64,000 nucleotides of DNA from Azospirillaceae bacterium (GTDB lineage Bacteria; Pseudomonadota; Alphaproteobacteria; Azospirillales; Azospirillaceae): the NCBI GenBank assembly GCA_028283825.1, contig JAPWJW010000002.1:372001-436000 (forward strand). The letters are read 5' to 3'. Made by a program: the position numbers and the translations under genes. Of the stretch, positions 1 through 64,000 are shown one piece after another. The notes beneath the pieces were generated by a model. That model was not told the origin of the DNA. It saw only the letters and a list, made by a program, of their open reading frames with translations, and did not search any database. Within the stretch, counting starts at the first letter, position 1; each line of letters opens with the position of its first letter.

Positions 1-1206
1 GTCCAATGCCGCCACCGACTGGCCGATCTCCGCCACCGCCTCGGCGGTGCCGTGGGCGGCGGTCTGGATTTCCTGGATCTGGCGGGCGATGTCCTCCGTC
101 GCCTTGGCCGTCTGGTTGGCCAGGCTTTTCACCTCGGATGCCACGACGGCGAAACCCTTGCCGGCCTCCCCGGCGCGGGCCGCCTCGATGGTGGCGTTCA
201 GGGCCAGCAGGTTGGTCTGGCCGGCGATGTCCTGGATCATCTGCACCACGCTGCCGATGCGGGTGGCGACCTCGCTCAGGGTCGCGACCTGGCGGTCCAC
301 CGCCTCCACCTGTGTGGCGGCCGACCGGGCGCGGCCGGCGGCGTCATCGACCGACCGCACGATCTCCGCGATGGTGGCGGCCATCTCCTCCACCGCCGCC
401 GCCACGGTGCCGGCATGGCTCATGGCGTCGTCGGCCTCGGCCGTGGCGCCGGTGGCGGAGGTGCGGGCGGTGTCCGCCAGCTGGTCCAGCGACACGGCGT
501 TTTCCGACAGGTCGGTCATGGCGCCGACCAGTTGGTCGGTCTGGCCGGCGATCTCCGTCGCGAACTGGTCCGCCAGGGCCAGGCGCAGGGCCACGCGCTG
601 CTGGCGGGCCTGCTGGCTTTGCTGTTCCTGCTGCTTGCGCAGGGCCTCGGTTTCGGCCGCCGCCGTTTCCGCCTTGCCCAGGGCGGTGTCCATGGCGGCG
701 AACAGTTGCTCCAGGCTCCAGGCCAGCCACACCAGGATGCCGGTCTCCATGAGGACGATGCCGGCATGGAACAGCACGCGGCCGATGTCGCCCCGGTCGT
801 GCGGGAACACCCAGGCCGGCACCAGGAAACTGAGCGTCAGATGGTGCACGGCGGTGGCGCCGGCCGCCAGGATGATGATGCGCCAGTCGCAGAAGGCCGT
901 CAGCATGGCCAGGACGGCGAAGTAGATCATGTGGAAATCGACCTGCCAGTCACCGGCGGACGCCGCCACCAGGATCGAGGTCTGGGCGATGGCCAACACC
1001 GCCGTCATGTATTCCAGGGTCTGGCGCGGCAAGCCGACGGCCACGCCGCCGGTCAGCACCAATGCCAGGCCCAGGGCCGACAGGCCCGGCGCCAGCCAGC
1101 CATTGCCGGCCAGGACGCCGGTCAGCGCCGCCGCCGGCACGCACACCCACAGGAAAACGATGAACACCCGAAGGGCCGTGGCCCGGATGGAAATCATGTT
1201 GATCAT
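1..1206 (-). CDS. Methyl-accepting chemotaxis protein, C-terminus cut by window edge
   Basis: The frame stays open from an ATG at 1206 to the window edge, giving about 402 residues. The N-terminal ~190 residues are hydrophobic, with about six membrane segments and no periplasmic domain or HAMP. A coiled, Gln/Ala-rich linker follows, then the signalling domain with the conserved hairpin [20 protein letters not shown] and FAVVASEVK. This is the part that contacts CheA/CheW in the inner-membrane chemoreceptor array. The N-terminal sensor resembles that of the chemoreceptor at 54720-56222 (both have FCD(W/G)R, a Pro-containing loop and a WL.W/A.LE..F motif). The ligand is unknown. The family call is sure; the C-terminal end is not visible. 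Confidence 0.93.
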
Positions 1207-1232
1207 GTCGTCGCCCCGCTTTTGCGAAACTT

Positions 1233-1556
1233 TTACGCGGCCGAGCCCCTGCCCGTGCCGCATCCCCTGAAACCGCCCAACGGCAACAGCAAGCCGGCGT
1301 TGCGCGGCCGGCCCGCTGTGATCGGTCGGGGCAATCCCCCGTCACCGACCTTCACCACCCAGCGTCCCGGACGGCCGTCCACCAGCAGGGCGTCGGCCCC
1401 GGCCAACGCCGCCACCTGGTCGGGCAAGGCCACCCAGGGCGGGAAAACCGCCAGCGCGAAGCCGCCGCCCGGGCCGGAAAAGGCGCTGGCCGCCAAGGCC
1501 GGCAGCAATGACGCCAGGATGGCGCCCGTCGCCCACAGCAACCGTCCGCCCCGCAT
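1233..1556 (-). CDS. Small exported or membrane-anchored hypothetical protein
   Basis: A 107-residue protein. It starts with a basic residue-flanked hydrophobic segment ([20 protein letters not shown]) that looks like a signal peptide or anchor. A short domain follows with the pattern FALAVFPPW near the middle and [10 protein letters not shown] further on. Similar short proteins with a 'VFPPW' motif are, from memory, common beside other alphaproteobacterial genes and have no known function. It lies 26 bp upstream of the chemoreceptor on the same strand and may be co-transcribed. The tail after about residue 75 is low complexity. No function is proposed. Confidence 0.55.
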
Positions 1557-1789
1557 GCCGTTCTTCCCATACGTCCTAATACGATAGACCTACCTTGGCG
1601 GGTGGGAATGATTAATTGGTTAAATTCTGGTGTGCGGCGGGGACCCTATCCCGAAGCGTCGGCCGCAGGGCCCCGCATCCACGGCATGACGGCCGGGCGC
1701 GTCGCGGCGCATCGGGAAGGTTGCCTCATCGGCCAGATAGTTTTAGAAATTGGCCTCAGTCAGGTAACAATCTTTCAGGATCTGGTTCC

Positions 1790-3634
1790 GTGCCCCAGCT
1801 TCGTTCCCGCACCTCCACCCATGGCCGCAACATGGCCGGCGCCCGCGGCCTGTGGCGCGCCACGGGCATGACCGACGCCGACTTCGGCAAGCCCATCATC
1901 GCCATCGCCAATTCCTTCACCCAGTTCGTGCCCGGCCACGTGCACCTGAAGGATCTGGGCCAGCTGGTGGCGGACGAGGTGGTGGCGGCCGGCGGCGTGG
2001 CCAAGGAATTCAACACCATCGCGGTGGACGACGGCATCGCCATGGGCCACGCCGGCATGCTGTACAGCCTGCCGTCGCGTGAGGTCATCGCCGACGCGGT
2101 GGAGTACATGGTCAACGCCCACTGCGCCGACGCGCTGGTGTGCATCTCCAACTGCGACAAGATCACGCCCGGCATGCTGATGGCGGCCCTGCGCCTCAAC
2201 ATCCCCACGGTGTTCGTCTCCGGTGGCCCGATGGAGGCCGGCAAGGCCCCGGTGCATGGCGAGATCCGCTCCATCGACCTGATCGACGCCATGGTGGCCG
2301 CCGCCGACGACAGCGTCAGCGATGCCGAGCTTGAAGCCCTGGAACAGAACGCCTGCCCCACCTGCGGTTCCTGCTCCGGCATGTTCACCGCCAATTCCAT
2401 GAATTGCCTGGTGGAGGCGCTGGGCCTGGGCCTGCCCGGCAACGGCACGGTGCTGGCGACGCACGCCGACCGCAAGGCGCTGTTCCAGCGCGCCGGCCGC
2501 ACGGCGGTGGAAATCGCCCGCCGCTGGTACGAACAGGACGACGCCAGCGTCCTGCCGCGCTCCATCGCCACGTTCCAGGGGTTTGAGAACGCCATCGCGC
2601 TGGACATCGCCATGGGCGGGTCCACCAACACGGTGCTGCACCTGCTGGCGGCGGCGTACGAGGGCGAGGTGCCGTTCACCATGGCCGACATCGACCGCAT
2701 GTCGCGCCGCGTGCCCCACCTGTGCAAGGTGGCGCCATCCTCGGCCACCGTGCATATCGAGGACGTGCACCGCGCCGGCGGCATCATGGGCATCCTGGGT
2801 GAACTGGACCGCGCCGGCCTGCTGCACCGCGACGTGCCCACCGTGCACGCCCCCACCCTGGGGGCCGCCATCGACGGCTGGGACATCACCCGCGCCAACG
2901 ACGCCGACATCGCCGAATTCTATGCCGCCGCCCCCGGCGGCGTGCGCACCACCCAGGCCTTCAGCCAGGCGTCGCGCTACACCAGCCTGGACCGTGACCG
3001 GGTGAACGGCGTCATCCGCAACAAGGAAAACGCCTTCAGCCAGGATGGCGGCTTGGCCGTGCTGTACGGCAATTTGGCGGTCGACGGCTGCATCGTGAAG
3101 ACGGCGGGCGTGGACCCGGCGGCCCTGACCTTCACCGGCAAGGCTCGCGTGTTCGAAAGCCAGGACGACGCCGTGTCCGCCATCCTGGGCAATCGCGTGG
3201 CGGCGGGCGACGTGGTGCTGATCCGCTATGAAGGCCCGCGCGGCGGCCCCGGCATGCAGGAAATGCTGTACCCGACCAGCTATCTGAAGTCCAAGGGCCT
3301 GGGCAAGGTCTGCGCCCTGGTGACGGACGGCCGCTTCTCCGGCGGCAGCTCCGGCCTGTCCATCGGCCACATCTCGCCCGAGGCGGCCGAGGGCGGCACC
3401 ATCGGCCTGGTGGAGGAAGGCGACCGCATCGTCATCGACATTCCCAACCGGTCCATCCACCTGGATGTGGAGAACGTCGAACTGGACCGCCGCCGCGACG
3501 CCATGAAGGCCAAGGGGTCGGCGGCGTGGAAGCCGGCCAACCGCGACCGCAAGGTCTCCGGCGCGCTCAAGGCCTACGCCTACTTCGCCACCTCCGCCTC
3601 GCGCGGGGCGGTACGCGACACGTCGGGGATTTGA
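1790..3634 (+). CDS. ilvD: Dihydroxy-acid dehydratase
   Basis: Dehydrates 2,3-dihydroxy-isovalerate and 2,3-dihydroxy-methylvalerate in the cytoplasm, in valine, leucine and isoleucine synthesis. The 614-residue product aligns end to end with the E. coli enzyme (616 residues): [10 protein letters not shown] near residue 10, [17 protein letters not shown], the Fe-S cysteine motifs [10 protein letters not shown] and [19 protein letters not shown], and [14 protein letters not shown] near the C-terminus. The start is chosen as GTG at 1790, because it reproduces the family N-terminus ([15 protein letters not shown]) and has AGGA about 10 bases upstream; the frame is open further upstream but matches nothing there. 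The gene stands alone and is followed by a strong terminator. Confidence 0.97.
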
Positions 3635-3647
3635 TCGGTCGCACGCA

Positions 3648-3689
3648 CTGGACTGGGGAAGGCGCGCCGTTCCCCAGTCCAGCGCTTTT
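3648..3689 (+). terminator. Rho-independent terminator after ilvD
   Basis: A 13-bp perfect stem (CTGGACTGGGGAA with TTCCCCAGTCCAG) has a 9-base loop and is followed by CGCTTTT on the plus strand. It lies 13 bases after the ilvD stop and also abuts the end of the converging small gene. Confidence 0.88.
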
Positions 3690-3840
3690 ACAAAAACCGG
3701 GCGACCGGCGGTGGCGCGGCGAAGTTGCCGGCCGCCAGTTCCAGCAGCCAGGCCCGCATTTCCTCGTGCGGGACCGCCCGCAAATCGGCATCGGCTTCCG
3801 CGACGGCTGCGGCCAAGGCGGTGGTTTCCTCGTCAGTCAT
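3688..3840 (-). CDS. Short hypothetical protein coupled to the CBS-domain gene
   Basis: A 50-residue acidic, Ala-rich protein, MTDEETTALAAAVAEADADL onward, ending in PPVARFL. Its ATG at 3840 overlaps the last codons of the CBS-domain gene (stop at 3833-3835), which suggests translational coupling. The frame is open further upstream inside the CBS gene, but that part has the look of an out-of-frame shadow. No domain is recognised. Confidence 0.55.
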   Translation of the reverse strand: MTDEETTALAAAVAEADADLRAVPHEEMRAWLLELAAGNFAAPPPVARFL

Positions 3841-4819
3841 GTGAGTCGCCCTCACCCCAGACCAGGAACAGCCCCACGTCGCCCGGGAAGCCGTTGGGGA
3901 AGTCCAGGACACGGGCGGTCAGGCTGAAGCCCGCCGGCTGTAGCTCATGTTTCCAACGCTGGTAGATCTCGGCCGCTTCGCCGCGCAGGGTGCGGGGCCA
4001 GTCGGGCTCGGGCACGTTGATGGCGCGGGCGCCGTCGCTGCACAGTTCGCTGGGGAAGCGCAGCAGCTGGAATTCCTTCTCGCCCCGCACGGCGGCGTCG
4101 TGCGCCTCCTCCAGCAGGCGGTGCCAGCCGTGGTCGGCGACGTGATGGTCGATCAGGGTCTTCACCTGGTCCTGCCGGCGGGCCAGCGCCTCCTTGCGCT
4201 GGGTGACGATCTCGCGGGCGTGCACGTCGTGGAAATCGCCCACCAGGTGGCGGAAGTCGGCGGCGCTGAACAGGGGTTCGTGCACCGGTTCCGGCGCCGG
4301 CGGTGGCGCCTTCTTCTCCGCGCGATGGAAGAAGCCGGTGCGGTGCGGCGTCTCCACCTTCTCCGCCGGTTCGGCCGCCAGCACCTTCAGCAGGTCGGCG
4401 CGCGACACGATGCCCACCAGGGCGCCGTCCAGGATGACCGGCACGCGCTTGATGGCGTGGGTGATCAGCAGGCGGGCGATGTCGGCGGTGTCGGTGTTCA
4501 GATCGACGGTGATGACGGGGGCCGCCATGATGTCACGGGCGGTGCGTTCGCGCTTCTGCGCGTCGGCCAGATAACCGGGGGGCAGTTGCTCCCCTTCCGC
4601 CACCCAGGCCAGCCACCAGTCGCGCCGGGCCTCGCCCGCTTCCTCTTGGCCGCGGTCCAGCAGGTCGCCCTCGCTCACCATGCCGATGACGGCGCCATGG
4701 TCGTCCACCACCGGGGCGGCGCTGACACCACGGTCCAGCAGCAGGGTGGCGATGCGGCTGACCGGTGTATCGGCGGTCACCGTCAGCACGTCGGCGGTCA
4801 TAACGTCATGGGCGCGCAT
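3833..4819 (-). CDS. CBS-domain pair protein
   Basis: A 328-residue cytoplasmic protein. Two CBS motifs form a Bateman module: MRAHDVMTADVLTV...VVDDHGAVIGMVSEGDLLDR at residues 1-55, and ARDIMAAPVITV...VPVILDGALVGIVSRADLLKVL at about 95-150. These bind adenosyl nucleotides in known relatives. The C-terminal half (about 180-328) is rich in His, Asp and Glu, has no family I can name, and ends in a segment that looks like a small globular domain. The ATG at 4819 is chosen because AGGAGA sits about 10 bases before it; an upstream GTG in frame would place the ribosome site inside the gene. The short gene at 3688-3840 overlaps its end. Confidence 0.88.
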   Translation of the reverse strand: MRAHDVMTADVLTVTADTPVSRIATLLLDRGVSAAPVVDDHGAVIGMVSEGDLLDRGQEEAGEARRDWWLAWVAEGEQLPPGYLADAQKRERTARDIMAAPVITVDLNTDTADIARLLITHAIKRVPVILDGALVGIVSRADLLKVLAAEPAEKVETPHRTGFFHRAEKKAPPPAPEPVHEPLFSAADFRHLVGDFHDVHAREIVTQRKEALARRQDQVKTLIDHHVADHGWHRLLEEAHDAAVRGEKEFQLLRFPSELCSDGARAINVPEPDWPRTLRGEAAEIYQRWKHELQPAGFSLTARVLDFPNGFPGDVGLFLVWGEGDSHD

Positions 4820-4898
4820 GGGGGCGGCTTCTCCTCTCACGATGGGTCCGGCAGCGGAAGGATAGCCCGGCGAAAGGTGCGCTGTCTTTGCGCTGCAT

Positions 4899-4933
4899 CA
4901 AAAAGCCCCACTCCCGGACGGGGGAGTGGGGCT
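4899..4933 (-). terminator. Terminator of the yceI-cytochrome b561 operon
   Basis: A 12-bp perfect stem (AGCCCCACTCCC with GGGAGTGGGGCT) has a 6-base loop. On the minus strand it is followed by a run of T (complement of CAAAAAG). It sits just past the 3' end of the yceI-like gene at 4980. Confidence 0.9.
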
Positions 4934-4979
4934 ACCCATAGGTGAAAGATATAAATGTGAGAGGGACTTAACGGCCGGT

Positions 4980-5550
4980 TCAGGGCTTGGTCGCGGCCGT
5001 CAGGTCCAGGGTGACGCCCACGTTCAGGGCCACCATCTGGCCGGTGCTCCAGGCGCCTTGGCCGACGCCGTAGTCGGTGCGGACCAGGTCCAGCTTGCCC
5101 ACGGCGTGGGCCTTGCCGCCGGCCACGTCCAGGGTGAAGGGCAGGACCACGTCTTTCTTGATGCTGCGGATGGTCAGGGTGCCCACGGCCTCGTACGCAT
5201 TGCCGCCCTTGGCGCGGAAGCTGGTGGCCTCGAACACCGCCTTGGGGAAGGCCTTGGTGCTGAACCACTCGGCCTGGGGCAGGGACTGGTCCTTCTGCAC
5301 GTCGCCGGTGGTGGCACTGGTCATGTCGATGGTGACGGTGGCATGGCCGGTGGCGGGGTTGGCCGGGTCGAAATCGATGGCGGCGTCCCAGCGGCTGAAC
5401 TGCCCGCTGAAGGCGGTGCCGCTCTGGCTGCCGGTGAAGCCCAGCTTGCTGTGGGCGGTATCGACGGTCCAGCTGGCGGCACCGGCCGTGCCGGCGGCGA
5501 GCGTCAGGGCGGCGGCGAAAACGGGGGTGAGGAATTTCGATGGGATGCAT
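4980..5550 (-). pseudogene. Second YceI-like periplasmic protein, apparent frameshift near the start
   Basis: From about codon 6 the frame encodes a typical YceI lipocalin-like protein: a signal-peptide-like stretch (KFLTPVFAAALTLAAGTAGA), then SWTVDTAHSKLGFTG..., and a C-terminus with LDLVRTDYGVGQGAWSTGQM. YceI proteins bind polyprenyl or quinone-like lipids. The only well-placed start, ATG at 5550 with AGAGG before it, is in another frame: the span is 571 nt, one base more than 190 codons. The YceI frame has no ATG, GTG or TTG between its upstream stop and the signal peptide. Dropping one C from the CCC at the start (ATGCATCCC) would give M-H-P-S-K-F-L. So this is either a real one-base insertion, a sequence error, or an unusual start. 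It follows the cytochrome b561 gene in one operon. Confidence 0.75.
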
Positions 5551-5583
5551 CCTCTGGGGAAATCTCGGGGGGTGGGGGGCCGG

Positions 5584-6156
5584 TCAGGCCCGCTTGCCGA
5601 AACGGGGGATCATGCGCAGCAACACGTCGTCGCGCAGCAGGAAATGGTGGCGCAAGGCGGCCAGGGCGTGGCCCGCCATCAGGGCGGCCAGCAGCCAGGC
5701 GGCCAGTTCGTGCGCCGTGGACACCACGCCGTTCACGCCCGCCTTGTCCTGAAGCTCCGCCAGGATGGGCATGTGGGGGAAAGGGATGACGCCATACAGC
5801 ACGGTCGGGATGTTGAAGGCGGAGGTGGAGACGACGGCCCAGCCGGTCAGCGGCATGCCCAGCATCAGGACATACAGGCCGAAGTGCCCCAGATGGGCCA
5901 CCGCCCTTTCCCAGACCGGCATGTGGACCGGCAGGGGCGGCGGCCGGTGGGACAGGCGCCAGACCACCCGGAACAGGGTCAGGGCCAGCACGGTGATGCC
6001 CACCGATTTGTGCAACTGGAACAGCTTGAACTGATCGGGGGAGCCGGGCGGCAGCGACGTCATCGTCCAGCCCATGGCCAGCAGGGCCAGGATGGCGATG
6101 ACGGTCAGCCAATGAACCAGCATGGCCACGCCGTTGTAACGCGCTGAGGTGGTCAT
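5584..6156 (-). CDS. Cytochrome b561
   Basis: A 190-residue inner-membrane di-haem cytochrome of the CybB type, thought to pass electrons from quinol to acceptors at the membrane. It has four membrane segments with the expected haem-ligand histidines: MLVHWLTV near residue 15, FQLHKSVGITVLAL near 50, and ...TAHELAAWLLAALMAGHALAALRHH near 150-175. The ATG at 6156 (MTTSARYNG) is preferred to an upstream in-frame ATG seven codons earlier. The gene lies between two yceI genes on the same strand, an arrangement common for this pair in proteobacteria. Confidence 0.93.
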   Translation of the reverse strand: MTTSARYNGVAMLVHWLTVIAILALLAMGWTMTSLPPGSPDQFKLFQLHKSVGITVLALTLFRVVWRLSHRPPPLPVHMPVWERAVAHLGHFGLYVLMLGMPLTGWAVVSTSAFNIPTVLYGVIPFPHMPILAELQDKAGVNGVVSTAHELAAWLLAALMAGHALAALRHHFLLRDDVLLRMIPRFGKRA

Positions 6157-6192
6157 GGGTCCAGGCTCCCCCTTCATTTCAGTCTTTAAGGC

Positions 6193-6804
6193 TTACTGGG
6201 CGCGGTCGAATTCAGCGCTGATCAGCAGTTCCACGTCGTCGGCCACGGCCGGGACATAGGTGCTGACGCCGAATTCGGAACGCTTCACGACCGTCTTGGC
6301 GTCGAAGCCGATGACATAGGCCTTGGTCATCGGGTTGGTGCCGCCGCCGTGCAGGGTGGCGTCCAGGGTCACGGGCTTGGTCACGCCGTGCAGGGTCAGG
6401 TCACCGGTGATCTTGCCCTTGCCGGCACCCGTCACTTCGATCTTGGTCGCCTTGAAGGTGGCCTTGGGGAACTGGGCGGTGTCGAAGAAGTCCTTCGAAT
6501 TCAGGTGCTCGTCCAACTTCGGGTTCATCGTCGCCAGGCCGGCGACGTTGATCTCCACGTCCAGCGTGCTCTTGGCCGGGGCCTTGGCGTCGAAGTCCAG
6601 CGTGCCCTTCAGGTCCGGGAAGGCGCCGTAGTAGGTGGAGAAGCCGAAGTGGGTGATGGCGAACACCACCTTGGCGTGGCTGCTGTCGATGGTGAAGTGG
6701 CCGCTTTCCAGCTTGGTCGCGTCGGTGCTGGCCTGGGCCAGCGCCAGGGACGGGGTGGCGGCGGCCAGCAGGGCGGCCAGCAGCAGGGCGGAAGTGCGCT
6801 TCAT
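6193..6804 (-). CDS. YceI family periplasmic protein
   Basis: 203 residues. The signal peptide MKRTSALLLAALLAAATPSL ALA is cleaved near residue 23. The YceI lipocalin-like barrel follows: GHFTIDSSHAKVVFAITHFG, STYYGAFPDLKGTLDFD, KDFFDTAQFPKATFKAT, and LTLHGVTKPVTLD, ending in VELLISAEFDR. The family binds long isoprenoid chains. The ATG at 6804 fits the signal peptide; the frame is open upstream but not coding-like. It is first in the yceI - cytochrome b561 - yceI operon. It is better conserved than the second copy at 4980-5550, which is frameshifted. Confidence 0.95.
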   Translation of the reverse strand: MKRTSALLLAALLAAATPSLALAQASTDATKLESGHFTIDSSHAKVVFAITHFGFSTYYGAFPDLKGTLDFDAKAPAKSTLDVEINVAGLATMNPKLDEHLNSKDFFDTAQFPKATFKATKIEVTGAGKGKITGDLTLHGVTKPVTLDATLHGGGTNPMTKAYVIGFDAKTVVKRSEFGVSTYVPAVADDVELLISAEFDRAQ

Positions 6805-7119
6805 GGGACGGGATCCTTTGGATCGGTTGGGATGGAATGGGCAATGAGACGGGTGGAAGGGCCCCGGCATGCCCGTCAAAGGCGCCGTGGGCGGTACGAG
6901 CGATAATCTAAGTCGGTCCCCTTGGGCGCACAATCAAGCGCGCGAGGAATTAATTGTTCTGCCCGGCGCACCAATTGCCGGCCCCATGGGACGATTTTGC
7001 ACGTAACGCGGGGGTTTTGCCCGTGGCCCAAAGGGGGTAGGGTCGGCGGGCCCGCCGGTTGGCGATGGCCCCCGGGGCGCGCGTTGGCGCCCGCAATCCT
7101 ATCCAAGGAACGACCCCGC

Positions 7120-7458
7120 ATGACGCAGAAACCCCCGCCCCCCATCGCCACTGTCGCCGCCCTGGCCTTGGCCAGCGCGCTGGCCGCCCTCACCGGGCCG
7201 GCCGCCGCCCATGAGGGCCCGGCGCCCAAGGGTATGGAGAAGTGCTACGGTATCGCCAAGGCGGGGGAGAATTCATGCGGGTCGGCCGCCGGCACGCACG
7301 GCTGCGGCGCGCTGTCCAAGGTGGACTATGACGGCCAGGAATTCAGCGACGTGAAGAAGGGCCAGTGCGTCGCCCTGGGCGGCAAGCTCAAGCCCTTCAA
7401 GGGTGTGGGCGGCCCGCCCAAGCCCACGGCCGACAAGGCCGGGCCGCACCAGGGCTGA
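7120..7458 (+). CDS. bufA: Bufferin precursor peptide, DUF2282 (BufA-like), cluster 1
   Basis: 112 residues. A long signal peptide ends near AHEGPAP. The DUF2282 core follows, with four cysteines in the family spacing: [17 protein letters not shown]..., THGCGALS, and [13 protein letters not shown]2282 proteins are now called bufferins: secreted peptides whose cysteines are changed by an MNIO (DUF692) enzyme into copper-binding groups. The genes for that enzyme and its partner follow at once (10 bp, then an 8-bp overlap). The C-terminus is Lys/Pro/Gly-rich ([16 protein letters not shown]). The ATG at 7120 has AAGGAAC upstream. The metal-buffering role is inferred from family knowledge. Confidence 0.9.
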
Positions 7459-7468
7459 TACCCAGACG

Positions 7469-8371
7469 ATGGACACCGCCGCCCCCACGCTTCAATCCCC
7501 GACGGCGGTGACCTTGCCCCGCCGGGCCGGCATCGGCCTGCGCGCACCACACGTGGCGGCGCTGCTGGCGGACGACCGGCCGCCGGTGGCGTGGGTGGAG
7601 GTGCACAGCGAAACCTATCTGGTGGCGGGCGGCCCCCGGCTGGCGGCGCTGGAGGCCATCCGCCGCGACCATCCCCTGTCCTGCCACGGCGTGGGCCTGT
7701 CCCTGGGTTCCGCCACCGGGCTGGACCGCGACCATCTGGCCGCCCTGCGCCGCCTGTACGACCGCCTGGCACCGGACCAGGTGTCCGACCACCTGGCCTG
7801 GGCCGGCACGGACGGGACCTATCTCAACGACCTGCTGCCCCTGCCGCTGACGGCGGAGACGCTGGAGGTGGTGGCCGCCAACGTCGCCCACGCCCAGGAC
7901 GCGCTGGGCCGGCGCCTGCTGGTGGAAAACCCCTCCCTCTACATGCCGCTGACCCTGCCGGCCGGGGTGGCGGCGATACCGGAACCGCACTTCCTCGCGG
8001 AGCTTGTCGCCCGCACCGGCTGCGGCCTGCTGCTGGATGTCAACAACGTGGTGGTCTGCGCCCACAATCTGGGTTTCGACGCGGCCGCCTACCTGGCGGA
8101 CTTCCCGCTGCACGCGGTGGGGGAAATCCATGTGGCCGGCCATCGGCGTGAGGCTTATCCCGCCTGGTCGGGCACGCCGGACGGCCTGGTGCTGATCGAC
8201 GACCACGGCAGCGTGGTGTCGGACGCCGTCTGGGACCTGCTGGCCGGGGTGCTGGCCCGCACCGGTCCCCTGCCGGTGCTGGTGGAATGGGATCGCGACG
8301 TGCCGCCGCTGGACGTGCTGCTGGCCGAGGCGGCGAAGGCCGATGCCCTGCTGGGGGTCGCCCATGCTTGA
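7469..8371 (+). CDS. bufB: MNIO (DUF692) peptide-modifying oxidase, BufB-like, cluster 1
   Basis: 300 residues with the TIM-barrel motifs of multinuclear non-haem iron oxidative enzymes: GIGLRAPH near residue 22, [51 protein letters not shown], and [10 protein letters not shown] near the C-terminus. The His, Asp and Glu in these motifs hold the iron centre. In characterised bufferin systems the enzyme alters cysteines of the BufA peptide. The ATG at 7469 is 10 bp past bufA; an in-frame start further up would overlap bufA. The stop overlaps bufC by 8 bp. Confidence 0.93.
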
Positions 8372-9101
8372 GCGGTTCCAGGAACAGATGCGGCGCGCCC
8401 TGCTGTCGGCCGATGACGGCGCGGTCGACCTGGCGGCTGGCTCGCTGGCCCAGGCGCGCCTGAACATCTACCGCGCCAATGTCCAGCAGTCGCTGGTGGA
8501 GGCGCTGGCCGCCGCCTTCCCGGTGACGGTGCGCCTGATGGGCGTGCCGGCATTCCGCCGCGCGGCCTTGGCCCATGTGCGCCGCCAGCCGCCGGACCGG
8601 CCGCAGCTGTCGGCCTATGGCGGTGGCCTGCCCGGGTCCCTGGTGGCCGACCATCCCATGGCCGGCAACATGGCGCGGCTGGAATGGGCGGTGATGCAGG
8701 CCTATTTCGCCGCCGATGCCGTGCCCCTGACGGCGGAGGAGGTGGCGGCCTTCCCACCCGGCGACTACGCCGGCCTGTGCTTCACCCCCCACCCCGCCGC
8801 CCGCCTGGTGTGGCTGGACCACGCCGTGCTGGATTTGTGGCGGTCGGCCCAGGAGGACGAGGACGCCGACCTGTCCTGGACCGCGCACGGGGCGGAGGAG
8901 GTGCTGGTGCTGCGTCCCGGCGACGGCGTGCTGTGCGTGGCCCTGCCGCCGGGCGCCGCGGCCGCCATCCAGGCCCTGCTGGACGGCCGGCCCCTGGCGG
9001 ACGCCGCCGCCGCCGGCCTGGCGGTGGAGCCGGAACTGGATTTGCAGGAGATGCTGCGCATGCTGCTGGCCAACGGCGCCCTGGCGGGGGCGATGCTGTA
9101 G
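8364..9101 (+). CDS. bufC: DUF2063 peptide-recognition partner, BufC-like, cluster 1
   Basis: 245 residues. The N-terminal DUF2063 part has the expected pattern [23 protein letters not shown]...LMG, followed by ...[12 protein letters not shown] and [17 protein letters not shown]. In known systems this protein helps the MNIO enzyme bind the leader of the precursor peptide. The C-terminal region (about 150-245) is an alpha/beta domain seen in the family. The ATG overlaps the end of bufB. No DoxX gene follows here, unlike the second cluster; the next 230 bases hold only an intergenic repeat. Confidence 0.9.
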
Positions 9102-9170
9102 AGCAGAATCAAGCTGTTGCGAAGCCGCGCCCACCCGACCCCGGGCAGGCGCGGCTCCAGCCAATGCTCC

Positions 9171-9320
9171 ATACCAGCGGCACGAAATTTTAACTCATGC
9201 CGCTGGAGGCGGGCGACTGCCGGCCCCGGAGTGAGCACCGCAGGGCGGAACGAGGACAGCCAAGCCAGCGGATGCTGGCGCCCGGCGTTTGAGGGGGTCT
9301 TTGATCGGTCACGATCAAAG
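9171..9320 (+). repeat. Intergenic repeat copy 1
   Basis: A copy of the dispersed repeat described in the findings. It begins with ACCAGCGGCA and a later ATGCCGCTGG, has a middle part with GGCGGAACGAGGACAGCCAAG, and ends with GCGGATGCTGGCGCCCGGCG and TTTGAGGGGG. The tail is followed by a small hairpin TTTGATCG-GTCA-CGATCAAA (9300-9319). It fills the gap between bufC and the convergent PLC gene. Confidence 0.75.
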
Positions 9321-9330
9321 GCCACGCTTA

Positions 9331-11085
9331 TCAGACCCGGACTTTCTGATTCAGCAGGATGGCGACGTCCGTCGCCCGTGAGTACTGGACGTAATCGACA
9401 TAGATAAGGTTGACGATCTGGCCATGGCCGTTGGGGATGGTCAGCGACCGGAGTGAGAAGTCCAGGTTCCGGTTCGCTTCCTTGGAAAAGGCCCAGACGT
9501 CGGTGACCGGCGTCAGGGTCCAGGACAGCAGGAACATGTCGCAGACATGGTCCCCCGACTTGGTGCGGCCGGTATACTCGTTGAACTTCTTGAACTGGTC
9601 CGATTGCATGCCCGAAAACGACGTGGTGTCGGAATACTGGTCGAAGACGACCAGGTCGCCCTTGTCGGCGGTTTCGCTCTGCCAGTCCCGATAGACCCAG
9701 AAGCCGGGACGCTTGGTGTCCGTGTTCACCGGATAATCGCCGTCGCACAGCACCAGGACCCGGCCGCCGTTTGCGGTCAGGTCCGCCACCGTCTGGTCGC
9801 GCAAGGGGCCGGGCAAATCCTTGACCAGCCAGGGGCCCAGCTTCTCCTCCACCAGCTTGGTGAAGTTCTTATAGACGGTGTCATCGAAGGAATCGTAGTG
9901 GGAGATCTTGAGGATCACCAGCTCCTGATGCCCCTCCCTCATGAACTGCGCCGTGTCGTCCAGCACGCGGGCGAACAGCGGGCCCAGCACGATGCCGTGG
10001 GCGATATAGAAATCCCCCAGGAAAAGCTTGGGCCGCAGGTCGAAGTAACGCACGCCGTAGTTCATCTGGCCGTACAGGCTCAAATCCTGGGTGCGCCCGG
10101 CGAGGCCGCCGTCAAACATGCCGGCGTCGTGGGAGGCGGAGGTGACGACATCGCGCAGCCGCCGCTGGCCCACCGTCGATCGGTTGTCCCGCATCCAGTT
10201 GGCCCGGTCGACCAGCAGGCACACCGAACTCCACAGCGACCGGCCAGCCAGTTCCGCCCGGTGGACCTGGATGGCGCGGGTGCCGCTGGCGGCCACCGAC
10301 ATTTGCGCGCCGTTGTCGAACTGCGTGGCCCCGCCCGCCCATTCGATGCTGTCGCCGACGATGCGGCCGGTGCGCTGCCATACGCCGTTCAGGCTCTGGG
10401 ATTCGTGCGCCTCGACCACCACGCCATCATCGGTCAGCGCCACCGCCGGCAGGGCGCCCGCGTCGTAGGATCGCGCCGGGCCCAGGCTCAGCGTCCCGTT
10501 GCGCAGGGTTCCCACGCTGTAATGCAGCCCGTCGCCGTTCGCGTCCCGGTACACCACCACGACCCCGCCGCGATTGTTCATCGCCACCTTGGGCTCACGA
10601 CCATCGCCGAAATGGACGCTGGACCCGAAGGTGATGCCGCCGTTGGCGACCTTGCCCACCAGGTACCACAGGCCCGAATTGGACTGGGACTTGTGGACCT
10701 CCACCACCTCGCCACCGTCGTTGACGGCGACCGCCGGCTGGGCGCCGTCCTGGTACTTGTGACTGCCGCCCCATTCCAGGCCGTCCGCGTTGGCATAACC
10801 GACATGGTACCAGAGGGCGGAACTGAACGGGCTGTTGGTCTCATGCACCTCGATGGCGATGCCGTTGTTGTTGAGGGCGCAGACGGGGGGCTTGCCCTCG
10901 TCGAAATGCTTGGCGCCGCTCCAGATCACCGACAGGCCCTCGACCCGGCCCACGCGGGACCACAGGTCACTCGAGGCGCCCTCGGACTGATGAACCTCAA
11001 TCACCAGGCCGTTGGCGTTCAGGGCCACCGACGGCTGAAAGCCGGTGTCGTACTGCAGCGATAAACCGAATTGAGCCTCGATCAT
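9331..11085 (-). CDS. Beta-propeller / phosphatidylinositol-specific phospholipase C (X-domain) fusion
   Basis: 584 residues. Residues ~14-290 are six repeats of about 47 residues with the pattern G..P.VAL...G.V.EVHQS....LWY.VG.......W....YD, like PLL-type six-bladed lectin propellers; the sixth is short. Residues ~300-584 look like a PI-PLC X domain, with the two catalytic histidines likely in TSASHDAGMFDGG and FYIAHGIVLGPLF, then LVILKISHYDSF and RVLVLCDGDY. Such enzymes cleave phosphoinositides or GPI anchors. The ATG at 11085 has GGAGGT four bases before it. No signal peptide is seen, so export, if any, needs another route. Possible roles (host or predator contact) are inference. Confidence 0.85.
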   Translation of the reverse strand: MIEAQFGLSLQYDTGFQPSVALNANGLVIEVHQSEGASSDLWSRVGRVEGLSVIWSGAKHFDEGKPPVCALNNNGIAIEVHETNSPFSSALWYHVGYANADGLEWGGSHKYQDGAQPAVAVNDGGEVVEVHKSQSNSGLWYLVGKVANGGITFGSSVHFGDGREPKVAMNNRGGVVVVYRDANGDGLHYSVGTLRNGTLSLGPARSYDAGALPAVALTDDGVVVEAHESQSLNGVWQRTGRIVGDSIEWAGGATQFDNGAQMSVAASGTRAIQVHRAELAGRSLWSSVCLLVDRANWMRDNRSTVGQRRLRDVVTSASHDAGMFDGGLAGRTQDLSLYGQMNYGVRYFDLRPKLFLGDFYIAHGIVLGPLFARVLDDTAQFMREGHQELVILKISHYDSFDDTVYKNFTKLVEEKLGPWLVKDLPGPLRDQTVADLTANGGRVLVLCDGDYPVNTDTKRPGFWVYRDWQSETADKGDLVVFDQYSDTTSFSGMQSDQFKKFNEYTGRTKSGDHVCDMFLLSWTLTPVTDVWAFSKEANRNLDFSLRSLTIPNGHGQIVNLIYVDYVQYSRATDVAILLNQKVRV

Positions 11086-11191
11086 GGCCACCTCCCATGG
11101 TTGTAGGATGGGCACAGCCTAGGCCAAGTTCGTCGCGCGATAAATTACCATTATGAGAATTTTTATGTGGAGCGCTTACCAAGAGTAGTTA

Positions 11192-12388
11192 TCACCGTGC
11201 TCCGGTGCGTCGCGCGGCCAGGCGTCGGCTTGCGGTCAGCCAGACGCCGCCGGCCAGCGCCGACAACAGGGAGCCCGCGAACACGCCCACCTTGGCCTCA
11301 CCCACCAGCCGGGGATCGGGGAAGGCGAGGGTGGCGATGAACAGGCTCATGGTGAAGCCGATGCCGCACAGCATGGCGACACCATAGAGCGCGCGCATGT
11401 CCACCCCGGTCGGCGGGCGCGCCAGTTTCAGCCGCAGGGCCAGCATGGTGAAGGTGAATACGCCCGCCTGCTTGCCCAGGAACAGGCCCAGGGCGATGCC
11501 CAGCGGCACGGGCGCCAGCAGATCGGCCCAGCCCAGTCCTTGGAAACTGACGCCGGCATTGGCGAAACCGAACAGCGGTAGGACACCGAAATAGATCAGG
11601 GGATGCAGCGTCCCCTCCAGCCGGTGCAGGGGCGACCCCCTCTCCGCCTCCGTATCGCCCAAGGGAATGGTGAGGGCCAGCAGCACGCCGGCCATGGTGG
11701 CATGCACCCCGGACCGCAGGACGGCCACCCACAGGACCAGCCCCACCAGCAGATAGGGCGCCAGCCGCCGCACGCCCAGCCGGTTCATGCCGGCCAGGAC
11801 GGCCAGCGCCGCCGCTGCCAGTCCCAGGTCGGGCCAGGACAGGCCGCCGCTGTAGAACAGGGCGATGATCAGGATGGCGGCCAGGTCGTCGAAGATGGCC
11901 AGCGAGGACAGGAACAGGAAGGCGGACCGGGGCAGGCCGCGCCCGAAGGCGGACAGGGCGGCCAGCGCGAAGGCGATGTCCGTCGCGGCCGGCGTGGCCC
12001 AGCCGGTCAGGGCGTCGGCGTCGCCCCGGTTCAGGCCGATATAGATCAGCACCGGGGCCAGCACCCCGCCCAGGGCGGCGATGCCGGGCAGGGCCACCTG
12101 GCCCAGGGACGACAATTCGCCCCCCACCATCTCGCGTTTGATCTCCAGCCCGACCAGCAGGAAGAACAACGCCATCAGCAGGTCGTTGATCCATTGTTCC
12201 ACCGACAGCGTGGCGTCGCCCACGCCGACGGCCGCGTGCAAGAGGTGGAAATAGTTCGTCGCCCAGGGGGAATTCGCGGCCGCCAGCCCCGCCAGCGAGG
12301 CCGCCAGCAGCAGGACCTCACCCCAATTGTCCAGGGGCAGGAAACGCTCCACCCGACCATGCAGGCGGCGGACCAGGCTTTTGATCAT
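11192..12388 (-). CDS. nhaA: Na+/H+ antiporter NhaA
   Basis: 398 residues with about 12 membrane segments. It exchanges cytoplasmic Na+ for external H+ and supports pH and salt tolerance. Diagnostic motifs are GLEIKREMVGGEL near residue 82, GWATPAATDIAFALAALS, and LAIFDDLAAILIIALFYS, which holds the paired aspartates of the ion site. KQAGVFTF lies in the C-terminal half. The length matches the family. It is a single gene on the minus strand; the 107 bases between it and the PLC gene show no clear signal. Confidence 0.97.
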   Translation of the reverse strand: MIKSLVRRLHGRVERFLPLDNWGEVLLLAASLAGLAAANSPWATNYFHLLHAAVGVGDATLSVEQWINDLLMALFFLLVGLEIKREMVGGELSSLGQVALPGIAALGGVLAPVLIYIGLNRGDADALTGWATPAATDIAFALAALSAFGRGLPRSAFLFLSSLAIFDDLAAILIIALFYSGGLSWPDLGLAAAALAVLAGMNRLGVRRLAPYLLVGLVLWVAVLRSGVHATMAGVLLALTIPLGDTEAERGSPLHRLEGTLHPLIYFGVLPLFGFANAGVSFQGLGWADLLAPVPLGIALGLFLGKQAGVFTFTMLALRLKLARPPTGVDMRALYGVAMLCGIGFTMSLFIATLAFPDPRLVGEAKVGVFAGSLLSALAGGVWLTASRRLAARRTGAR

Positions 12389-12470
12389 GGGGACTCAGGG
12401 CCGGTGGGAGAGGGGCGACCATCCTACCGGTCGGCGGCAGGGCGCGCCACCATGGGTGGCACGTATGCCT

Positions 12471-12627
12471 TAACCAGCGGCATGGTTTCATGCCGCTGTA
12501 GGCGCCGACCGGCGCCGCCGGACCTTTTCGGGGAGCCGAAGGCGGACTGAAAAGGGAGGAAGCCCAAGCCGGCGGATGCCGGCGCCCGGCGCTTGAGGGG
12601 GCGTTTGATCCATCATGATCAAACGCC
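12471..12627 (+). repeat. Intergenic repeat copy 2, with terminal hairpin
   Basis: A copy of the dispersed repeat: ACCAGCGGCATG-G-TTTCATGCCGCTG, GGCGCCGACCGGCGCCGCCG, GGGGAGCCGAAGGCGGACTG, then GCCGGCGGATGCCGGCGCCC and GGCGCTTGAGGGGGCG. It ends in an 11-bp inverted repeat (GGCGTTTGATC / GATCAAACGCC, 12600-12627) that may stop transcripts of the methyltransferase gene on the minus strand. It lies between nhaA and the methyltransferase gene. Confidence 0.8.
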
Positions 12628-12634
12628 GAAGGCA

Positions 12635-13321
12635 TCAATGATGGCGCGCGTTCAGCACCGCGAAGCGCCAGGCCTTGAAGGCGCAATCCACGTCATTCAG
12701 GCCGGCCTCCGCCATCCACATCAGCTGTTCGCCCATGGTGGCGCAATGGTCCTGGCGCAGGCGGTCGCGGACGCGGGACAGTTCCACCGCCGGCACGCCC
12801 AAATCGCCGGCCTCCGCCTGCCACAGGCGATCATACTGGCTTTCCAGGTTCGCCGTGGGGCCCAGCACCTGCTCGGCGGAAATGAACAGCCCGCCGGGGG
12901 ACAGCACCTGGGCGACGCGGCCGTACAGGTCGCGCTTGGCGCCATGCTCCAGCCGGTGGATGGCCAGGGTGGAGATCACCAGATCCCACGGGCCCTTCAG
13001 GTCGGCCTGTTCCAGTTCCGCCAGGGCGAAGCTGACGCGGGCGTCGCCGGCGAAACGCTTGCGGCTCTGCTCCAGCGCGGCCGGGGTCTCCTCGATCAGG
13101 TGCAGGTGGGCGTGGGGCAGGCGGCTGCGCACCAGCGAGGCGAATAGCCCGCCGCCGGATCCCAGATCCAGCACGCGCGGCCGGGTGGGGGCGGTCCAGT
13201 CATCGATCAGGGTCAGGGCCGCACCGTAGAAGGCGTCGAAGCAGGGGATCAGGCTCCGTTGCAGCGCATCATTGCGCGCGGTTTCCAAAGGGGTCCCACG
13301 GGCTGCCACGGGTGCCGCCAT
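12635..13321 (-). CDS. Class I SAM-dependent methyltransferase
   Basis: 228 residues with a Rossmann fold: motif I VLDLGSGGGLFASLV near residue 50, an acidic residue after the second strand (LHLIEETPAALEQSR), motif LKGPWDLVISTLAIHRLEHG, and VLSPGGLFISAEQVLGP. This order fits small-molecule methyltransferases of the Methyltransf_12/25 type. The N-terminal 45 residues include RNDALQRSLIPCFDAFYGAAL, typical of this subgroup. The substrate cannot be told from sequence. It is monocistronic and convergent to nothing; the oye promoter region lies upstream. Confidence 0.85.
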   Translation of the reverse strand: MAAPVAARGTPLETARNDALQRSLIPCFDAFYGAALTLIDDWTAPTRPRVLDLGSGGGLFASLVRSRLPHAHLHLIEETPAALEQSRKRFAGDARVSFALAELEQADLKGPWDLVISTLAIHRLEHGAKRDLYGRVAQVLSPGGLFISAEQVLGPTANLESQYDRLWQAEAGDLGVPAVELSRVRDRLRQDHCATMGEQLMWMAEAGLNDVDCAFKAWRFAVLNARHH

Positions 13322-13532
13322 ACTGCCGTCCTCCTACCGTTCACGCGCCCGACGGGCGCTGGAAAATCAAGCTGCCGTTGGTTTTTCACCTGAACTGTAA
13401 AGGCCCTGTCACGAAAGCGTAGCGCATCCTTGGCCGATACCATAGGGGATCAAGGGTTAAGGAATCCTTGGGATCCCCGTGGTTTGCGCCGCAACATTTC
13501 AGCCGTGTAAAAACGCCGCAAAACCAGGGGCT

Positions 13533-13562
13533 TGATATATCGAGAAAGTGCGATATATCGAA
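13533..13562. promoter_or_regulatory. Tandem palindromes upstream of the Old Yellow Enzyme gene
   Basis: Two copies of GATATATCGA (13534-13543 and 13552-13561) each sit within a palindrome (TGATATATCGA and CGATATATCG), 18 bases apart. This is the layout of a dimer-pair operator. It lies 36-65 bases before the ATG at 13598. The ArsR-type regulator at 14983 is a candidate binder (inference). Confidence 0.5.
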
Positions 13563-13597
13563 GCGTCCCTTAACGTCACCCACGCAAGGTCACATCC

Positions 13598-14773
13598 ATG
13601 GATACCCTGACCCCGGCGCAAAGCCCCTCTTCAGGCCCGACTCCGGACACTCATCAGGTCAACGCGACCGTCGCCCCCTTGTTCCAGCCCTTCCCCTTTG
13701 GTCGGCACGTCCTGGCCAACCGGGTGGTGATGGCGCCCATGACCCGGAACAAGTCGCCGGGCGGCGTGCCGGGCGCCGACGTGGTCGAATATTACCGCCG
13801 CCGGGTGCAGGGCGGTGTCGGCCTGCTGATCACCGAGGGTACCTACATCAACCACCCGGGTGCCAACGGTTATCCACAGGTCCCGGCTTTTTATGGTCAG
13901 GCGCTGGCCGGCTGGCAGAAGGTGGTGGACGCGGTGCACGCCGAGGGCGGACGCATCATCCCGCAGCTGTGGCATGTGGGCGTGGCCCGCCGCCCGGGCA
14001 TCGAGCCCGACGCGACCGTGCCGGGCTATGGCCCCTCCGCGGTGGTGGAGAACGGGGTTGAGGTGGTGAAGGCCATGACCCAGGCCGACATCGACGCCGT
14101 CATCGCCGCCTTCGCCCAGGCCGCCGCCGATGCCGAACGGCTGGGCTTCGACGGTGCCGAACTGCACGGCGCCCACGGTTACCTGCTGGACGATTTCTTC
14201 TGGTCGGTCACCAACCAGCGCACCGACCAGTACGGCGGCAGCCTGGAAAACCGCATCCGCTTCGCGGTGGAGATCGTGCGCGCCGTGCGCGCGGCGGTCA
14301 GCCCGGACTTCCCCATCGTCTTCCGCTTCTCCCAATGGAAGGGCGTGGACTACAAGGCCCGCATCGCCGAGACGGCGGACGAGTTGGCCCGCATCCTGCT
14401 GCCCCTGGCCGAGGCCGGCGTGGACGTCTTCCACGTCAGCACCCGGCGCTATTGGGAACCGGCGTTCGACGGCGCGGACGAGACGCTGGCCGCCTTGACC
14501 CGGCGCCTGACGGGCAAGCCGGTCATCGCCGTGGGCAGTGTCGGCCTGGATGATGCCTTCAAGGTCGGCATGTTCGCCAGCCGCGACGCCTTCCACGTCC
14601 GCCCCACCGACGTGGCCGAGGCGGCGCAGGCCCTGGCGCGCGGTGATTTCGACCTGCTGGGCGTGGGCCGGGTCTTGCTCAGCGATCCCGATTGGGCCAT
14701 CAAGGTCCGCGACGGCCGCGTGGACGAGGTGACGCCCTTCGACCGCGCGTCCCTGGACCGGCTGGTGGTCTGA
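13598..14773 (+). CDS. Old Yellow Enzyme family alkene reductase
   Basis: 391 residues: an FMN-binding TIM barrel that reduces activated C=C bonds or nitro/maleimide compounds with NAD(P)H in the cytoplasm. Motifs are LANRVVMAPMTRNKSPGGVP near residue 40, GVGLLITEGTYI, IIPQLWHVGVARRP (the family's HxGR-type region), FDGAELHGAHGYLLDDFFW near 190, TDQYGGSLENR, and KPVIAVGSVGL with FDLLGVGRVLLSDPDW at the C-terminus. The N-terminal 25 residues are Thr/Pro-rich and outside the family core, so translation may start later; ATG at 13598 is the first good start. It is followed by a terminator-like hairpin and an ArsR-type regulator. Confidence 0.94.
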   Translation: MDTLTPAQSPSSGPTPDTHQVNATVAPLFQPFPFGRHVLANRVVMAPMTRNKSPGGVPGADVVEYYRRRVQGGVGLLITEGTYINHPGANGYPQVPAFYGQALAGWQKVVDAVHAEGGRIIPQLWHVGVARRPGIEPDATVPGYGPSAVVENGVEVVKAMTQADIDAVIAAFAQAAADAERLGFDGAELHGAHGYLLDDFFWSVTNQRTDQYGGSLENRIRFAVEIVRAVRAAVSPDFPIVFRFSQWKGVDYKARIAETADELARILLPLAEAGVDVFHVSTRRYWEPAFDGADETLAALTRRLTGKPVIAVGSVGLDDAFKVGMFASRDAFHVRPTDVAEAAQALARGDFDLLGVGRVLLSDPDWAIKVRDGRVDEVTPFDRASLDRLVV

Positions 14774-14790
14774 CGGCTTTATAGGCCGAT

Positions 14791-14822
14791 ACCGGGGGGC
14801 GGGGACGCCTTCGCCCCCCGGT
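14791..14822 (+). terminator. Terminator-like hairpin after the Old Yellow Enzyme gene
   Basis: An 11-bp perfect stem ACCGGGGGGCG / CGCCCCCCGGT with a 10-base loop, 18 bases after the stop. Only TGT follows it, so there is no clear U-run. Confidence 0.6.
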
Positions 14823-14825
14823 TGT

Positions 14826-14961
14826 CACCAACGGCCTCGTGCCGCTGTAGGATGCGACCGCATCCGCCGCAGATTTCCGGGAAGCCGAAGGCGGACTGGA
14901 AATCGAGGATAAGCCAAGGCGGACGGATGTCCGCCGCCCGGCGTTTGAGGGGGCGTTTGAT
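14826..14961 (+). repeat. Intergenic repeat copy 3
   Basis: A diverged copy of the dispersed repeat: CTCGTGCCGCTGTAGG, then GGGAAGCCGAAGGCGGACTG, GATAAGCCAAGGCGGACGGA and CGGCGTTTGAGGGGGCGTTT. It separates the Old Yellow Enzyme gene from the ArsR-type regulator gene. Confidence 0.72.
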
Positions 14962-14982
14962 TAAGTGAGGTATGGCGCTGCC

Positions 14983-15330
14983 ATGGACGTGGAAGAAATC
15001 CTGAAGGCCCTGGCCAACCCGGTGCGCCGCGACATCCTGATGTGGCTGAAGGACCCCGCCGCCCATTTCGCGCCGCAGCCCGAAGGCTATCCGCTGGAGC
15101 GGGGCGTGTGCGTCTCCCGCATCCTGGACAAGGCCAGGCTGTCGCAATCCACCGTCTCCACCTACCTCGCCATGCTGCACCGCGCCGGCCTGCTGACGTC
15201 CGAGCGCGTGGGCCAGTGGACCTACTATCGCCGGAACGAGCCGACGATCGACGCCTTCATGGCCACCTTCGGCAAGCAGTTGTGCCAGATGATGAGCAAG
15301 CGGGACGACTACGTGCCCGACGGGCGCTGA
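14983..15330 (+). CDS. ArsR-type winged-helix regulator
   Basis: 115 residues. The first half has MDVEEILKALANPVRRDILMWL, then a recognition helix in ARLSQSTVSTYLAMLHRAGL and the wing LTSERVGQWTYYRRNEPTI. This is the ArsR/SmtB layout. No metal-binding cysteine pair of the ELCVCD kind is present, although Cys residues occur near residue 45 and 106, so the signal is unknown. ATG at 14983 is preferred to an ATG six codons upstream. It may control the Old Yellow Enzyme gene 210 bases upstream (inference). Confidence 0.88.
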   Translation: MDVEEILKALANPVRRDILMWLKDPAAHFAPQPEGYPLERGVCVSRILDKARLSQSTVSTYLAMLHRAGLLTSERVGQWTYYRRNEPTIDAFMATFGKQLCQMMSKRDDYVPDGR

Positions 15331-15334
15331 CCGC

Positions 15335-15643
15335 TCAGCGGTGCAGCCAGAGCTGGGAGTAGAGGTACAGCGCGCCCACCCACGCCAGCACCATGGTCAC
15401 CGCGTGATAGGCCACCAGGCGGGGAAACTTGCGCGCCGACAGCAGGATCAGCACCGGCACGCACCCCACCGCCAGGGGCAGCAGCAGGAAGGCCATGCCG
15501 GGTGCCGCCGCATCCGACGCGGTGTCGTTGGCCGCCACCACCGTCAGGAACAGCGCCGGGAAGATGGCCCAGCACCCGGCGACGATCAGCAGCGGGCCCA
15601 ATACCCACAGGACGATCCTGGCGATTTTGTCGAGGCGGTTCAT
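15335..15643 (-). CDS. Small membrane protein, three segments
   Basis: 102 residues: LDKIARIVLWVLGPLLIVAG (segment 1), a loop, MAFLLLPLAVGCVPVLILL (segment 2), and VAYHAVTMVLAWVGALYLYS (segment 3). No family is recognised. It converges on the ArsR-type gene, four bases apart, with no terminator between. About 220 bases upstream of it hold no gene. Confidence 0.6.
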   Translation of the reverse strand: MNRLDKIARIVLWVLGPLLIVAGCWAIFPALFLTVVAANDTASDAAAPGMAFLLLPLAVGCVPVLILLSARKFPRLVAYHAVTMVLAWVGALYLYSQLWLHR

Positions 15644-15734
15644 GGGATGGGCCGGCGGTTGGTAAGGGCGAGGCGCCCTCTATGGCACCAAACGCCGCCT
15701 CTGGGGAAGGGGCCACCAGGTGGATTTTCTCTTA

Positions 15735-15750
15735 GAGACTGTTTCGAAAG
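15735..15750. repeat. Possible solo terminal repeat of an IS5-type element
   Basis: GAGACTGTTTCGAAAG resembles the IS5 ends found nearby (GAGTCCGTTTTGGAAA and GAGGCTGTTTGGAAAA) and is preceded by TTA, a 3-bp TNA target of the kind used by these elements. No transposase lies next to it. It may be a scar. Confidence 0.4.
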
Positions 15751-15866
15751 TCGGTCAACTGGCCGGAAACGTTGATTCGCATCAACGGCTTGCCAGCCTC
15801 ATTTGCCAGATGAGAAACCTTGAGTGCTGGTGATACGATAGTGATATTCAACTCAAGGGTGACGCC

Positions 15867-16013
15867 ATGGCGCATCGTGAAGAGACTTATCGCGGTTATG
15901 TGATCAGTTGGGTCGAGCCTCGACCAATGACCGGCAATTACCAGGTCTCAGTCGCTTCAAATGACCTTAGGTTGCTTGGCCGCCTCAGAGTCCGTTTTGG
16001 AAATCAGGGATGA
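15867..16013 (+). pseudogene. Truncated hypothetical gene cut by IS insertions
   Basis: ATG at 15867 opens a frame MAHREETYRGYVISWVEPRP onward, with a plausible start context (AAGGGTG). Host codons run to about 15987; the rest is inside the IS5 end. The IS701-like element inserted first, then IS5. The sequence past the IS701 element does not restore this frame, so flanking DNA was lost. Function unknown. Confidence 0.5.
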
Positions 16014-16891
16014 GCGTTTCGTGGTAGCAGATTGCCGCCCATGGCGACGTAGATCATGGCCTGTGAGACATCGGTTCGCCGTTCATAATCACGAACGAGA
16101 CGTCGCCAACGGATCATCCAGCCGAAGATGCGCTCGACAACCCAGCGGCGGGGCAGCACCCGGAATCCTTTCTGATCATCGCACCGGCGTATGACCTCGA
16201 CGACGAAATCCAGGTAAGCGGCTTTGTTCATCAGCTTCATGCGATCATAGGCGCCATCGGCGAACAGGTGTTTCACCCAAGGCCAGCGTTTGCGGATCGC
16301 CTCCAGGATCGCCTGTGCGCCGGCGCTGTCGGAGATATCGGCTGGTGTCAGCTTGACCATCAGCAGGCGCCCATCGGTATCGACGGCGATGTGCCGCTTG
16401 CGACCAACGACTGTCTTGCCCGCGTCGTAACCCCTTGTTTCCGCATGCGGTGCTTTGACTGATTGGCTGTCAATCACCCCGGCCGTGGGGCTCGCTTCCC
16501 GACCCGCCCGCTCCCGATCAACCATCAGCGCGACATCGTGGATGGTCTGGAACAGAAACCGGCGCGCCAATTCGCGGAACCAACCGTAGACCGTCTGCCA
16601 GGGGCCGGAATTGGTCGGCAACATCCGCCACCCGCAACCCGACCGGACAACATAGCGAACCGCGTTGATCACTTCCCGAAAGTCAACCTCGCGCGGCCGG
16701 CCGCGGCGGCCTGGTTTCGGCATCAGTGGCGCGATCCGCTCCCACTCCTCGTCCGTCAGGTCAGACGGATAGCGCTTCGTCTTTTTGGCGATTTCGGTCA
16801 TCCGACCACGGCTCTGCTTCGTCCACATCGACAGCTTGAATCATGACATCGCCGACACCGCAAGGGCCTATGCTATTTTCCAAACAGCCTC
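15988..16891 (-). mobile_element. IS5-family element, copy 1
   Basis: 904 bp with imperfect ends (GAGTCCGTTTTGGAAA at left; GAGGCTGTTTGGAAAA reading in from the right) and a 3-bp target duplication TCA (15985-15987 and 16892-16894). It carries one transposase gene on the minus strand. It inserted at the left edge of the IS701-like element. Same length as copy 2 at 25258-26161. Confidence 0.93.
16004..16828 (-). CDS. IS5-family transposase, copy 1
   Basis: 274 residues. The N-terminal helix-turn-helix domain has RYPSDLTDEEWERIAPLMPK and GRRGRPREVDFREVINAVRY. The DDE catalytic core has GVIDSQSVKAPHA (first D), HLFADGAYD (second D) and RRWVVERIFGWMIRWRRLVRDYE (E). It differs from copy 2 at a few sites and runs four residues longer (RNAHP) because the copy 2 stop codon TGA is CGA here. 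Confidence 0.95.
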   Translation of the reverse strand: MWTKQSRGRMTEIAKKTKRYPSDLTDEEWERIAPLMPKPGRRGRPREVDFREVINAVRYVVRSGCGWRMLPTNSGPWQTVYGWFRELARRFLFQTIHDVALMVDRERAGREASPTAGVIDSQSVKAPHAETRGYDAGKTVVGRKRHIAVDTDGRLLMVKLTPADISDSAGAQAILEAIRKRWPWVKHLFADGAYDRMKLMNKAAYLDFVVEVIRRCDDQKGFRVLPRRWVVERIFGWMIRWRRLVRDYERRTDVSQAMIYVAMGGNLLPRNAHP

Positions 16892-16951
16892 TCAGTTCTA
16901 CTATGTCATAAATATAGCGATTAAATGAGGTGAAGAGTATAAGAGAGATTC

Positions 16952-17268
16952 ATGTTCTGTTCGAGGGCTGGCATGGGTCTTTCTTCAGAGGGAAGCGGCG
17001 TCGAAGGCCGGTTTGCGACCTATGTCGAGCATTTGGCCTCCGCGTTGGGGCATGCGGATCGGGTGGCTCCATTCCGGGGCTACTGCACCGGGCTGGTGCT
17101 ACCAGGCGACCGGAAGAGCGTGGAGCCGATGGCGGCACGGGTGGAGCCGGGCCGGGTTGGGGCGGCGCACCAGTCCCTGCATCACTTTGTCGCCAAGGCG
17201 GCCTGGGATGATACGGCGGTGCTGAGCGCGGTGCGCGACCTGGTGTTGCCGGCGCTGCAAGCCCATGG
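16952..17268 (+). pseudogene. IS701-like (SRSO17-type) transposase, N-terminal part
   Basis: Encodes GRFATYVEHLASALGHADR, then GYCTGLVLPGDRKSVEPMAA and VGAAHQSLHHFVAKAAWDD, the start of SRSO17-type transposases. It stops at ...PALQAHG where the IS21-like element enters. The same frame resumes at 22170: CAT-GGA-CCG-ATC gives HGPIRAWIIDDTG once the insert and one CATGG copy are removed. Residues printed past 17268 in this frame belong to the IS21 end. Confidence 0.88.
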
Positions 17269-17332
17269 TGTAAATGGCGAAGTGATTTTCCCCAGAAGTG
17301 GCGACTTAAAAATCCCCAAATGGTTTGGTTGG

Positions 17333-17851
17333 CTAATTGATTGGGTGGGTGTCGTCGGGCCTCACTTCCGGCGGTCTTCCGCGTTTCCGAATGGCTTGGA
17401 GCGGCGCGGTATCGGGTCTTCGCCGGACGTTTTCGGGGATGAGGTCGGCGTGCTGGCGTAGCCTGTAGCTGGCGCCCTCGATCTGCACGACGATGGCGTG
17501 GTGGAGAAGGCGATCGAGGAGAGCCGTGGCGACGACGGTGTCGCCGAAGACGTCGCCCCATTCGGCGAAGCCGCGGTTCGAGGTGAGGACCATGGCGCCC
17601 TTTTCGTATCGGGCGTTGACGAGCTGGAAGAAGAGGTTGCCGCCGCCGGGGACGACGGGGAGGTAGCCGATCTCATCGACGATGAGGAGTTGGGGGCGGC
17701 AGAGGAAGCGCAGGCGTTCGCGCAAGGTGCCCTCGCGTTCGGCCTTGGCCAGGGAAGCGATGAGGTCGGCCAGGGTGGTGAAGTAGACGGAGCGTCCCGC
17801 CTTGACGGCCTCCGCCCAGGGCCGTGGCGAGGTGGCTCTTGCCGGTGCCGG
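17333..17851 (-). pseudogene. istB: istB (IS21 A), C-terminal part
   Basis: Continues the IstB ATPase after the Walker A loop: [12 protein letters not shown], then after a frameshift EAVKAGRSVYFTTLADLIAS, LLIVDEIGYLPVVPGGGN (Walker B), and VLTSNRGFAEWGDVFGD, ending RPDDTHPIN. The two istB parts total 847 nt, one more than a multiple of 3, so there is a frameshift (near 17822) besides the insertion. IstB loads the IS21 transposase on target DNA. Confidence 0.88.
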
Positions 17852-17971
17852 TCGAGGCAGCGGCATACTGCCCGATATCAGGGGCAGGACGCGACGATCC
17901 ATTATCCGTTTCATCCGCGATGCGGTGAACGCGTAGGCATCATCCGGCGCCATTGCCTTGGCGGTAGCGTC

Positions 17972-18316
17972 ATGCTGGTGGTCGAGCAACCGGACGGCAC
18001 GCTGACCCATGTGCCGGAATGGATGACCGCCCCTGCAGCCCGTGACGCCGCCATCCGTGACGCTCCCCGCTTTCCCATGGAGGTATTGCAGGCTCTGCGT
18101 CTGACCGCTGACGCGGCCCTATCGTTGCTGTGTGAACGACGCAACGGAGGGCGGCATGAGGCATCGCGGAATGATGGTGCAGACGGATCTGTTCACGGCG
18201 ACCCGGCCACTGGCAGCTCTTCCGCAGGAGGTTGCGCGCCGAGTCTTGCCGCTTCTGGAACAACTTTTGCTGGAAGTCCTGGCGAGCGAGGCCGTGACGC
18301 TGGAGGGGAACGATGA
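17972..18316 (+). CDS. DUF5372-like accessory ORF of the recombinase element, copy A
   Basis: The 114-residue ORF starts MLVVEQPDGTLTHVPEWMTA. The frame is open before this ATG and encodes [20 protein letters not shown], like the start of DUF5372 proteins that often sit next to such recombinases. No usual start codon lies there, so the true start is unclear. The last ~50 codons overlap the next ORF and are probably not essential. The same ORF is present in copy B at 31540-31884. Function unknown. Confidence 0.5.
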   Translation: MLVVEQPDGTLTHVPEWMTAPAARDAAIRDAPRFPMEVLQALRLTADAALSLLCERRNGGRHEASRNDGADGSVHGDPATGSSSAGGCAPSLAASGTTFAGSPGERGRDAGGER

Positions 18317-18332
18317 ACAAGATCACCCCTGA
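18156..18332 (+). CDS. Short accessory ORF of the recombinase element, copy A
   Basis: 58 residues, MRHRGMMVQTDLFTATRPLA and a helical stretch PQEVARRVLPLLEQLLLEVL. GGAGGG lies 6-9 bases before the ATG. Its end overlaps the recombinase start by 20 bases, so the two are likely co-translated. It matches the layout of small ORFs before large recombinases of this type. Function unknown. Confidence 0.6.
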   Translation: MRHRGMMVQTDLFTATRPLAALPQEVARRVLPLLEQLLLEVLASEAVTLEGNDEQDHP

Positions 18333-20361
18333 CCACCTGGCCCGTCGCGCCTACATCTACGTCCGTCAATCCAGTGCCGACCAGCTCCTGCACAACCATG
18401 AGAGCCGACGGCGCCAATACGGACTGGCGGATCGTGCCCGCCAACTCGGTTGGACGGATGTGGTGGTGATTGACGATGACCTCGGGCGATCAGGTGGTGG
18501 CATCGCGCGTCCCGGGTTCGAGCGGCTGCTGGGGGCGATCTGCGAAGGGCGGGTCGGCATTGTCCTGGCGATCGAAGCGTCGCGGCTCGCCCGCAACGGC
18601 CGGGACTGGCACACGCTGTTGGAGTTCTGCGGCCTCGTTGACTGCCTGCTGGCGGACGAGGACGGGGTCTACGACGCGCGGCTTCCGAACGACCGTCTCG
18701 TCTTGGGCATGAAGGGCACCATGAGCGAGATGGAGCTTTCCATCCTGCGCCAGCGATCGCTGGAAGCTCTGCGGCAGAAGGCCCGCCGGGGCGAGCTGTT
18801 TTTGACCGTGGCGGTCGGCTACGTCAAAACCCGCCATGACCGGATCGCCCTGAATCCGGACCAACGGGTGCGCGAGGCGCTCGCCTTGGTGTTTCGCAAG
18901 TTCGCCGAGTTCCAGAGTATCCGGCAGGTCCACCTCTGGCTTCGTCAGGAGCAGATCAGGCTACCGGCTGTCGAACAGACCGCCGACGGCCCCCGCATCG
19001 CGTGGAAGCTGCCTGTCTACAACACCATCCACCATCTGCTGACCAATCCCGTCTATGGCGGCGCCTACGTGTTTGGTCGGACCGGCAGCCGGGTCAGCGT
19101 GCGGGATGGGCGCAAACATGTCGTGCGCGGCTTCCGTCGCGCCCAGTCGGAATGGGAGGTGTTGATCCCCGAGCATCACGAGGGCTACATCTCGTGGGCG
19201 GAGTTCGGAAGGAACCAGGCACTGATCGCCGATAACGCCAACGGCAAAGGGCTTATGGCCCGCGGTTCGGTGCGCCGCGGTGACGCGCTGTTGGCTGGGC
19301 TGCTGCGCTGCGGGCACTGTGGTCGACGACTGCACGTCTCCTACAGCGGCACGGGCGGCTATTGTGTGCGTTACAACTGCCGTGGCGCACACATCAATCA
19401 TGGAAGCGAACGCTGCATCTCGTTTGGCGGCTTGCGGGTCGATGGTGCCGTTGCGACAGAGGTCCTCAGGTTTCTGGCCCCATTGGGCATCGAGGCGGCC
19501 TTGCAGGCGATCGAAGCCCGCGAGGCCGAGGGGTCCGAGGCGCGCCGACAGACGGAACTCGCTTTGACCCAGGCCCGCTATGAGGCCGAGTTGGCACGCC
19601 GCCAGTATGATGCGGTTGATCCCGGCAACCGTCTCGTGGCGGCCGAGCTTGAGCGTCGGTGGAATGACCGGCTGGTAGAGGTCCACCGGCTGGAGGAACG
19701 CATAGGGGCGTTTGACGCCAACCCACGGGCCAGTTTCAAGGCCCAGGACCGTGCCCGCCTGATGGCGCTGGGCGCCGACATCCATACGCTCTGGCATCAT
19801 GCTGGCGCGACGGCGGAGACGCGCAAGCGTATCCTGCGCACGGTCATCATCGAGATTGTCGCGAGGGTCGCCGCCGACACGATCCACCTCACCATTCACT
19901 GGCAGGGAGGCGATCACACCAGTCTGACCGTGCCGAAGAACCAAACCGGCAAACACCGTTGGCGAACCGACGCCGACACCGGTGACCTCATTCGGACCCT
20001 GGCACGGCAGCAGCCGGACGGGGGTATCGCCGCGATCCTGAACCGGGCCGGTAAACGTACCGGCAAGGGTAATAGTTGGACCGAAGCGCGGGTGCGCAGC
20101 TTCCGCAGCGCCCATGGCATAGCCGTCTACAGGGAGGGCGAGATCGCTGAACGAGGGGAACTGACCTTGGAGGAAGCGGCCACACGCCTACAGGTCAGCA
20201 AGATGACGGTGTTGCGTCTGATCGCCGGTGGTGCCATCCAGGCAAACCAGGCGTGTAAGGGAGCGCCTTGGGCGATTCCTGAAGCCCAGCTATCCGGGCT
20301 CAATCCGGCTTACCGTCCGGTAACAAAAAATCCGGATCAGAAGACCTTTGATTTCCAATAA
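18313..20361 (+). CDS. Large serine recombinase, copy A
   Basis: 682 residues. The resolvase catalytic domain covers residues 1-150: RAYIYVRQSSADQ with the nucleophile Ser20, VVVIDDDLGRSGGG, AIEASRLARNGRDW. The Recombinase domain spans about 160-290. A zinc ribbon lies at about 333-370 (LRCGHCGRR, YCVRYNC). A coiled coil rich in Glu, Arg and Ala runs from about 400 to 480. At 617-660 a helix-turn-helix of the excisionase/MerR type (LTLEEAATRLQVSKMTVLRL IAGGAIQANQ) is fused at the end. It cuts and rejoins DNA at attachment sites by a serine linkage. The translation printed for copy B is identical. Confidence 0.95.
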   Translation: MNKITPDHLARRAYIYVRQSSADQLLHNHESRRRQYGLADRARQLGWTDVVVIDDDLGRSGGGIARPGFERLLGAICEGRVGIVLAIEASRLARNGRDWHTLLEFCGLVDCLLADEDGVYDARLPNDRLVLGMKGTMSEMELSILRQRSLEALRQKARRGELFLTVAVGYVKTRHDRIALNPDQRVREALALVFRKFAEFQSIRQVHLWLRQEQIRLPAVEQTADGPRIAWKLPVYNTIHHLLTNPVYGGAYVFGRTGSRVSVRDGRKHVVRGFRRAQSEWEVLIPEHHEGYISWAEFGRNQALIADNANGKGLMARGSVRRGDALLAGLLRCGHCGRRLHVSYSGTGGYCVRYNCRGAHINHGSERCISFGGLRVDGAVATEVLRFLAPLGIEAALQAIEAREAEGSEARRQTELALTQARYEAELARRQYDAVDPGNRLVAAELERRWNDRLVEVHRLEERIGAFDANPRASFKAQDRARLMALGADIHTLWHHAGATAETRKRILRTVIIEIVARVAADTIHLTIHWQGGDHTSLTVPKNQTGKHRWRTDADTGDLIRTLARQQPDGGIAAILNRAGKRTGKGNSWTEARVRSFRSAHGIAVYREGEIAERGELTLEEAATRLQVSKMTVLRLIAGGAIQANQACKGAPWAIPEAQLSGLNPAYRPVTKNPDQKTFDFQ

Positions 20362-20394
20362 CGTAGCGAGGTGGGCATCATGACGCGAGAGCGG

Positions 20395-20722
20395 GCTGGC
20401 CCAAGAGGTGGAGGACTTCGTGCCGGTCGATGAAGTCCAGTTGGGCCAGGGCCAGGATACGGTCCCTGTCGAGGGAAGGCTGGAAGGCGAAGTCGAAGCC
20501 CGCCAGCGTCTTGACGGTGAGGAGGCGGCCCATCTGGAGGGCTGCCTTGACACGGCGTGCTTCCCGGAGCGCCAGTTCCTCGCCGAGCAGGGCGTCGATG
20601 GCCTCCAGGGTGGAGAGGGTGCCGCGCTCAGCCTGGCGCAGGACGTGGTCCAGCGTTTCCAGGGCGCGCGGCATCTTCAGGCCCACCAGGTGGCGCCGGA
20701 TGCTGTCGAGGGTGGCGGTCAT
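20395..20722 (-). pseudogene. istB: istB (IS21 A), N-terminal part
   Basis: MTATLDSIRRHLVGLKMPRA at the start, then GRLLTVKTLAGFDFAFQPSL and RHEVLHLLGQP, where the recombinase element enters just before the GTGK codons. Reading on into the element adds ALAS and a stop at 20378. The ATG at 20722 overlaps the istA stop by 4 bases. Confidence 0.9.
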
Positions 20723-22017
20723 GGCGCGACCTCGCGCTGGATGTCGCCTTGGGCGAGCTGGCGGCCAACGGCGTCGTAGATGGCCAGGTCGCGCGGCGTA
20801 ACGATCTCGCCGGGCCGCCGTGGCGGCGGCGCCTGGGGGGCGCATTGCCGGGGTGTCGTGCTGTTGACAGGCGGCGGCAGGACACGATGCCCGGCGATCA
20901 GGTGCCGGTGTCCACGTCCCTCCAGCACAGGATGGACGGCGATCCGGCGGCCATCCTCCAGGATGTGTACCTGGTCGGCGGTGAGTTGCACTTCGACGGC
21001 GCGGCGCCGGGTGCTATCGGGCACGGAATAGAGGTTGCCGCCAACGGATACCATACCGTCCTTGGTGATGCGGCGTTCCAGGGACAGGACGGTGGCATAG
21101 GGCATCGGGGGGATGGGCTTGAGGTGGGGCCGCTCCTCGGCGAAGTGCTCGATGACGATGCGCTGGGTGGTGGCGTGGCGGCGGATGTTGGCGACCTGGT
21201 CCAGCCATTGGCGCAGTTGGCCGTTCAGGTCGTCGAGGTTGCGGAAGGTGCGACCCAGGAAGAAGTCCTGGCGGATGTAGCGGAAGGGCCGCTCGACCTT
21301 GCCCTTGGTTTTGGGGCGGTAAGGTTTACAGGCCTTGGGCAGGAAGCCGTAATGGGCAGCCAGCTCCAGCAGGCGGGCGTTGTAGGCGATGCCGCCATCG
21401 GCGCCGTCATCGCCCGCCGCCTCGCCCAGCACGGCGGTCTTCATGCGGTCGTAGAGGATGCGGGCGGGCACGCCGCCCAGGGCCTGGAAGACGGCGATAT
21501 GGCACCTCAGCACGGTGGCCAGGTCCTGGCGCGCGACGAAGCGTGCCCACAGCATGCGGCTGTGGCCCAGCACCAGGGAGAACAGCCACACCACCCGTTC
21601 CACGCCGGGCTCATCGGTGAAGCTGGCCTTGAAGTGGGCGAAGTCCACCTGGGCCTGATGCCCCGGCGGCGTCTCGAACCGCTGCTCATAGCCCTTGGCC
21701 GCCGCCGGTCGCACGGTGCGCAGGAAGTCCTTCACTGCCGTGTAGCCGCCGGAATAGCCCAGGGCCTGGATCTCCCGCAGCAGACGGCGGGCGCTCAGCC
21801 CGGGCACCGCGATCACCCGCTGGCGCAGGTAGGCCTCATAGGGCCCGACCACCGTGGGCTTGGACGGCCGGGGCGTATAGCGGGGCGGCTCCAGCCCCTG
21901 GGCGATGTAGCGACGGACAGTCTTGCGGTCCAGGCCGGTCTGCCGGGCAATGGCGGAGACGGTCAGCCCTTCACGGGCAAGTTCCAGGATCATGACGAGT
22001 TCCCCAAGTGTGACCAC
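20719..22017 (-). CDS. istA: IS21-family transposase IstA, element A
   Basis: 432 residues, apparently intact. An N-terminal helix-turn-helix (REGLTVSAIARQTGLDRKTVRRYI) precedes the DDE core: GHQAQVDFAHFKASF (first D), ARILYDRMKTAVLG (second D) and PYRPKTKGKVERPFRYIRQD (E). A C-terminal beta domain ends in ...REVAP. With istB broken, the element should be unable to move on its own. Confidence 0.94.
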   Translation of the reverse strand: MVTLGELVMILELAREGLTVSAIARQTGLDRKTVRRYIAQGLEPPRYTPRPSKPTVVGPYEAYLRQRVIAVPGLSARRLLREIQALGYSGGYTAVKDFLRTVRPAAAKGYEQRFETPPGHQAQVDFAHFKASFTDEPGVERVVWLFSLVLGHSRMLWARFVARQDLATVLRCHIAVFQALGGVPARILYDRMKTAVLGEAAGDDGADGGIAYNARLLELAAHYGFLPKACKPYRPKTKGKVERPFRYIRQDFFLGRTFRNLDDLNGQLRQWLDQVANIRRHATTQRIVIEHFAEERPHLKPIPPMPYATVLSLERRITKDGMVSVGGNLYSVPDSTRRRAVEVQLTADQVHILEDGRRIAVHPVLEGRGHRHLIAGHRVLPPPVNSTTPRQCAPQAPPPRRPGEIVTPRDLAIYDAVGRQLAQGDIQREVAP

Positions 22018-22169
22018 CAGTCCCCTCCCTCGCTCCTGCGAGGACAGTCTGGGTGACCAGCGGCCGCGAGGTCCCGGGGGGCATGCCCCCCGGGACCTCG
22101 CCGGTCAACGAAACTGGGGAAAATTCAGGCGCCACTTCTGGGGAGTATTCATTCGCCACTGACACATGG

Positions 22170-23188
22170 ACCGATCCGGGCCTGGATCATCGACGACACC
22201 GGCATGCCCAAGAAGGGCCGCCATTCCGTTGGCGTGGCCCGGCAATATTGCGGCCAACTGGGCAAGCAGGACAATTGCCAGGTCGCCGTCTCGCTGTCGC
22301 TGGCCTCCGACCACGCCAGCCTTCCCCTCGCCTTCCAACTCTATCTGCCCGACCCCTGGGCCAACGACCCAGCGCTACGGACCAAGGCCGGCGTCCCCGA
22401 AACGGTCGCCTTTCAGACCAAGCCGGCCATCGCCCTGGACCAGGTGCGTGCCGCTGTAGCGGCGGGTCTGCCCGCCGGCGTGGTGCTCATGGATGCTGGC
22501 TACGGCAACGACACCGCTCTGCGGGACGGGATCAGCGCGTTGGGCCTCGCCTATGTCGCTGGCGTCCACTCCAACATCACCGTCTGGCCGCCCGGTGTGG
22601 CGCCCTTGCCACCCAAGCCCTGGAGCGGCAAGGGGCGGCCGCCCTCACGCCTGCGTCGAAGCCCCGGACATGAACCGGTATCGGCGAAGGCACTGGCCAC
22701 TGGCCACTGGCCTGGCATCGGAAGCGTGGCAGACCGTCACCTGGCGTGAAGGCACCAACGCCCCGCTGACATCCCGCTTCGCCGCCGTTCGTGTCCATCC
22801 CGCCCATCGCGACAATGAGCGCGCCGAATTACGCCCGGCGGAATGGCTGCTCATCGAATGGCCGGAGGGAGAAGAAGAACCCACCAAGTATTGGCTATCG
22901 ACCTTGCCGGAGGCCACGGCACTGCCGTACTTGATCGACACCGCCAAGCTGCGCTGGCGCATTGAGCGCGACTACCTTGAACTCAAGCAGGAACTCGGCC
23001 TCGGCCACTATGAGGGCCGGGGATGGCGCGGATTCCACCACCACGCCACCCTTTGCATCGCCGCCTACGGATTCCTGCTCCGCGAACGGGCCGCGATTCC
23101 CCCCTCAGCTTCTGCTCAAACCAGGGGCATCAAGGCGCCTGACATTCCCGAAGGCTACAGACCAAGGGGCGCCGCCCCCACGGCCTGA
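22170..23188 (+). pseudogene. IS701-like transposase, C-terminal part with 7-bp duplication
   Basis: Encodes AWIIDDTGMPKKGRHSVGVA, GVVLMDAGYGNDTALRDGIS, and after a frame change AWQTVTWREGTNAPLTSRFA, LRWRIERDYLELKQELGLG and HYEGRGWRGFHHHATLCIAA. The frame change comes from a tandem CCACTGG-CCACTGG (22697-22710); taking out one 7-bp copy restores ALATGLASEAWQ. So the gene is broken both by the IS21-like element and by this slip. Confidence 0.88.
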
Positions 23189-23304
23189 GCGTCACGTCCC
23201 AACATCCATCGCCACAATGCGCATTACCATTGCAAGGGCTCTCGCCAGGACACTCCCGCGATGTCCTTGCTGTCAGCAATTGCGCATCTTGTGACACAGT
23301 AGAA

Positions 23305-24174
23305 CTAGTTGCAATTTACCTGCAAACTTAATTTATGGCCGTAGATCATTTCCAATAAATCGACAACCCTTTTTTCATCTCCCAAATCATTATCAATTTT
23401 CCTTATAAAGGGCTTATCTCTATTGCGCGCCATCTCAGAAAGCTGATCAAAATCTAAAATAGATGGACTTGAAGCGCCAGAAACCCATTTAAATTGAGTA
23501 ATATTTCCCTGAATGCAAAATTTAGAATAGTCGGAATTTAAAAGAATTGTTTGAAAATAAGATTCATCTGGAATGTTTGTTATCCGCAATCTTCTTTCTA
23601 TTTCGGACCCCGCAGATCCTACAACAAAATTTACATGCTCTTTTGCCAAAATAGACCACTGAGATCCCTTAAAATATGGAAAATTAGGCCGCTGTACAGC
23701 ATTGGTTTTAACCATGCCGCGCCCCAAATGCTCTACATATTCCCATTCCACACGCTCAGCCAGCCCTTCTAGCCATCTTGGGCACTCACCATCGGGTAAT
23801 TGATGCCAGGACATAATGCTCTGACCATCTTGCACCCAGTCCCGGATTTTGTTCGGCGACCATAGAGGAAGATGAGTCCCAGATAAGATAATCCCATGTG
23901 ACCAGGAGGTTTTCCCTTGAAGCGCCAACGACATCATATCAAGCGTAGCGTCAACTAAGCTCAACCCTCCCCATGAACATAGTCTAGTAGAAATAAGAGA
24001 AAAATTCTCTAATCCTTTGGTTGCTTCCCTCAAATCATCAAGCACTTTAGGGCAAGATCGCTTGTCGACATGCAATACAAATTGATCTTTAGGATTATAT
24101 AAGGCCTTCAGTAGCCGTATTGTTTGCCGAACGCAGGAATGTGCTAGTATAAAATATGCGATCGATGTGGACAT
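23305..24174 (-). CDS. Core-2/I-branching type glycosyltransferase (GT14-like)
   Basis: 289 residues. MSTSIAYFILAHSCVRQTIR at the start, FVLHVDKRSCPKVL, ISTRLCSWGGLSLVDATLDM, then HGIILSGTHLPLWS, GSQWSILAKEHVNFVV, and PDESYFQTILLNS. This is the pattern of bacterial relatives of beta-1,6-N-acetylglucosaminyltransferases, which add branch sugars in capsule or exopolysaccharide. The DNA is AT-rich compared with the chromosome. The TAG stop lies at the end of the IS701-like element, so a few C-terminal residues may be lost. It is 19 bases downstream of the pyruvyltransferase gene. Confidence 0.82.
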   Translation of the reverse strand: MSTSIAYFILAHSCVRQTIRLLKALYNPKDQFVLHVDKRSCPKVLDDLREATKGLENFSLISTRLCSWGGLSLVDATLDMMSLALQGKTSWSHGIILSGTHLPLWSPNKIRDWVQDGQSIMSWHQLPDGECPRWLEGLAERVEWEYVEHLGRGMVKTNAVQRPNFPYFKGSQWSILAKEHVNFVVGSAGSEIERRLRITNIPDESYFQTILLNSDYSKFCIQGNITQFKWVSGASSPSILDFDQLSEMARNRDKPFIRKIDNDLGDEKRVVDLLEMIYGHKLSLQVNCN

Positions 24175-24193
24175 TTATTCTTTATCCCTTATT

Positions 24194-25210
24194 TTATTTG
24201 AATTCAGTATCAATGAATTTTAGAGAATGCGTCCATGCCTCATAAAATGATCTATTCTTCCCATAAATATTGTCGCGAAAAACATGTTCCTTCATCAACA
24301 AACATGAAAGGATGTGCGCATGCAGCCGGTCAGTTTTCAAATTCTTTCCCAATCCTACGATATGCATACCTAAGATCAGACGCCTCATCGATATGAGGTC
24401 AAAATAGGATGGGGCGCCAAATATCCTGGAAATATCAGATTGCTTTAGATCGAATTCATCTAGAAGATTTCTTGATATATATCCATAATAATAATTTTCT
24501 TCATTGCACCAATCAATTACCATATCCGGTTTATCAGATGCCCCGCCATCATCTATTCTCTCTTGGTCATCTCTAACAATATACAACATCTCAAAATGAG
24601 GATCGAGCAGCGGGACGCGCTGGCAAATATAAGTAATTAATGGCATTAAGAAAAATGCGCAATCAGGGGCAAGAAAAACCCGATCATCACTTGCAAAGTT
24701 GTGTGCGAGACTTCTGCTTCTTTTATCTCTTGTAAATATAAAGCAATTCTTGTGCGCCAAGAACTTTTGAGATGACAAATTCATCTTTTCAGGAGATGAG
24801 AAATGTATCGTTTGCGGCAATACAATTACTCTGTTATTTGGGTATTTTTCTAGTAGAATTTCCCTTGATACTTGAAAGTTCTGGTATATATCGCCAAAAT
24901 TCCCCCCGCCCGACGTAACAATAGTCACATCCTGATTTAGGTTAGGCAGGCGACGAGATCGTACATCCCATGCTGTAAGTTCTGCAAGGCAGTGTTTCCC
25001 TAAGCTATTCATAGCCGCCTTTGCGCCTAACCAAATTAGATGATCTCCAGTATTTGTGTAATCGGGCCAGTCCACGAATATGTATTCTGGTCCCGAAATC
25101 AATTCAGCTAATTTCTCTCTGAATTGCGCGACATGATCAAATATCTCAAGCACGGCCATCACCCAGGTTAGAAGTCCATACCCTATCACAGCCGCTTGCG
25201 ACATCGTCAA
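24194..25210 (-). CDS. Polysaccharide pyruvyl transferase family protein
   Basis: 338 residues. Motifs are FVDWPDYTNTGDHLIWLGA near residue 45, VTIVTSGGGNFGDIYQNF, VIVLPQTIHFSSPEKMN, a central Asp-rich part, and SMRRLILGMHIVGLG near 275. This fits PssM/EpsO-like enzymes that put pyruvate ketals on exopolysaccharide sugars. The region is AT-rich and adjoins an IS5 element. The first ~17 residues (to LLTWV) may not belong to the protein; ATG at 25159 (MAVLEIFDHVAQF) is another start. It looks like a fragment of a larger polysaccharide locus. Confidence 0.85.
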   Translation of the reverse strand: MTMSQAAVIGYGLLTWVMAVLEIFDHVAQFREKLAELISGPEYIFVDWPDYTNTGDHLIWLGAKAAMNSLGKHCLAELTAWDVRSRRLPNLNQDVTIVTSGGGNFGDIYQNFQVSREILLEKYPNNRVIVLPQTIHFSSPEKMNLSSQKFLAHKNCFIFTRDKRSRSLAHNFASDDRVFLAPDCAFFLMPLITYICQRVPLLDPHFEMLYIVRDDQERIDDGGASDKPDMVIDWCNEENYYYGYISRNLLDEFDLKQSDISRIFGAPSYFDLISMRRLILGMHIVGLGKNLKTDRLHAHILSCLLMKEHVFRDNIYGKNRSFYEAWTHSLKFIDTEFK

Positions 25211-25257
25211 GCCCCACCCTAGCAGAGTGTCGGTGACAGATAATCTGACCGATCTCA

Positions 25258-26161
25258 GAGTCCGTTTTGGAAATCAGGGATGAGCGTTTCATGGTAGCAG
25301 ATTGCCGCCCATGGCGACGTAGATCATGGCCTGTGAGACATCGGTTCGCCGTTCATAATCACGAACGAGACGTCGCCAACGGATCATCCAGCCGAAGATG
25401 CGCTCGACAACCCAGCGGCGGGGCAGCACCCGGAATCCTTTCTGATCATCGCACCGGCGTATGACCTCGACGACGAAATCCAGGTAAGCGGCTTTGTTCA
25501 TCAGCTTCATGCGATCATAGGCGCCATCGGCGAACAGGTGTTTCACCCAAGGCCAGCGTTTGCGGATCGCCTCCAGGATCGCCTGTGCGCCGGCGCTGTC
25601 GGAGATATCGGCTGGTGTCAGCTTGACCATCAGCAGGCGCCCATCGGTATCGACGGCGATGTGCCGCTTGCGACCAACGACTGTCTTGCCCGCGTCGTAA
25701 CCCCTTGTTTCCGCATGCGGTGCTTTGACTGATTGGCTGTCAATCACCCCGGCCGTGGGGCTCGCTTCCCGACCCGCCCGCTCCCGATCAACCATCAGCG
25801 CGACATCGTGAATGGTCTGGAACAGAAACCGGCGCGCCATTTCGCGGAACCAACCGTAGACCGTCTGCCAGGGGCCGAAATTGGTCGGCAACATCCGCCA
25901 CCCGCAACCCGACCGGACAAGATAGCGAACCGCGTTGATCACTTCCCGAAAGTCAACCTCGCGCGGCCGGCCGCGGCGGCCTGGCTTCGGCATCAGTGAC
26001 GCGATCCGCTCCCACTCCTCGTCCGTCAGGTCAGACGGATAGCGCTTCGTCTTCTTGGCGATTTCGGTCATCCGACCACGGCTCTGCTTCGTCCACATCA
26101 ACAGCTTGAATCATGACATCGCCGACACCGCAAGGGCCTATGCTATTTTCCAAACAGCCTC
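25258..26161 (-). mobile_element. IS5-family element, copy 2
   Basis: 904 bp with the same ends and orientation as copy 1. The flanking triplets differ (TCA at 25255-25257, TTA at 26162-26164), so unlike copy 1 it lacks a matching target duplication. Its right end directly abuts the remnant of another IS5-type element. Confidence 0.92.
25289..26101 (-). CDS. IS5-family transposase, copy 2
   Basis: 270 residues, nearly identical to copy 1 (for example S versus P in ERIASLM, L versus V in RYLVRSG, F versus S in PTNFGPW). The DDE motifs IDSQSVKAP, FADGAYD and VVERIFGWM are kept, and it ends GGNLLP at a TGA. Probably active. Confidence 0.95.
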   Translation of the reverse strand: MMWTKQSRGRMTEIAKKTKRYPSDLTDEEWERIASLMPKPGRRGRPREVDFREVINAVRYLVRSGCGWRMLPTNFGPWQTVYGWFREMARRFLFQTIHDVALMVDRERAGREASPTAGVIDSQSVKAPHAETRGYDAGKTVVGRKRHIAVDTDGRLLMVKLTPADISDSAGAQAILEAIRKRWPWVKHLFADGAYDRMKLMNKAAYLDFVVEVIRRCDDQKGFRVLPRRWVVERIFGWMIRWRRLVRDYERRTDVSQAMIYVAMGGNLLP

Positions 26162-26165
26162 TTAA

Positions 26166-26620
26166 TGCCTATTTTCGCTCCCACCTTCGAGTTTCAGGAG
26201 GCGCCAATCGTCTCAGCAACACGCGGATGAACGCCAAACGGATCATAGTGACGCTGTTGCGGACATGTCGTTCCACGTCTTCGGTCAGCCGGCGGTAGTC
26301 GCGTATCCACGCAAAGGTGCGCTCGACCACCCACCGCTTGGCATCAGGGACAAAGCGCTTCACTGCCGCCGTCAGATTTTGGCCGATCACCATAGCGGCG
26401 CCCACGGTCTTTTCGACCCAGGTGGCCAGTGGTTTTCCGGCATAGCCTTTGTCGGCAAAGATGGCCTTCACCTTGCCCTTGATATCGCCCCCAGGCCATT
26501 TGGCCACCAAGCGCTTCAGCACCATCTTGGCGCCGCGTGTGTCATGAAAATTTGGCGGGTGTCACCGCCACATCCAATAGCAGACCGGTCGTGTCGGTTC
26601 GCGCCCATCCTGCGCTGCCA
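26166..26620 (-). pseudogene. Remnant of another IS5-type transposase
   Basis: The C-terminal half of a second IS5 subgroup transposase: ...AKMVLKRLVAKWPGGDIKGK, AIFADKGYAGKPLATWVEK, and AKRWVVERTFAWIRDYRRLT. Upstream, DTTGLLLDVAVTPA lies in another frame; one base must change in GCCAAATTTTCATGA to join them. The N-terminal half is missing. It lies between IS5 copy 2 and the split host gene. Confidence 0.8.
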
Positions 26621-26781
26621 GCGATTTTACAGGGCACAGGCTAAGAGAGTCGATTGATGCGCGCGCTAACATACCTTCGACAGAGCACGGAAGGCTATGT
26701 TGCCACGGGAAACACAACCCATATTTGGTTGCTTGTCCGATGGGCCGCTGGGCCCGACATTGGCGGTTCGGGGGATGCGAG

Positions 26782-26996
26782 ATGGCTGATACCGTCACCG
26801 TAGATCATCGTTGGCTCAGGGACGATGCGATGGCCTCGCTGCTGAGCGAGGCCATGTGCGACTTCGCGTTGTTGGACCAAACACCCGATCCACAGAAAGC
26901 ACGGGCTTTGGTGGCCGGACTCTGTCTCGTCCGGATGAGTGACACTTTTCGGTTCGCGTTCGAGAAGAGTTTGGACGCCCTTCGGCATCAGTCCAG
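26782..26996 (+). pseudogene. Split host gene, N-terminal part
   Basis: MADTVTVDHRWLRDDAMASL, LLDQTPDPQKARALVAGLCL and DTFRFAFEKSLDALRHQS, cut by IS256 copy 1 at the 9-bp target TCAGTCCAG (26988-26996). Joining it to 36871-37300 gives 645 nt, an unbroken 214-residue frame (...LRHQS-SCGPFYSW...). GGGATGCGAG precedes the ATG; no strong ribosome site. No family recognised. Confidence 0.6.
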
Positions 26997-27150
26997 GGTC
27001 ACGTCCCACCGCGTGGTGTAGGAGCGCCTCCGCCGTGTCAGGCGTGGAGGCCGGCGTAGCCGGCTGGAAGGCCTGACACGGCGGGCGGTCATCGCGGTTC
27101 TTCGGTAAAGTTTGGTCACCACAACAAAACCCCAACCGAGGGTGACCACG

Positions 27151-27529
27151 ATGACCGACCCGATGATGGCGCTGCGCGTGATGCTTGAAAAGGGCGCAGA
27201 CGCCGATGTGCTGAGACAGATGATCGGCTTTGCCGCCGAACGGCTGATGGAACTGGAGGTTCAGGAGTTGACCGGTGCCGGCCACGGCGAACGGTCGGCC
27301 GACCGCCTGGTTCAGCGCAATGGCTACCGTGACCGCGACTGGCATACCCGCGCCGGCACGGTGGAGCTACACATTCCCAAACTGCGCAAGGGCAGCTACT
27401 TCCCAGGATTTCTGGAGCCCCGTCGCATGGCGGAGAAGGCGCTGACCGCCGTGATCCAGGAAGCCTATATCCAGGGCGTCTCCACCCGCGCCGTGGACGA
27501 CCTGGTTCAGGCCATGGGCATGACCGGCA
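27151..27529 (+). pseudogene. IS256 transposase copy 1, N-terminal part
   Basis: [60 protein letters not shown], ending [11 protein letters not shown] at the insertion of IS21-like element B. With 32643-33463 it makes 1200 nt and 399 residues, matching copy 2. Confidence 0.93.
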
Positions 27530-27643
27530 TGTGAATCGGCGTGGAATAAGGACCCCGTATGAGGGGTGATCGGCGTCCAATCGGGACCCCTTTTGCGCGG
27601 GTCCATACTGGCTCCCATGGCAATGGCGGGAGCCTTGATTGGG

Positions 27644-29143
27644 ATGCTGATAGTGGAGACGATCGCGAAGATCCGGCGCGCCTACTTTGTTCAGCAGAAG
27701 CCGATCAAGGCGATCTGCCGTGAACTGGGTTTGTCGCGGAAGGTAGTCCGCAAGGTGCTTCGTTCGGAGGCGACGGAGTTCCGGTACGAGCGAACGGCGC
27801 AGCCCCAGCCGAAGATCGGCCCGTGGCGGGAGCGGCTGGACGCGCTGCTGTTGGCCAACGAGACCAAGGCGGCGCGTGAGCGGCTGACGCTGGTGCGGAT
27901 TTACGAGGAACTGCGGGGTGCCGGGTACGACGGCAGCTATGACGCCGTGCGGCGCTACGCCCGTTCCTGGCAGAAGGCGCGGGGGGCGTCGCAGGCGGCG
28001 GCCTACGTGCCGTTGAGCTTCGCGCCGGGGGAGGCCTACCAGTTCGACTGGAGCCACGAGGTGGTGCTGATCGGCGGGGTGACGGTCACGGTGAAGGTGG
28101 CGCATGTCCGGCTGTGCCACAGCCGGATGCTGTTCGCGCGCGCATATCCGCGCGAGACGCAGGAGATGGTGTTCGACGCCCACGACCGGGCGTTCGCCTT
28201 CTTCAAGGGCACGTGCACGCGCGGGATCTACGACAACATGAAGACGGCGGTGGAGACGATCTTCGTGGGCAAGGAGCGAGCCTACAACCGGCGCTTCCAG
28301 CAGATGTGCAGCCATTACCTGGTGGAGCCGGTGGCCTGCACCCCGGCGGCGGGATGGGAGAAGGGCCAGGTTGAGAACCAGGTGGGCCTGGTGCGGGAAC
28401 GGTTCTTCACGCCGCGCCTGCGGGTGGCGAGCTACGAGGAACTGAACGGCTGGCTGCTGGACCAGTGCGTCGCCTACGCCAGGGCGCACCGGCATCCCGA
28501 GCAGCGGGACCGCACCGTCTGGGAGATGTTCGAGGCGGAGCGACCCAGCCTGGTGGGCTACGTGGGGCGGTTCGATGGCTTCCACGCCACCCCGGCGTCG
28601 GTGTCCAAGACCTGCCTGGTGCGGTTCGACCACAACAAGTACTCGGTGGCGGCCAAGGCGGTGGGGCGCCCGGTGGAGGTGCGGGCCTATGCCGACCGGA
28701 TCGAACTGCGCCAGGACGGCCAGGTGGTGGGGACGCACGCGCGTTGCTTCGGCCGCGACCGCACCGTCTACGATCCCTGGCACTATGTGCCGGTGCTGGC
28801 GCGCAAGCCGGGGGCCCTGCGCAACGGCGCGCCCTTCAAGGATTGGGTGCTGCCCACGGCGCTGGACCGGGTGCGGCGCAAGCTGGCGGGCAGCGACGAT
28901 GGCGACCGGCAGATGGTCGACATCCTGACGGCGGTGCTGAGCGACGGCCTCCCGGCGGTGGAGGCGGCCTGTGCCGAGGCGCTGCGCGAGAACGTCCATT
29001 CCGCCGCCGTCATCCTCAACATCTTGGCCCGGCGGCGGGAAGCGGCGGCGCCGGCGCCCATTCAAACGCCCGAGACGCTGCGGTTGCACCAAGCCCCCAT
29101 GGCCGATTGCGCCCGGTACGACACCTTGGGGAGGGTACAGTGA
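27644..29143 (+). CDS. istA: IS21-family transposase IstA, element B
   Basis: 499 residues from ATG at 27644 (MLIVETIAKIRRAYFVQQKP). A helix-turn-helix at the start (KAICRELGLSRKVVRKVLRS), the DDE core with AYQFDWSHEVVLIGG, TRGIYDNMKTAVETI and AAGWEKGQVENQVGLVRERF, and a C-terminal domain ending YDTLGRVQ. The stop TGA overlaps the istB start (TGATG). It appears intact. Confidence 0.94.
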   Translation: MLIVETIAKIRRAYFVQQKPIKAICRELGLSRKVVRKVLRSEATEFRYERTAQPQPKIGPWRERLDALLLANETKAARERLTLVRIYEELRGAGYDGSYDAVRRYARSWQKARGASQAAAYVPLSFAPGEAYQFDWSHEVVLIGGVTVTVKVAHVRLCHSRMLFARAYPRETQEMVFDAHDRAFAFFKGTCTRGIYDNMKTAVETIFVGKERAYNRRFQQMCSHYLVEPVACTPAAGWEKGQVENQVGLVRERFFTPRLRVASYEELNGWLLDQCVAYARAHRHPEQRDRTVWEMFEAERPSLVGYVGRFDGFHATPASVSKTCLVRFDHNKYSVAAKAVGRPVEVRAYADRIELRQDGQVVGTHARCFGRDRTVYDPWHYVPVLARKPGALRNGAPFKDWVLPTALDRVRRKLAGSDDGDRQMVDILTAVLSDGLPAVEAACAEALRENVHSAAVILNILARRREAAAPAPIQTPETLRLHQAPMADCARYDTLGRVQ

Positions 29144-29461
29144 TGGAGCGCCCGGAAATCCTGGCCGCCATGGCCGAGCTGAAGCTCTACGGCATGAAGG
29201 CGGCGTATGACGAGATCATCACCACGGCCGTCAAGCGCCAGCACGAACCCCAGCGCATCGTCGGCGACCTGCTGGGTGCAGAGATCAGCGAGAAGCAGGC
29301 TCGTTCCATCCGCTACCAGATCACCCTGGCCAAGCTGCCCCTGGCCAAGGACGTCGATGACTTCGCGTTCGAGGGCACACCCATCAACCAGACCCTGGTC
29401 CGTGACCTGGCGGGCGGCGACTTCCTGGCCCATCAGCGTAACGTCGTCCTGGTCGGCGGAA
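29143..29461 (+). pseudogene. istB: istB (IS21 B), N-terminal part
   Basis: MERPEILAAMAELKLYGMKA, ISEKQARSIRYQITLAKLPL and HQRNVVLVGGT, then cut at the P-loop by the recombinase element; reading on gives ALAS and a stop at 29478. With 32005-32414 it makes 729 nt, an in-frame 242-residue IstB. Confidence 0.93.
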
Positions 29462-29494
29462 CCGCTCTCGCGTCATGATGCCCACCTCGCTACG

Positions 29495-31543
29495 TTATTG
29501 GAAATCAAAGGTCTTCTGATCCGGATTTTTTGTTACCGGACGGTAAGCCGGATTGAGCCCGGATAGCTGGGCTTCAGGAATCGCCCAAGGCGCTCCCTTA
29601 CACGCCTGGTTTGCCTGGATGGCACCACCGGCGATCAGACGCAACACCGTCATCTTGCTGACCTGTAGGCGTGTGGCCGCTTCCTCCAAGGTCAGTTCCC
29701 CTCGTTCAGCGATCTCGCCCTCCCTGTAGACGGCTATGCCATGGGCGCTGCGGAAGCTGCGCACCCGCGCTTCGGTCCAACTATTACCCTTGCCGGTACG
29801 TTTACCGGCCCGGTTCAGGATCGCGGCGATACCCCCGTCCGGCTGCTGCCGTGCCAGGGTCCGAATGAGGTCACCGGTGTCGGCGTCGGTTCGCCAACGG
29901 TGTTTGCCGGTTTGGTTCTTCGGCACGGTCAGACTGGTGTGATCGCCTCCCTGCCAGTGAATGGTGAGGTGGATCGTGTCGGCGGCGACCCTCGCGACAA
30001 TCTCGATGATGACCGTGCGCAGGATACGCTTGCGCGTCTCCGCCGTCGCGCCAGCATGATGCCAGAGCGTATGGATGTCGGCGCCCAGCGCCATCAGGCG
30101 GGCACGGTCCTGGGCCTTGAAACTGGCCCGTGGGTTGGCGTCAAACGCCCCTATGCGTTCCTCCAGCCGGTGGACCTCTACCAGCCGGTCATTCCACCGA
30201 CGCTCAAGCTCGGCCGCCACGAGACGGTTGCCGGGATCAACCGCATCATACTGGCGGCGTGCCAACTCGGCCTCATAGCGGGCCTGGGTCAAAGCGAGTT
30301 CCGTCTGTCGGCGCGCCTCGGACCCCTCGGCCTCGCGGGCTTCGATCGCCTGCAAGGCCGCCTCGATGCCCAATGGGGCCAGAAACCTGAGGACCTCTGT
30401 CGCAACGGCACCATCGACCCGCAAGCCGCCAAACGAGATGCAGCGTTCGCTTCCATGATTGATGTGTGCGCCACGGCAGTTGTAACGCACACAATAGCCG
30501 CCCGTGCCGCTGTAGGAGACGTGCAGTCGTCGACCACAGTGCCCGCAGCGCAGCAGCCCAGCCAACAGCGCGTCACCGCGGCGCACCGAACCGCGGGCCA
30601 TAAGCCCTTTGCCGTTGGCGTTATCGGCGATCAGTGCCTGGTTCCTTCCGAACTCCGCCCACGAGATGTAGCCCTCGTGATGCTCGGGGATCAACACCTC
30701 CCATTCCGACTGGGCGCGACGGAAGCCGCGCACGACATGTTTGCGCCCATCCCGCACGCTGACCCGGCTGCCGGTCCGACCAAACACGTAGGCGCCGCCA
30801 TAGACGGGATTGGTCAGCAGATGGTGGATGGTGTTGTAGACAGGCAGCTTCCACGCGATGCGGGGGCCGTCGGCGGTCTGTTCGACAGCCGGTAGCCTGA
30901 TCTGCTCCTGACGAAGCCAGAGGTGGACCTGCCGGATACTCTGGAACTCGGCGAACTTGCGAAACACCAAGGCGAGCGCCTCGCGCACCCGTTGGTCCGG
31001 ATTCAGGGCGATCCGGTCATGGCGGGTTTTGACGTAGCCGACCGCCACGGTCAAAAACAGCTCGCCCCGGCGGGCCTTCTGCCGCAGAGCTTCCAGCGAT
31101 CGCTGGCGCAGGATGGAAAGCTCCATCTCGCTCATGGTGCCCTTCATGCCCAAGACGAGACGGTCGTTCGGAAGCCGCGCGTCGTAGACCCCGTCCTCGT
31201 CCGCCAGCAGGCAGTCAACGAGGCCGCAGAACTCCAACAGCGTGTGCCAGTCCCGGCCGTTGCGGGCGAGCCGCGACGCTTCGATCGCCAGGACAATGCC
31301 GACCCGCCCTTCGCAGATCGCCCCCAGCAGCCGCTCGAACCCGGGACGCGCGATGCCACCACCTGATCGCCCGAGGTCATCGTCAATCACCACCACATCC
31401 GTCCAACCGAGTTGGCGGGCACGATCCGCCAGTCCGTATTGGCGCCGTCGGCTCTCATGGTTGTGCAGGAGCTGGTCGGCACTGGATTGACGGACGTAGA
31501 TGTAGGCGCGACGGGCCAGGTGGTCAGGGGTGATCTTGTTCAT
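29495..31543 (-). CDS. Large serine recombinase, copy B
   Basis: 682 residues, with the same translation as copy A throughout: catalytic Ser in YVRQSSADQ, Recombinase domain, zinc ribbon RCGHCGRR...YNC, coiled coil, and C-terminal helix-turn-helix ending ...NPDQKTFDFQ. The identity of two copies 11 kb apart points to a recent second integration, or gene conversion. Confidence 0.95.
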   Translation of the reverse strand: MNKITPDHLARRAYIYVRQSSADQLLHNHESRRRQYGLADRARQLGWTDVVVIDDDLGRSGGGIARPGFERLLGAICEGRVGIVLAIEASRLARNGRDWHTLLEFCGLVDCLLADEDGVYDARLPNDRLVLGMKGTMSEMELSILRQRSLEALRQKARRGELFLTVAVGYVKTRHDRIALNPDQRVREALALVFRKFAEFQSIRQVHLWLRQEQIRLPAVEQTADGPRIAWKLPVYNTIHHLLTNPVYGGAYVFGRTGSRVSVRDGRKHVVRGFRRAQSEWEVLIPEHHEGYISWAEFGRNQALIADNANGKGLMARGSVRRGDALLAGLLRCGHCGRRLHVSYSGTGGYCVRYNCRGAHINHGSERCISFGGLRVDGAVATEVLRFLAPLGIEAALQAIEAREAEGSEARRQTELALTQARYEAELARRQYDAVDPGNRLVAAELERRWNDRLVEVHRLEERIGAFDANPRASFKAQDRARLMALGADIHTLWHHAGATAETRKRILRTVIIEIVARVAADTIHLTIHWQGGDHTSLTVPKNQTGKHRWRTDADTGDLIRTLARQQPDGGIAAILNRAGKRTGKGNSWTEARVRSFRSAHGIAVYREGEIAERGELTLEEAATRLQVSKMTVLRLIAGGAIQANQACKGAPWAIPEAQLSGLNPAYRPVTKNPDQKTFDFQ

Positions 31544-31700
31544 CGTTCCCCTCCAGCGTCACGGCCTCGCTCGCCAGGACTTCCAGCAAAAGTTGTTCCA
31601 GAAGCGGCAAGACTCGGCGCGCAACCTCCTGCGGAAGAGCTGCCAGTGGCCGGGTCGCCGTGAACAGATCCGTCTGCACCATCATTCCGCGATGCCTCAT
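31524..31700 (-). CDS. Short accessory ORF of the recombinase element, copy B
   Basis: 58 residues, same as the ORF at 18156-18332 (MRHRGMMVQTDLFTATRPLA). It overlaps the recombinase start by 20 bases. Confidence 0.6.
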   Translation of the reverse strand: MRHRGMMVQTDLFTATRPLAALPQEVARRVLPLLEQLLLEVLASEAVTLEGNDEQDHP

Positions 31701-31884
31701 GCCGCCCTCCGTTGCGTCGTTCACACAGCAACGATAGGGCCGCGTCAGCGGTCAGACGCAGAGCCTGCAATACCTCCATGGGAAAGCGGGGAGCGTCACG
31801 GATGGCGGCGTCACGGGCTGCAGGGGCGGTCATCCATTCCGGCACATGGGTCAGCGTGCCGTCCGGTTGCTCGACCACCAGCAT
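31540..31884 (-). CDS. DUF5372-like accessory ORF of the recombinase element, copy B
   Basis: 114 residues, same as 17972-18316 (MLVVEQPDGTLTHVPEWMTA). As in copy A, the frame upstream of the ATG encodes the DUF5372-like [13 protein letters not shown] stretch without a usual start codon. Confidence 0.5.
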   Translation of the reverse strand: MLVVEQPDGTLTHVPEWMTAPAARDAAIRDAPRFPMEVLQALRLTADAALSLLCERRNGGRHEASRNDGADGSVHGDPATGSSSAGGCAPSLAASGTTFAGSPGERGRDAGGER

Positions 31885-32004
31885 GACGCTACCGCCAAGG
31901 CAATGGCGCCGGATGATGCCTACGCGTTCACCGCATCGCGGATGAAACGGATAATGGATCGTCGCGTCCTGCCCCTGATATCGGGCAGTATGCCGCTGCC
32001 TCGA

Positions 32005-32414
32005 CCGGCACCGGCAAGAGCCACCTCGCCATCGCCATCGCGCGTGCCTGCATCCGGGGCGGCAGGCGCGGCCGCTTCTTCAACGTCGTCGACCTGGTCA
32101 ACAAGCTGGAGGCCGAGAGCCGCCTGGGGCGCCAGGGGCGGCTGGCCGACCACCTCAGTCGCCTGGACTTCATCATCCTGGACGAACTGGGCTACTTGCC
32201 GTTCCCCCAGGCGGGCGGCCAACTCCTGTTCCACCTCATCAGCCGCCTCTATGAACAGACCTCGGTCATCGTCACCACCAACCTCGCCTTCGGCGAATGG
32301 CCGTCCGTCTTCGGCGACGCCAAGATGACCACCGCCCTGCTCGACCGCCTGACCCATCACTGCGAGATCGTCGAGACCGGCAACGAGAGCTGGCGCTTCA
32401 AAAACCGCGCCTGA
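32005..32414 (+). pseudogene. istB: istB (IS21 B), C-terminal part
   Basis: Resumes at the P-loop: [40 protein letters not shown] (Walker B), [19 protein letters not shown] and ESWRFKNRA at the end. No frameshift, so excision of the recombinase element would restore a working gene. Confidence 0.93.
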
Positions 32415-32642
32415 CAGCCCTCCCATCACCACCCCCGCCCCGGACCCCACCCCCGCGGGTTACCCCGGTGGGCACACAGGCACCTCCCGTCCCCTCCGCT
32501 CCGCGCATCGCCGGAGGCGCTGCGCTCCGGGGACAGGGCCCTCCTATGCGCTACCGGGACAACCCGATTGCCAGCACATCACTGGGGTCCCTATTGGGCG
32601 CCGATACGGGGTCCCGTTACGCTGCCGATTGACAGACCGGCA

Positions 32643-33463
32643 TCTCAAAGAGCCAGGTCAGCCGCCTGTGCGAGGAGATCGACGGCCGGGTGAAGACTTT
32701 CCTGGAACGGCCGCTGGAAGGCGACTGGCCCTACCTCTGGATCGACGCCACCTACGTGAAGGTTCGCCAGAACGGCCGGATCGTCTCGGTGGCCGTCACT
32801 ATCGCAGTGGCGGTCAACACCAATGGCCGCCGGGAGATCCTGGGTATGGACATCGGCACCTCGGAGGCCGAAACCTTCTGGGTGGAGTTCCTGCGCAAGC
32901 TCAAGCGCCGTGGCCTGGGCGGCGTCAAGCTGGTCGTCTCCGACGCCCACGAGGGCATCAAGGCCGCTGTGGCCAGGGTGTTCCGCGCCACCTGGCAGCG
33001 TTGTCGAGTGCACTTTATGCGCAACGCCCTGGCCCATGCCGGCAAGCAGGGCCGGCGTGTCGTGGCCGCCTTTATCGGCACCGCCTTCGCCCAGGAGGAC
33101 GCCACCGCCGCCCGAACCCAGTGGCGTCAGGTCGCCGATCAGCTTCGCCCCAAGGTCGGCAAGCTGGCCGCCCTGATGGACGAGGCCGAGGACGACGTCC
33201 TGGCCTTCATGTCCTTCCCCGCCGCCCACAGGGCCAAGCTGCACAGCACCAACCCCATCGAACGCCTCAACGGCGAGATCAAGCGCCGTACCGAGGTCGT
33301 CGGCATCTTCCCGAACGAGGACGCCATCACCCGCCTGGTGGGTGCCGTCCTCATGGAGATCAACGATGAATGGGCAGTTCAGCGCGGTCGCTACATGACC
33401 CTGGAAACCATCGCCGCCGTCGGCGATGATCCAACCATCATGCTGCCCACTGTCGCCGCATGA
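32643..33463 (+). pseudogene. IS256 transposase copy 1, C-terminal part
   Basis: Starts at [20 protein letters not shown]. The catalytic core has [19 protein letters not shown] (first D), [20 protein letters not shown] (second D) and [20 protein letters not shown] (E), and it ends [11 protein letters not shown]. Near identical to copy 2. Confidence 0.93.
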
Positions 33464-33924
33464 TCGTCCCGGCCAAACGCGCCGGAGACCAAAATGACCG
33501 GGCGCTTCTTACACCACGACCTGGGAGTACGTCATGGAAAGCTGATGATCGCCTGTGGGTGAAAGTCCCACTTGGCCAAAGCCGTAGCGGGCAGGCCAAT
33601 ACCGAGTCTTGCGGGCGTCGCGGTGACGCGGGGTCTGAAGTGTAGACAGGGGTCATACGGGGTGCGGGATTGAGCCTCGAAAGGTGGAAGATCGCGGAGG
33701 CCGAGCTGGTTCCCTAACAGCAAAGGCAGCATGTGCATCGTTGCTATGCGAGACGATGTCGCTCCGCCGGGGTCGAAGGCCGGGTCACGTATGAAAAGCA
33801 ATCATCGGAACATGAGAGGCCCGACCGGGGCCGCCGGAATGGTCTCCGGCGGGGGGCGAACGCAAGGCACTGCCGGAGCGATCGTCCGAGCTGAGGTCGG
33901 GAGTCGGACCGGTTCATAGTACCA

Positions 33925-35082
33925 ATGACGCCGTCGAAGGAAACGAGACGCGCCGAGGGAAGGGGCCGGCCCGAAGGGAACCCAGGCGCGGAGGCTGGGG
34001 CCCGGACACAGAGCCGGATCGCCTATCCGCCAAACCTCGCCCGGGTGAACGCGGCGGCTCGTCGAGCCGTCCATACCCAGTTCACCGCACTGCTTCACCA
34101 TGTCGATCTGGCCGCCCTCCAAAGGGCGTTCCATCGACAGCGGCGGCAGGCCAGTGCGGGAGTCGACGGAATGACGGTGGCCGCGTACGAGCAAGAGCTG
34201 GAGGCCAGCCTCCTGGACCTGCACGCACGCATCCACTCCGGTCGCTATCGGCCTCAACCGGTGCGGCGGGTGTTCATCCCGAAAGCCGATGGAGGGCAAA
34301 GGCCTCTCGGTGTGCCAACCCTGGAGGACAAGGTCGTCCAGGGGGCTGTCGCCGAATTGCTCAGCGCCATCTATGAGGTCGACTTCCTCGGATTCTCTTA
34401 CGGCTTCCGGCCGGGACGGAACCCACACAAGGCTCTCGATGCGCTTCACACGGCGCTGATGAGCCAACGCGTGAACTGGGTGCTCGATGCCGACATTCGC
34501 AGCTTCTTCGACTCCGTTGACCACGGATGGTTGCTGCGCATGCTGGCGCACAGGATCGCCGATCCCCGCATTCTGCAGCTCATCGAGCTGTGGCTGGGCG
34601 CCGGTGTCCTGGAGAGCGGCGAATGGCGCGAGACCGACAGGGGAACGCCGCAGGGAGCGGGCATCAGCCCGCTCCTCGCCAACATCTTCCTGCACTACGT
34701 CCTCGACCTCTGGGTCCATCAATGGCGGCGGCGCCATGCACGCGGCCGGGTAGTCGTCGTGCGGTACGCCGACGACTTCGTGATGGGTTTTGAATCGGCG
34801 GCAGACGCGCAGGAGATGCTTGCTGCGTTGAAGCAGAGACTGGCCGACTTCGGCCTGTCGCTGCACGACGATAAGACGCGGCTGATCGAGTTCGGGCGCC
34901 TACCGGCCCTGGCCCGACGGCAACGTGGCGAGCGGCATCCGGAAACCTTCGCCTTCCTCGGGTTCGTCCACTACTGCGGGTGGACCAGGGACGGCCGGTT
35001 CATCGTGAAGCACAAGACGCAGAGCAAGCGCCTGACGCGCAAGCTGAAGGCGTTACGCGAGGAGGCCTGGCGGCTGATGCAC
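33925..35082 (+). pseudogene. ltrA: Group II intron reverse transcriptase/maturase, N-terminal part
   Basis: 386 codons. The RT domain has HRQRRQASAGVDGMTVAAYE near residue 75, PLGVPTLEDKVVQGAVAELL, SYGFRPGRNPHKALDAL, DADIRSFFDSVDHGWL, GTPQGAGISPLLANIFLHY and the catalytic RYADDFVMGF. It is cut after EEAWRLMH by IS256 copy 2; the frame goes on in phase at 36515 (ATG-CAC-GCC-CCG). Confidence 0.92.
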
Positions 35083-36506
35083 GGTCACGTCCCACTGCGT
35101 GGTGTAGGAGCGCCTCCGCCGTGTCAGGCGTGGAGGCCGGCATAGCCGGCTGGAAGGCCTGACACGGCGGGCGGTCATCGCGGTTCTTCGGTAGAGTTTG
35201 GTCACCACAACACATCCCCAACCGAGGGTGACCACGATGACCGACCCGATGATGGCGCTGCGCGTGATGCTTGAAAAGGGCGCAGACGCCGATGTCCTGA
35301 GACAGATGATCGGCTTTGCCGCCGAGCGACTGATGGAACTGGAGGTTCAGGAGTTGACCGGTGCCGGCCACGGCGAACGGTCGGCCGACCGCCTGGTTCA
35401 GCGCAATGGCTACCGTGACCGCGATTGGCATACCCGCGCCGGCACGGTGGAACTGCACATCCCCAAGCTGCGCAAGGGCAGCTACTTCCCAGGCTTCCTG
35501 GAGCCCCGCCGCATGGCGGAGAAAGCGCTGACCGCCGTGATCCAGGAGGCCTACATCCAGGGCGTCTCCACCCGCGCGGTGGACGACCTGGTCCAGGCCA
35601 TGGGCATGACCGGCATCTCCAAGAGCCAGGTCAGCCGGCTGTGCGAGGAGATCGACGGCCGGGTTAAGACCTTCCTGGAACGGCCGCTGGAAGGCGACTG
35701 GCCCTACCTGTGGATCGACGCCACCTATGTGAAGGTCCGCCAGAACGGCCGCATCGTCTCCGTGGCCGTCACCATCGCCGTGGCGGTCAATACCAACGGT
35801 CGGCGAGAGATCCTGGGCATGGACATCGGCACCTCGGAAGCCGAGACCTTCTGGGTAGAGTTCCTGCGCAAGCTCAAACGCCGCGGCCTGGGTGGCGTCA
35901 AGCTGGTCGTCTCCGATGCCCACGAGGGCATCAAGGCCGCTGTCGCCCGCGTATTCCGTGCCACCTGGCAGCGTTGCCGTGTCCACTTTATGCGCAACGC
36001 CTTGGCCCACGCCGGCAAGCAAGGCCGCCGTGTGGTGGCTGCCTTCATCGGCACCGCCTTTGCCCAGGATGACGCCACCGCCGCCCGGACCCAGTGGCGC
36101 CAGGTCGCCGATCAACTCCGACCCAAGGTCGGCAAGCTCGCCGCCCTGATGGACGAGGCCGAGGAGGACGTCCTGGCCTTCATGTCCTTCCCCGCCGCCC
36201 ACAGGGCAAAGCTGCACAGCACCAACCCCATCGAACGCCTCAACGGCGAGATCAAGCGCCGTACCGAGGTCGTCGGTATCTTCCCGAACGAGGACGCCAT
36301 CACCCGCCTGGTGGGTGCCGTCCTCATGGAGATCAACGATGAATGGGCAGTTCAGCGCGGTCGCTACATGACCCTGGAAACCATCGCCGCCGTCGGCGAT
36401 GATCCAACCATCATGCTGCCCACTGTCGCCGCATGATCGTCCCGGCCAAACGCGCCGGAGACCAAAATGACCGGGCGCTTCTTACACCACGACCTGGGAC
36501 ACGATC
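35083..36506 (+). mobile_element. IS256-family element, copy 2 (intact)
   Basis: 1424 bp with ends GGTCACGTCCCACTGCGTGG and, reading inward from the right, GATCGTGTCCCAGGTCGTGG. An 8-bp duplication TGATGCAC flanks it (35075-35082, 36507-36514). Near the left end it has a long inverted repeat CCGTGTCAGGC...GCCTGACACGG, shared with copy 1. Confidence 0.95.
35237..36436 (+). CDS. IS256-family (mutator-type) transposase, copy 2
   Basis: 399 residues, intact. The DDE residues lie in [27 protein letters not shown] and [13 protein letters not shown]. The His/Cys context [15 protein letters not shown] is also typical. ATG at 35237 has GAGGGTG upstream. It is probably the active source, as copy 1 is broken. 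Confidence 0.96.
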
Positions 36507-36766
36507 TGATGCACGCCCCGCTGGCCTTGCAGCATCGTTGGTACGCCAGCGTGCTGCTGGGTCACTACGGCTACTACGGTCGACCGCACAACTACCGCGC
36601 GCTCAACGGATTCCGTCAGCAGGTTCGCCGAATCTGGTTCTGCTGCCTTCGAAGGCGCAGCCAAAAGAGCCGGCGTATGGGCTGGGAAGACTTTGAGGCT
36701 CTGACGGCACGCTTCACCCTGCCGCTTCCTCGGATCACACGCCCATGGATGGCGCGTCATGCATGA
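36507..36766 (+). pseudogene. ltrA: Group II intron reverse transcriptase, C-terminal part
   Basis: Continues as MHAPLALQHRWYASVLLGHY, GYYGRPHNYRALNGFRQQVR, RRMGWEDFEALTARFTLPLP, ending WMARHA. This is the maturase (X/thumb) end. No HNH endonuclease domain is seen after it. Confidence 0.88.
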
Positions 36767-36785
36767 TGCGGGTTACCTTCGGGAA

Positions 36786-36854
36786 GAGCCGGGTGCGGGA
36801 AAGTCGCACGCCCGGATCTGTGAGGGCGAAAGCCAAATGGCTGAGCTACTCGAC
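36786..36854 (+). ncRNA. Group II intron domains V and VI
   Basis: Domain V is GAGCCGGGTGCGG-GAAA-GTCGCACGCCCGGATC (36786-36820): a stem with a GAAA tetraloop and a bulge, the catalytic hairpin. Domain VI follows (36821-36854), with the expected branch-point A near its 3' side, and the intron ends CTACTCGAC. Confidence 0.82.
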
Positions 36855-36870
36855 CACGATCTCAGTCCAG

Positions 36871-37300
36871 CTGCGGGCCTTTCTATTCCTGGATGATCAT
36901 GACGAAATTCCAGGTGACGGAAAATCCGGACGAATATCCATTCGCTCTCACCGACCGCGAATTCGATTATTACGCCACCAAGAATTTCGGCGGCAAGATC
37001 CCGGATGTCCAAGGCATCTATAAGCCGCCCAGTTTCTACACCGCTCTCGCACAGGATGTTGGGGTCATTATCATGGGCACCGCCGTGGGAGTTTTCCTGC
37101 CGGCATTGATTCCTGAGGCTGCCGGTGCGGCCGCGCTTGGCGCCCCCGCTTTCGCCACTGCGGCCTCAAGGGCCGTGGTTTCGTCAGCCATTACCAGCGC
37201 GGCTGGTCACTTGCTGCCTGGGAACGCTTGGGACGCGGCACGGCAGGGACGGCTTTGGCCACGATACTGCACTGAATTCAGCCGGAGGCTATTGCGATGA
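36871..37300 (+). pseudogene. Split host gene, C-terminal part
   Basis: Resumes as SCGPFYSWMIMTKFQVTENP, DEYPFALTDREFDYYATKNF, GGKIPDVQGIYKPPSFYTAL, then a hydrophobic, Gly/Ala-rich stretch (VGVIIMGTAVGVFLPALIPE) and a basic tail ending SRRLLR. It could also be read alone from ATG at 36893, but no ribosome site is there, while joining to 26782-26996 gives one frame. Its TGA overlaps the ATG of the next gene. Confidence 0.6.
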
Positions 37301-37581
37301 TTATCCAGCCATTCCGTACCTGGGTGGCGCGCTATGGTCGGTGGTGGATAACGACTGGAATTATACTCGCCGTGCTAAGTTTTTTCGCCAGACGCTATGA
37401 GCAATCCGTCGTGGGATTTCTGATCGCGGCCACCGGTGTGTGGGGTCTGCTGCTGGAAGCCGACCTGCCTGGCAAGACCAAATTTTTCCAGCGCCCTTAC
37501 CTGACCTTTCTTCTGTGGTTCGCAATTGGTGCCGCAGTCTATTTCTCTTTTCTCTACATGATCTTATTGCCGGACCACTGA
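37297..37581 (+). CDS. Small membrane protein downstream of the split gene
   Basis: 94 residues with three likely membrane segments (WWITTGIILAVLSFFA, VVGFLIAATGVWGLLL, LTFLLWFAIGAAVYFSFLYM). The ATG overlaps the stop of the split gene (ATGA), so the two formed a coupled pair. A toxin or effector with a membrane immunity partner is one possible reading, not supported by any known motif. Confidence 0.65.
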   Translation: MIIQPFRTWVARYGRWWITTGIILAVLSFFARRYEQSVVGFLIAATGVWGLLLEADLPGKTKFFQRPYLTFLLWFAIGAAVYFSFLYMILLPDH

Positions 37582-37585
37582 CGCA

Positions 37586-40366
37586 TCACACCCGCCCCAC
37601 TTCTACGCGTCCACCCAAGCCCACCAGCGCCACCGCGACCGTCTGCCCCTCGCCGGCCACGTCCACCACGCCGCCGCCCGCCACCTGGTAGCGCCCCTTG
37701 GGAAGGCCCTTCAGGCGCAGGGTGGCGCCGGGGGAGGGCGGCGCCTCATTATCCAGGGTCAGGTGCAATTGGGCATCCGTGGGGTGCCATTCCAGGCTGG
37801 GGCCGGCGGCCAGGCGGGCGCCCTCCAGTTCCAGGTCCAGGCTTTGGCGGCTGAGGCGGGCGTGGAAGCGGCGGCGCAGGCCGTCGCGCGGGGTGATGGC
37901 CAGCCAGCCGTCACGCTCTTCCAATATGCCGCCGTAGCAGAAGCGGCCGAAGATGGGGTCGTCGGCCACCAGGGTGGCGGCCATGCGCAGGGCGCCGCAG
38001 AAGCCCAGGTCGCTTTCACTGGAATAATACCAGCTGCCGCGATGGTGGGGCTGGCCCAGCCAGGTGGTGCCCAGGGCCGCCGGCTCGAACCCGCCGCCGG
38101 AGGCGCCGTCGTTGGCCTGGCCGGGGTACCAATAGCCGTAGCCGCTGTCCGCCGTGCCGCTGTTCACCAGGGCCCAGGCGCTCAGGTACGAGGTGTGGGC
38201 CAGGCGCATGCCCGACCGGGGATCGGTGGCGTCGTTCAGCGCGTGGTCCAGGATGGCCCAGCCGCCCATCTGCGCCATGTAGGTCAGGGTGAAGGCGTCG
38301 CCGCCGCCGGCGCGATAGTCGCTGCCCAAATAATAATAGGCGGGCTCCACCACCCCGCGGCAGAACAGGTTGGCCGCCATCTGGGTGTCGGCAAAGCGCT
38401 TGGCGGCGGCCGGCGTGACCGGGAAGCCCGGCCGCCCGGCATGGTCGATGGCATAACGCGCCAGCGCCTGGGTGGATTCGAAGCCGGTGGAATCGAAGGC
38501 GTATTCCGACCCGAACAGGTCGGGCTTGCCGTTGACGAAGAAGTCGACCTTGCGCTCCCAGTGGCCGCGCAGGGTCTGGGCCTTGGCCGCCTGGCCGGCC
38601 GCGTCCAGCAGGGCGATGACCTCGGGGATCACCACCTCATTGTAGAAGCCGGTCTCATAGGCGCTCCACTTCTCCACCGCCATGGGGATGGTGAACATGG
38701 CCAGCGCGGTGCCGTAGGCACGCTCAAGGTATGTGGCGGCGTCCAGCCGGGTGTGGATGGCGGGATAACGGGTGGCCACGCGATAGAGGCCCAGGTACAT
38801 GGCCGTGATGTGCGGGTAGTCGTAGGGCCGCCAGTAATGGCGCTGGCCCTTGGGGCCGGGGTCGGGGCTGTCGCGGTTGGTTTTCCAGTCGGGAATGCCA
38901 TAGAGCGCGTAGCTGTCGGCCTCCTCAGTTGTGCGCTGCAGGCCGCCCCAGACGAAATGCTCGATATAATAATCCAGCGCCGCCACTTCCGCCTGCACCG
39001 GGTATTCGGCGTTCTTGGAGGCGAGGTAGGCCGGTTTGCTCAGGCCCGGGTCGTCGCAGGTGACCTCATAGATGCGCCAGCCCTTGATCCGGTCGTAATT
39101 GTCCGGGCCCAGCAGGGTGCCCGTCTCCATGTTCCATTCGGCCAGCAGGCCATTGTACCACTTGGCCGGGTCGCGGTGCTGGTGGGCGGCGATGAAGGCC
39201 GCGCGCTTCTTGATCAGGGTTTCCACCGGCTCGGTCGCGAAGAACTCCAGCCCGGTGGCCCGGCCGTCGTCCTGGCGGATGGTCAGCAGGTTCTCGCCCA
39301 GCTTGGCGAACCGCACCTCATACAGGCGATAGGCGCCGCGGGTACCCAGGGGCGTCACGGTGGTGCGGTCGGGGAATTCCGCCTCGATGGCGGTGATGGG
39401 GTCCAGGCAACGCAAGGCCAGGCGCGCGGTCAGGTCGGTGGGCACGGTCATGCCCTGCGCCACCTCCACATCCACCCCGCCCTGGGCCACCAGCCGGTCA
39501 CGCACGCCCTGGTAATCGGTCGCCCAGCCGAAGCGGAAGCCGTATTGGCGGACGGCGCCTTCACCGCCGGCCGGCGCCAGGACCAGGCTGGTGTGCGGCT
39601 GGCGCCAGCGCCCGCCGGCCGCAGTCACCTCCGCCCCCCGGGCGGCGGAATGGATGAAGACGCGATAGGGGACATAAGGATGGTCCTTGCCGCCCTCACG
39701 CCCCTCCCAATACTCCAGCGCCGTGTCGCGCTCCGGCGTCATCACCAGATAGGGCCCGGCGCTGTTGGACCGCATCCAGAACAGGAAGGAGCCGTGGCCG
39801 GAGACGAAGCTGTGCTTCAGCACGGCGGCGGTGGCGGGCTGGCCCTCCTTGAACTCGGTGTGCAAAGGCAGGGGCAGGGCGAGATCCCCCACCTCCAGCG
39901 GGCCGGTGGTCAGGTTGCGCACGCCCACCTGCCAGGAAAGCTCACCCCCCTCGGCTTTCAGGCGCAGGGTCAGGGCCAGCGCCGGCCCCTGACCGTCGGT
40001 GATCGTATGGTCGGACACGCATTCCGTGGCGCTGACCTGCCGGATGGCGGTGGCGCTCAGCGTGGCCGTGTCCGCGCTTTGCCAAGCCGCCGTGCCGCGG
40101 CGATAGGCCAGGGTGACGGCGCCCAGCGTTCGGCCCGGTTCGATATAGTCGGTGTCGAAGGCGTCACCCGCCGCGCGCAGGCTGGTCAGGCCGCCGTTTT
40201 GGAAACGCAAGGCGAAGGCGGTGCCGGCCCCCTTGATCGTCCGGGCGCCGGTCGCGGCCCGGGCGGGGGTGTTCAGCAACAGGCCCATGCCCACACCGCC
40301 GGCGGCGGCCAGCACATCGCGGCGGCGCGTACCGCCATCGGCCTTGTCAGTCAACCGCTTCATCAT
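37586..40366 (-). CDS. Large Tat-exported DUF5695-like protein
   Basis: 926 residues. A Tat signal lies at residues 13-40 (TRRRDVLAAAGGVGMGLLLN, cut after ARA). An N-terminal beta-rich domain follows (to about 330: FALRFQNGGLTSLRAAGDAF), then an alpha/alpha-barrel-like middle (KWYNGLLAEWNMETGTLLGP, EEADSYALYGIPDWKTNRDS, YWRPYDYPHITAMYLGLYRV), and a C-terminal beta domain. The layout resembles glycoside hydrolases or polysaccharide-acting enzymes; I match it to DUF5695 from memory. ATG at 40366 (MMKRLTDKADGG) is chosen to suit the Tat signal. A LysR gene lies just upstream on the same strand. Confidence 0.78.
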   Translation of the reverse strand: MMKRLTDKADGGTRRRDVLAAAGGVGMGLLLNTPARAATGARTIKGAGTAFALRFQNGGLTSLRAAGDAFDTDYIEPGRTLGAVTLAYRRGTAAWQSADTATLSATAIRQVSATECVSDHTITDGQGPALALTLRLKAEGGELSWQVGVRNLTTGPLEVGDLALPLPLHTEFKEGQPATAAVLKHSFVSGHGSFLFWMRSNSAGPYLVMTPERDTALEYWEGREGGKDHPYVPYRVFIHSAARGAEVTAAGGRWRQPHTSLVLAPAGGEGAVRQYGFRFGWATDYQGVRDRLVAQGGVDVEVAQGMTVPTDLTARLALRCLDPITAIEAEFPDRTTVTPLGTRGAYRLYEVRFAKLGENLLTIRQDDGRATGLEFFATEPVETLIKKRAAFIAAHQHRDPAKWYNGLLAEWNMETGTLLGPDNYDRIKGWRIYEVTCDDPGLSKPAYLASKNAEYPVQAEVAALDYYIEHFVWGGLQRTTEEADSYALYGIPDWKTNRDSPDPGPKGQRHYWRPYDYPHITAMYLGLYRVATRYPAIHTRLDAATYLERAYGTALAMFTIPMAVEKWSAYETGFYNEVVIPEVIALLDAAGQAAKAQTLRGHWERKVDFFVNGKPDLFGSEYAFDSTGFESTQALARYAIDHAGRPGFPVTPAAAKRFADTQMAANLFCRGVVEPAYYYLGSDYRAGGGDAFTLTYMAQMGGWAILDHALNDATDPRSGMRLAHTSYLSAWALVNSGTADSGYGYWYPGQANDGASGGGFEPAALGTTWLGQPHHRGSWYYSSESDLGFCGALRMAATLVADDPIFGRFCYGGILEERDGWLAITPRDGLRRRFHARLSRQSLDLELEGARLAAGPSLEWHPTDAQLHLTLDNEAPPSPGATLRLKGLPKGRYQVAGGGVVDVAGEGQTVAVALVGLGGRVEVGRV

Positions 40367-40458
40367 CCAGTCCCCTTCCGCCTGTCCCCATCCGGCCCTC
40401 TTAAACGGGACCGATAATTGGATATAATATACAGATTGGCGGCTTGGTGAAAGGGCGT

Positions 40459-41340
40459 TCAGATGTGGCCGCCCCATTCATGGCGGCGGGCCAGGGCGAT
40501 GAATTCCTTCAAGGCGGGGGAATGGCGGCGGCCGGCGATGGTGGCCAGGCTGACGGTACGGGACAGTTCCGGTTCCACCACCGGGCGGGTGGCGATGCCG
40601 GGCAGCATGGGCAGGAATTCCGGCATGATGGCGCACCCCATGCCGGCCAGGATCATGGCCTGGATCCAGTCCTCGCGCTCGCTCTCATAACAGACGCGGA
40701 CGTCGGCAGGGTCGGGGATGCCCAGGGCGTCGAAATGCTGCGGGTATTCGCAATTGACGCGGTTCAGGTAATCCTCGCGGTCCAGTTCCTTCAGCGGCAC
40801 CACGTCCATGGCTTCGAACCGGTGGCCGGGGGCGAAGGCGATGGTGTAGCGCTCCTGGTACAGCGGTTTGGTCTCCACCCGCTCCGGCAGGTTGGGCAGG
40901 CCCAGCAGAGCGGCGTCCAGTTCCCCCCCTATCAACAGGCCCAGCACCTCGCGTCCCGGCGCGTCGCGCAGTGCGACCTCCACCGAGGGCAGGGCGGCGC
41001 GGAAGCGTTTCAGGAAGTCCACCAGCCGGGTGGGGCCGATGGTGCACATCACGCCCAGGCGCACCCGGCCCCGTTCCAGCTTGCCGAAGCTCCGCGCCTC
41101 CAGCTTGGCGGATTCGCTGGCGTGGAACACCGCCTCCAGGTGCGGGCGCATCAGGCGGCCCAGGTCGGACAGGTGGGTCAGGCTGCGCTCGCGCGCGAAC
41201 AGCGGCCCGCCCAGTTCATCCTCCAGCTTCTGAATGGCCTTGGTCAGCGACGGCTGGGCCACGCCGCACTGCTCCGCCGCCTTGGTGAAGTTCAGCGTCT
41301 CACACAGGGCCACAAAGTACCGGACTTGGTTCATCTCCAT
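40459..41340 (-). CDS. LysR-type transcriptional regulator
   Basis: 293 residues. The N-terminal winged helix has MEMNQVRYFVALCETLNFTK and AAEQCGVAQPSLTKAIQKLE; the effector domain starts near GRVRLGVMCTIGPTRLVDFL. The first 60 residues are close to OxyR-like members, but the redox cysteine pair is not evident. It is on the same strand as the DUF5695-like gene, 92 bases upstream, and may control it (inference). Confidence 0.92.
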   Translation of the reverse strand: MEMNQVRYFVALCETLNFTKAAEQCGVAQPSLTKAIQKLEDELGGPLFARERSLTHLSDLGRLMRPHLEAVFHASESAKLEARSFGKLERGRVRLGVMCTIGPTRLVDFLKRFRAALPSVEVALRDAPGREVLGLLIGGELDAALLGLPNLPERVETKPLYQERYTIAFAPGHRFEAMDVVPLKELDREDYLNRVNCEYPQHFDALGIPDPADVRVCYESEREDWIQAMILAGMGCAIMPEFLPMLPGIATRPVVEPELSRTVSLATIAGRRHSPALKEFIALARRHEWGGHI

Positions 41341-41398
41341 CGGGGCGGCCGTTTTTATTGTGAAGCTGCCGCAGTGTGGCCGAAGTGGCGGCCGGACG

Positions 41399-41851
41399 CT
41401 ATGCGAAGCGCCCTTGGACCAAACGGCGGATCAGATGGTCCAGCGACAGGGCGCCGGGCCCGCGCAGCACGATGGGCAGCAGCACCGCCGACCACAGCAG
41501 ATGGTCCGGCCAGCTTTCGGGATAGACGAAAATCTCGATCACCAAGGTCATGCCGAACAGCGCGCTGGCCGACAGGCGCGAGGCCAGACCGATGACCAGC
41601 AGCAGGGCGCCGCAATTCTCCGTGATGCTGGCCATCACCGCCGCCACCTCCGGCGGGATGAGGGGCACCTTGTACTCATCCCGGAACAGGTCGAACGTGC
41701 TGTCGTTGATGTGAAAACCGGTCACCTTGGTCTGGCCCGATCGCCAGAACACCGTGGCCGCCGCCAGCCGCCACAGCAGGCCGTCGAACGCCGTGGGCAT
41801 GGCCTCCAGCCGGCGTATCAGCGCCAGGGCCGCCGTTCGCATGGTCGTCAT
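41399..41851 (-). CDS. DoxX family membrane protein, bufferin cluster 2
   Basis: 150 residues with four membrane segments: WRLAAATVFWRSGQTKVTGF near residue 30, VAAVMASITENCGALLLVIG, ALFGMTLVIEIFVYPESWPD and LLWSAVLLPIVLRGPGALSL. DoxX proteins often end MNIO/DUF2063 operons and are thought to act with membrane redox. The ATG overlaps the bufC stop by 4 bases. Confidence 0.92.
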   Translation of the reverse strand: MTTMRTAALALIRRLEAMPTAFDGLLWRLAAATVFWRSGQTKVTGFHINDSTFDLFRDEYKVPLIPPEVAAVMASITENCGALLLVIGLASRLSASALFGMTLVIEIFVYPESWPDHLLWSAVLLPIVLRGPGALSLDHLIRRLVQGRFA

Positions 41852-42561
41852 GGCAGGTGCACTCCGAAAAAAGCCCGCATCGCCAGCAGGCCGGTCAGTT
41901 CGTGTCGCAGGTCGAAATCGGCCTCCAGGGCCAGCGCGCCGTCCCAGGCCGTGCCCAGCGGCTGTCCCGCTGCCACGCCCATCAGGAAGGCCAGCGCGCC
42001 GGGGGACAGGCGCTTCATCAGCACCTCCGCGTTCGGGCGGACCAGCAACAGGCGGACGGCGTCCCGGCCCGGAATGTCCAGGTTGTTCTGCCAGATCAAA
42101 TCCACCGGCCAGTCCGACACGACGAAGCGGTGGCTGGGGTGCAGGCGCAGGATCGCACGTTCCGCCTCCTCACCCAGCGCCGCCAGGGCGGCCGGCTCCA
42201 GCGCATCGGCTTCCGGCGCGTGAAAGGCATGGTTCCACGCCGCTTCCAGCCGGGCGATGTCGCTCAGATAGGGCGGCAGGGCCGCCACTGGGCGGGCGGC
42301 CAGGAAGGCAGGGAATTCCCTGCCGTAGCGCAGCAGCGGCGCCTCGCATGGCGGGTGCCGGCGGATGAAGGCCCGCGCCAGGCCGGCGAAACAGTCTTCG
42401 CCCACCAGCCGGCTCACCACCGGGAAGCTCAGGGCCAGGGCCGCCGCCAGCCCACCCAGGGTGTTGTCGTGGTGCAGGCCGGCGTTGGGCAAGGGCGGCG
42501 TTCCGTCGCCGCCCAGGATCCAGTCGCGCAGCGCCCGTTGGCGTTCAAGCGGCGTCGGCAT
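41848..42561 (-). CDS. bufC: DUF2063 partner protein, BufC-like, cluster 2
   Basis: 237 residues: LERQRALRDWILGGDGTPPL, ALALSFPVVSRLVGEDCFAG, FIRRHPPCEAPLLRYGREFP, PYLSDIARLEAAWNHAFHAP, the DUF2063 pattern, and a C-terminal domain with HPSHRFVVSDWPVDLIWQNN. It overlaps bufB by 17 bases and doxX by 4. Only distantly like the BufC of cluster 1. Confidence 0.92.
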   Translation of the reverse strand: MPTPLERQRALRDWILGGDGTPPLPNAGLHHDNTLGGLAAALALSFPVVSRLVGEDCFAGLARAFIRRHPPCEAPLLRYGREFPAFLAARPVAALPPYLSDIARLEAAWNHAFHAPEADALEPAALAALGEEAERAILRLHPSHRFVVSDWPVDLIWQNNLDIPGRDAVRLLLVRPNAEVLMKRLSPGALAFLMGVAAGQPLGTAWDGALALEADFDLRHELTGLLAMRAFFGVHLP

Positions 42562-43390
42562 GGCCGTTTTCCTTCTGTAAAGCCCACGCGATCGTCTCCG
42601 CTGTCGCCACCTCCGCCAGCAGGTCAGCTAGGGGTGGCACCTCGGCGTCGCGTTCGATCAGCGTCGGGATCAGGCCGAGGCGGGCCAGGGCCGCGCGGTA
42701 CAGGTCCCACACCGCGTCGGCCACCGGCGCGCCGTGGCTGTCCAGCAGGACGGGGCGGCCCTCATGCTCGATCACGGCGTGCCCGGCCAGGTGGATTTCC
42801 CCCACCAGGCCGACGGGCAGGGCCGCCAGGTAGGCGGCCGCGTCCAGGCCGACATTGTGGGCGCTGACATGGACATTGTTGACGTCCAGCAGCAGGCCGC
42901 AGCCGGTGCGCCGCGCCAGTTCCACCAGGAAGGCGGCTTCGTCCCAGTCGCTTTCGGGGAAACGGATGTAGCTGGACGGGTTTTCCACCAGCAGCCGGCG
43001 CCCCAGGGCCGATTGCGCCTGGTCCACATGCTCGGCCATCAGCGCCAAGCTGGCGTCGGTGTAGGGGATGGGCAGCAGGTCGTTGAGATAGGCGCCGTCC
43101 AGCCGGCACCACGCCAGATGCTCGGACACGAACTCGGGCTGGTAACGGTCGATCAGGGCCGCCAGGTCGGCCAGATGGCGGGTGTCCAGCGGCTCCGCCC
43201 CGCCCAACGACAGGCCGACGCCGTGGATGGACAGGGGATAGGCCTCGCGCAGGGCGGTCAGCCAGCGGTGGGGCGGCCCGCCGGATCCCATGTAGTTTTC
43301 CGCATGGATTTCCAGGAAACGCAGGCGGGGGCGCCCGGCCAGCAGATCGGCGGTGTGGCGGGCCTTCAGCCCGATGCCGGTGATGGTCAT
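42545..43390 (-). CDS. bufB: MNIO (DUF692) peptide-modifying oxidase, BufB-like, cluster 2
   Basis: 281 residues: GIGLKARHTADLL at the start, [100 protein letters not shown] and LIERDAEVPPL. These hold the iron-binding His/Glu/Asp set of the family. ATG at 43390 lies 33 bases after the bufA stop with GGGGGAGC upstream. Confidence 0.94.
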   Translation of the reverse strand: MTITGIGLKARHTADLLAGRPRLRFLEIHAENYMGSGGPPHRWLTALREAYPLSIHGVGLSLGGAEPLDTRHLADLAALIDRYQPEFVSEHLAWCRLDGAYLNDLLPIPYTDASLALMAEHVDQAQSALGRRLLVENPSSYIRFPESDWDEAAFLVELARRTGCGLLLDVNNVHVSAHNVGLDAAAYLAALPVGLVGEIHLAGHAVIEHEGRPVLLDSHGAPVADAVWDLYRAALARLGLIPTLIERDAEVPPLADLLAEVATAETIAWALQKENGHADAA

Positions 43391-43422
43391 GACGGCGCTC
43401 CCCCCTGGTTTCGTTTGGCCGC

Positions 43423-43698
43423 TTACTTCTTGGCGGGTTCGGTGCTGCCGCCGGCGATCTTGGCGCAGGTGCCGGTCGGCACGGCCACGAAGGCGTTGGG
43501 GTCGCGGTCCTTGGTGGCGTGGCCGGCACAGGAATTGGTGTCGGTCTTGCAGTCGTTGTGGCCGGCCTTGACGATGCCATAGCACTTCTCGACATCGGCG
43601 GCCTTGGCGGGGGCGGCGGCGAGGGTGGCGCCGGCCACGGCGGTGGCGACGATCAGGCCCAGGCCGAAACGGGTGCCGGTGCGGTGAGTGGTCTGCAT
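43423..43698 (-). CDS. bufA: Bufferin precursor peptide, DUF2282 (BufA-like), cluster 2
   Basis: 91 residues. Signal peptide GLGLIVATAVAGATLAAAPA with cleavage near AKA-AD. The mature core DVEKCYGIVKAGHNDCKTDT, NSCAGHATKDRDPN, and PTGTCAKIAGG has four cysteines in the standard DUF2282 order. ATG at 43698 follows GAGGGGA. The operon bufA-bufB-bufC-doxX runs on the minus strand, divergent from the amidase gene. Confidence 0.92.
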   Translation of the reverse strand: MQTTHRTGTRFGLGLIVATAVAGATLAAAPAKAADVEKCYGIVKAGHNDCKTDTNSCAGHATKDRDPNAFVAVPTGTCAKIAGGSTEPAKK

Positions 43699-43875
43699 TT
43701 CAAATCCCCTCGGGGTTGGGTGGTTGCGATGGCTAAACCCTAACCGCTGCCACCGGTCCTTGTGAAATGCAGGGGGGATATGGATTCGATAGCGGTGGGA
43801 TATGGCGCCCGCTTGTCCCGTCACCATACCCATGCCAGGGTGGCGCCTTTCCCGCCCGTTGAGGTTCGCCGCCCC

Positions 43876-45213
43876 ATGGACCTGACCACCGCGCTTGCCG
43901 CCCTGAAGGACGGCGTCCTGTCCGCCCGCGACTTGGCGGAAGCCTGCGTCGCCGCCCGCGCCGACCGGCCCCAGGGCTGCGACAACCCCTATGCCGCCTT
44001 CGACCCTGGCCTGGTCCGTCGCCAGGCCGATGTCGCCGACGCGCGCCGTCGGGCCGGCCAGGCGTTGGGGGAGTTCGACGGCATTCCCCTGTCGTTGAAG
44101 GATAATTACGGAACCGGAACAATATGCGGCGGCACCTGGCCGGTGTTCGCCGGCAGCCCCCGCCGCCTGCCCGGCCGCTTCAACCAGCCGGGGGGGGTGG
44201 TGTCGCGGCTGCTGGGGCGGGGGGCGGTCATCACCGGCAAGACCCGCATGGTGGAATTCGCCTTCGGCGGGTTGGGTGCCAACGGTCATTGGGGCACGCC
44301 GCGCAACCCCTCGGACAATGCCGTCCACCGCGTGCCCGGTGGGTCCAGCACCGGCGCACCCTTGAGCCTGCGCGAGGGGTCGGCCCTGCTGGCCCTGGGC
44401 ACCGACACGGCCGGGTCGGTACGCATCCCGGCCGCCTGGAATGGGCTGTACGGCTACAAAAGCTCACGCGGGCACCTGGCGACCGACGGCATCGTGCCGC
44501 TGTCGCCGCGCCTGGATACGGTGGGTTTCCTGGCCCTTTCCGCCGAGGATTTGGGCACCGGCTACCGCCTGCTGACCGGTGCCGACCTGCCGTCGGTGGA
44601 TGCTGGCGCCATCCGTTTCGGCCGGGCGCCCGACGTGCTGTGGCAGGAATGCGGCCCCGGCGTGGTCGCGGCGGTGAATGCGGCACTGGACCGCCTGTCC
44701 GGCCTGTTCCGCCCGGTGGAGGCGGTGGCGTTGCCGGAACTGGATGAGGCGCTGGCCCTGTTCCGCCGGGGCGGCCTGGCGGGGGCGGAGATCTTCGGCT
44801 TCCTGTCGCGCGAACTGCCGGGCTGGCTGTCCACCCTGGACCGTTTCGTCGGCCCGCGCATCCGTGCCGCGGCCGACGTGCTGGACTATGCCGAGCGTGT
44901 CGCCTTCCTCGACCGCTTCGCCGCCGGCGTCCAGGGGGTGTTCAGGGACGTGGATGTGGTGGTCCTGCCCACCGTGGCCATCACCCCGCCACCCCTGGCC
45001 GACCTGGCGGACCCGTTGGCCTACGGCCGCGCCAACCTGCTGGTGCTGCGCAATTGCTGTGTCGCCAACCTGGGCGACATGGCGGCGGTGACCCTGCCGG
45101 TGGGCACCGACGCGGCCGGTTTGCCGGTGGGCCTGCAACTGCTGGGCCCGCGCGGCGCCGACGCCCGCCTGCTGGCCATCGCCCGGGCGGTGGCGGACTG
45201 TTTGGCGGATTAG
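43876..45213 (+). CDS. Amidase signature family enzyme
   Basis: 445 residues. The Ser-cisSer-Lys triad is visible: Lys in FDGIPLSLKDNYGTGT near residue 75, cis-Ser in RVPGGSSTGAPLSL near 160, and nucleophile Ser in GTDTAGSVRIPAAWNGLYGY near 180. Likely hydrolyses an amide in the cytoplasm; the substrate is unknown. The C-terminus has DVVVLPTVAITPPPL and LPVGLQLLGPRGADARLLAI. ATG at 43876 fits the family length; the frame is open upstream. Confidence 0.93.
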   Translation: MDLTTALAALKDGVLSARDLAEACVAARADRPQGCDNPYAAFDPGLVRRQADVADARRRAGQALGEFDGIPLSLKDNYGTGTICGGTWPVFAGSPRRLPGRFNQPGGVVSRLLGRGAVITGKTRMVEFAFGGLGANGHWGTPRNPSDNAVHRVPGGSSTGAPLSLREGSALLALGTDTAGSVRIPAAWNGLYGYKSSRGHLATDGIVPLSPRLDTVGFLALSAEDLGTGYRLLTGADLPSVDAGAIRFGRAPDVLWQECGPGVVAAVNAALDRLSGLFRPVEAVALPELDEALALFRRGGLAGAEIFGFLSRELPGWLSTLDRFVGPRIRAAADVLDYAERVAFLDRFAAGVQGVFRDVDVVVLPTVAITPPPLADLADPLAYGRANLLVLRNCCVANLGDMAAVTLPVGTDAAGLPVGLQLLGPRGADARLLAIARAVADCLAD

Positions 45214-45437
45214 CCCTTGAGGCGGCGCGCGGCCGGGCGGATGAAGTCATCGACCAGCACGTAAAGGCCGAAGGCGACCAGGAAGCCGCCCACCGCCAGG
45301 CCCCGGAAATAAAGCCGGTGGGTCGAGTGCACCTGCAACTCGATGATATAGGCGCCGCCGCCCAGCATCGCCGCCATCACGATGAAAAGAAGCGTTTTTC
45401 TGATCTTTCCGGCCACCTGAATCCCCGTCCTTGCCAT
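45210..45437 (-). CDS. Small two-segment membrane protein
   Basis: 75 residues: KTLLFIVMAAMLGGGAYIIE and FRGLAVGGFLVAFGLYVLVD are likely membrane segments, with a basic tail IRPAARRLKG. It converges on the amidase gene with a 4-base overlap of stops. No family recognised. Confidence 0.6.
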   Translation of the reverse strand: MARTGIQVAGKIRKTLLFIVMAAMLGGGAYIIELQVHSTHRLYFRGLAVGGFLVAFGLYVLVDDFIRPAARRLKG

Positions 45438-45599
45438 TAACCAAACCTACCACCGCCCCCGGTTGCGCGCCACGGCATGGCAGGCTTGCTGCGGTGCGAC
45501 GGAAAGGCTGTCCGCCGCCCCTTGCCTGGCGTCGGGTGCTCCCGCATCGTGGCGGCCGGATTTGTTTTGGCAGCTTCATCAAAAACGGGGAAACATCCC

Positions 45600-47045
45600 A
45601 TGCATCCGCGCCTCCGGCTTCGTTCCGGTCCCGCCCGACTGCTGTCCGCCACTTTGCTGTTGGGGGCGGCCCTTTATGGCGGCGCGGCATCGGCCAAGCC
45701 GGCGAAGGCTGAAGCGCCCGAGGCCGCCCTGGCCGTCGGCCCGGTGGACGACCACCCGGTGTTGCGCGAGATCGCCGCCCAGGTGGACCCGGCGCAACTG
45801 CACGCCACCATTGAAAAGCTGGTGTCCTTCGGCACCCGCCACACCCTGTCCGACACCACCTCAAGCGACCGGGGCATCGGTGCCGCCCGCAGCTGGATCA
45901 AAAGCCGGTTCGAGGCGATATCAAAGGATTGCGGCGGCTGCCTGACGGTGGTGACGCCGTCGCAGACCGTCACCGGCAAGCGCGTGCCCACCCCGACGGA
46001 GGTCATGGACGTGGTCGCCGTGCTGAAAGGCACGGAGGAGCCGGAGCGTGTGATCGTCATCGCCGGCCACCTGGACAGCCGCGTCACCGACGTGATGAAC
46101 GCCACCGCCGACGCGCCCGGCGCCAACGATGACGCCTCCGGCGTGGCGGCGGCCATCGAGGCGGCGCGGGTGCTGTCGCACCACAAGTTCCGCGCCACCC
46201 TGGTGTTCGCCGCCTTGTCGGGCGAGGAACAGGGCCTGCTGGGCGGCAAGGTGCTGGCCGACTACGCCAAGGCCCAGGGCTGGCAGGTGGAGGCCGACCT
46301 CAACAACGACATCATCGGCAACACCCAGGGTGAGGACGGCGTGGTCGACAACACCCACGTCCGGGTCTTCGCCGAGGGCACCAAGGCGGTGGAGACGGTG
46401 AAGCAGGCCAACCAGCGCCGCTATTCCGGGGGCGAGGTCGACAGCCCGTCGCGCAATCTGGCGCGCTACATGGACGCCCTGTCCACCCGCTACCTGGATA
46501 ATTTCAGCGTGCGCATGGTCTATCGCACCGACCGCTTCGGCCGGGGCGGCGACCAGGTGCCGCTGCTGGAGGCCGGCTTCCCCGCGGTGCGCGTGACCGA
46601 GGCGCATGAGAACTACACCCGCCAGCACCAGGATCTGCGCACCGAGAACGGTATCACCTACGGCGACACCATCGACTGGGTGGACTTCCCCTACCTGGCG
46701 CAGGTGACGCGCCTGAACGCCGTGACCATGGCCAGCCTGGCCTGGGCGCCGGCCCCGCCGTCGGACGTGAAGGTGGAGGGCGCCCTGAAGCACGACACCA
46801 CCCTCAGCTGGGCCAAGACGCCGGGTGCCACGGGTTATCGCGTCTGGTGGCGCGACACCATCGCCCCGGTCTGGCAGTACGACCGCTGGGCCGGCGATGC
46901 CGCCACCGTCACCCTGCCCAACGTGGTGATCGACGACTGGTTCTTCGGCGTCTCATCGGTGTCCAAGGACGGCTACGCCAGCCCGGTGGTCTATCCCGGC
47001 CCGGCCGGGTCCTTCGTCGCCGTGCCCGACCCGGCGGCCCAGTGA
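45600..47045 (+). CDS. Secreted M28 family zinc aminopeptidase
   Basis: 481 residues. Signal peptide in RLLSATLLLGAALYGGAASA. The M28 zinc set is present: AGHLDSR (His), PGANDDASGVAAAIEAARVL (Asp), ALSGEEQGLLGGK (Glu-Glu), LNNDIIGN (Asp) and TEAHENYTRQHQ (His). A C-terminal fibronectin-type stretch (APAPPSDVKVEG...GATGYRVWWRD) follows from about residue 390. It trims peptides in the periplasm or outside. The stop overlaps the MFS gene (TGATG). Confidence 0.94.
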   Translation: MHPRLRLRSGPARLLSATLLLGAALYGGAASAKPAKAEAPEAALAVGPVDDHPVLREIAAQVDPAQLHATIEKLVSFGTRHTLSDTTSSDRGIGAARSWIKSRFEAISKDCGGCLTVVTPSQTVTGKRVPTPTEVMDVVAVLKGTEEPERVIVIAGHLDSRVTDVMNATADAPGANDDASGVAAAIEAARVLSHHKFRATLVFAALSGEEQGLLGGKVLADYAKAQGWQVEADLNNDIIGNTQGEDGVVDNTHVRVFAEGTKAVETVKQANQRRYSGGEVDSPSRNLARYMDALSTRYLDNFSVRMVYRTDRFGRGGDQVPLLEAGFPAVRVTEAHENYTRQHQDLRTENGITYGDTIDWVDFPYLAQVTRLNAVTMASLAWAPAPPSDVKVEGALKHDTTLSWAKTPGATGYRVWWRDTIAPVWQYDRWAGDAATVTLPNVVIDDWFFGVSSVSKDGYASPVVYPGPAGSFVAVPDPAAQ

Positions 47046-48328
47046 TGAGCGCCGCCCCCTCTGACACGCCGGCCACCCCGCGTCCCCGGGGCGGCGCCCT
47101 GCGCCACCCCGCCTTCCTGCGTTATTGGATCGCGCGCATCCTGTCCATGGCGGCCATGCAGATCCAGGCGGTGGCCGCAGGCTGGGCCATCTATGACCGC
47201 ACCGGCAGCGCCATGAGCCTGGGCTTGATCGGCCTGGCGCAGTTCCTGCCGTCGGTCGGCTTTGTCCTGGTGACGGGCCATGTGGCCGACCGTTTCGACC
47301 GCCGCCTGATCGTCACCCTGTGCGTGGTGGTGGAGGCTGTGGCCATGGCCCTGACGGGGGCCGTGCTGGCCTCCCCCGACCTGCCGGTGTGGCTGGTCTA
47401 TGGCGCCGTCGTCCTGTTCGGCACCGGCCGCGCGTTCGAGGCGCCGGCCGCCTCCGCCCTGGTGCCCAACCTGGTCCCGAAGGAGGATTTCCCCAACGCC
47501 GTGGCCATCAGTTCGTCGGCCATGCAGGTGGCGGGCGTGGTGGGGCCGGCGCTGGGTGGTGTGCTGTATGCCGCCCTGCATGATTGGGTGTTCGGCGTTG
47601 GCGCCGGCTGCCTGTTGCTGGCCGCCATCGTGGTGGTGGGTATCAAGGCGCCCACCCGGTCCGGCGCCCGGGCGCCGGTCACCTGGGGCGCCATCCTGGG
47701 CGGCGTGCAGTATATCCGCCGGCAGCCCATCGTGCTGGGCGCCATCTCGCTGGACCTGTTCGCCGTGCTGCTGGGCGGGGCCACCGCCCTGCTGCCGGCC
47801 TTGGCGCGCGATCAGTTCTCCGCCGATGCCGGTCTGTTCGGCATTACCGGGCCCATGCTGCTGGGCATGATGCGCGGCGCGCCCGGGGCCGGCGCCATCC
47901 TGGTGGGCCTGACCCTGGCGGCCCGGCCGCTGAACCGCCGGGTGGGGCCCATCATGCTGGGCTGCGTCGCCGTGTTCGGCCTGGCGACCGTCGTCTTCGG
48001 CCTGACCACGTCGCCCGCCGTGGCCTTGGCCAGCCTGGCCATCATGGGCGCGGTGGACATGGTCAGCGTCTTCGTCCGCCAGACGCTGGTGCAGTTGCGC
48101 ACCCCCGATGAGATGCGCGGCCGCGTCAGCGCCGTCAGCAGCCTGTTCATCGGTGCGTCCAACCAACTGGGCGAGTTCGAATCCGGCCTGACCGCCGCCT
48201 GGCTGGGGGCCGCCCCCGCCGTGGTGGTGGGCGGTATCGGCACGATCGTGGTGGTGGGGCTGTGGTGCGTGCTGTTCCCGGCCCTGCGCCGGGCCGACCG
48301 CCTGGACTGGGGTAATACCCCGCCCTGA
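47045..48328 (+). CDS. Major facilitator superfamily exporter, EntS-like
   Basis: 427 residues, about 12 membrane segments. Motif A-like GHVADRFDRRLIVTLC after segment 2, FGTGRAFEAPAASALVPNLV, and MRGRVSAVSSLFIGASNQLG near segment 10 are typical of the enterobactin exporter-like/DHA3 group. The substrate is unknown. It is coupled to the M28 peptidase gene by a one-base overlap and followed by a terminator. Confidence 0.9.
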   Translation: MSAAPSDTPATPRPRGGALRHPAFLRYWIARILSMAAMQIQAVAAGWAIYDRTGSAMSLGLIGLAQFLPSVGFVLVTGHVADRFDRRLIVTLCVVVEAVAMALTGAVLASPDLPVWLVYGAVVLFGTGRAFEAPAASALVPNLVPKEDFPNAVAISSSAMQVAGVVGPALGGVLYAALHDWVFGVGAGCLLLAAIVVVGIKAPTRSGARAPVTWGAILGGVQYIRRQPIVLGAISLDLFAVLLGGATALLPALARDQFSADAGLFGITGPMLLGMMRGAPGAGAILVGLTLAARPLNRRVGPIMLGCVAVFGLATVVFGLTTSPAVALASLAIMGAVDMVSVFVRQTLVQLRTPDEMRGRVSAVSSLFIGASNQLGEFESGLTAAWLGAAPAVVVGGIGTIVVVGLWCVLFPALRRADRLDWGNTPP

Positions 48329-48356
48329 AGACAGGGGGGTCGAATCGGACACAAGG

Positions 48357-48388
48357 AAAAGGGGATGGGCGTGGGCCCATCCCCTTTT
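48357..48388. terminator. Bidirectional terminator
   Basis: A 14-bp perfect stem AAAAGGGGATGGGC / GCCCATCCCCTTTT with a 4-base loop. It serves the MFS gene on the plus strand and the small secreted protein gene on the minus strand. Confidence 0.9.
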
Positions 48389-48426
48389 CACTTTCACTGC
48401 ATCAACGGCGCCGGGGCGCCGGACAA

Positions 48427-48732
48427 TCAGCTCTTGGACTTGAAGGCCCGCAGCTGCTTGTTGAATTCGTTGGCAATGCCCTGCATCTGGTCGACGGCGG
48501 CATTGTACTTGGCGGAACCGCTGGCCTTGTCGTTCTCCATGCACTTCAGGAAGTCCTGCATGTCGGCCATGTAGCCCTTCACCGACGCGTTGGCGCTGGT
48601 CATCTGCTCGGTGGAGGCCGAAGCGCCGTCCGGAATGGTCGGCGGGTTGGCCTTGGACGCGCACTCAGCCAGCGCGGGGCCGGCAACAAACAGGGAAAGG
48701 GTGGCGAGGGTGCCCAGAATCTTCGCGTTCAT
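48427..48732 (-). CDS. Small periplasmic hypothetical protein
   Basis: 101 residues. Signal peptide KILGTLATLSLFVAGPALAE. The mature part is helical (TSANASVKGYMADMQDFLKC, AAVDQMQGIANEFNKQLRAF) with two cysteines (ECASKAN and FLKCMEN) that could pair. ATG at 48732 has GAGAGAT upstream. No known family. The next 285 bases show no gene or clear signal. Confidence 0.7.
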   Translation of the reverse strand: MNAKILGTLATLSLFVAGPALAECASKANPPTIPDGASASTEQMTSANASVKGYMADMQDFLKCMENDKASGSAKYNAAVDQMQGIANEFNKQLRAFKSKS

Positions 48733-49017
48733 CGGTGATCTCTCTCGTATGCTGCTGCCCCGGTGGTCCGTCATTCCAGCGCGATAAGCGGTGACTTTTT
48801 GCACCTGCTTCCCAACTGCGCTAGTGGACGGCCAATTGTTTACGAGCGGTTTATTAGCAAAACCTTACCAAGTTGAAAACAAGGTCCGCATGCATCGTTG
48901 GGCTGCGTTACACGCGGGGTGACGTTACCGGGCGGGGCTATATTTGAATTTGTCACAATCCCCACCTTGTTTTTCGGGGCCCGCAATTGTCCGGCTTGCC
49001 TTTATCAGGAAAATAGA

Positions 49018-50241
49018 ATGCATTTTATGAAAATTGCTTCTGCATCGGTTTGCATTTTCCTGGCAAGCACTTGCGGCCGGGCGGCCACCGGTGGCGATGG
49101 CCCCTGTGCTGCGCTGCAACAGGCGGCGACGGCCGCGGCACCCGGTTCCGGTCCCCGTTTCGCGGTCAGTTATCCGGGGGATACGCACCCCGCCCTGGCC
49201 CACAGCGCCTTCACCTACGACAACGCCTTGACGGCGATCGCGCTGGTGGCGTGCGGGCATACCGAAAACGCGCGCCTGATTGGCGACGCGCTTGCATTGG
49301 CCGCGGGCGGCGACCGGACGTTCCAGGATGGCCGAATCCGCAATGCCTACCGGGCGGGTGCCGCCGCCACGCCGCCCTTGCCGCCGGGCTGGTGGGACGA
49401 CAAGGCCAACCAGTGGGCGGAAGACGCCTATCAGGACGGCAGCGCCACAGGCAACGTCGCCTGGGCGGCGCTGGCCCTGCTGACCCTGCATGAGGCGACG
49501 GGCGAGGTCCGCTACCGCGACCGGGCGGCCGGCCTGATGCGCTGGGTCGCCGACCTGATGGCCGACCCGGCGATGCCCGGCGGCTATATCGGCGGGGTCA
49601 GCGGTTTCGACCCGGCGCAGCAGCGCCTTAATTATAAGGCCACCGAACACAACATCGACGCCGCCGCCGCCTTCGCCTGGCTGGCCCGCCTGACCGGCGA
49701 CGCCGCCTGGTCCCGCCATGCGGCCTTGGCGCGGGGCTTCGTCGATGCCGCCTGGAACGGGGATGAGGGCCGCTTCCTCATCGGCACCAAGCCCGACGGC
49801 CGGACGCTGGACCGGACCAGCGGCGCGCTGGACATCCAGCTATGGCCGCACCTGGCCTTCCCCGACGCGCCGGGGGCCTGGCGCCGGTCGCTGGCCTGGG
49901 TGGAGGCGCGGCACGCCGTCGGCGGCGGGTTCGACTTCAACGACGACCGCGACGGCGTGTGGATCGAAGGCACGGCCCAGGCCGCCCTGACCTACAAGGC
50001 GCTGGGCCAGCCGGCCAAGGCCCAGGCCGCGCTGGACACCGTCCTGGCCGCGGCGGGCCCGGGCGGCCTGCTGTACGCCACGGCGGCGGGCACGGTCAGC
50101 ACCGGCCTGGCGGTGGGGCCGGCATCGACGACGGATGATTTCCGCTACTACCACCAGCCGCATCTGGGTGCCACCGCCTGGGCGGCCCTGGCCCAGGCCG
50201 GCTGGAATCCCTTTACCGGGAAGCGGGTCGGTCAGCCCTGA
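49018..50241 (+). CDS. Secreted alpha/alpha-toroid protein, glycosidase-like
   Basis: 407 residues. Signal peptide MKIASASVCIFLASTCGRAA. Repeated helical hairpins follow: AFTYDNALTAIALVACGHTE, GRIRNAYRAGA, GNVAWAALALLTLHEATGEV, YKATEHNIDAAAAFAWLARL and DRDGVWIEGTAQAALTYKAL. Aromatic and acidic residues line the pattern, as in six-hairpin glycosidases. No catalytic pair can be named. ATG at 49018 is chosen for the signal peptide; a second ATG three codons on is also possible. Confidence 0.72.
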   Translation: MHFMKIASASVCIFLASTCGRAATGGDGPCAALQQAATAAAPGSGPRFAVSYPGDTHPALAHSAFTYDNALTAIALVACGHTENARLIGDALALAAGGDRTFQDGRIRNAYRAGAAATPPLPPGWWDDKANQWAEDAYQDGSATGNVAWAALALLTLHEATGEVRYRDRAAGLMRWVADLMADPAMPGGYIGGVSGFDPAQQRLNYKATEHNIDAAAAFAWLARLTGDAAWSRHAALARGFVDAAWNGDEGRFLIGTKPDGRTLDRTSGALDIQLWPHLAFPDAPGAWRRSLAWVEARHAVGGGFDFNDDRDGVWIEGTAQAALTYKALGQPAKAQAALDTVLAAAGPGGLLYATAAGTVSTGLAVGPASTTDDFRYYHQPHLGATAWAALAQAGWNPFTGKRVGQP

Positions 50242-50255
50242 GGGCCGCCGCTGTC

Positions 50256-50486
50256 CTAGCGGCGCACCAGGGCGGTGCCCATCAGCACCACGCCCAGGAT
50301 AAGGGCGGCGGGGCCGACGAAGGGCGGGATGACGTGGGTGTTCTCTTCCTTGGCCGTGACCTTCAGGTCGCCGATCTTGGCCAGTTCCGTCGTGTCCTTG
50401 GTGGTGAAGATGGGCACGGCGATCGCCAGCACGCCCAGGATCACGATGACGGCACCGCTTATCAGTAGTCCGTTCTTTCCAGCCAT
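50256..50486 (-). CDS. Small two-segment membrane protein
   Basis: 76 residues: NGLLISGAVIVILGVLAIAV and IPPFVGPAALILGVVLMGTA span the membrane around a short loop KIGDLKVTAKEENTHV. ATG at 50486 (MAGKNG) has GGAGGTTCAA before it. It converges on the gene at 49018. Function unknown. Confidence 0.7.
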   Translation of the reverse strand: MAGKNGLLISGAVIVILGVLAIAVPIFTTKDTTELAKIGDLKVTAKEENTHVIPPFVGPAALILGVVLMGTALVRR

Positions 50487-50924
50487 TTGAACCTCCATTC
50501 CGGGGCGCTTCAGCGCGTTATTCCCACGTCAGCCCATGTATTGGTGGCGCGGAAATCGACGCCTTCATCATCGCAGGTTTTGCCATCGCGTCACGGTTGC
50601 TTTGGTCCTACGTCATTATCTTGGAAATCGCCGGATATGATTTATGCCCATCGCCGGATAGAATAGGCGGATGGTCCATATGCCGGCCTTGCACCTTGCC
50701 AAATCGGTAAGGGTCAGGTGGGTGGGGCGTACGCCGCTTGGGGGCGGGCGTCAGGCTCAAGACAGGTCGGCTCCCTAGATTGCGTGCCGTCGGGCCCGTG
50801 GATCCGATTGCGGCGTTTGCGTTTCCCGGGGCCGGGGATGTATTTTGGGCGCCATTTTCAGGTGAGGGCTTCGGCTTGGGGAAAACCCTGCCGACGCCTG
50901 GCCCGCGTTAAGGAGTTTGGTTGC
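50487..50924. other. 438-base intergenic region before rfbB
   Basis: No ORF with coding character on either strand. Only the ribosome site AAGGAG (50909-50914) before rfbB stands out. The promoters of the divergent small gene and of rfbB must lie here, but I cannot place them. Confidence 0.5.
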
Positions 50925-51995
50925 GTGAAGATTCTGGTGACGGGTGCTGCCGGCTTTATCGGTTCCGCGGTTTGTCGTCTTCTGGCGTCGGAAGGCCAGG
51001 ATGACTTGGTCTGTGTCGACAAGCTGACCTACGCGGCCAGCCTGGAGTCCATTGGTGAGGTGCTGGCCGGCGGCCGCGCCGTCCTGGAAAAGGTGGACGT
51101 GGCGGATACCGAGGCCATGCGGGCGGTGTTTCAGCGCCACCAGCCGGACGCGGTGATGCACCTGGCGGCGGAAAGCCATGTCGACCGGTCCATCGACGGG
51201 TCGGGCATCTTCATCCGCACCAACATCAACGGCACCCATGTGATGCTGGAAACGGCGCGCGAGTACTGGCAGGCGCTGCCGGCGGACCGCAAGGCCGCGT
51301 TCCGCTTCCACCACATCTCCACCGATGAGGTCTATGGCTCGCTGGGGGCGGAAGGGCTGTTCCGCGAGGACACGGCCTATTCGCCCAATTCGCCCTATTC
51401 GGCCAGCAAGGCGGCGTCCGACCACCTGGTCAACGCCTGGTACCACACCTATGGCCTGCCGACGCTGCTCAGCAACTGCTCCAACAATTACGGTCCCTTC
51501 CATTTCCCGGAAAAGCTGATCCCGCTTATGATCCTGAACGGGATGGACGGCAAGAAGCTGCCGGTCTACGGCAAGGGCGACAATGTCCGTGATTGGCTGT
51601 TTGTGGAGGATCACGCCCGGGCGCTGGTGCTGATCGTGCGCAAGGGCGTGCCGGGTGAGCGCTACAACGTCGGCGGCAATGCGGAACAGCGGAACCTCGC
51701 GGTGGTGGAAACCATCTGCGACCTGCTGGATGAGCGCCTGCCCAGCGCCACCAAGCGCCGCGACCTGATCACCTTCGTCACCGACCGGCCGGGTCATGAC
51801 CAGCGCTATGCCATCGACGCGTCCAAGATCAAGCGTGAGCTGGGCTGGGAACCGACGGTGACCTTTGAGGAGGGCATCCGCCGCACGGTCGACTGGTACC
51901 TGGCCAATCGCTGGTGGTGGGAACCCATCCGTGAGGGCAAGTACAGCGGCCAGCGCCTGGGCGCCGCAGCACCCGCCGCCGCCGTGGTCGGCTGA
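50925..51995 (+). CDS. rfbB: dTDP-glucose 4,6-dehydratase
   Basis: 356 residues. Second step to dTDP-rhamnose in the cytoplasm. The NAD motif is [20 protein letters not shown], then [14 protein letters not shown], the catalytic [10 protein letters not shown] and [11 protein letters not shown] (Tyr-x3-Lys), and [17 protein letters not shown]. The start is GTG at 50925, 10 bases after AAGGAG; it gives the family's N-terminus (VKILVTG). It leads rfbB-rfbD-rfbA, with 10 bases to rfbD. Confidence 0.97.
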
Positions 51996-52005
51996 GGATA
52001 CCGTC

Positions 52006-52896
52006 ATGGCGACAACTCAGGATACCGTCCGCATTCTGCTTCTGGGGGGCGCCGGCCAGGTCGGCCTTGCCTTCCAGCGCGTGGCACCGGCCCACTGGAC
52101 GGTCACCGCCCCCGGCCGCGCCGACCTGGACATCGCCGACGCCGATGCCGTGCAGGCGGCGGTGTCGGCGGCCGACCTGGTGGTCAACTGCGCCGCCTAC
52201 ACCGCGGTGGACAAGGCGGAAGCCGAGGTGGACGCGGCCTACGCCGCCAACCGTGACGGTCCGGCGGCGCTGGCCCGGGCTTGTGCCGTGCGCGGCACCC
52301 CCCTGCTGCACCTGTCGACCGACTACGTCTTTGACGGCACCAAGGTCGGGGCCTATGTCGAGACCGACCCCGTCCATCCCATCAGCGTCTACGGCGCCTC
52401 GAAAGAGGCGGGGGAACAGGCGGTGCGGGCGACGCTGGAACAGCACGTCATTCTGCGCACCGCCTGGGTCTACGGCCCGGACCGCGCCAATTTCCTGAAG
52501 ACCATGCTGCGCCTGGGCGCCGAACGGGACGAACTGCGCGTGGTGGCGGACCAGCATGGCTGTCCCACCGCGGCGGCCGACATCGCCGACGCCCTGGTGG
52601 CGGTGGGCACCCGCATCCTGGACGGCCAGCGCGACGGCTTTGGCACCTATCATCTGTGCGGCACCGGCACCACCACCTGGCACGGCTTCGCGGCGGAGAT
52701 TTTCGCCCAGGCGCAGGCCCGGGGCGCCAAGGTGCCGCGTCTGGTCGCCATCGGTACGGCCGACTATCCGACGCCGGCCACGCGCCCGGCCAATTCCGTG
52801 CTGGACTGTGCCCTGCTGGGCCAGGTCTTCGGCTGGCAGGCGCCGGCGTGGCAGGACAGCCTGGCGCGCAGCCTGGATGTGCTGCTGCCGGCCTGA
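52006..52896 (+). CDS. rfbD: dTDP-4-dehydrorhamnose reductase
   Basis: 296 residues. Last step to dTDP-L-rhamnose. Motifs are ILLLGGAGQVGLAFQRV, VVNCAAYTAVDKAEAEVDAA, HLSTDYVFDGTKVGAY and the catalytic PISVYGASKEAGEQAV, then RTAWVYGPDRANFLKTMLRL. ATG at 52006 follows GAGGATA. Second in the rfb operon. Confidence 0.96.
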   Translation: MATTQDTVRILLLGGAGQVGLAFQRVAPAHWTVTAPGRADLDIADADAVQAAVSAADLVVNCAAYTAVDKAEAEVDAAYAANRDGPAALARACAVRGTPLLHLSTDYVFDGTKVGAYVETDPVHPISVYGASKEAGEQAVRATLEQHVILRTAWVYGPDRANFLKTMLRLGAERDELRVVADQHGCPTAAADIADALVAVGTRILDGQRDGFGTYHLCGTGTTTWHGFAAEIFAQAQARGAKVPRLVAIGTADYPTPATRPANSVLDCALLGQVFGWQAPAWQDSLARSLDVLLPA

Positions 52897-52965
52897 GCCG
52901 CCATCTTGAAACCGATATTTTGACCGGGGCTGTTCCCGTAACCATAGTCACCAAGGTAAATTGAC

Positions 52966-53850
52966 ATGAAGGGCATCATCCTGGCGGGCGGCTCCGGCAC
53001 CCGCCTGCACCCCCTGACCAAAAGCGTCAGCAAGCAGCTGCTGCCCATCTACGACAAGCCCATGGTCTATTATCCCCTGTCGGTGCTGATGCTGGCCGGC
53101 ATCCGCGACATCCTGGTGATCAGCACGCCGCACCACCTGCCGCTGTTCCAGGATCTGCTGGGTGACGGCGCACCCTGGGGCATCAACCTCAGCTATGCGC
53201 AGCAGGCGGCCCCCAACGGCCTGGCGGAAGCCTTCGTCATCGGCCGCGACTTCATCGGCAACGATCCCGTCGCCCTGGTCCTGGGCGACAACATCTTCTA
53301 TGGCCAGGGCCTGAGCGCCCAGGCGCAGAAGGCGACCCAGGTGAAGCAGGGCGCCACCGTCTTCGCCTATTGGGTCGAGGATCCGCACCGCTATGGCGTG
53401 GTGGAGTTCGATGAGGCCGGCCGTGCCATCAGCATCGTGGAAAAGCCCAACGACCCGCGTTCCAACTGGGCGGTGACCGGCCTGTACTTCTACGACAACC
53501 GGGTGGTGGACATCGCGCGCGAGATCAAACCCTCGCCCCGGGGCGAGCTTGAGATCACCGACGTCAACAACGTGTACCTGCAGCAGGGCAACCTGCTGGT
53601 GGAACGCCTGGGCCGCGGCACCGCGTGGCTGGATACCGGCACGCACGACTCGCTGCTGGAGGCGGCGGAGTTCGTGCGCACCATCGAGCATCGCCAGGGC
53701 CTGAAGATCGGCTGCCCCGAGGAAATCGCGCTGGAGCAGGGGTTCGTGGACGAGGAAACCGTCCTGGCCCAGGCCCGGGCCTACAAGAACAGCCCCTACG
53801 GCCAATACCTGCAGCGCCTGGTCGGCCGCCGCCGCGCCGGCCAGATCTGA
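52966..53850 (+). CDS. rfbA: Glucose-1-phosphate thymidylyltransferase
   Basis: 294 residues. First step to dTDP-rhamnose. Motifs are [72 protein letters not shown] and [19 protein letters not shown]. Length and ends match the family. Third gene; the epimerase gene rfbC is not seen in the window. Confidence 0.97.
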
Positions 53851-53862
53851 GGGGCATATCCA

Positions 53863-53889
53863 GCGGCATGAGGGCCCCCCTCATGCCGC
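53863..53889 (+). terminator. Hairpin after rfbA
   Basis: GCGGCATGAGGG and CCCTCATGCCGC form a 12-bp perfect stem with a 3-base loop, 13 bases after rfbA. No U-run follows. The same GCGGCATGA...TCATGCCGC hairpin opens the dispersed intergenic repeat, so this may be a partial copy. Confidence 0.6.
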
Positions 53890-54135
53890 CGCGGCCGCGA
53901 CTCCGAACAGGACACACCACCTATGGTTCCGCACCGGGGCGGCCGCCCCTGCCGGTCGGAACCCCGGGGGCTACGGCATCCGCCGGCAATGCACGCTTTC
54001 CCGTGGGCGGCGCCTAACTTTGTATTCCCCTATCATTATGTAATCGATCTCTTCGCTTGGATGTCCGTCGTTGTCACACCCCTGAATGGAAAATGTCTTG
54101 CCATGAGTGGGGTTTTTGATGCGGAGTAAGACATC

Positions 54136-54483
54136 ATGAGCATACAGACCAGCCACCGTCTGCCCTTTCCGGTCATGGCCGCCGTTCATCAGGCGACCGC
54201 CCCGCGCTCGTTGGTGCCGCGCAGCGTGCGGGTGGGCAACCGGCGCACGTCCATGCGGCTTGAGCCGCAGTTCTGGACCGGCCTGGATCTGCTGGCCCGG
54301 CAGGAGGGATGCCAGGTCGCCGAATTGCTGGATGTCATCGACCGCTCTCGGGATGACGAGACCAGCCTGTCCAGCGCCGTGCGCGTGGTGGTGGTCAGCT
54401 ATTTCCAATGGCTGGCCTCGGTCGAGACCCTGGCCTCGCCGGTGCAGGCGCCGCAGCCCAATCTCAGCCAGGCGTTTTTCTGA
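54136..54483 (+). CDS. Ribbon-helix-helix domain protein
   Basis: 115 residues. RRTSMRLEPQFWTGLDLLAR at residues 36-55, then QEGCQVAELLDVID and SSAVRVVVVSYFQWL, fit the RHH_4 group of alphaproteobacterial DNA-binding proteins. The N-terminal 30 and C-terminal 15 residues look unstructured. Probably a regulator with unknown targets. It stands alone. Confidence 0.85.
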   Translation: MSIQTSHRLPFPVMAAVHQATAPRSLVPRSVRVGNRRTSMRLEPQFWTGLDLLARQEGCQVAELLDVIDRSRDDETSLSSAVRVVVVSYFQWLASVETLASPVQAPQPNLSQAFF

Positions 54484-54719
54484 GCATTTTTCTGACGGTT
54501 TCGGCCCATTTGCCGCGCTGCGGACCCCCGTCGTGTCTGGACACTTGTGCACCGGTTCGCCATAGTCCGGGCGCCTGATGGCCATTCCGCCTGCCCTTGG
54601 CCGCATCCCGGCCATGTCCTGGTTACGACGCGTGCTCCGCATTCCGATCTGATCCAAGTCAAGGCGGGCCTGCACGGGAACGGTTATCTGGGAAAACCTT
54701 TTCCAGGAGATCGGCCCAA

Positions 54720-56222
54720 ATGTCCGCTATCACCGCTTCCGACCCCTCAGGCCTTGACCTGACCCCGCTGGAGCGCATCCGCCGAACCACCACGATGCTG
54801 GTCATGGCCCTGCTGGTGGGCCAGATCTTCGTTTTGCTGGCGGCGCAGCTGGTGGTGCTGGGCGGGTTCGATTGGCGCCAGCCGGTGGCGACCCTGGTGG
54901 TCGTCCTGGTCGCCGCCGTCGCCTGGCTGGGCCTGCCGGCCGCCGCTGGCCGCCTGGTGATGGCGGGGTGCCTGCCGCTGGCCGGCGCCCTGTCCATCTG
55001 GGCCTTCGCCGGCAACCCATGGCAGACCGGCATGCAGATCTACGTCTACATCCTGGTGGCCGTGTCCGCCGGGTTCTGTGACGGGCGGACGCTGGCGGCG
55101 TCGGCCGCCGCCGTGGCGCTGTTCTTCATCATCGGCGGCCTGACGGTGCCGGAATCGGCCGGCGTGCACGGCGGCGAATACCTGCGCATCCTGATGTACG
55201 TCTGGCTGGTGGTGTTCGAGGGCGCCTTGCTGGCCTGGCTGGCCCAGACCATGGCCCAGTCCTTCCGCCGTTCCGACGAGGCGCTGGCCGATGCCCGCCA
55301 CGCGCATGAGGAACTGGCCGGGGCCACCGCCGCGCGCGAGGCCATGGCGGCCCACGCGCGGGAGGAACGCAACCGCCTGATGCTGGCCCTGGCCCAGCGG
55401 CTGGAGGGTGACGTCGGCGGCCTGGCGGGTGAGGTGGCCGGTGCCGCCACCGATGCCCGCACCTGCGCCGACGATTTGCGCGCCCTGGTGCGGCGCGGGT
55501 CCGACAACGCCGGCGCCATCGCGGCCTCCGGCGGCGATGCCCTGGACAGCGCCTCGCAGGTGGCCGATGCCGCCTCGCAGCTGTCCGAGGCCATCGCCGA
55601 GATCAGCACCCAGATCACCCGCTCGTCCGGCGTGACGCGTGAGGCGGCGGACCGCGCCCGCTCCACCCAGGCCATCATCCGTGGCCTGTCGGAAGCGGCC
55701 AGCAGCATCGGCAGCGTCCTGTCCACCATCAGCGAGATCGCGGAGCGCACCAACCTGCTGGCGCTGAACGCCACCATCGAGGCGGCGCGCGCCGGCCTGG
55801 CGGGCAAGGGCTTCGCCGTGGTGGCGACCGAGGTGAAGAACCTGGCCGGCCAGACCGCACTGGCCACGTCGGAGGTGGCGGAGAAGGTGGCCGCCATCCG
55901 CGACAGCACGCACGACGCCGCCGACGCCATCGAATCCATCGCCAGCGTCATCTTCGACGTGGACGCCGCCACCGCCGCCATCGCGGCGGCCGTGGAGGAA
56001 CAGGACGCCGCCACCAAGGAAATCGCCCGCAGTGCCGCGGAAGCGGTGCACAGCGCCGGCGCCGCCGCCCGGGGGTGTGAGGAGACGCTGTCCGCCTGGA
56101 CCGACACCAACGGCTCCGCCGACGGCATTGCCGACCTGTCCAAGCTGCTGTCCGGCCGCGTCGGCCAGTTGCAGAGCGTGGTGGACGGCGTGGTGCGGGA
56201 AATCCGCAACGACGCGGCTTAA
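54720..56222 (+). CDS. Methyl-accepting chemotaxis protein
   Basis: 500 residues. About six membrane segments to residue ~185 with no periplasmic domain, then a coiled linker ([20 protein letters not shown]) and the signalling domain with [20 protein letters not shown] and [20 protein letters not shown]. No HAMP domain is seen. The N-terminus is related to the chemoreceptor at 1-1206. ATG at 54720 follows AGGAGA. No pentapeptide tether (like NWETF) is at the end. Confidence 0.94.
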
Positions 56223-56231
56223 TTCGCGGTC

Positions 56232-56360
56232 CCTCAGGCGCCGGGCGCCGGCATCCGCCGGCTGGGCTATCCTCCCTTTCCGGTCCGCCTGCGGCTCCCC
56301 GGAAAGGTCCGGCGGCCCCGGTCGGGGCCTACAGCGGCATGAGGTGCTCATGCCGCTGGG
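56232..56360 (-). repeat. Intergenic repeat copy 4 (minus orientation)
   Basis: On the minus strand it reads AGCGGCATGAGCACCTCATG, GGCCCCGACCGGGGCCGCCG, GGGGAGCCGCAGGCGGACCG and GCCGGCGGATGCCGGCGCCC, ending GGCGCCTGAGG. Very close to copy 2 at 12471-12627. It lies after the chemoreceptor gene. Confidence 0.8.
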
Positions 56361-56376
56361 GTGTGTGGAGACTGAA

Positions 56377-56412
56377 AAGAAAACGGGGCGCTCCTGGTGG
56401 GGCGCCCCGTTT
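56377..56412. terminator. Terminator between the chemoreceptor and TRAP genes
   Basis: An 11-bp perfect stem AAACGGGGCGC / GCGCCCCGTTT with a 10-base loop. The minus strand then has TTCTTTTC, fitting the end of the TRAP operon; on the plus strand it can also stop chemoreceptor transcripts. Confidence 0.85.
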
Positions 56413-56431
56413 GTCTTCGGCTGTGGGTTCC

Positions 56432-57784
56432 TCAGCCGGCGTAGACCGCCGCCGGCAGCCAAGTGGCCAGGCCCGGGATGAGGCATAGGGCCAGGATGGA
56501 CACCAGCATCAGGGCGACGAAGGGCAGCACGCCCAGGATGACGTCGCGCAAGGGGATGTCCGGGGCGATGTTCTTGATGACGAAGATGTTCAGGCCCACC
56601 GGCGGGTGGATCAGGCCCATCTCCATCACGATGGACATGATGATGCCGAACCAGATCAGGTCGAAGCCGGCGGCCTTCAGCGGCGGCAGGATGATGGGTG
56701 CGGTCATCAGGATGATGCTGACCGGCGGCAGGAAAAAGCCCAGCACCACCACCAGCAGCAGGATGGCGGCCAGCAGCAGCCATTTCGACAGGTGCATGCC
56801 CACGATCCACTCCGCCGCACCCTGGCTGATGTGCAGGTAGCTCATCACGTAGGAATACAGCAGCGACATGCCGATGATCATCATCAGCATGGTGGACTCG
56901 CGCAGGGTGGACATCAGGATGGGCCCGACCTGCTTGGGCCGCCACACGCGGTAGATGCCGGCCACCATGACCAGCGCCATGACGGCGCCCAGGCCGGCGG
57001 TTTCCGACGGGGTGGCGATGCCGCCGTACAGCGCGAACATCACGCCGATCAGCAGGATGATGAAGGGCAGCACGCGGGGGATGGCGGCGAAACGCTCCCG
57101 CGCCGTGAAGGTGTCGGTCCGCAGCAGTTCCGACCACTCCCCGCCCTGGGCATGGGCCACCGCCGCCGCCGTCTTTTCCTGGCGGTAGCGCACGACGGCG
57201 TAGACGGCGAACAGCACGACCATCAGCACGCCCGGCCCGATGCCGGCCAGGAACAGCCGGCCCAGCGACTGTTCCGCCGCCACCGCGTACAGGATCAGGG
57301 TGATGGACGGCGGCAGCAGGATGCCCAGGGTGCCGCCGGCGGCGATGATGCCGGCGGCGAAGCCCGGGGAATAGCCCCGGCGCCGCATTTCCGGGATGCC
57401 GGCGCTGCCGATGGCGGAACAGGTGGCGGGGCTGCTGCCGGCCATGGCGGCGAACAGGGCGCAGGCGAAGACGTTGGCCACGCCCAGGCCGCCCGGCACC
57501 CGGCCCATCCACACGTGCAGCGCGGAATAAAGGTCGGAACCGGCGCGCGACCGGCCGATGGCCGCCCCCTTCAGGATGAACAGCGGGATGGTCAGCATGG
57601 TGATGCTGGCCATTTCCTCATAAACGTTCTGGGTGACGGTATCCAGCGAGGCCGCCGGCATGAAGAAATACATGAAGATGACGGCCACCCCGCCCAGCGC
57701 GAAGGCGATGGGCAGGCCGGCGAACAGGGCCACCAGCGTGGCCGCACCGTACAGCAGGCCGATCTCAACCGTGCCCATGGGCAT
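56432..57784 (-). CDS. TRAP transporter large permease (DctM/MatM-like)
   Basis: 450 residues, about 12 membrane segments. AGLPIAFALGGVAVIFMYFF, IPLFILKGAAIGRSRAGSDL, AAMAGSSPATCSAIGSAGIP, GGTLGILLPPSITLILYAV and GLIHPPVGLNIFVIKNIAPD are typical DctM motifs. It carries the Na+-driven transport path in the inner membrane. It overlaps dctQ by 20 bases. The neighbouring mat genes make malonate the likely substrate. Confidence 0.95.
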   Translation of the reverse strand: MPMGTVEIGLLYGAATLVALFAGLPIAFALGGVAVIFMYFFMPAASLDTVTQNVYEEMASITMLTIPLFILKGAAIGRSRAGSDLYSALHVWMGRVPGGLGVANVFACALFAAMAGSSPATCSAIGSAGIPEMRRRGYSPGFAAGIIAAGGTLGILLPPSITLILYAVAAEQSLGRLFLAGIGPGVLMVVLFAVYAVVRYRQEKTAAAVAHAQGGEWSELLRTDTFTARERFAAIPRVLPFIILLIGVMFALYGGIATPSETAGLGAVMALVMVAGIYRVWRPKQVGPILMSTLRESTMLMMIIGMSLLYSYVMSYLHISQGAAEWIVGMHLSKWLLLAAILLLVVVLGFFLPPVSIILMTAPIILPPLKAAGFDLIWFGIIMSIVMEMGLIHPPVGLNIFVIKNIAPDIPLRDVILGVLPFVALMLVSILALCLIPGLATWLPAAVYAG

Positions 57785-58346
57785 GTCCTTCCTTGGGGGG
57801 CTCGACCGGCGCCGGCGCCAGCACTTGCAGGGCGATCTGCAGGGTCAGCAGGCTCATGCCCACCGACATGGCGAGATAGGGGATCCACAGGGGCGGCGCC
57901 CAGGAGGAGAAGGTGGCGTAGCCCTCCACCCAGGCCTCATGCCACAGGATCCAGGATTTCCAGGTGAAGAAGCCGCAGAAGAAGAAGGATAAAAGGTCCG
58001 CCACCCAGCGCCGGGCGCTTTCCACCCGCACGGGCAACAGGCCGCCCACCGCCTCGATGGCGACATGGCCCCGGCGGGACTGAACGTAGGCCGCCGACAG
58101 GAAGGTGGCGCCCACCAGCAGGAAGATGGCCGTCTCATCCTGCCAGTCGGCGGATGCGTGCAGGAAATAGCGCACCATCGCCTCTTCCGTCATGACGACG
58201 CCGGCGGCCACCACCGCCACCGCCGCGACCACGGCGATGGCGTGGTTGAGGAAGGCCAGCGCCTTGCCGGCCAGGCGGATGGGGGCCGGCGTGCCGCGCG
58301 GCAGGCGGGCGGCGGCGGGCCCTTTGTCCAGTTCCGCACCCCTCAT
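57765..58346 (-). CDS. TRAP transporter small permease (DctQ/MatQ-like)
   Basis: 193 residues with four membrane segments: FLNHAIAVVAAVAVVAAGVV, ETAIFLLVGATFLSAAYVQS, RGHVAIEAVGGLLP (the family's charged RxHV motif), SFFFCGFFTWKSWILWHEAW and PYLAMSVGMSLLTLQIALQV. The end is His-rich (EGHAHGHG). ATG at 58346 overlaps the binding-protein stop by 4 bases. Confidence 0.92.
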   Translation of the reverse strand: MRGAELDKGPAAARLPRGTPAPIRLAGKALAFLNHAIAVVAAVAVVAAGVVMTEEAMVRYFLHASADWQDETAIFLLVGATFLSAAYVQSRRGHVAIEAVGGLLPVRVESARRWVADLLSFFFCGFFTWKSWILWHEAWVEGYATFSSWAPPLWIPYLAMSVGMSLLTLQIALQVLAPAPVEPPKEGHAHGHG

Positions 58347-59422
58347 GCCACGTCCTCGGCCAGCTTCAGCAGGGCGGCGTTTTCGGGGCTGCGCTCGGCG
58401 AAGTCCTTCCAGGCGGTCTCGCGCGCGATGGCCCGCCACTCGTCCATCACCTTGTCGTCCATGTCCACCACCTTGACCCCGGCCTTGGCGTAGATCTCGG
58501 CCACGCGCTGGTCGTCCTTCTTGGCCTCTTCCAGGCCGAAGGGCTCCATCGCCTCACCGGCGGCCAGGATGGCCTTCTGCTGGTCGGCGGGCAGGGCGTC
58601 GAATACCGTCTTGGACATGAACAGCGGTTCCAGCATGTACCAGAAGCTTTTCTGCCGGGCGGCGGTCAGGCTCTTGCTCTGTTCCTCCAGCTTGAAGGAG
58701 ATCAGGCTGGTGGAACTGGTGACGGCGGCGTCCAGGGCGCCGGTCTGCATGCCGGCGTAAATCTCGTTGGACGGGATGGAGGAGACGGAGGCGCCGGCCG
58801 CCTTGAACAGCATGTCCATCTCACGCGATCCGCCGCGGATCTTGATGCCCTTCACATCGGCCGGGTGCAGCACCGTGCCGGCGCGCGAGGCCACACCACC
58901 CGCCTGCCACACCCAGCTGACCAGCTTCACGCCCTTGGCCTCCAGCGCCTTGGTCATGGCGGCGCCGATGGGCTTGTTCTTCCAGGCCAGGCCCTGTTCA
59001 TAGGTGGTGACCAGGCAGGGCATCAGGCCCAGGTTCATCTCCCCGATCTCCCCGCCGCCGTAGGGCATGGGGTACAGCGTCAGGTCCAGGGCGCCTTTGC
59101 GCAGGGCCTGCAACTGCGCCACCGTCTTCATCAGGGATGAGGCCGGGTAGATCTCGAACTTCAGGGCGCCCTTGGTTTCCGCCTCCACCTGCGCCGCGAA
59201 CTTGCGGCACAACCGGTCGCGGAAATCGCCCTCCGTCAGGGTGCCGCCGGGGAACTGGTGGGAGATCTTCAGGGTGGTCTGGGCCTGGGCCCGTGAGGCC
59301 AGGCCGAAGGTGCCGGCGCCCAGCACCGCGCCACCCAGGCCGAGGGCCACAGGCGTGCCCGCCAGTCCGCCCAGCAGGGTGCGGCGCGTCAGGCTGGCGG
59401 AGAATGTCTTGTCAGTCGACAT
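58343..59422 (-). CDS. TRAP transporter substrate-binding protein (DctP/MatP-like)
   Basis: 359 residues. A Tat-type signal is present: SLTRRTLLGGLAGTPVALGL, cut near AQAQ. The mature protein has ISHQFPGGTLTEGDFRDRLC, FEIYPASSLMKTVAQLQALR, VKGIKIRGGSREMDMLFKAA (family Arg for the carboxylate), and SSIPSNEIYAGMQTGALDAA. It binds the substrate in the periplasm. First gene of the transporter operon. ATG at 59422 is chosen for the signal; AAAAACCC precedes it. Confidence 0.94.
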   Translation of the reverse strand: MSTDKTFSASLTRRTLLGGLAGTPVALGLGGAVLGAGTFGLASRAQAQTTLKISHQFPGGTLTEGDFRDRLCRKFAAQVEAETKGALKFEIYPASSLMKTVAQLQALRKGALDLTLYPMPYGGGEIGEMNLGLMPCLVTTYEQGLAWKNKPIGAAMTKALEAKGVKLVSWVWQAGGVASRAGTVLHPADVKGIKIRGGSREMDMLFKAAGASVSSIPSNEIYAGMQTGALDAAVTSSTSLISFKLEEQSKSLTAARQKSFWYMLEPLFMSKTVFDALPADQQKAILAAGEAMEPFGLEEAKKDDQRVAEIYAKAGVKVVDMDDKVMDEWRAIARETAWKDFAERSPENAALLKLAEDVA

Positions 59423-59956
59423 GGGTTTTTTCCTCACCGTGGGCGGGCGCCGGTCGTGTGATCGCACCGGCATTGGGGTTGGGACCGTGGGCGTCGGGGA
59501 ATGGGTGCAACGTCAGGTGATGGCAATGGCGCGCCGCGACCGATGGGGCCGCAACCTGTGAAAGGTGCAGGGCGTTTCCCCGGCGGTGGCCAGGGGCCCG
59601 GCCGCCGCGTGTTGGGGCGACTCGGGGGCAATGATCACAAGAGGACGGGTGCGTCTGTTCTTCCCTGATCCCGCAATTGCTCAATGAATGCTGCAATTGC
59701 GAAATATATCTTTATTTGCATGTGCTTGCTTGGTCGGAGCATGTCAGAGCAACCCAGGCGCGTCAATCTCTGAAACGCAAGATTGATGATCTTGCATGCA
59801 GGAAGATACGTAGTGTATGCGTAATGACAGGGAGAAAACGAAGGTGAGACCGGTCGATAGCGGCCGTTGCCGGCATTTTATTTAAAGACAATGCTTTCAA
59901 AGCCTTCGCTTTAAGAAGCCCGCGCATCAAGCGCACTCCTAGCCTTGAGGATGCCC
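59423..59956. promoter_or_regulatory. Divergent control region of the malonate locus
   Basis: 534 bases between the divergent TRAP operon and the GntR gene, more AT-rich than the genes. Two sites stand out: GCAATTGC palindromes at 59673-59680 and 59693-59700 (20 bases centre to centre), and the near-palindrome TCTTGCATGCAGGA at 59790-59803. No ORF of coding character. The second site recalls, from memory, the operator reported for rhizobial MatR. Confidence 0.55.
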
Positions 59957-60631
59957 ATGGCCCTTCCGGAAACACGATCCGATCAGTTGGCCCGCGCCTT
60001 GGAGGATGACATCTGCGCCGGCCGCGCCCTGCCGGGCATGCGCCTGGACGAACAGGTGCTGGCCCAGCGTTTCGGCACGTCGCGTACCCCGGTGCGCGAG
60101 GCGCTGAAGATGCTGGCGGCCCAGGGTTTCGTGGAGATACGGCCGCGCCAGGGGGCGGTGGTGGTGGGCCTGGACGTGCGCCAGGTGCTGGAACTGTTCG
60201 AGATCATGGCCGTGCTGGAGGGGCTGTGCGCCCGCCTGGCCGCCCGGCGCATGACGCCGGCGGAACGTGCCGACCTGGTGGCCGTCCACGCCGAATGCCA
60301 GCGCCTGGCCCTGGCCGGCGACCCGGACGTCTATTACGCCATGAACACCCGCTTTCATGAGGTGATCTACGCCGGCAGCCACAACCGCCAGCTGGAGGAG
60401 GAGACGCGGCGGGTGCGCAACCGCCTGTCGCCTTATCGCCGCAACCAATTGCATCAGCTGGGCCGCGTCGCCAAATCAGTGCAGGAGCATGACGACGTGG
60501 TCCGCGCCCTGCTGGAGGGCGACGCCGACCGGGCCGAATCCCTGATGCGCCGGCACATCGGCATCCAGGGCGACGGCCTGTCGGATTTCGTCTCCAACAT
60601 GTCCTCGCCCGGCGTGGCGGCGGTGGGATAG
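59957..60631 (+). CDS. matR: GntR family regulator (FadR/FCD type), probable malonate regulator
   Basis: 224 residues. The N-terminal winged helix has LPGMRLDEQVLAQRFGTSRT and PVREALKMLAAQGFVEIRP; the C-terminal FCD domain has LFEIMAVLEGLCARLAARRM, YYAMNTRFHEVIYAGSHNRQ, and EHDDVVRALLEGDADRAESL with the metal-site histidines and Asp. ATG at 59957 has GAGG six bases before it; ATG at 59951 is also possible. It is divergent from the TRAP operon and 78 bases before the malonyl-CoA decarboxylase gene, as in mat loci, so the symbol is by context. Confidence 0.85.
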   Translation: MALPETRSDQLARALEDDICAGRALPGMRLDEQVLAQRFGTSRTPVREALKMLAAQGFVEIRPRQGAVVVGLDVRQVLELFEIMAVLEGLCARLAARRMTPAERADLVAVHAECQRLALAGDPDVYYAMNTRFHEVIYAGSHNRQLEEETRRVRNRLSPYRRNQLHQLGRVAKSVQEHDDVVRALLEGDADRAESLMRRHIGIQGDGLSDFVSNMSSPGVAAVG

Positions 60632-60709
60632 GCGGGCCTTGGCCGTTGCGCGCCGGGCGGCGGGTGCTATCTCACTGCCTGTGACTTTCATTCCGCGAGG
60701 CCCGATTCC

Positions 60710-62194
60710 ATGAGCAGCACCACCTTCTTCCGGTCCATGCTGACCACCATCGCCGATCGCGGCCGCGCCCTGCTGCACCGCCATGGCCCCATGGTGGAGG
60801 ACCTGCTGGAGGACGCCGCACGCCTGATGCCGTCCCGGCCGCCGGCCAGGCGCGACCTGCCCAGCCTGTGCGACACCCTGCTGTCCGGGCGGGGGGAGGC
60901 GTCGGGCGTGGCGCTGGCGGGGCAGATCCTGGACCAGTGGGCGGCCCTGGACGCCGACGGCCGCCGCGCCTTCCTGCTGGACCTGGCCTATCGTTTCGGT
61001 CCCGATCCCATCAAGCTGGACCGGGCGATCGAGGCCTATCGCGCCACCCCCGGGGCCGGCACCGCGCTGACCCTGCACACGGCGGCGGAGGCGCGGCGCC
61101 AGGAACTGTTCCGCCGCCTGAACCTGGCGCCCGGCGGGACGGAGGCGGTGGTGCGCATGCGTGAGACGCTGTTCCAGATCCTGGCCAAGGCCGAGGGCGT
61201 GGAAAAGGCGGCGCTGGAGGCGGTGGACGCCGACTTTTCCCATCTGCTGGCGTCGTGGTTCAACCGGGGTTTCCTGGTGCTGCGCCACATCGACTGGACC
61301 ACCCCGGCCAACATCCTGGAAAAGATCATCCGGTATGAAGCGGTGCATACCATCCGCGACTGGGACGATCTGCGCCGCCGCCTGGCGCCGACCGACCGCC
61401 GCTGCTTCGCCTTCTTCCATCCCCAGCTGCTGGACGATCCGCTGATCTTCGTGGAGGTGGCGCTGGCCCCCGACATCCCGGCCAGCATCGACGCCCTGCT
61501 GGCGGAGGACCGCGCGCCCATCGCGGCGGAGCAGGCCACCACCGCCGTGTTCTATTCCATCTCCAACTGCCAGGAGGGTTTGCGTGGCGTGTCCTTCGGC
61601 AACTTCCTGATCAAGCAGGTGGTGGAGGATCTGCGGCGTGAGCTGCCCAATTTGCGCACCTTCGTCACCCTGTCGCCGGTCCCGGGCTTCGCCCGCTGGT
61701 TATCCCGGGAACGCAAGGATGAGAATTCGGCCGTGCTGGTGCCGGCGGACAAATCCATCCTGGCGGCGCTGGACCAGCCGGACTGGCAGGCCGACCCGGC
61801 GGCGGCGGCCACCCTGACGCCGGTGTTGCAGCAGGCGGCGGCGCATTATTTCCTGAAGGCCAAGGCGCGGGGCAACCGGCCGGTGGACCCGGTGGCGCGT
61901 TTCCACCTGGGCAACGGCGCCCGGCTGGAACGCCTGAACATCCTGGGCGACCTATCGCCCAAGGGGCTGTCGCAGGCCCATGGCCTGATGGTGAATTACC
62001 TGTATAAGCTGGATGACATCGAGACCAACCACGAACGTTATGCCGACCGGGGGGAAGTGGTGGCCGCCGCCGCCGTGCGCCGCCATCTGCGGGCCGAGAC
62101 GGGCGACGAGGCCAGGAAGCCTTCATCCAAGGCCAAGCCGGCCGCCAAGGGGGCCCGCGCCGCCGACACGCCCGATCCCCAGCCCCACGCCTGA
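60710..62194 (+). CDS. matA: Malonyl-CoA decarboxylase
   Basis: 494 residues. Converts malonyl-CoA to acetyl-CoA and CO2. An N-terminal helical domain (to about 190) precedes the catalytic domain, with FNRGFLVLRHIDWTTPANIL, CFAFFHPQLLDDPLIFVEVA, SISNCQEGLRGVSFGNFLIK (Ser), TLSPVPGFARWL and PVARFHLGNGARLERLNILG (His), then SQAHGLMVNYLYKL. The C-terminal 40 residues are Lys/Ala-rich. It is followed by matB after 40 bases. Confidence 0.95.
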   Translation: MSSTTFFRSMLTTIADRGRALLHRHGPMVEDLLEDAARLMPSRPPARRDLPSLCDTLLSGRGEASGVALAGQILDQWAALDADGRRAFLLDLAYRFGPDPIKLDRAIEAYRATPGAGTALTLHTAAEARRQELFRRLNLAPGGTEAVVRMRETLFQILAKAEGVEKAALEAVDADFSHLLASWFNRGFLVLRHIDWTTPANILEKIIRYEAVHTIRDWDDLRRRLAPTDRRCFAFFHPQLLDDPLIFVEVALAPDIPASIDALLAEDRAPIAAEQATTAVFYSISNCQEGLRGVSFGNFLIKQVVEDLRRELPNLRTFVTLSPVPGFARWLSRERKDENSAVLVPADKSILAALDQPDWQADPAAAATLTPVLQQAAAHYFLKAKARGNRPVDPVARFHLGNGARLERLNILGDLSPKGLSQAHGLMVNYLYKLDDIETNHERYADRGEVVAAAAVRRHLRAETGDEARKPSSKAKPAAKGARAADTPDPQPHA

Positions 62195-62234
62195 TTATCA
62201 AAAGACGCCTTAAGACGCCGGAGTGTGATCCCAA

Positions 62235-63776
62235 ATGGCCAACCATCTGTTTTCCCTGATCCGTGGCCGCATGCCGGCGCCCGAGACGCCCTTCATCATC
62301 GCGCCTGAGACCAAAGGCCAGCCGGAACGGACCCTGACCTACGGCGACGTGGTGGCCCTGTCGGCCCGCCTGGCCAATTTGCTGGTGGCGCGCGGTGTGC
62401 TGCCCGGCGACCGCGTGGCGGTGCAGGTGGAAAAAAGTCCCGAGGCCATCGTGCTGTACCTGGCCTGTGTGCGGGCGGGTGCGGTCTACCTGCCGCTGAA
62501 CACCGGTTACACCCTGACGGAACTGGACTATTTCATCGGTGACGCCACGCCGCGCCTGGTGGTGTGCGATCCCGCCAAGGCGACGGCCATCGGTGACCTG
62601 GCGCGGTCCAAGGGTGTCGCGGCGGTGGAAACCCTGGGCGGGCAGGGGGCGGCGGATGCCGGCACCCTGCTGGCCGACGCGGCGGATCTGTCCGACACCT
62701 TCGTCGACGTGGCGCGGGAGGCGGGCGACCTGGCCGCCATCCTCTACACCTCCGGCACCACCGGCCGGTCCAAGGGGGCGATGCTCAGCCATGACAATCT
62801 GGCCTCCAACGCCCTGACCCTGGTGGATTACTGGCAGTTCACCGGCAAGGATGTGCTGCTGCACGCCCTGCCCATCTTCCATACCCACGGCCTGTTCGTC
62901 GCCACCAACACCCTGCTGCTGGCCGGCGGCACCATGATCTTCCTCGCGAAGTTCGATGCCGATGAGGTGATGCGCCAGTTGCCGCGCGCCACCACCATGA
63001 TGGGTGTACCCACCTTCTACGTCCGCCTGCTGCAGCATCCGGGCCTGACCCAGGCGGCGACGGCGCACATGCGCCTGTTCATCTCCGGCTCCGCCCCCCT
63101 GCTGGCGGAGACCCACGACAGCTGGCGGGAACGCACCGGCCTCGCCATCCTGGAACGCTATGGGATGACCGAGACCAACATGAACACCTCCAACCCCTAT
63201 GACGGGGACCGGGTGGCGGGCACGGTGGGTTTCCCCCTGCCGGGCGTGGCCCTGCGCGTGGTCGATGCGGAAACCGGTGCCGCCATTCCGCAGGGCGAGA
63301 TCGGCATGATCGAGGTGCGCGGCCCCAACGTCTTCAAGGGCTATTGGCAGATGCCGGAGAAGACGGCGGCCGAGTTCCGGGCCGATGGCTTCTTCATCAC
63401 CGGCGATCTGGGCAAGATCGACGGGCGCGGCTACGTCCACATCCTGGGCCGGGGCAAGGACCTGGTGATCTCCGGCGGCTACAATGTCTACCCCAAGGAG
63501 ATCGAGACCGAGATCGACGGCCTGCCCGGTGTGGTGGAGAGCGCCGTCATCGGCGTGGCCCATCCGGACTTCGGCGAGGGCGTGACCGCCGTGGTGGTGC
63601 GCCAGAAGGGGACGGCGGTGGACGAGGCCGCCGTGCTGGCGGCACTGGAAGGGCGGCTGGCCAAGTACAAGCAGCCCAAGCGCGTGCTGTTCGTGGACGA
63701 CCTGCCGCGCAATACCATGGGCAAGGTGCAGAAGAACCTGCTGCGCCAGGAATACCAGGATTTGTATAAGAAATAA
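62235..63776 (+). CDS. matB: Malonyl-CoA synthetase
   Basis: 513 residues. Joins malonate to CoA with ATP. Adenylate-forming motifs are ILYTSGTTGRSKGAMLSHDN (A3) near residue 170, HALPIFHTHGLFVATNTLLL, ERYGMTETNMNTSNPYDGDR (A5), FFITGDLGKIDGRGYVHILG (A7/8) and GGYNVYPKEIETEIDGLPGV, with the catalytic Lys in PRNTMGKVQKNLL. TETNMNTSNPYDGDR is the signature of MatB. With matA it turns malonate into acetyl-CoA. Confidence 0.97.
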   Translation: MANHLFSLIRGRMPAPETPFIIAPETKGQPERTLTYGDVVALSARLANLLVARGVLPGDRVAVQVEKSPEAIVLYLACVRAGAVYLPLNTGYTLTELDYFIGDATPRLVVCDPAKATAIGDLARSKGVAAVETLGGQGAADAGTLLADAADLSDTFVDVAREAGDLAAILYTSGTTGRSKGAMLSHDNLASNALTLVDYWQFTGKDVLLHALPIFHTHGLFVATNTLLLAGGTMIFLAKFDADEVMRQLPRATTMMGVPTFYVRLLQHPGLTQAATAHMRLFISGSAPLLAETHDSWRERTGLAILERYGMTETNMNTSNPYDGDRVAGTVGFPLPGVALRVVDAETGAAIPQGEIGMIEVRGPNVFKGYWQMPEKTAAEFRADGFFITGDLGKIDGRGYVHILGRGKDLVISGGYNVYPKEIETEIDGLPGVVESAVIGVAHPDFGEGVTAVVVRQKGTAVDEAAVLAALEGRLAKYKQPKRVLFVDDLPRNTMGKVQKNLLRQEYQDLYKK

Positions 63777-63796
63777 TACGCGGGGCATGAGTTTAT

Positions 63797-63832
63797 AAAA
63801 AAAGACCGGATGGGGTAAATCCATCCGGTCTT
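63797..63832 (-). terminator. Terminator of the minus-strand gene at the right edge
   Basis: A 12-bp stem AAGACCGGATGG / CCATCCGGTCTT with a 7-base loop. On the minus strand it runs into TTTTTTTATA. It may also stop matB transcripts. The 70 bases to the next gene show nothing else. Confidence 0.88.
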
Positions 63833-63905
63833 CATCATCTGCTGGCGGGCCGCGCCACAGCGTCGGACCCACCGGGATTTACGTGGCCAATGGCCGCGCG
63901 GCGGA

Positions 63906-64000
63906 TCAGTGCCGCGTGTGTTCGTCGATTCTTTCCTTAAGCCTGAGCTTTTCGAATTTCATGCGCTGCACCTCGGCGCTGTCATGATAAGGGCGGGCCA
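63906..64000 (-). CDS. YdcH-like DUF465 protein, N-terminus cut by window edge
   Basis: The last 30 codons read ...ARPYHDSAEVQRMKFEKLRL-KERIDEHTRH and a TGA at 63906-63908. The pattern (short helix, then KLKKxKLRLKERI) is that of small DUF465 (YdcH) proteins of alphaproteobacteria. Only the C-terminal half is seen. Confidence 0.75.
   Translation of the reverse strand, partial: ARPYHDSAEVQRMKFEKLRLKERIDEHTRH

Follow-up and report, generated by a model that had tools for sequence, protein, structure and literature searches.

The window analysed here, a 64,000-nucleotide stretch of an Azospirillaceae genome assembly, contains two copies of a small element, A and B, each lying within the istB gene of an IS21 transposon (Table 1). 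An earlier note on this DNA, made from the sequence alone, had described two 2543-bp elements with the same ends and the same predicted proteins, inserted in opposite chromosome directions but in the same direction relative to istB. Both observations were confirmed. The copies are identical, with 0 mismatches over 2570 bp (17825-20394 versus 29462-32031), a length made up of the 2543-bp element and 27 bp of istB on the GTGK side, and they are mutually inverted on the replicon yet oriented alike with respect to istB, to which the recombinase gene is antisense in each. The ends that the note had given (17849-20391 and 29462-32004) locate the element correctly but shift slightly, as a short repeat makes them ambiguous by 3 bp; centring them on the symmetry of the attachment site attP gives 17852-20394 and 29459-32001.

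Table 1. Features of the two elements and their host transposons, in positions of the window.
Feature	Coordinates	Strand	Remarks
IS21-A, host of copy A	17269..22164	-	5-bp target duplication CCATG at both sides; istA 20719-22017
istB C-half, IS21-A	17333..17851	-	Frameshifted, 2 bp missing relative to the contig-4 copy
Element copy A, 2543 bp	17852..20394	+	Identity to B and three further genome copies; ends from attP symmetry and junctions
Left attP arm, copy A	17852..17873	+	12 bp, then CATACTGCCC, in the ORF1 frame
ORF1, copy A, DUF5372-like	17852..18316	+	Frame and start analysis; stop overlaps the recombinase ATG (ATGA)
ORF2, 58 aa	18156..18332	+	Overlaps the 3' part of ORF1 in a different frame
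Large serine recombinase, copy A, 682 aa	18313..20361	+	Resolvase, Recombinase and zinc-ribbon domains
Right attP arm, copy A	20369..20394	+	SD-like AGGTGG, then GCATC-ATG (ATG 20380-20382), 12 bp to the crossover centre
istB N-half, IS21-A	20395..20722	-	
IS21-B, host of copy B	27530..32634	+	8-bp target duplication GACCGGCA; istA 27566-29143
istB N-half, IS21-B	29143..29458	+	
Element copy B, 2543 bp	29459..32001	-	Identity to the other copies; junctions
Large serine recombinase, copy B, 682 aa, identical to that of A	29495..31543	-	Same domains
ORF1, copy B	31537..32001	-	Mirror of copy A
istB C-half, IS21-B	32002..32414	+	Begins GTGKSHLA

Only ORF1, ORF2 and the recombinase gene were recognised in the element, with no relaxase gene among these three. 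The recombinase matched PF00239 (13-161), PF07508 (188-307) and PF13408 (326-370), all above cut-off, with a C-terminal HTH_17 just below it; judged by this domain order, the protein is a large serine recombinase (LSR). Its top NCBIfam match was XisF (NF041201), but XisF equivalog identity is ruled out by a score of 82.8 bits where 375 are needed. An IS607-type serine transposase was likewise ruled out, as the catalytic domain is N-terminal and the target highly specific, whereas IS607-type enzymes are described as having an inverted domain order and minimal target specificity (PMC4058570). ORF2 showed no Pfam family above cut-off in a Pfam scan, and the ORF at its place is annotated as a hypothetical protein in plasmid records. 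ORF1 of the window scored 19.4 (E 0.0011) against PF17342 (DUF5372), for which the gathering score is 25; one relative (L032) exceeds the cut-off at 27.3 and another (L102) gave no match. Its predicted structure (mean pLDDT 86.6) resembled chains of the 40S ribosome and Tudor domains most closely, with a best PDB match of only E 0.03, and no function was drawn from it.

The insertion point in both istB genes of the window is the first glycine codon of GxGK. In keeping with the earlier claim of two clearly different targets, the C-halves of these genes align at 39%, and removing element B leaves an open frame for the 242-residue IstB that had been predicted. Copy A is unable to restore a working istB because its C-half lacks 2 bp relative to the sister copy on contig 4. 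The surroundings also contain what we take, from the look of the proteins, to be further mobile elements: the gene enclosing IS21-B (27112-27534 plus 32690-33463) resembles an IS256-type transposase, and two nearly identical transposase ORFs that flank IS21-A (16004-16828 and 25289-26101) are presumably IS5-like. A complete copy of the IS256-type gene lies approximately 2 kb beyond IS21-B (35198-36436), and the ORF between the two IS256-type genes (33925-35145) presumably encodes a group II intron reverse transcriptase.

The assembly (five contigs, 7.16 Mb) contains five copies of the element, and in every case the site is the GxGK codon of an istB, a concentration that argues against chance as the reason for their location. 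Over 2539 bp, the other four differ from copy A by 0, 0, 0 and 1 mismatch. A search with the IstB profile at E 1e-8 returned ten hits: the five N-halves all end at position 101, and the C-halves, also five, start at 100, or at 115 for the frameshifted copy A. Since every istB found in this way is split at GxGK (5 of 5), no intact istB helper was detected in the 7.16-Mb assembly at that threshold. The P-loop core CCGGNNNNGGCAAGAS has 44 exact matches in the genome, three of which adjoin an element; the remaining two element junctions read CTGG, outside this pattern.

To learn how general this location is, the earlier note had proposed listing the flanks of related recombinases, and it had named mostly unrelated flanks as an outcome that would speak against a site-specific attachment. 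Among the best 80 of 178 confirmed relatives, all from other genomes, the istB GxGK junction recurred in 27 (both sides in 22, one side being sufficient for a target assignment), and mostly unrelated flanks did not appear. A larger share of these 80, 42 in total, sits in IS66 tnpC, with 29 at one site (FAGSD-x-GG, hereafter GSD) and 13 at another (behind VERxIRP, hereafter VER). Two lie in the P-loops of other ATPases (L064 in an APS kinase and L065 in an AAA ATPase), two in other mobile-element genes (L059 in another LSR and L078 in a DDE_Tnp_1 transposase) and two probably in istB, with Ns or a contig end at the junction (L012 and L054); five have no target call (L052, L056, L063, L067 and L069). 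At L059 (3336-5597), the relative interrupts the other LSR gene at its GTMSEAELH codons. The tnpC targets were first revealed by Pfam scans of flanks without istB; clustering of flank ORFs, confounded by overlapping frames, served only to choose ORFs for these scans. The initial target search had missed diverged IstB and IS66 proteins, and several of these loci were resolved with more references and by reading the junctions.

The istB insertions follow one layout, in which the C-half of istB starts at GxGK approximately 460-500 bp upstream of the recombinase and the N-half ends shortly after it. Of 94 loci checked for an istB junction both ways, 41 have one (35 both-sided, copies included), and the reverse orientation was not seen in any. 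The IstB targets diverge down to 27% identity, and the 36 longer C-halves form 15 clusters at 80% identity and 7 at 60% (copies of one element included). This codon is targeted in several bacterial families and, in one MAG row, in a second phylum. In all six plasmid loci picked from 40 listed rows out of 540 matching records, istA lies downstream of the recombinase, with two Azospirillum plasmid loci among the six representing the same insertion.

A relative at E 1e-150 was found in 18 of 82 genomes of the window's family (own genome included) and in at least 5 of 385 genomes of a class sample in which three candidates were scored per genome; two of those five repeat the own genome and one from the family sample. 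Together the two samples contributed 28 new loci, of which 5 are in istB (L111 on one side), 1 at the GSD site and 7 at the VER site of tnpC (L126 with only a distant N-part), and 8 in tnpB (5 of 8 both-sided), leaving 7 with no target call (L116, L119, L123, L124, L129, L134 and L135). Several are likely repeats of loci already counted (L108 of L007, L109 and L110 of L006 and L098, and L133 of L031). The seven new VER insertions occur in both orientations, and the tnpB insertions lie near residue 52. It is a more distant clade of these recombinases that splits IS66 tnpB at this place (L113, L118, L125, L130 and L132). Over 108 loci, 12 have no target call and 2 are only probable. The site-specific attachment to istB suggested in the earlier note thus holds, and is wider than suggested, with two sites in tnpC and one in tnpB.

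These targets are largely partitioned on the LSR tree (89 rows, quick method, long branches flagged). The 29 GSD rows form one fully supported branch together with L052, with istB rows as nearest neighbours, and the 13 VER rows form a single branch. Four target labels, 'unassigned' included, require 12 changes on the tree compared with a mean of 43 when shuffled; the istB label alone requires 10, because unassigned and distant rows lie between the istB rows.

Pairs of occupied and empty sites, which are copies at different places and not one place before and after insertion, locate the junctions. In Sinorhizobium, one IS21 occurs with and without the element, with flanks that are 99.7-99.9% (left) and 98.6-98.9% (right) identical. 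The sites read CCC-AGCG-GCACGG (attB), CCC-AGCG-ATCCC (attL) and GTCCG-AGCG-GCACGG (attR), which leaves AGCG as a short core. In Azospirillum, a similar pair involving ISAzs30 shows 97 and 96% identity, and pairs for IS66 tnpC place the junctions at the GSD (95/92% identical) and VER (88/81%) sites. No same-place pair was found among the few listed records matching the outer flank of two Sinorhizobium plasmid loci. The attP context of the element is CTCGACCGCTCTCG, and its ends would be joined in a predicted circle as GAGAGCGG-TCGAGGCAG. Inverted arms of approximately 10 bp, 24 bp apart, are present in the attP of the window (GGGCAGTATG ... CATGATGCCC), and the arms in Sinorhizobium are also 24 bp apart (GGGCATTATG ... 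CATAATGCCC).

On our own reading of these sequences, the central dinucleotide probably corresponds to bases one and two of the codon that precedes GxGK (p1p2). In an automatic test for which six copies were merged first and seven loci were added to an earlier 22, p1p2 matched between attL and attR at 17 of the 29 non-redundant loci, compared with 7.6 expected (p 0.00005, from shuffling in which even related loci count as independent). The p2p3 frame agreed in 10 of 29 (p 0.32), and the third base gave p 0.90. A core at p2p3 had been considered with the first 22 loci (10/22, p 0.045, versus 13/22, p 0.004, for p1p2) and was discarded at 29. In 12 of the 29, including the A-type insertions of this genome, attL and attR carry different dinucleotides; three of the 12 (L009, L022 and L023) seem to have been placed at least one base off. 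Later arm swapping or a tolerance of mismatches is assumed to account for such differences, and mosaic hosts may be the source of some.

The ends of the element also divide a gene. A DUF5372-like gene lies upstream of the recombinase in 106 of 119 loci, and ORF1 was not found in the other 13. In the window's integrated copy, no ATG within the element precedes the conserved start of ORF1. Reading in frame, one first meets an ATG inside the gene (MLVVEQ), which would allow a shorter product. The upstream host strand provides an in-frame ATG in 6 of 69 istB and GSD loci and in 15 of 37 others, mostly VER. When the ends are joined, AGGTGGGCATC-ATG, which comprises SD-like bases and an ATG, comes to lie ahead of ORF1. 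A frame-blind search found the left arm in 75 of 106 loci (pattern not found in 31), and in all 75 it was in the ORF1 frame, whereas one third would be expected were frames random and independent. Both arms were found in 66 loci (right-arm pattern not found in 9 of 75), and the frame from ATG to ORF1 is open in 63 of these 66, with 42 distinct N-termini. This pattern is present in the istB, GSD, VER and tnpB groups. Because one element end carries the SD-like bases and the ATG, and the other end the remainder of the gene, a full ORF1 would exist only in the circle. Translation that depends on the circle could also affect the recombinase, as the ORF1 stop overlaps the recombinase ATG.

Comparison of these sequences thus reveals a precise codon target, a constant orientation throughout the istB group, numerous hosts, sites without the element and a split ORF1. 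We consider it highly probable that these are small, site-specifically integrating LSR elements, the clades of which use different conserved codons of transposon genes. How broad the attB is bears on one alternative, in which the recombinase recognises P-loop DNA generally and istB is targeted mainly as a multicopy and dispensable gene. The relatives in the APS-kinase and AAA ATPase P-loops would fit such breadth, and insertions in essential ATPases would presumably be lost by selection; yet with 44 matches to the core available in the genome, all five copies are in istB, and we regard such general recognition as somewhat unlikely. It is compatible with site-specific integration and concerns only the breadth of attB. 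Given those two relatives, the recombinase may recognise the DNA of P-loops and strongly prefer that of istB.

A second alternative, that one insertion spread among istB genes by homologous recombination or gene conversion and not by repeated site-specific integration, draws on the mosaic structure of the host transposons. The right arm of copy A is mosaic, as the adjoining 27 bp match the B-type istB instead of the sister copy on contig 4, from which the arm also differs by its 2-bp deficit. The window and contig-4 copies (W_A and C4_A) agree throughout on the left, whereas on the right 28 columns in approximately 580 bp differ. We therefore rejected the view that both window copies are clean independent insertions, and took the contig-4 copy (L004) as the cleaner A-type insertion because copy A is both mosaic and frameshifted. 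Similarly, C3 and C1 have the right half in common, W_B and C3 have nearly the same left half, and three loci of one MAG have the same element and right arm with different left flanks. Across such hosts (IS21-A and IS21-B; L095-L097; L024, L027 and L028), the arms switch at the element, which is what either recombinase action on the att sites or homologous exchange in the 2.5 kb of identical sequence would be expected to yield. Clean target duplications (5, 5 and 8 bp) were found in 3 of 5 composites of IS21 and element, and none was found for the IS21-B copies on contigs 3 and 1.

Gene conversion of one insertion, which the earlier note had named as an outcome that would count against its proposal, therefore has a part in this history, in that arms have been swapped at the element. 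Several findings speak against it as the sole account: the same codon is occupied in 15 IstB clusters, in several families and in the one second-phylum MAG row, by diverged recombinases; IstB types with only 39% identity contain identical elements; empty sites exist; and sister clades use other genes. We consider spread from one insertion improbable. That the recombinase genes are old passengers inherited with IS21 or IS66, and not mobile elements of their own, is more improbable still: the clean target duplications suggest that some composites may move as units, as passengers would, but almost identical IS21 copies that lack the element were found, different IS21s harbour one and the same element, related LSRs are in different IS families, and the empty sites and the sharing of one element by several hosts contradict simple inheritance.

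Under the favoured reading, site-specific integration into transposon genes, the recombinase would join attP to an attB formed by the Walker A codons of IstB, with crossover at the central dinucleotide and in one orientation, and would thereby cut the IS21 helper ATPase in two. The family comprises a DUF5372-like ORF1, a small ORF2 and an LSR, with clades that differ in the conserved codons used (GxGK of istB, FAGSD-x-GG of tnpC, the site behind VERxIRP of tnpC and the site near residue 52 of tnpB). Such sites are abundant, conserved, dispensable to the cell and themselves travelling. From what is generally known of LSRs, we expect a circular intermediate, integration by the element's own recombinase and a directionality factor for excision. 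As attP overlaps the start of ORF1, the circle would give the full ORF1 and integration would remove its start; ORF1 may therefore act in the circular phase, and the IS21 would probably be inactive until excision or trans complementation. More speculatively, IS21 could be silent wherever all istB genes are cut, excision could restore it, and ORF1 could differ between the two states. We propose only tentatively, as a possibility that we do not favour over its opposite, that this is an LSR family specialised on transposition genes, with an attB that changes between codon stretches and an attP that is self-regulating through the ORF1 start. If this were true, excision would switch on both IS21 and ORF1, making one reversible circuit of two mobile elements.

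If a family were devoted to conserved codons in genes for transposition, it would parasitise parasites and have a simple means of spreading, through targets that are many, conserved, dispensable and mobile, and it could act as a natural brake on IS21 and IS66; in the present genome, all five istB genes found are cut. In these clades, nature offers a series of serine recombinases whose known DNA targets differ, useful for studying how specificity is coded, and through an attP with a ribosome-binding site and a start codon, expression of a gene would come to depend on the state of the DNA. In the titles and abstract openings searched, which covered few subscription papers, we found no description of recombinase elements that target istB or tnpC, nor of an attP that carries the ribosome-binding site and start of a gene.

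Conserved host genes are already known as targets of serine integrases. In the XisF/fdxN and SpoIVCA/skin systems, a gene interrupted by an LSR element becomes whole again once the element is excised. The element described here is likewise an LSR element within a gene, with XisF as the top NCBIfam match of its recombinase; host gene, size and regulation differ, and gene-restoring excision is here a prediction. Inteins and homing introns are also inserted at catalytic-motif codons, in conserved active sites such as P-loops, but they splice at the protein or RNA level, whereas the present element cuts the product of its host gene. The group II intron RmInt1 works by RNA splicing and retrohoming, in contrast to the DNA site-specific recombination proposed here. 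It is similar in being a mobile element that lives inside an insertion sequence, ISRm2011-2, the spread of which it limits according to its authors (PMC4238363). Integrative mobilizable elements (IMEs) whose insertion point is the nic site within the origin of transfer of an ICE (Guedon et al. 2017, PMC5704250) likewise use a conserved functional site of another mobile element for attachment; they differ in having tyrosine integrases and conjugative mobilisation, whereas none of the three ORFs of the window element is a relaxase gene. A further parallel is offered by the integrating elements with conserved-gene targets in the LSR survey of Durrant et al. 2022 (PMC10083194), the main text of which contains 0 occurrences of istB. 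As described there, those too are LSR elements at conserved sites in coding sequence; here, the targets are genes of transposable elements, the element is 2.5 kb and its attP carries the start of a gene.
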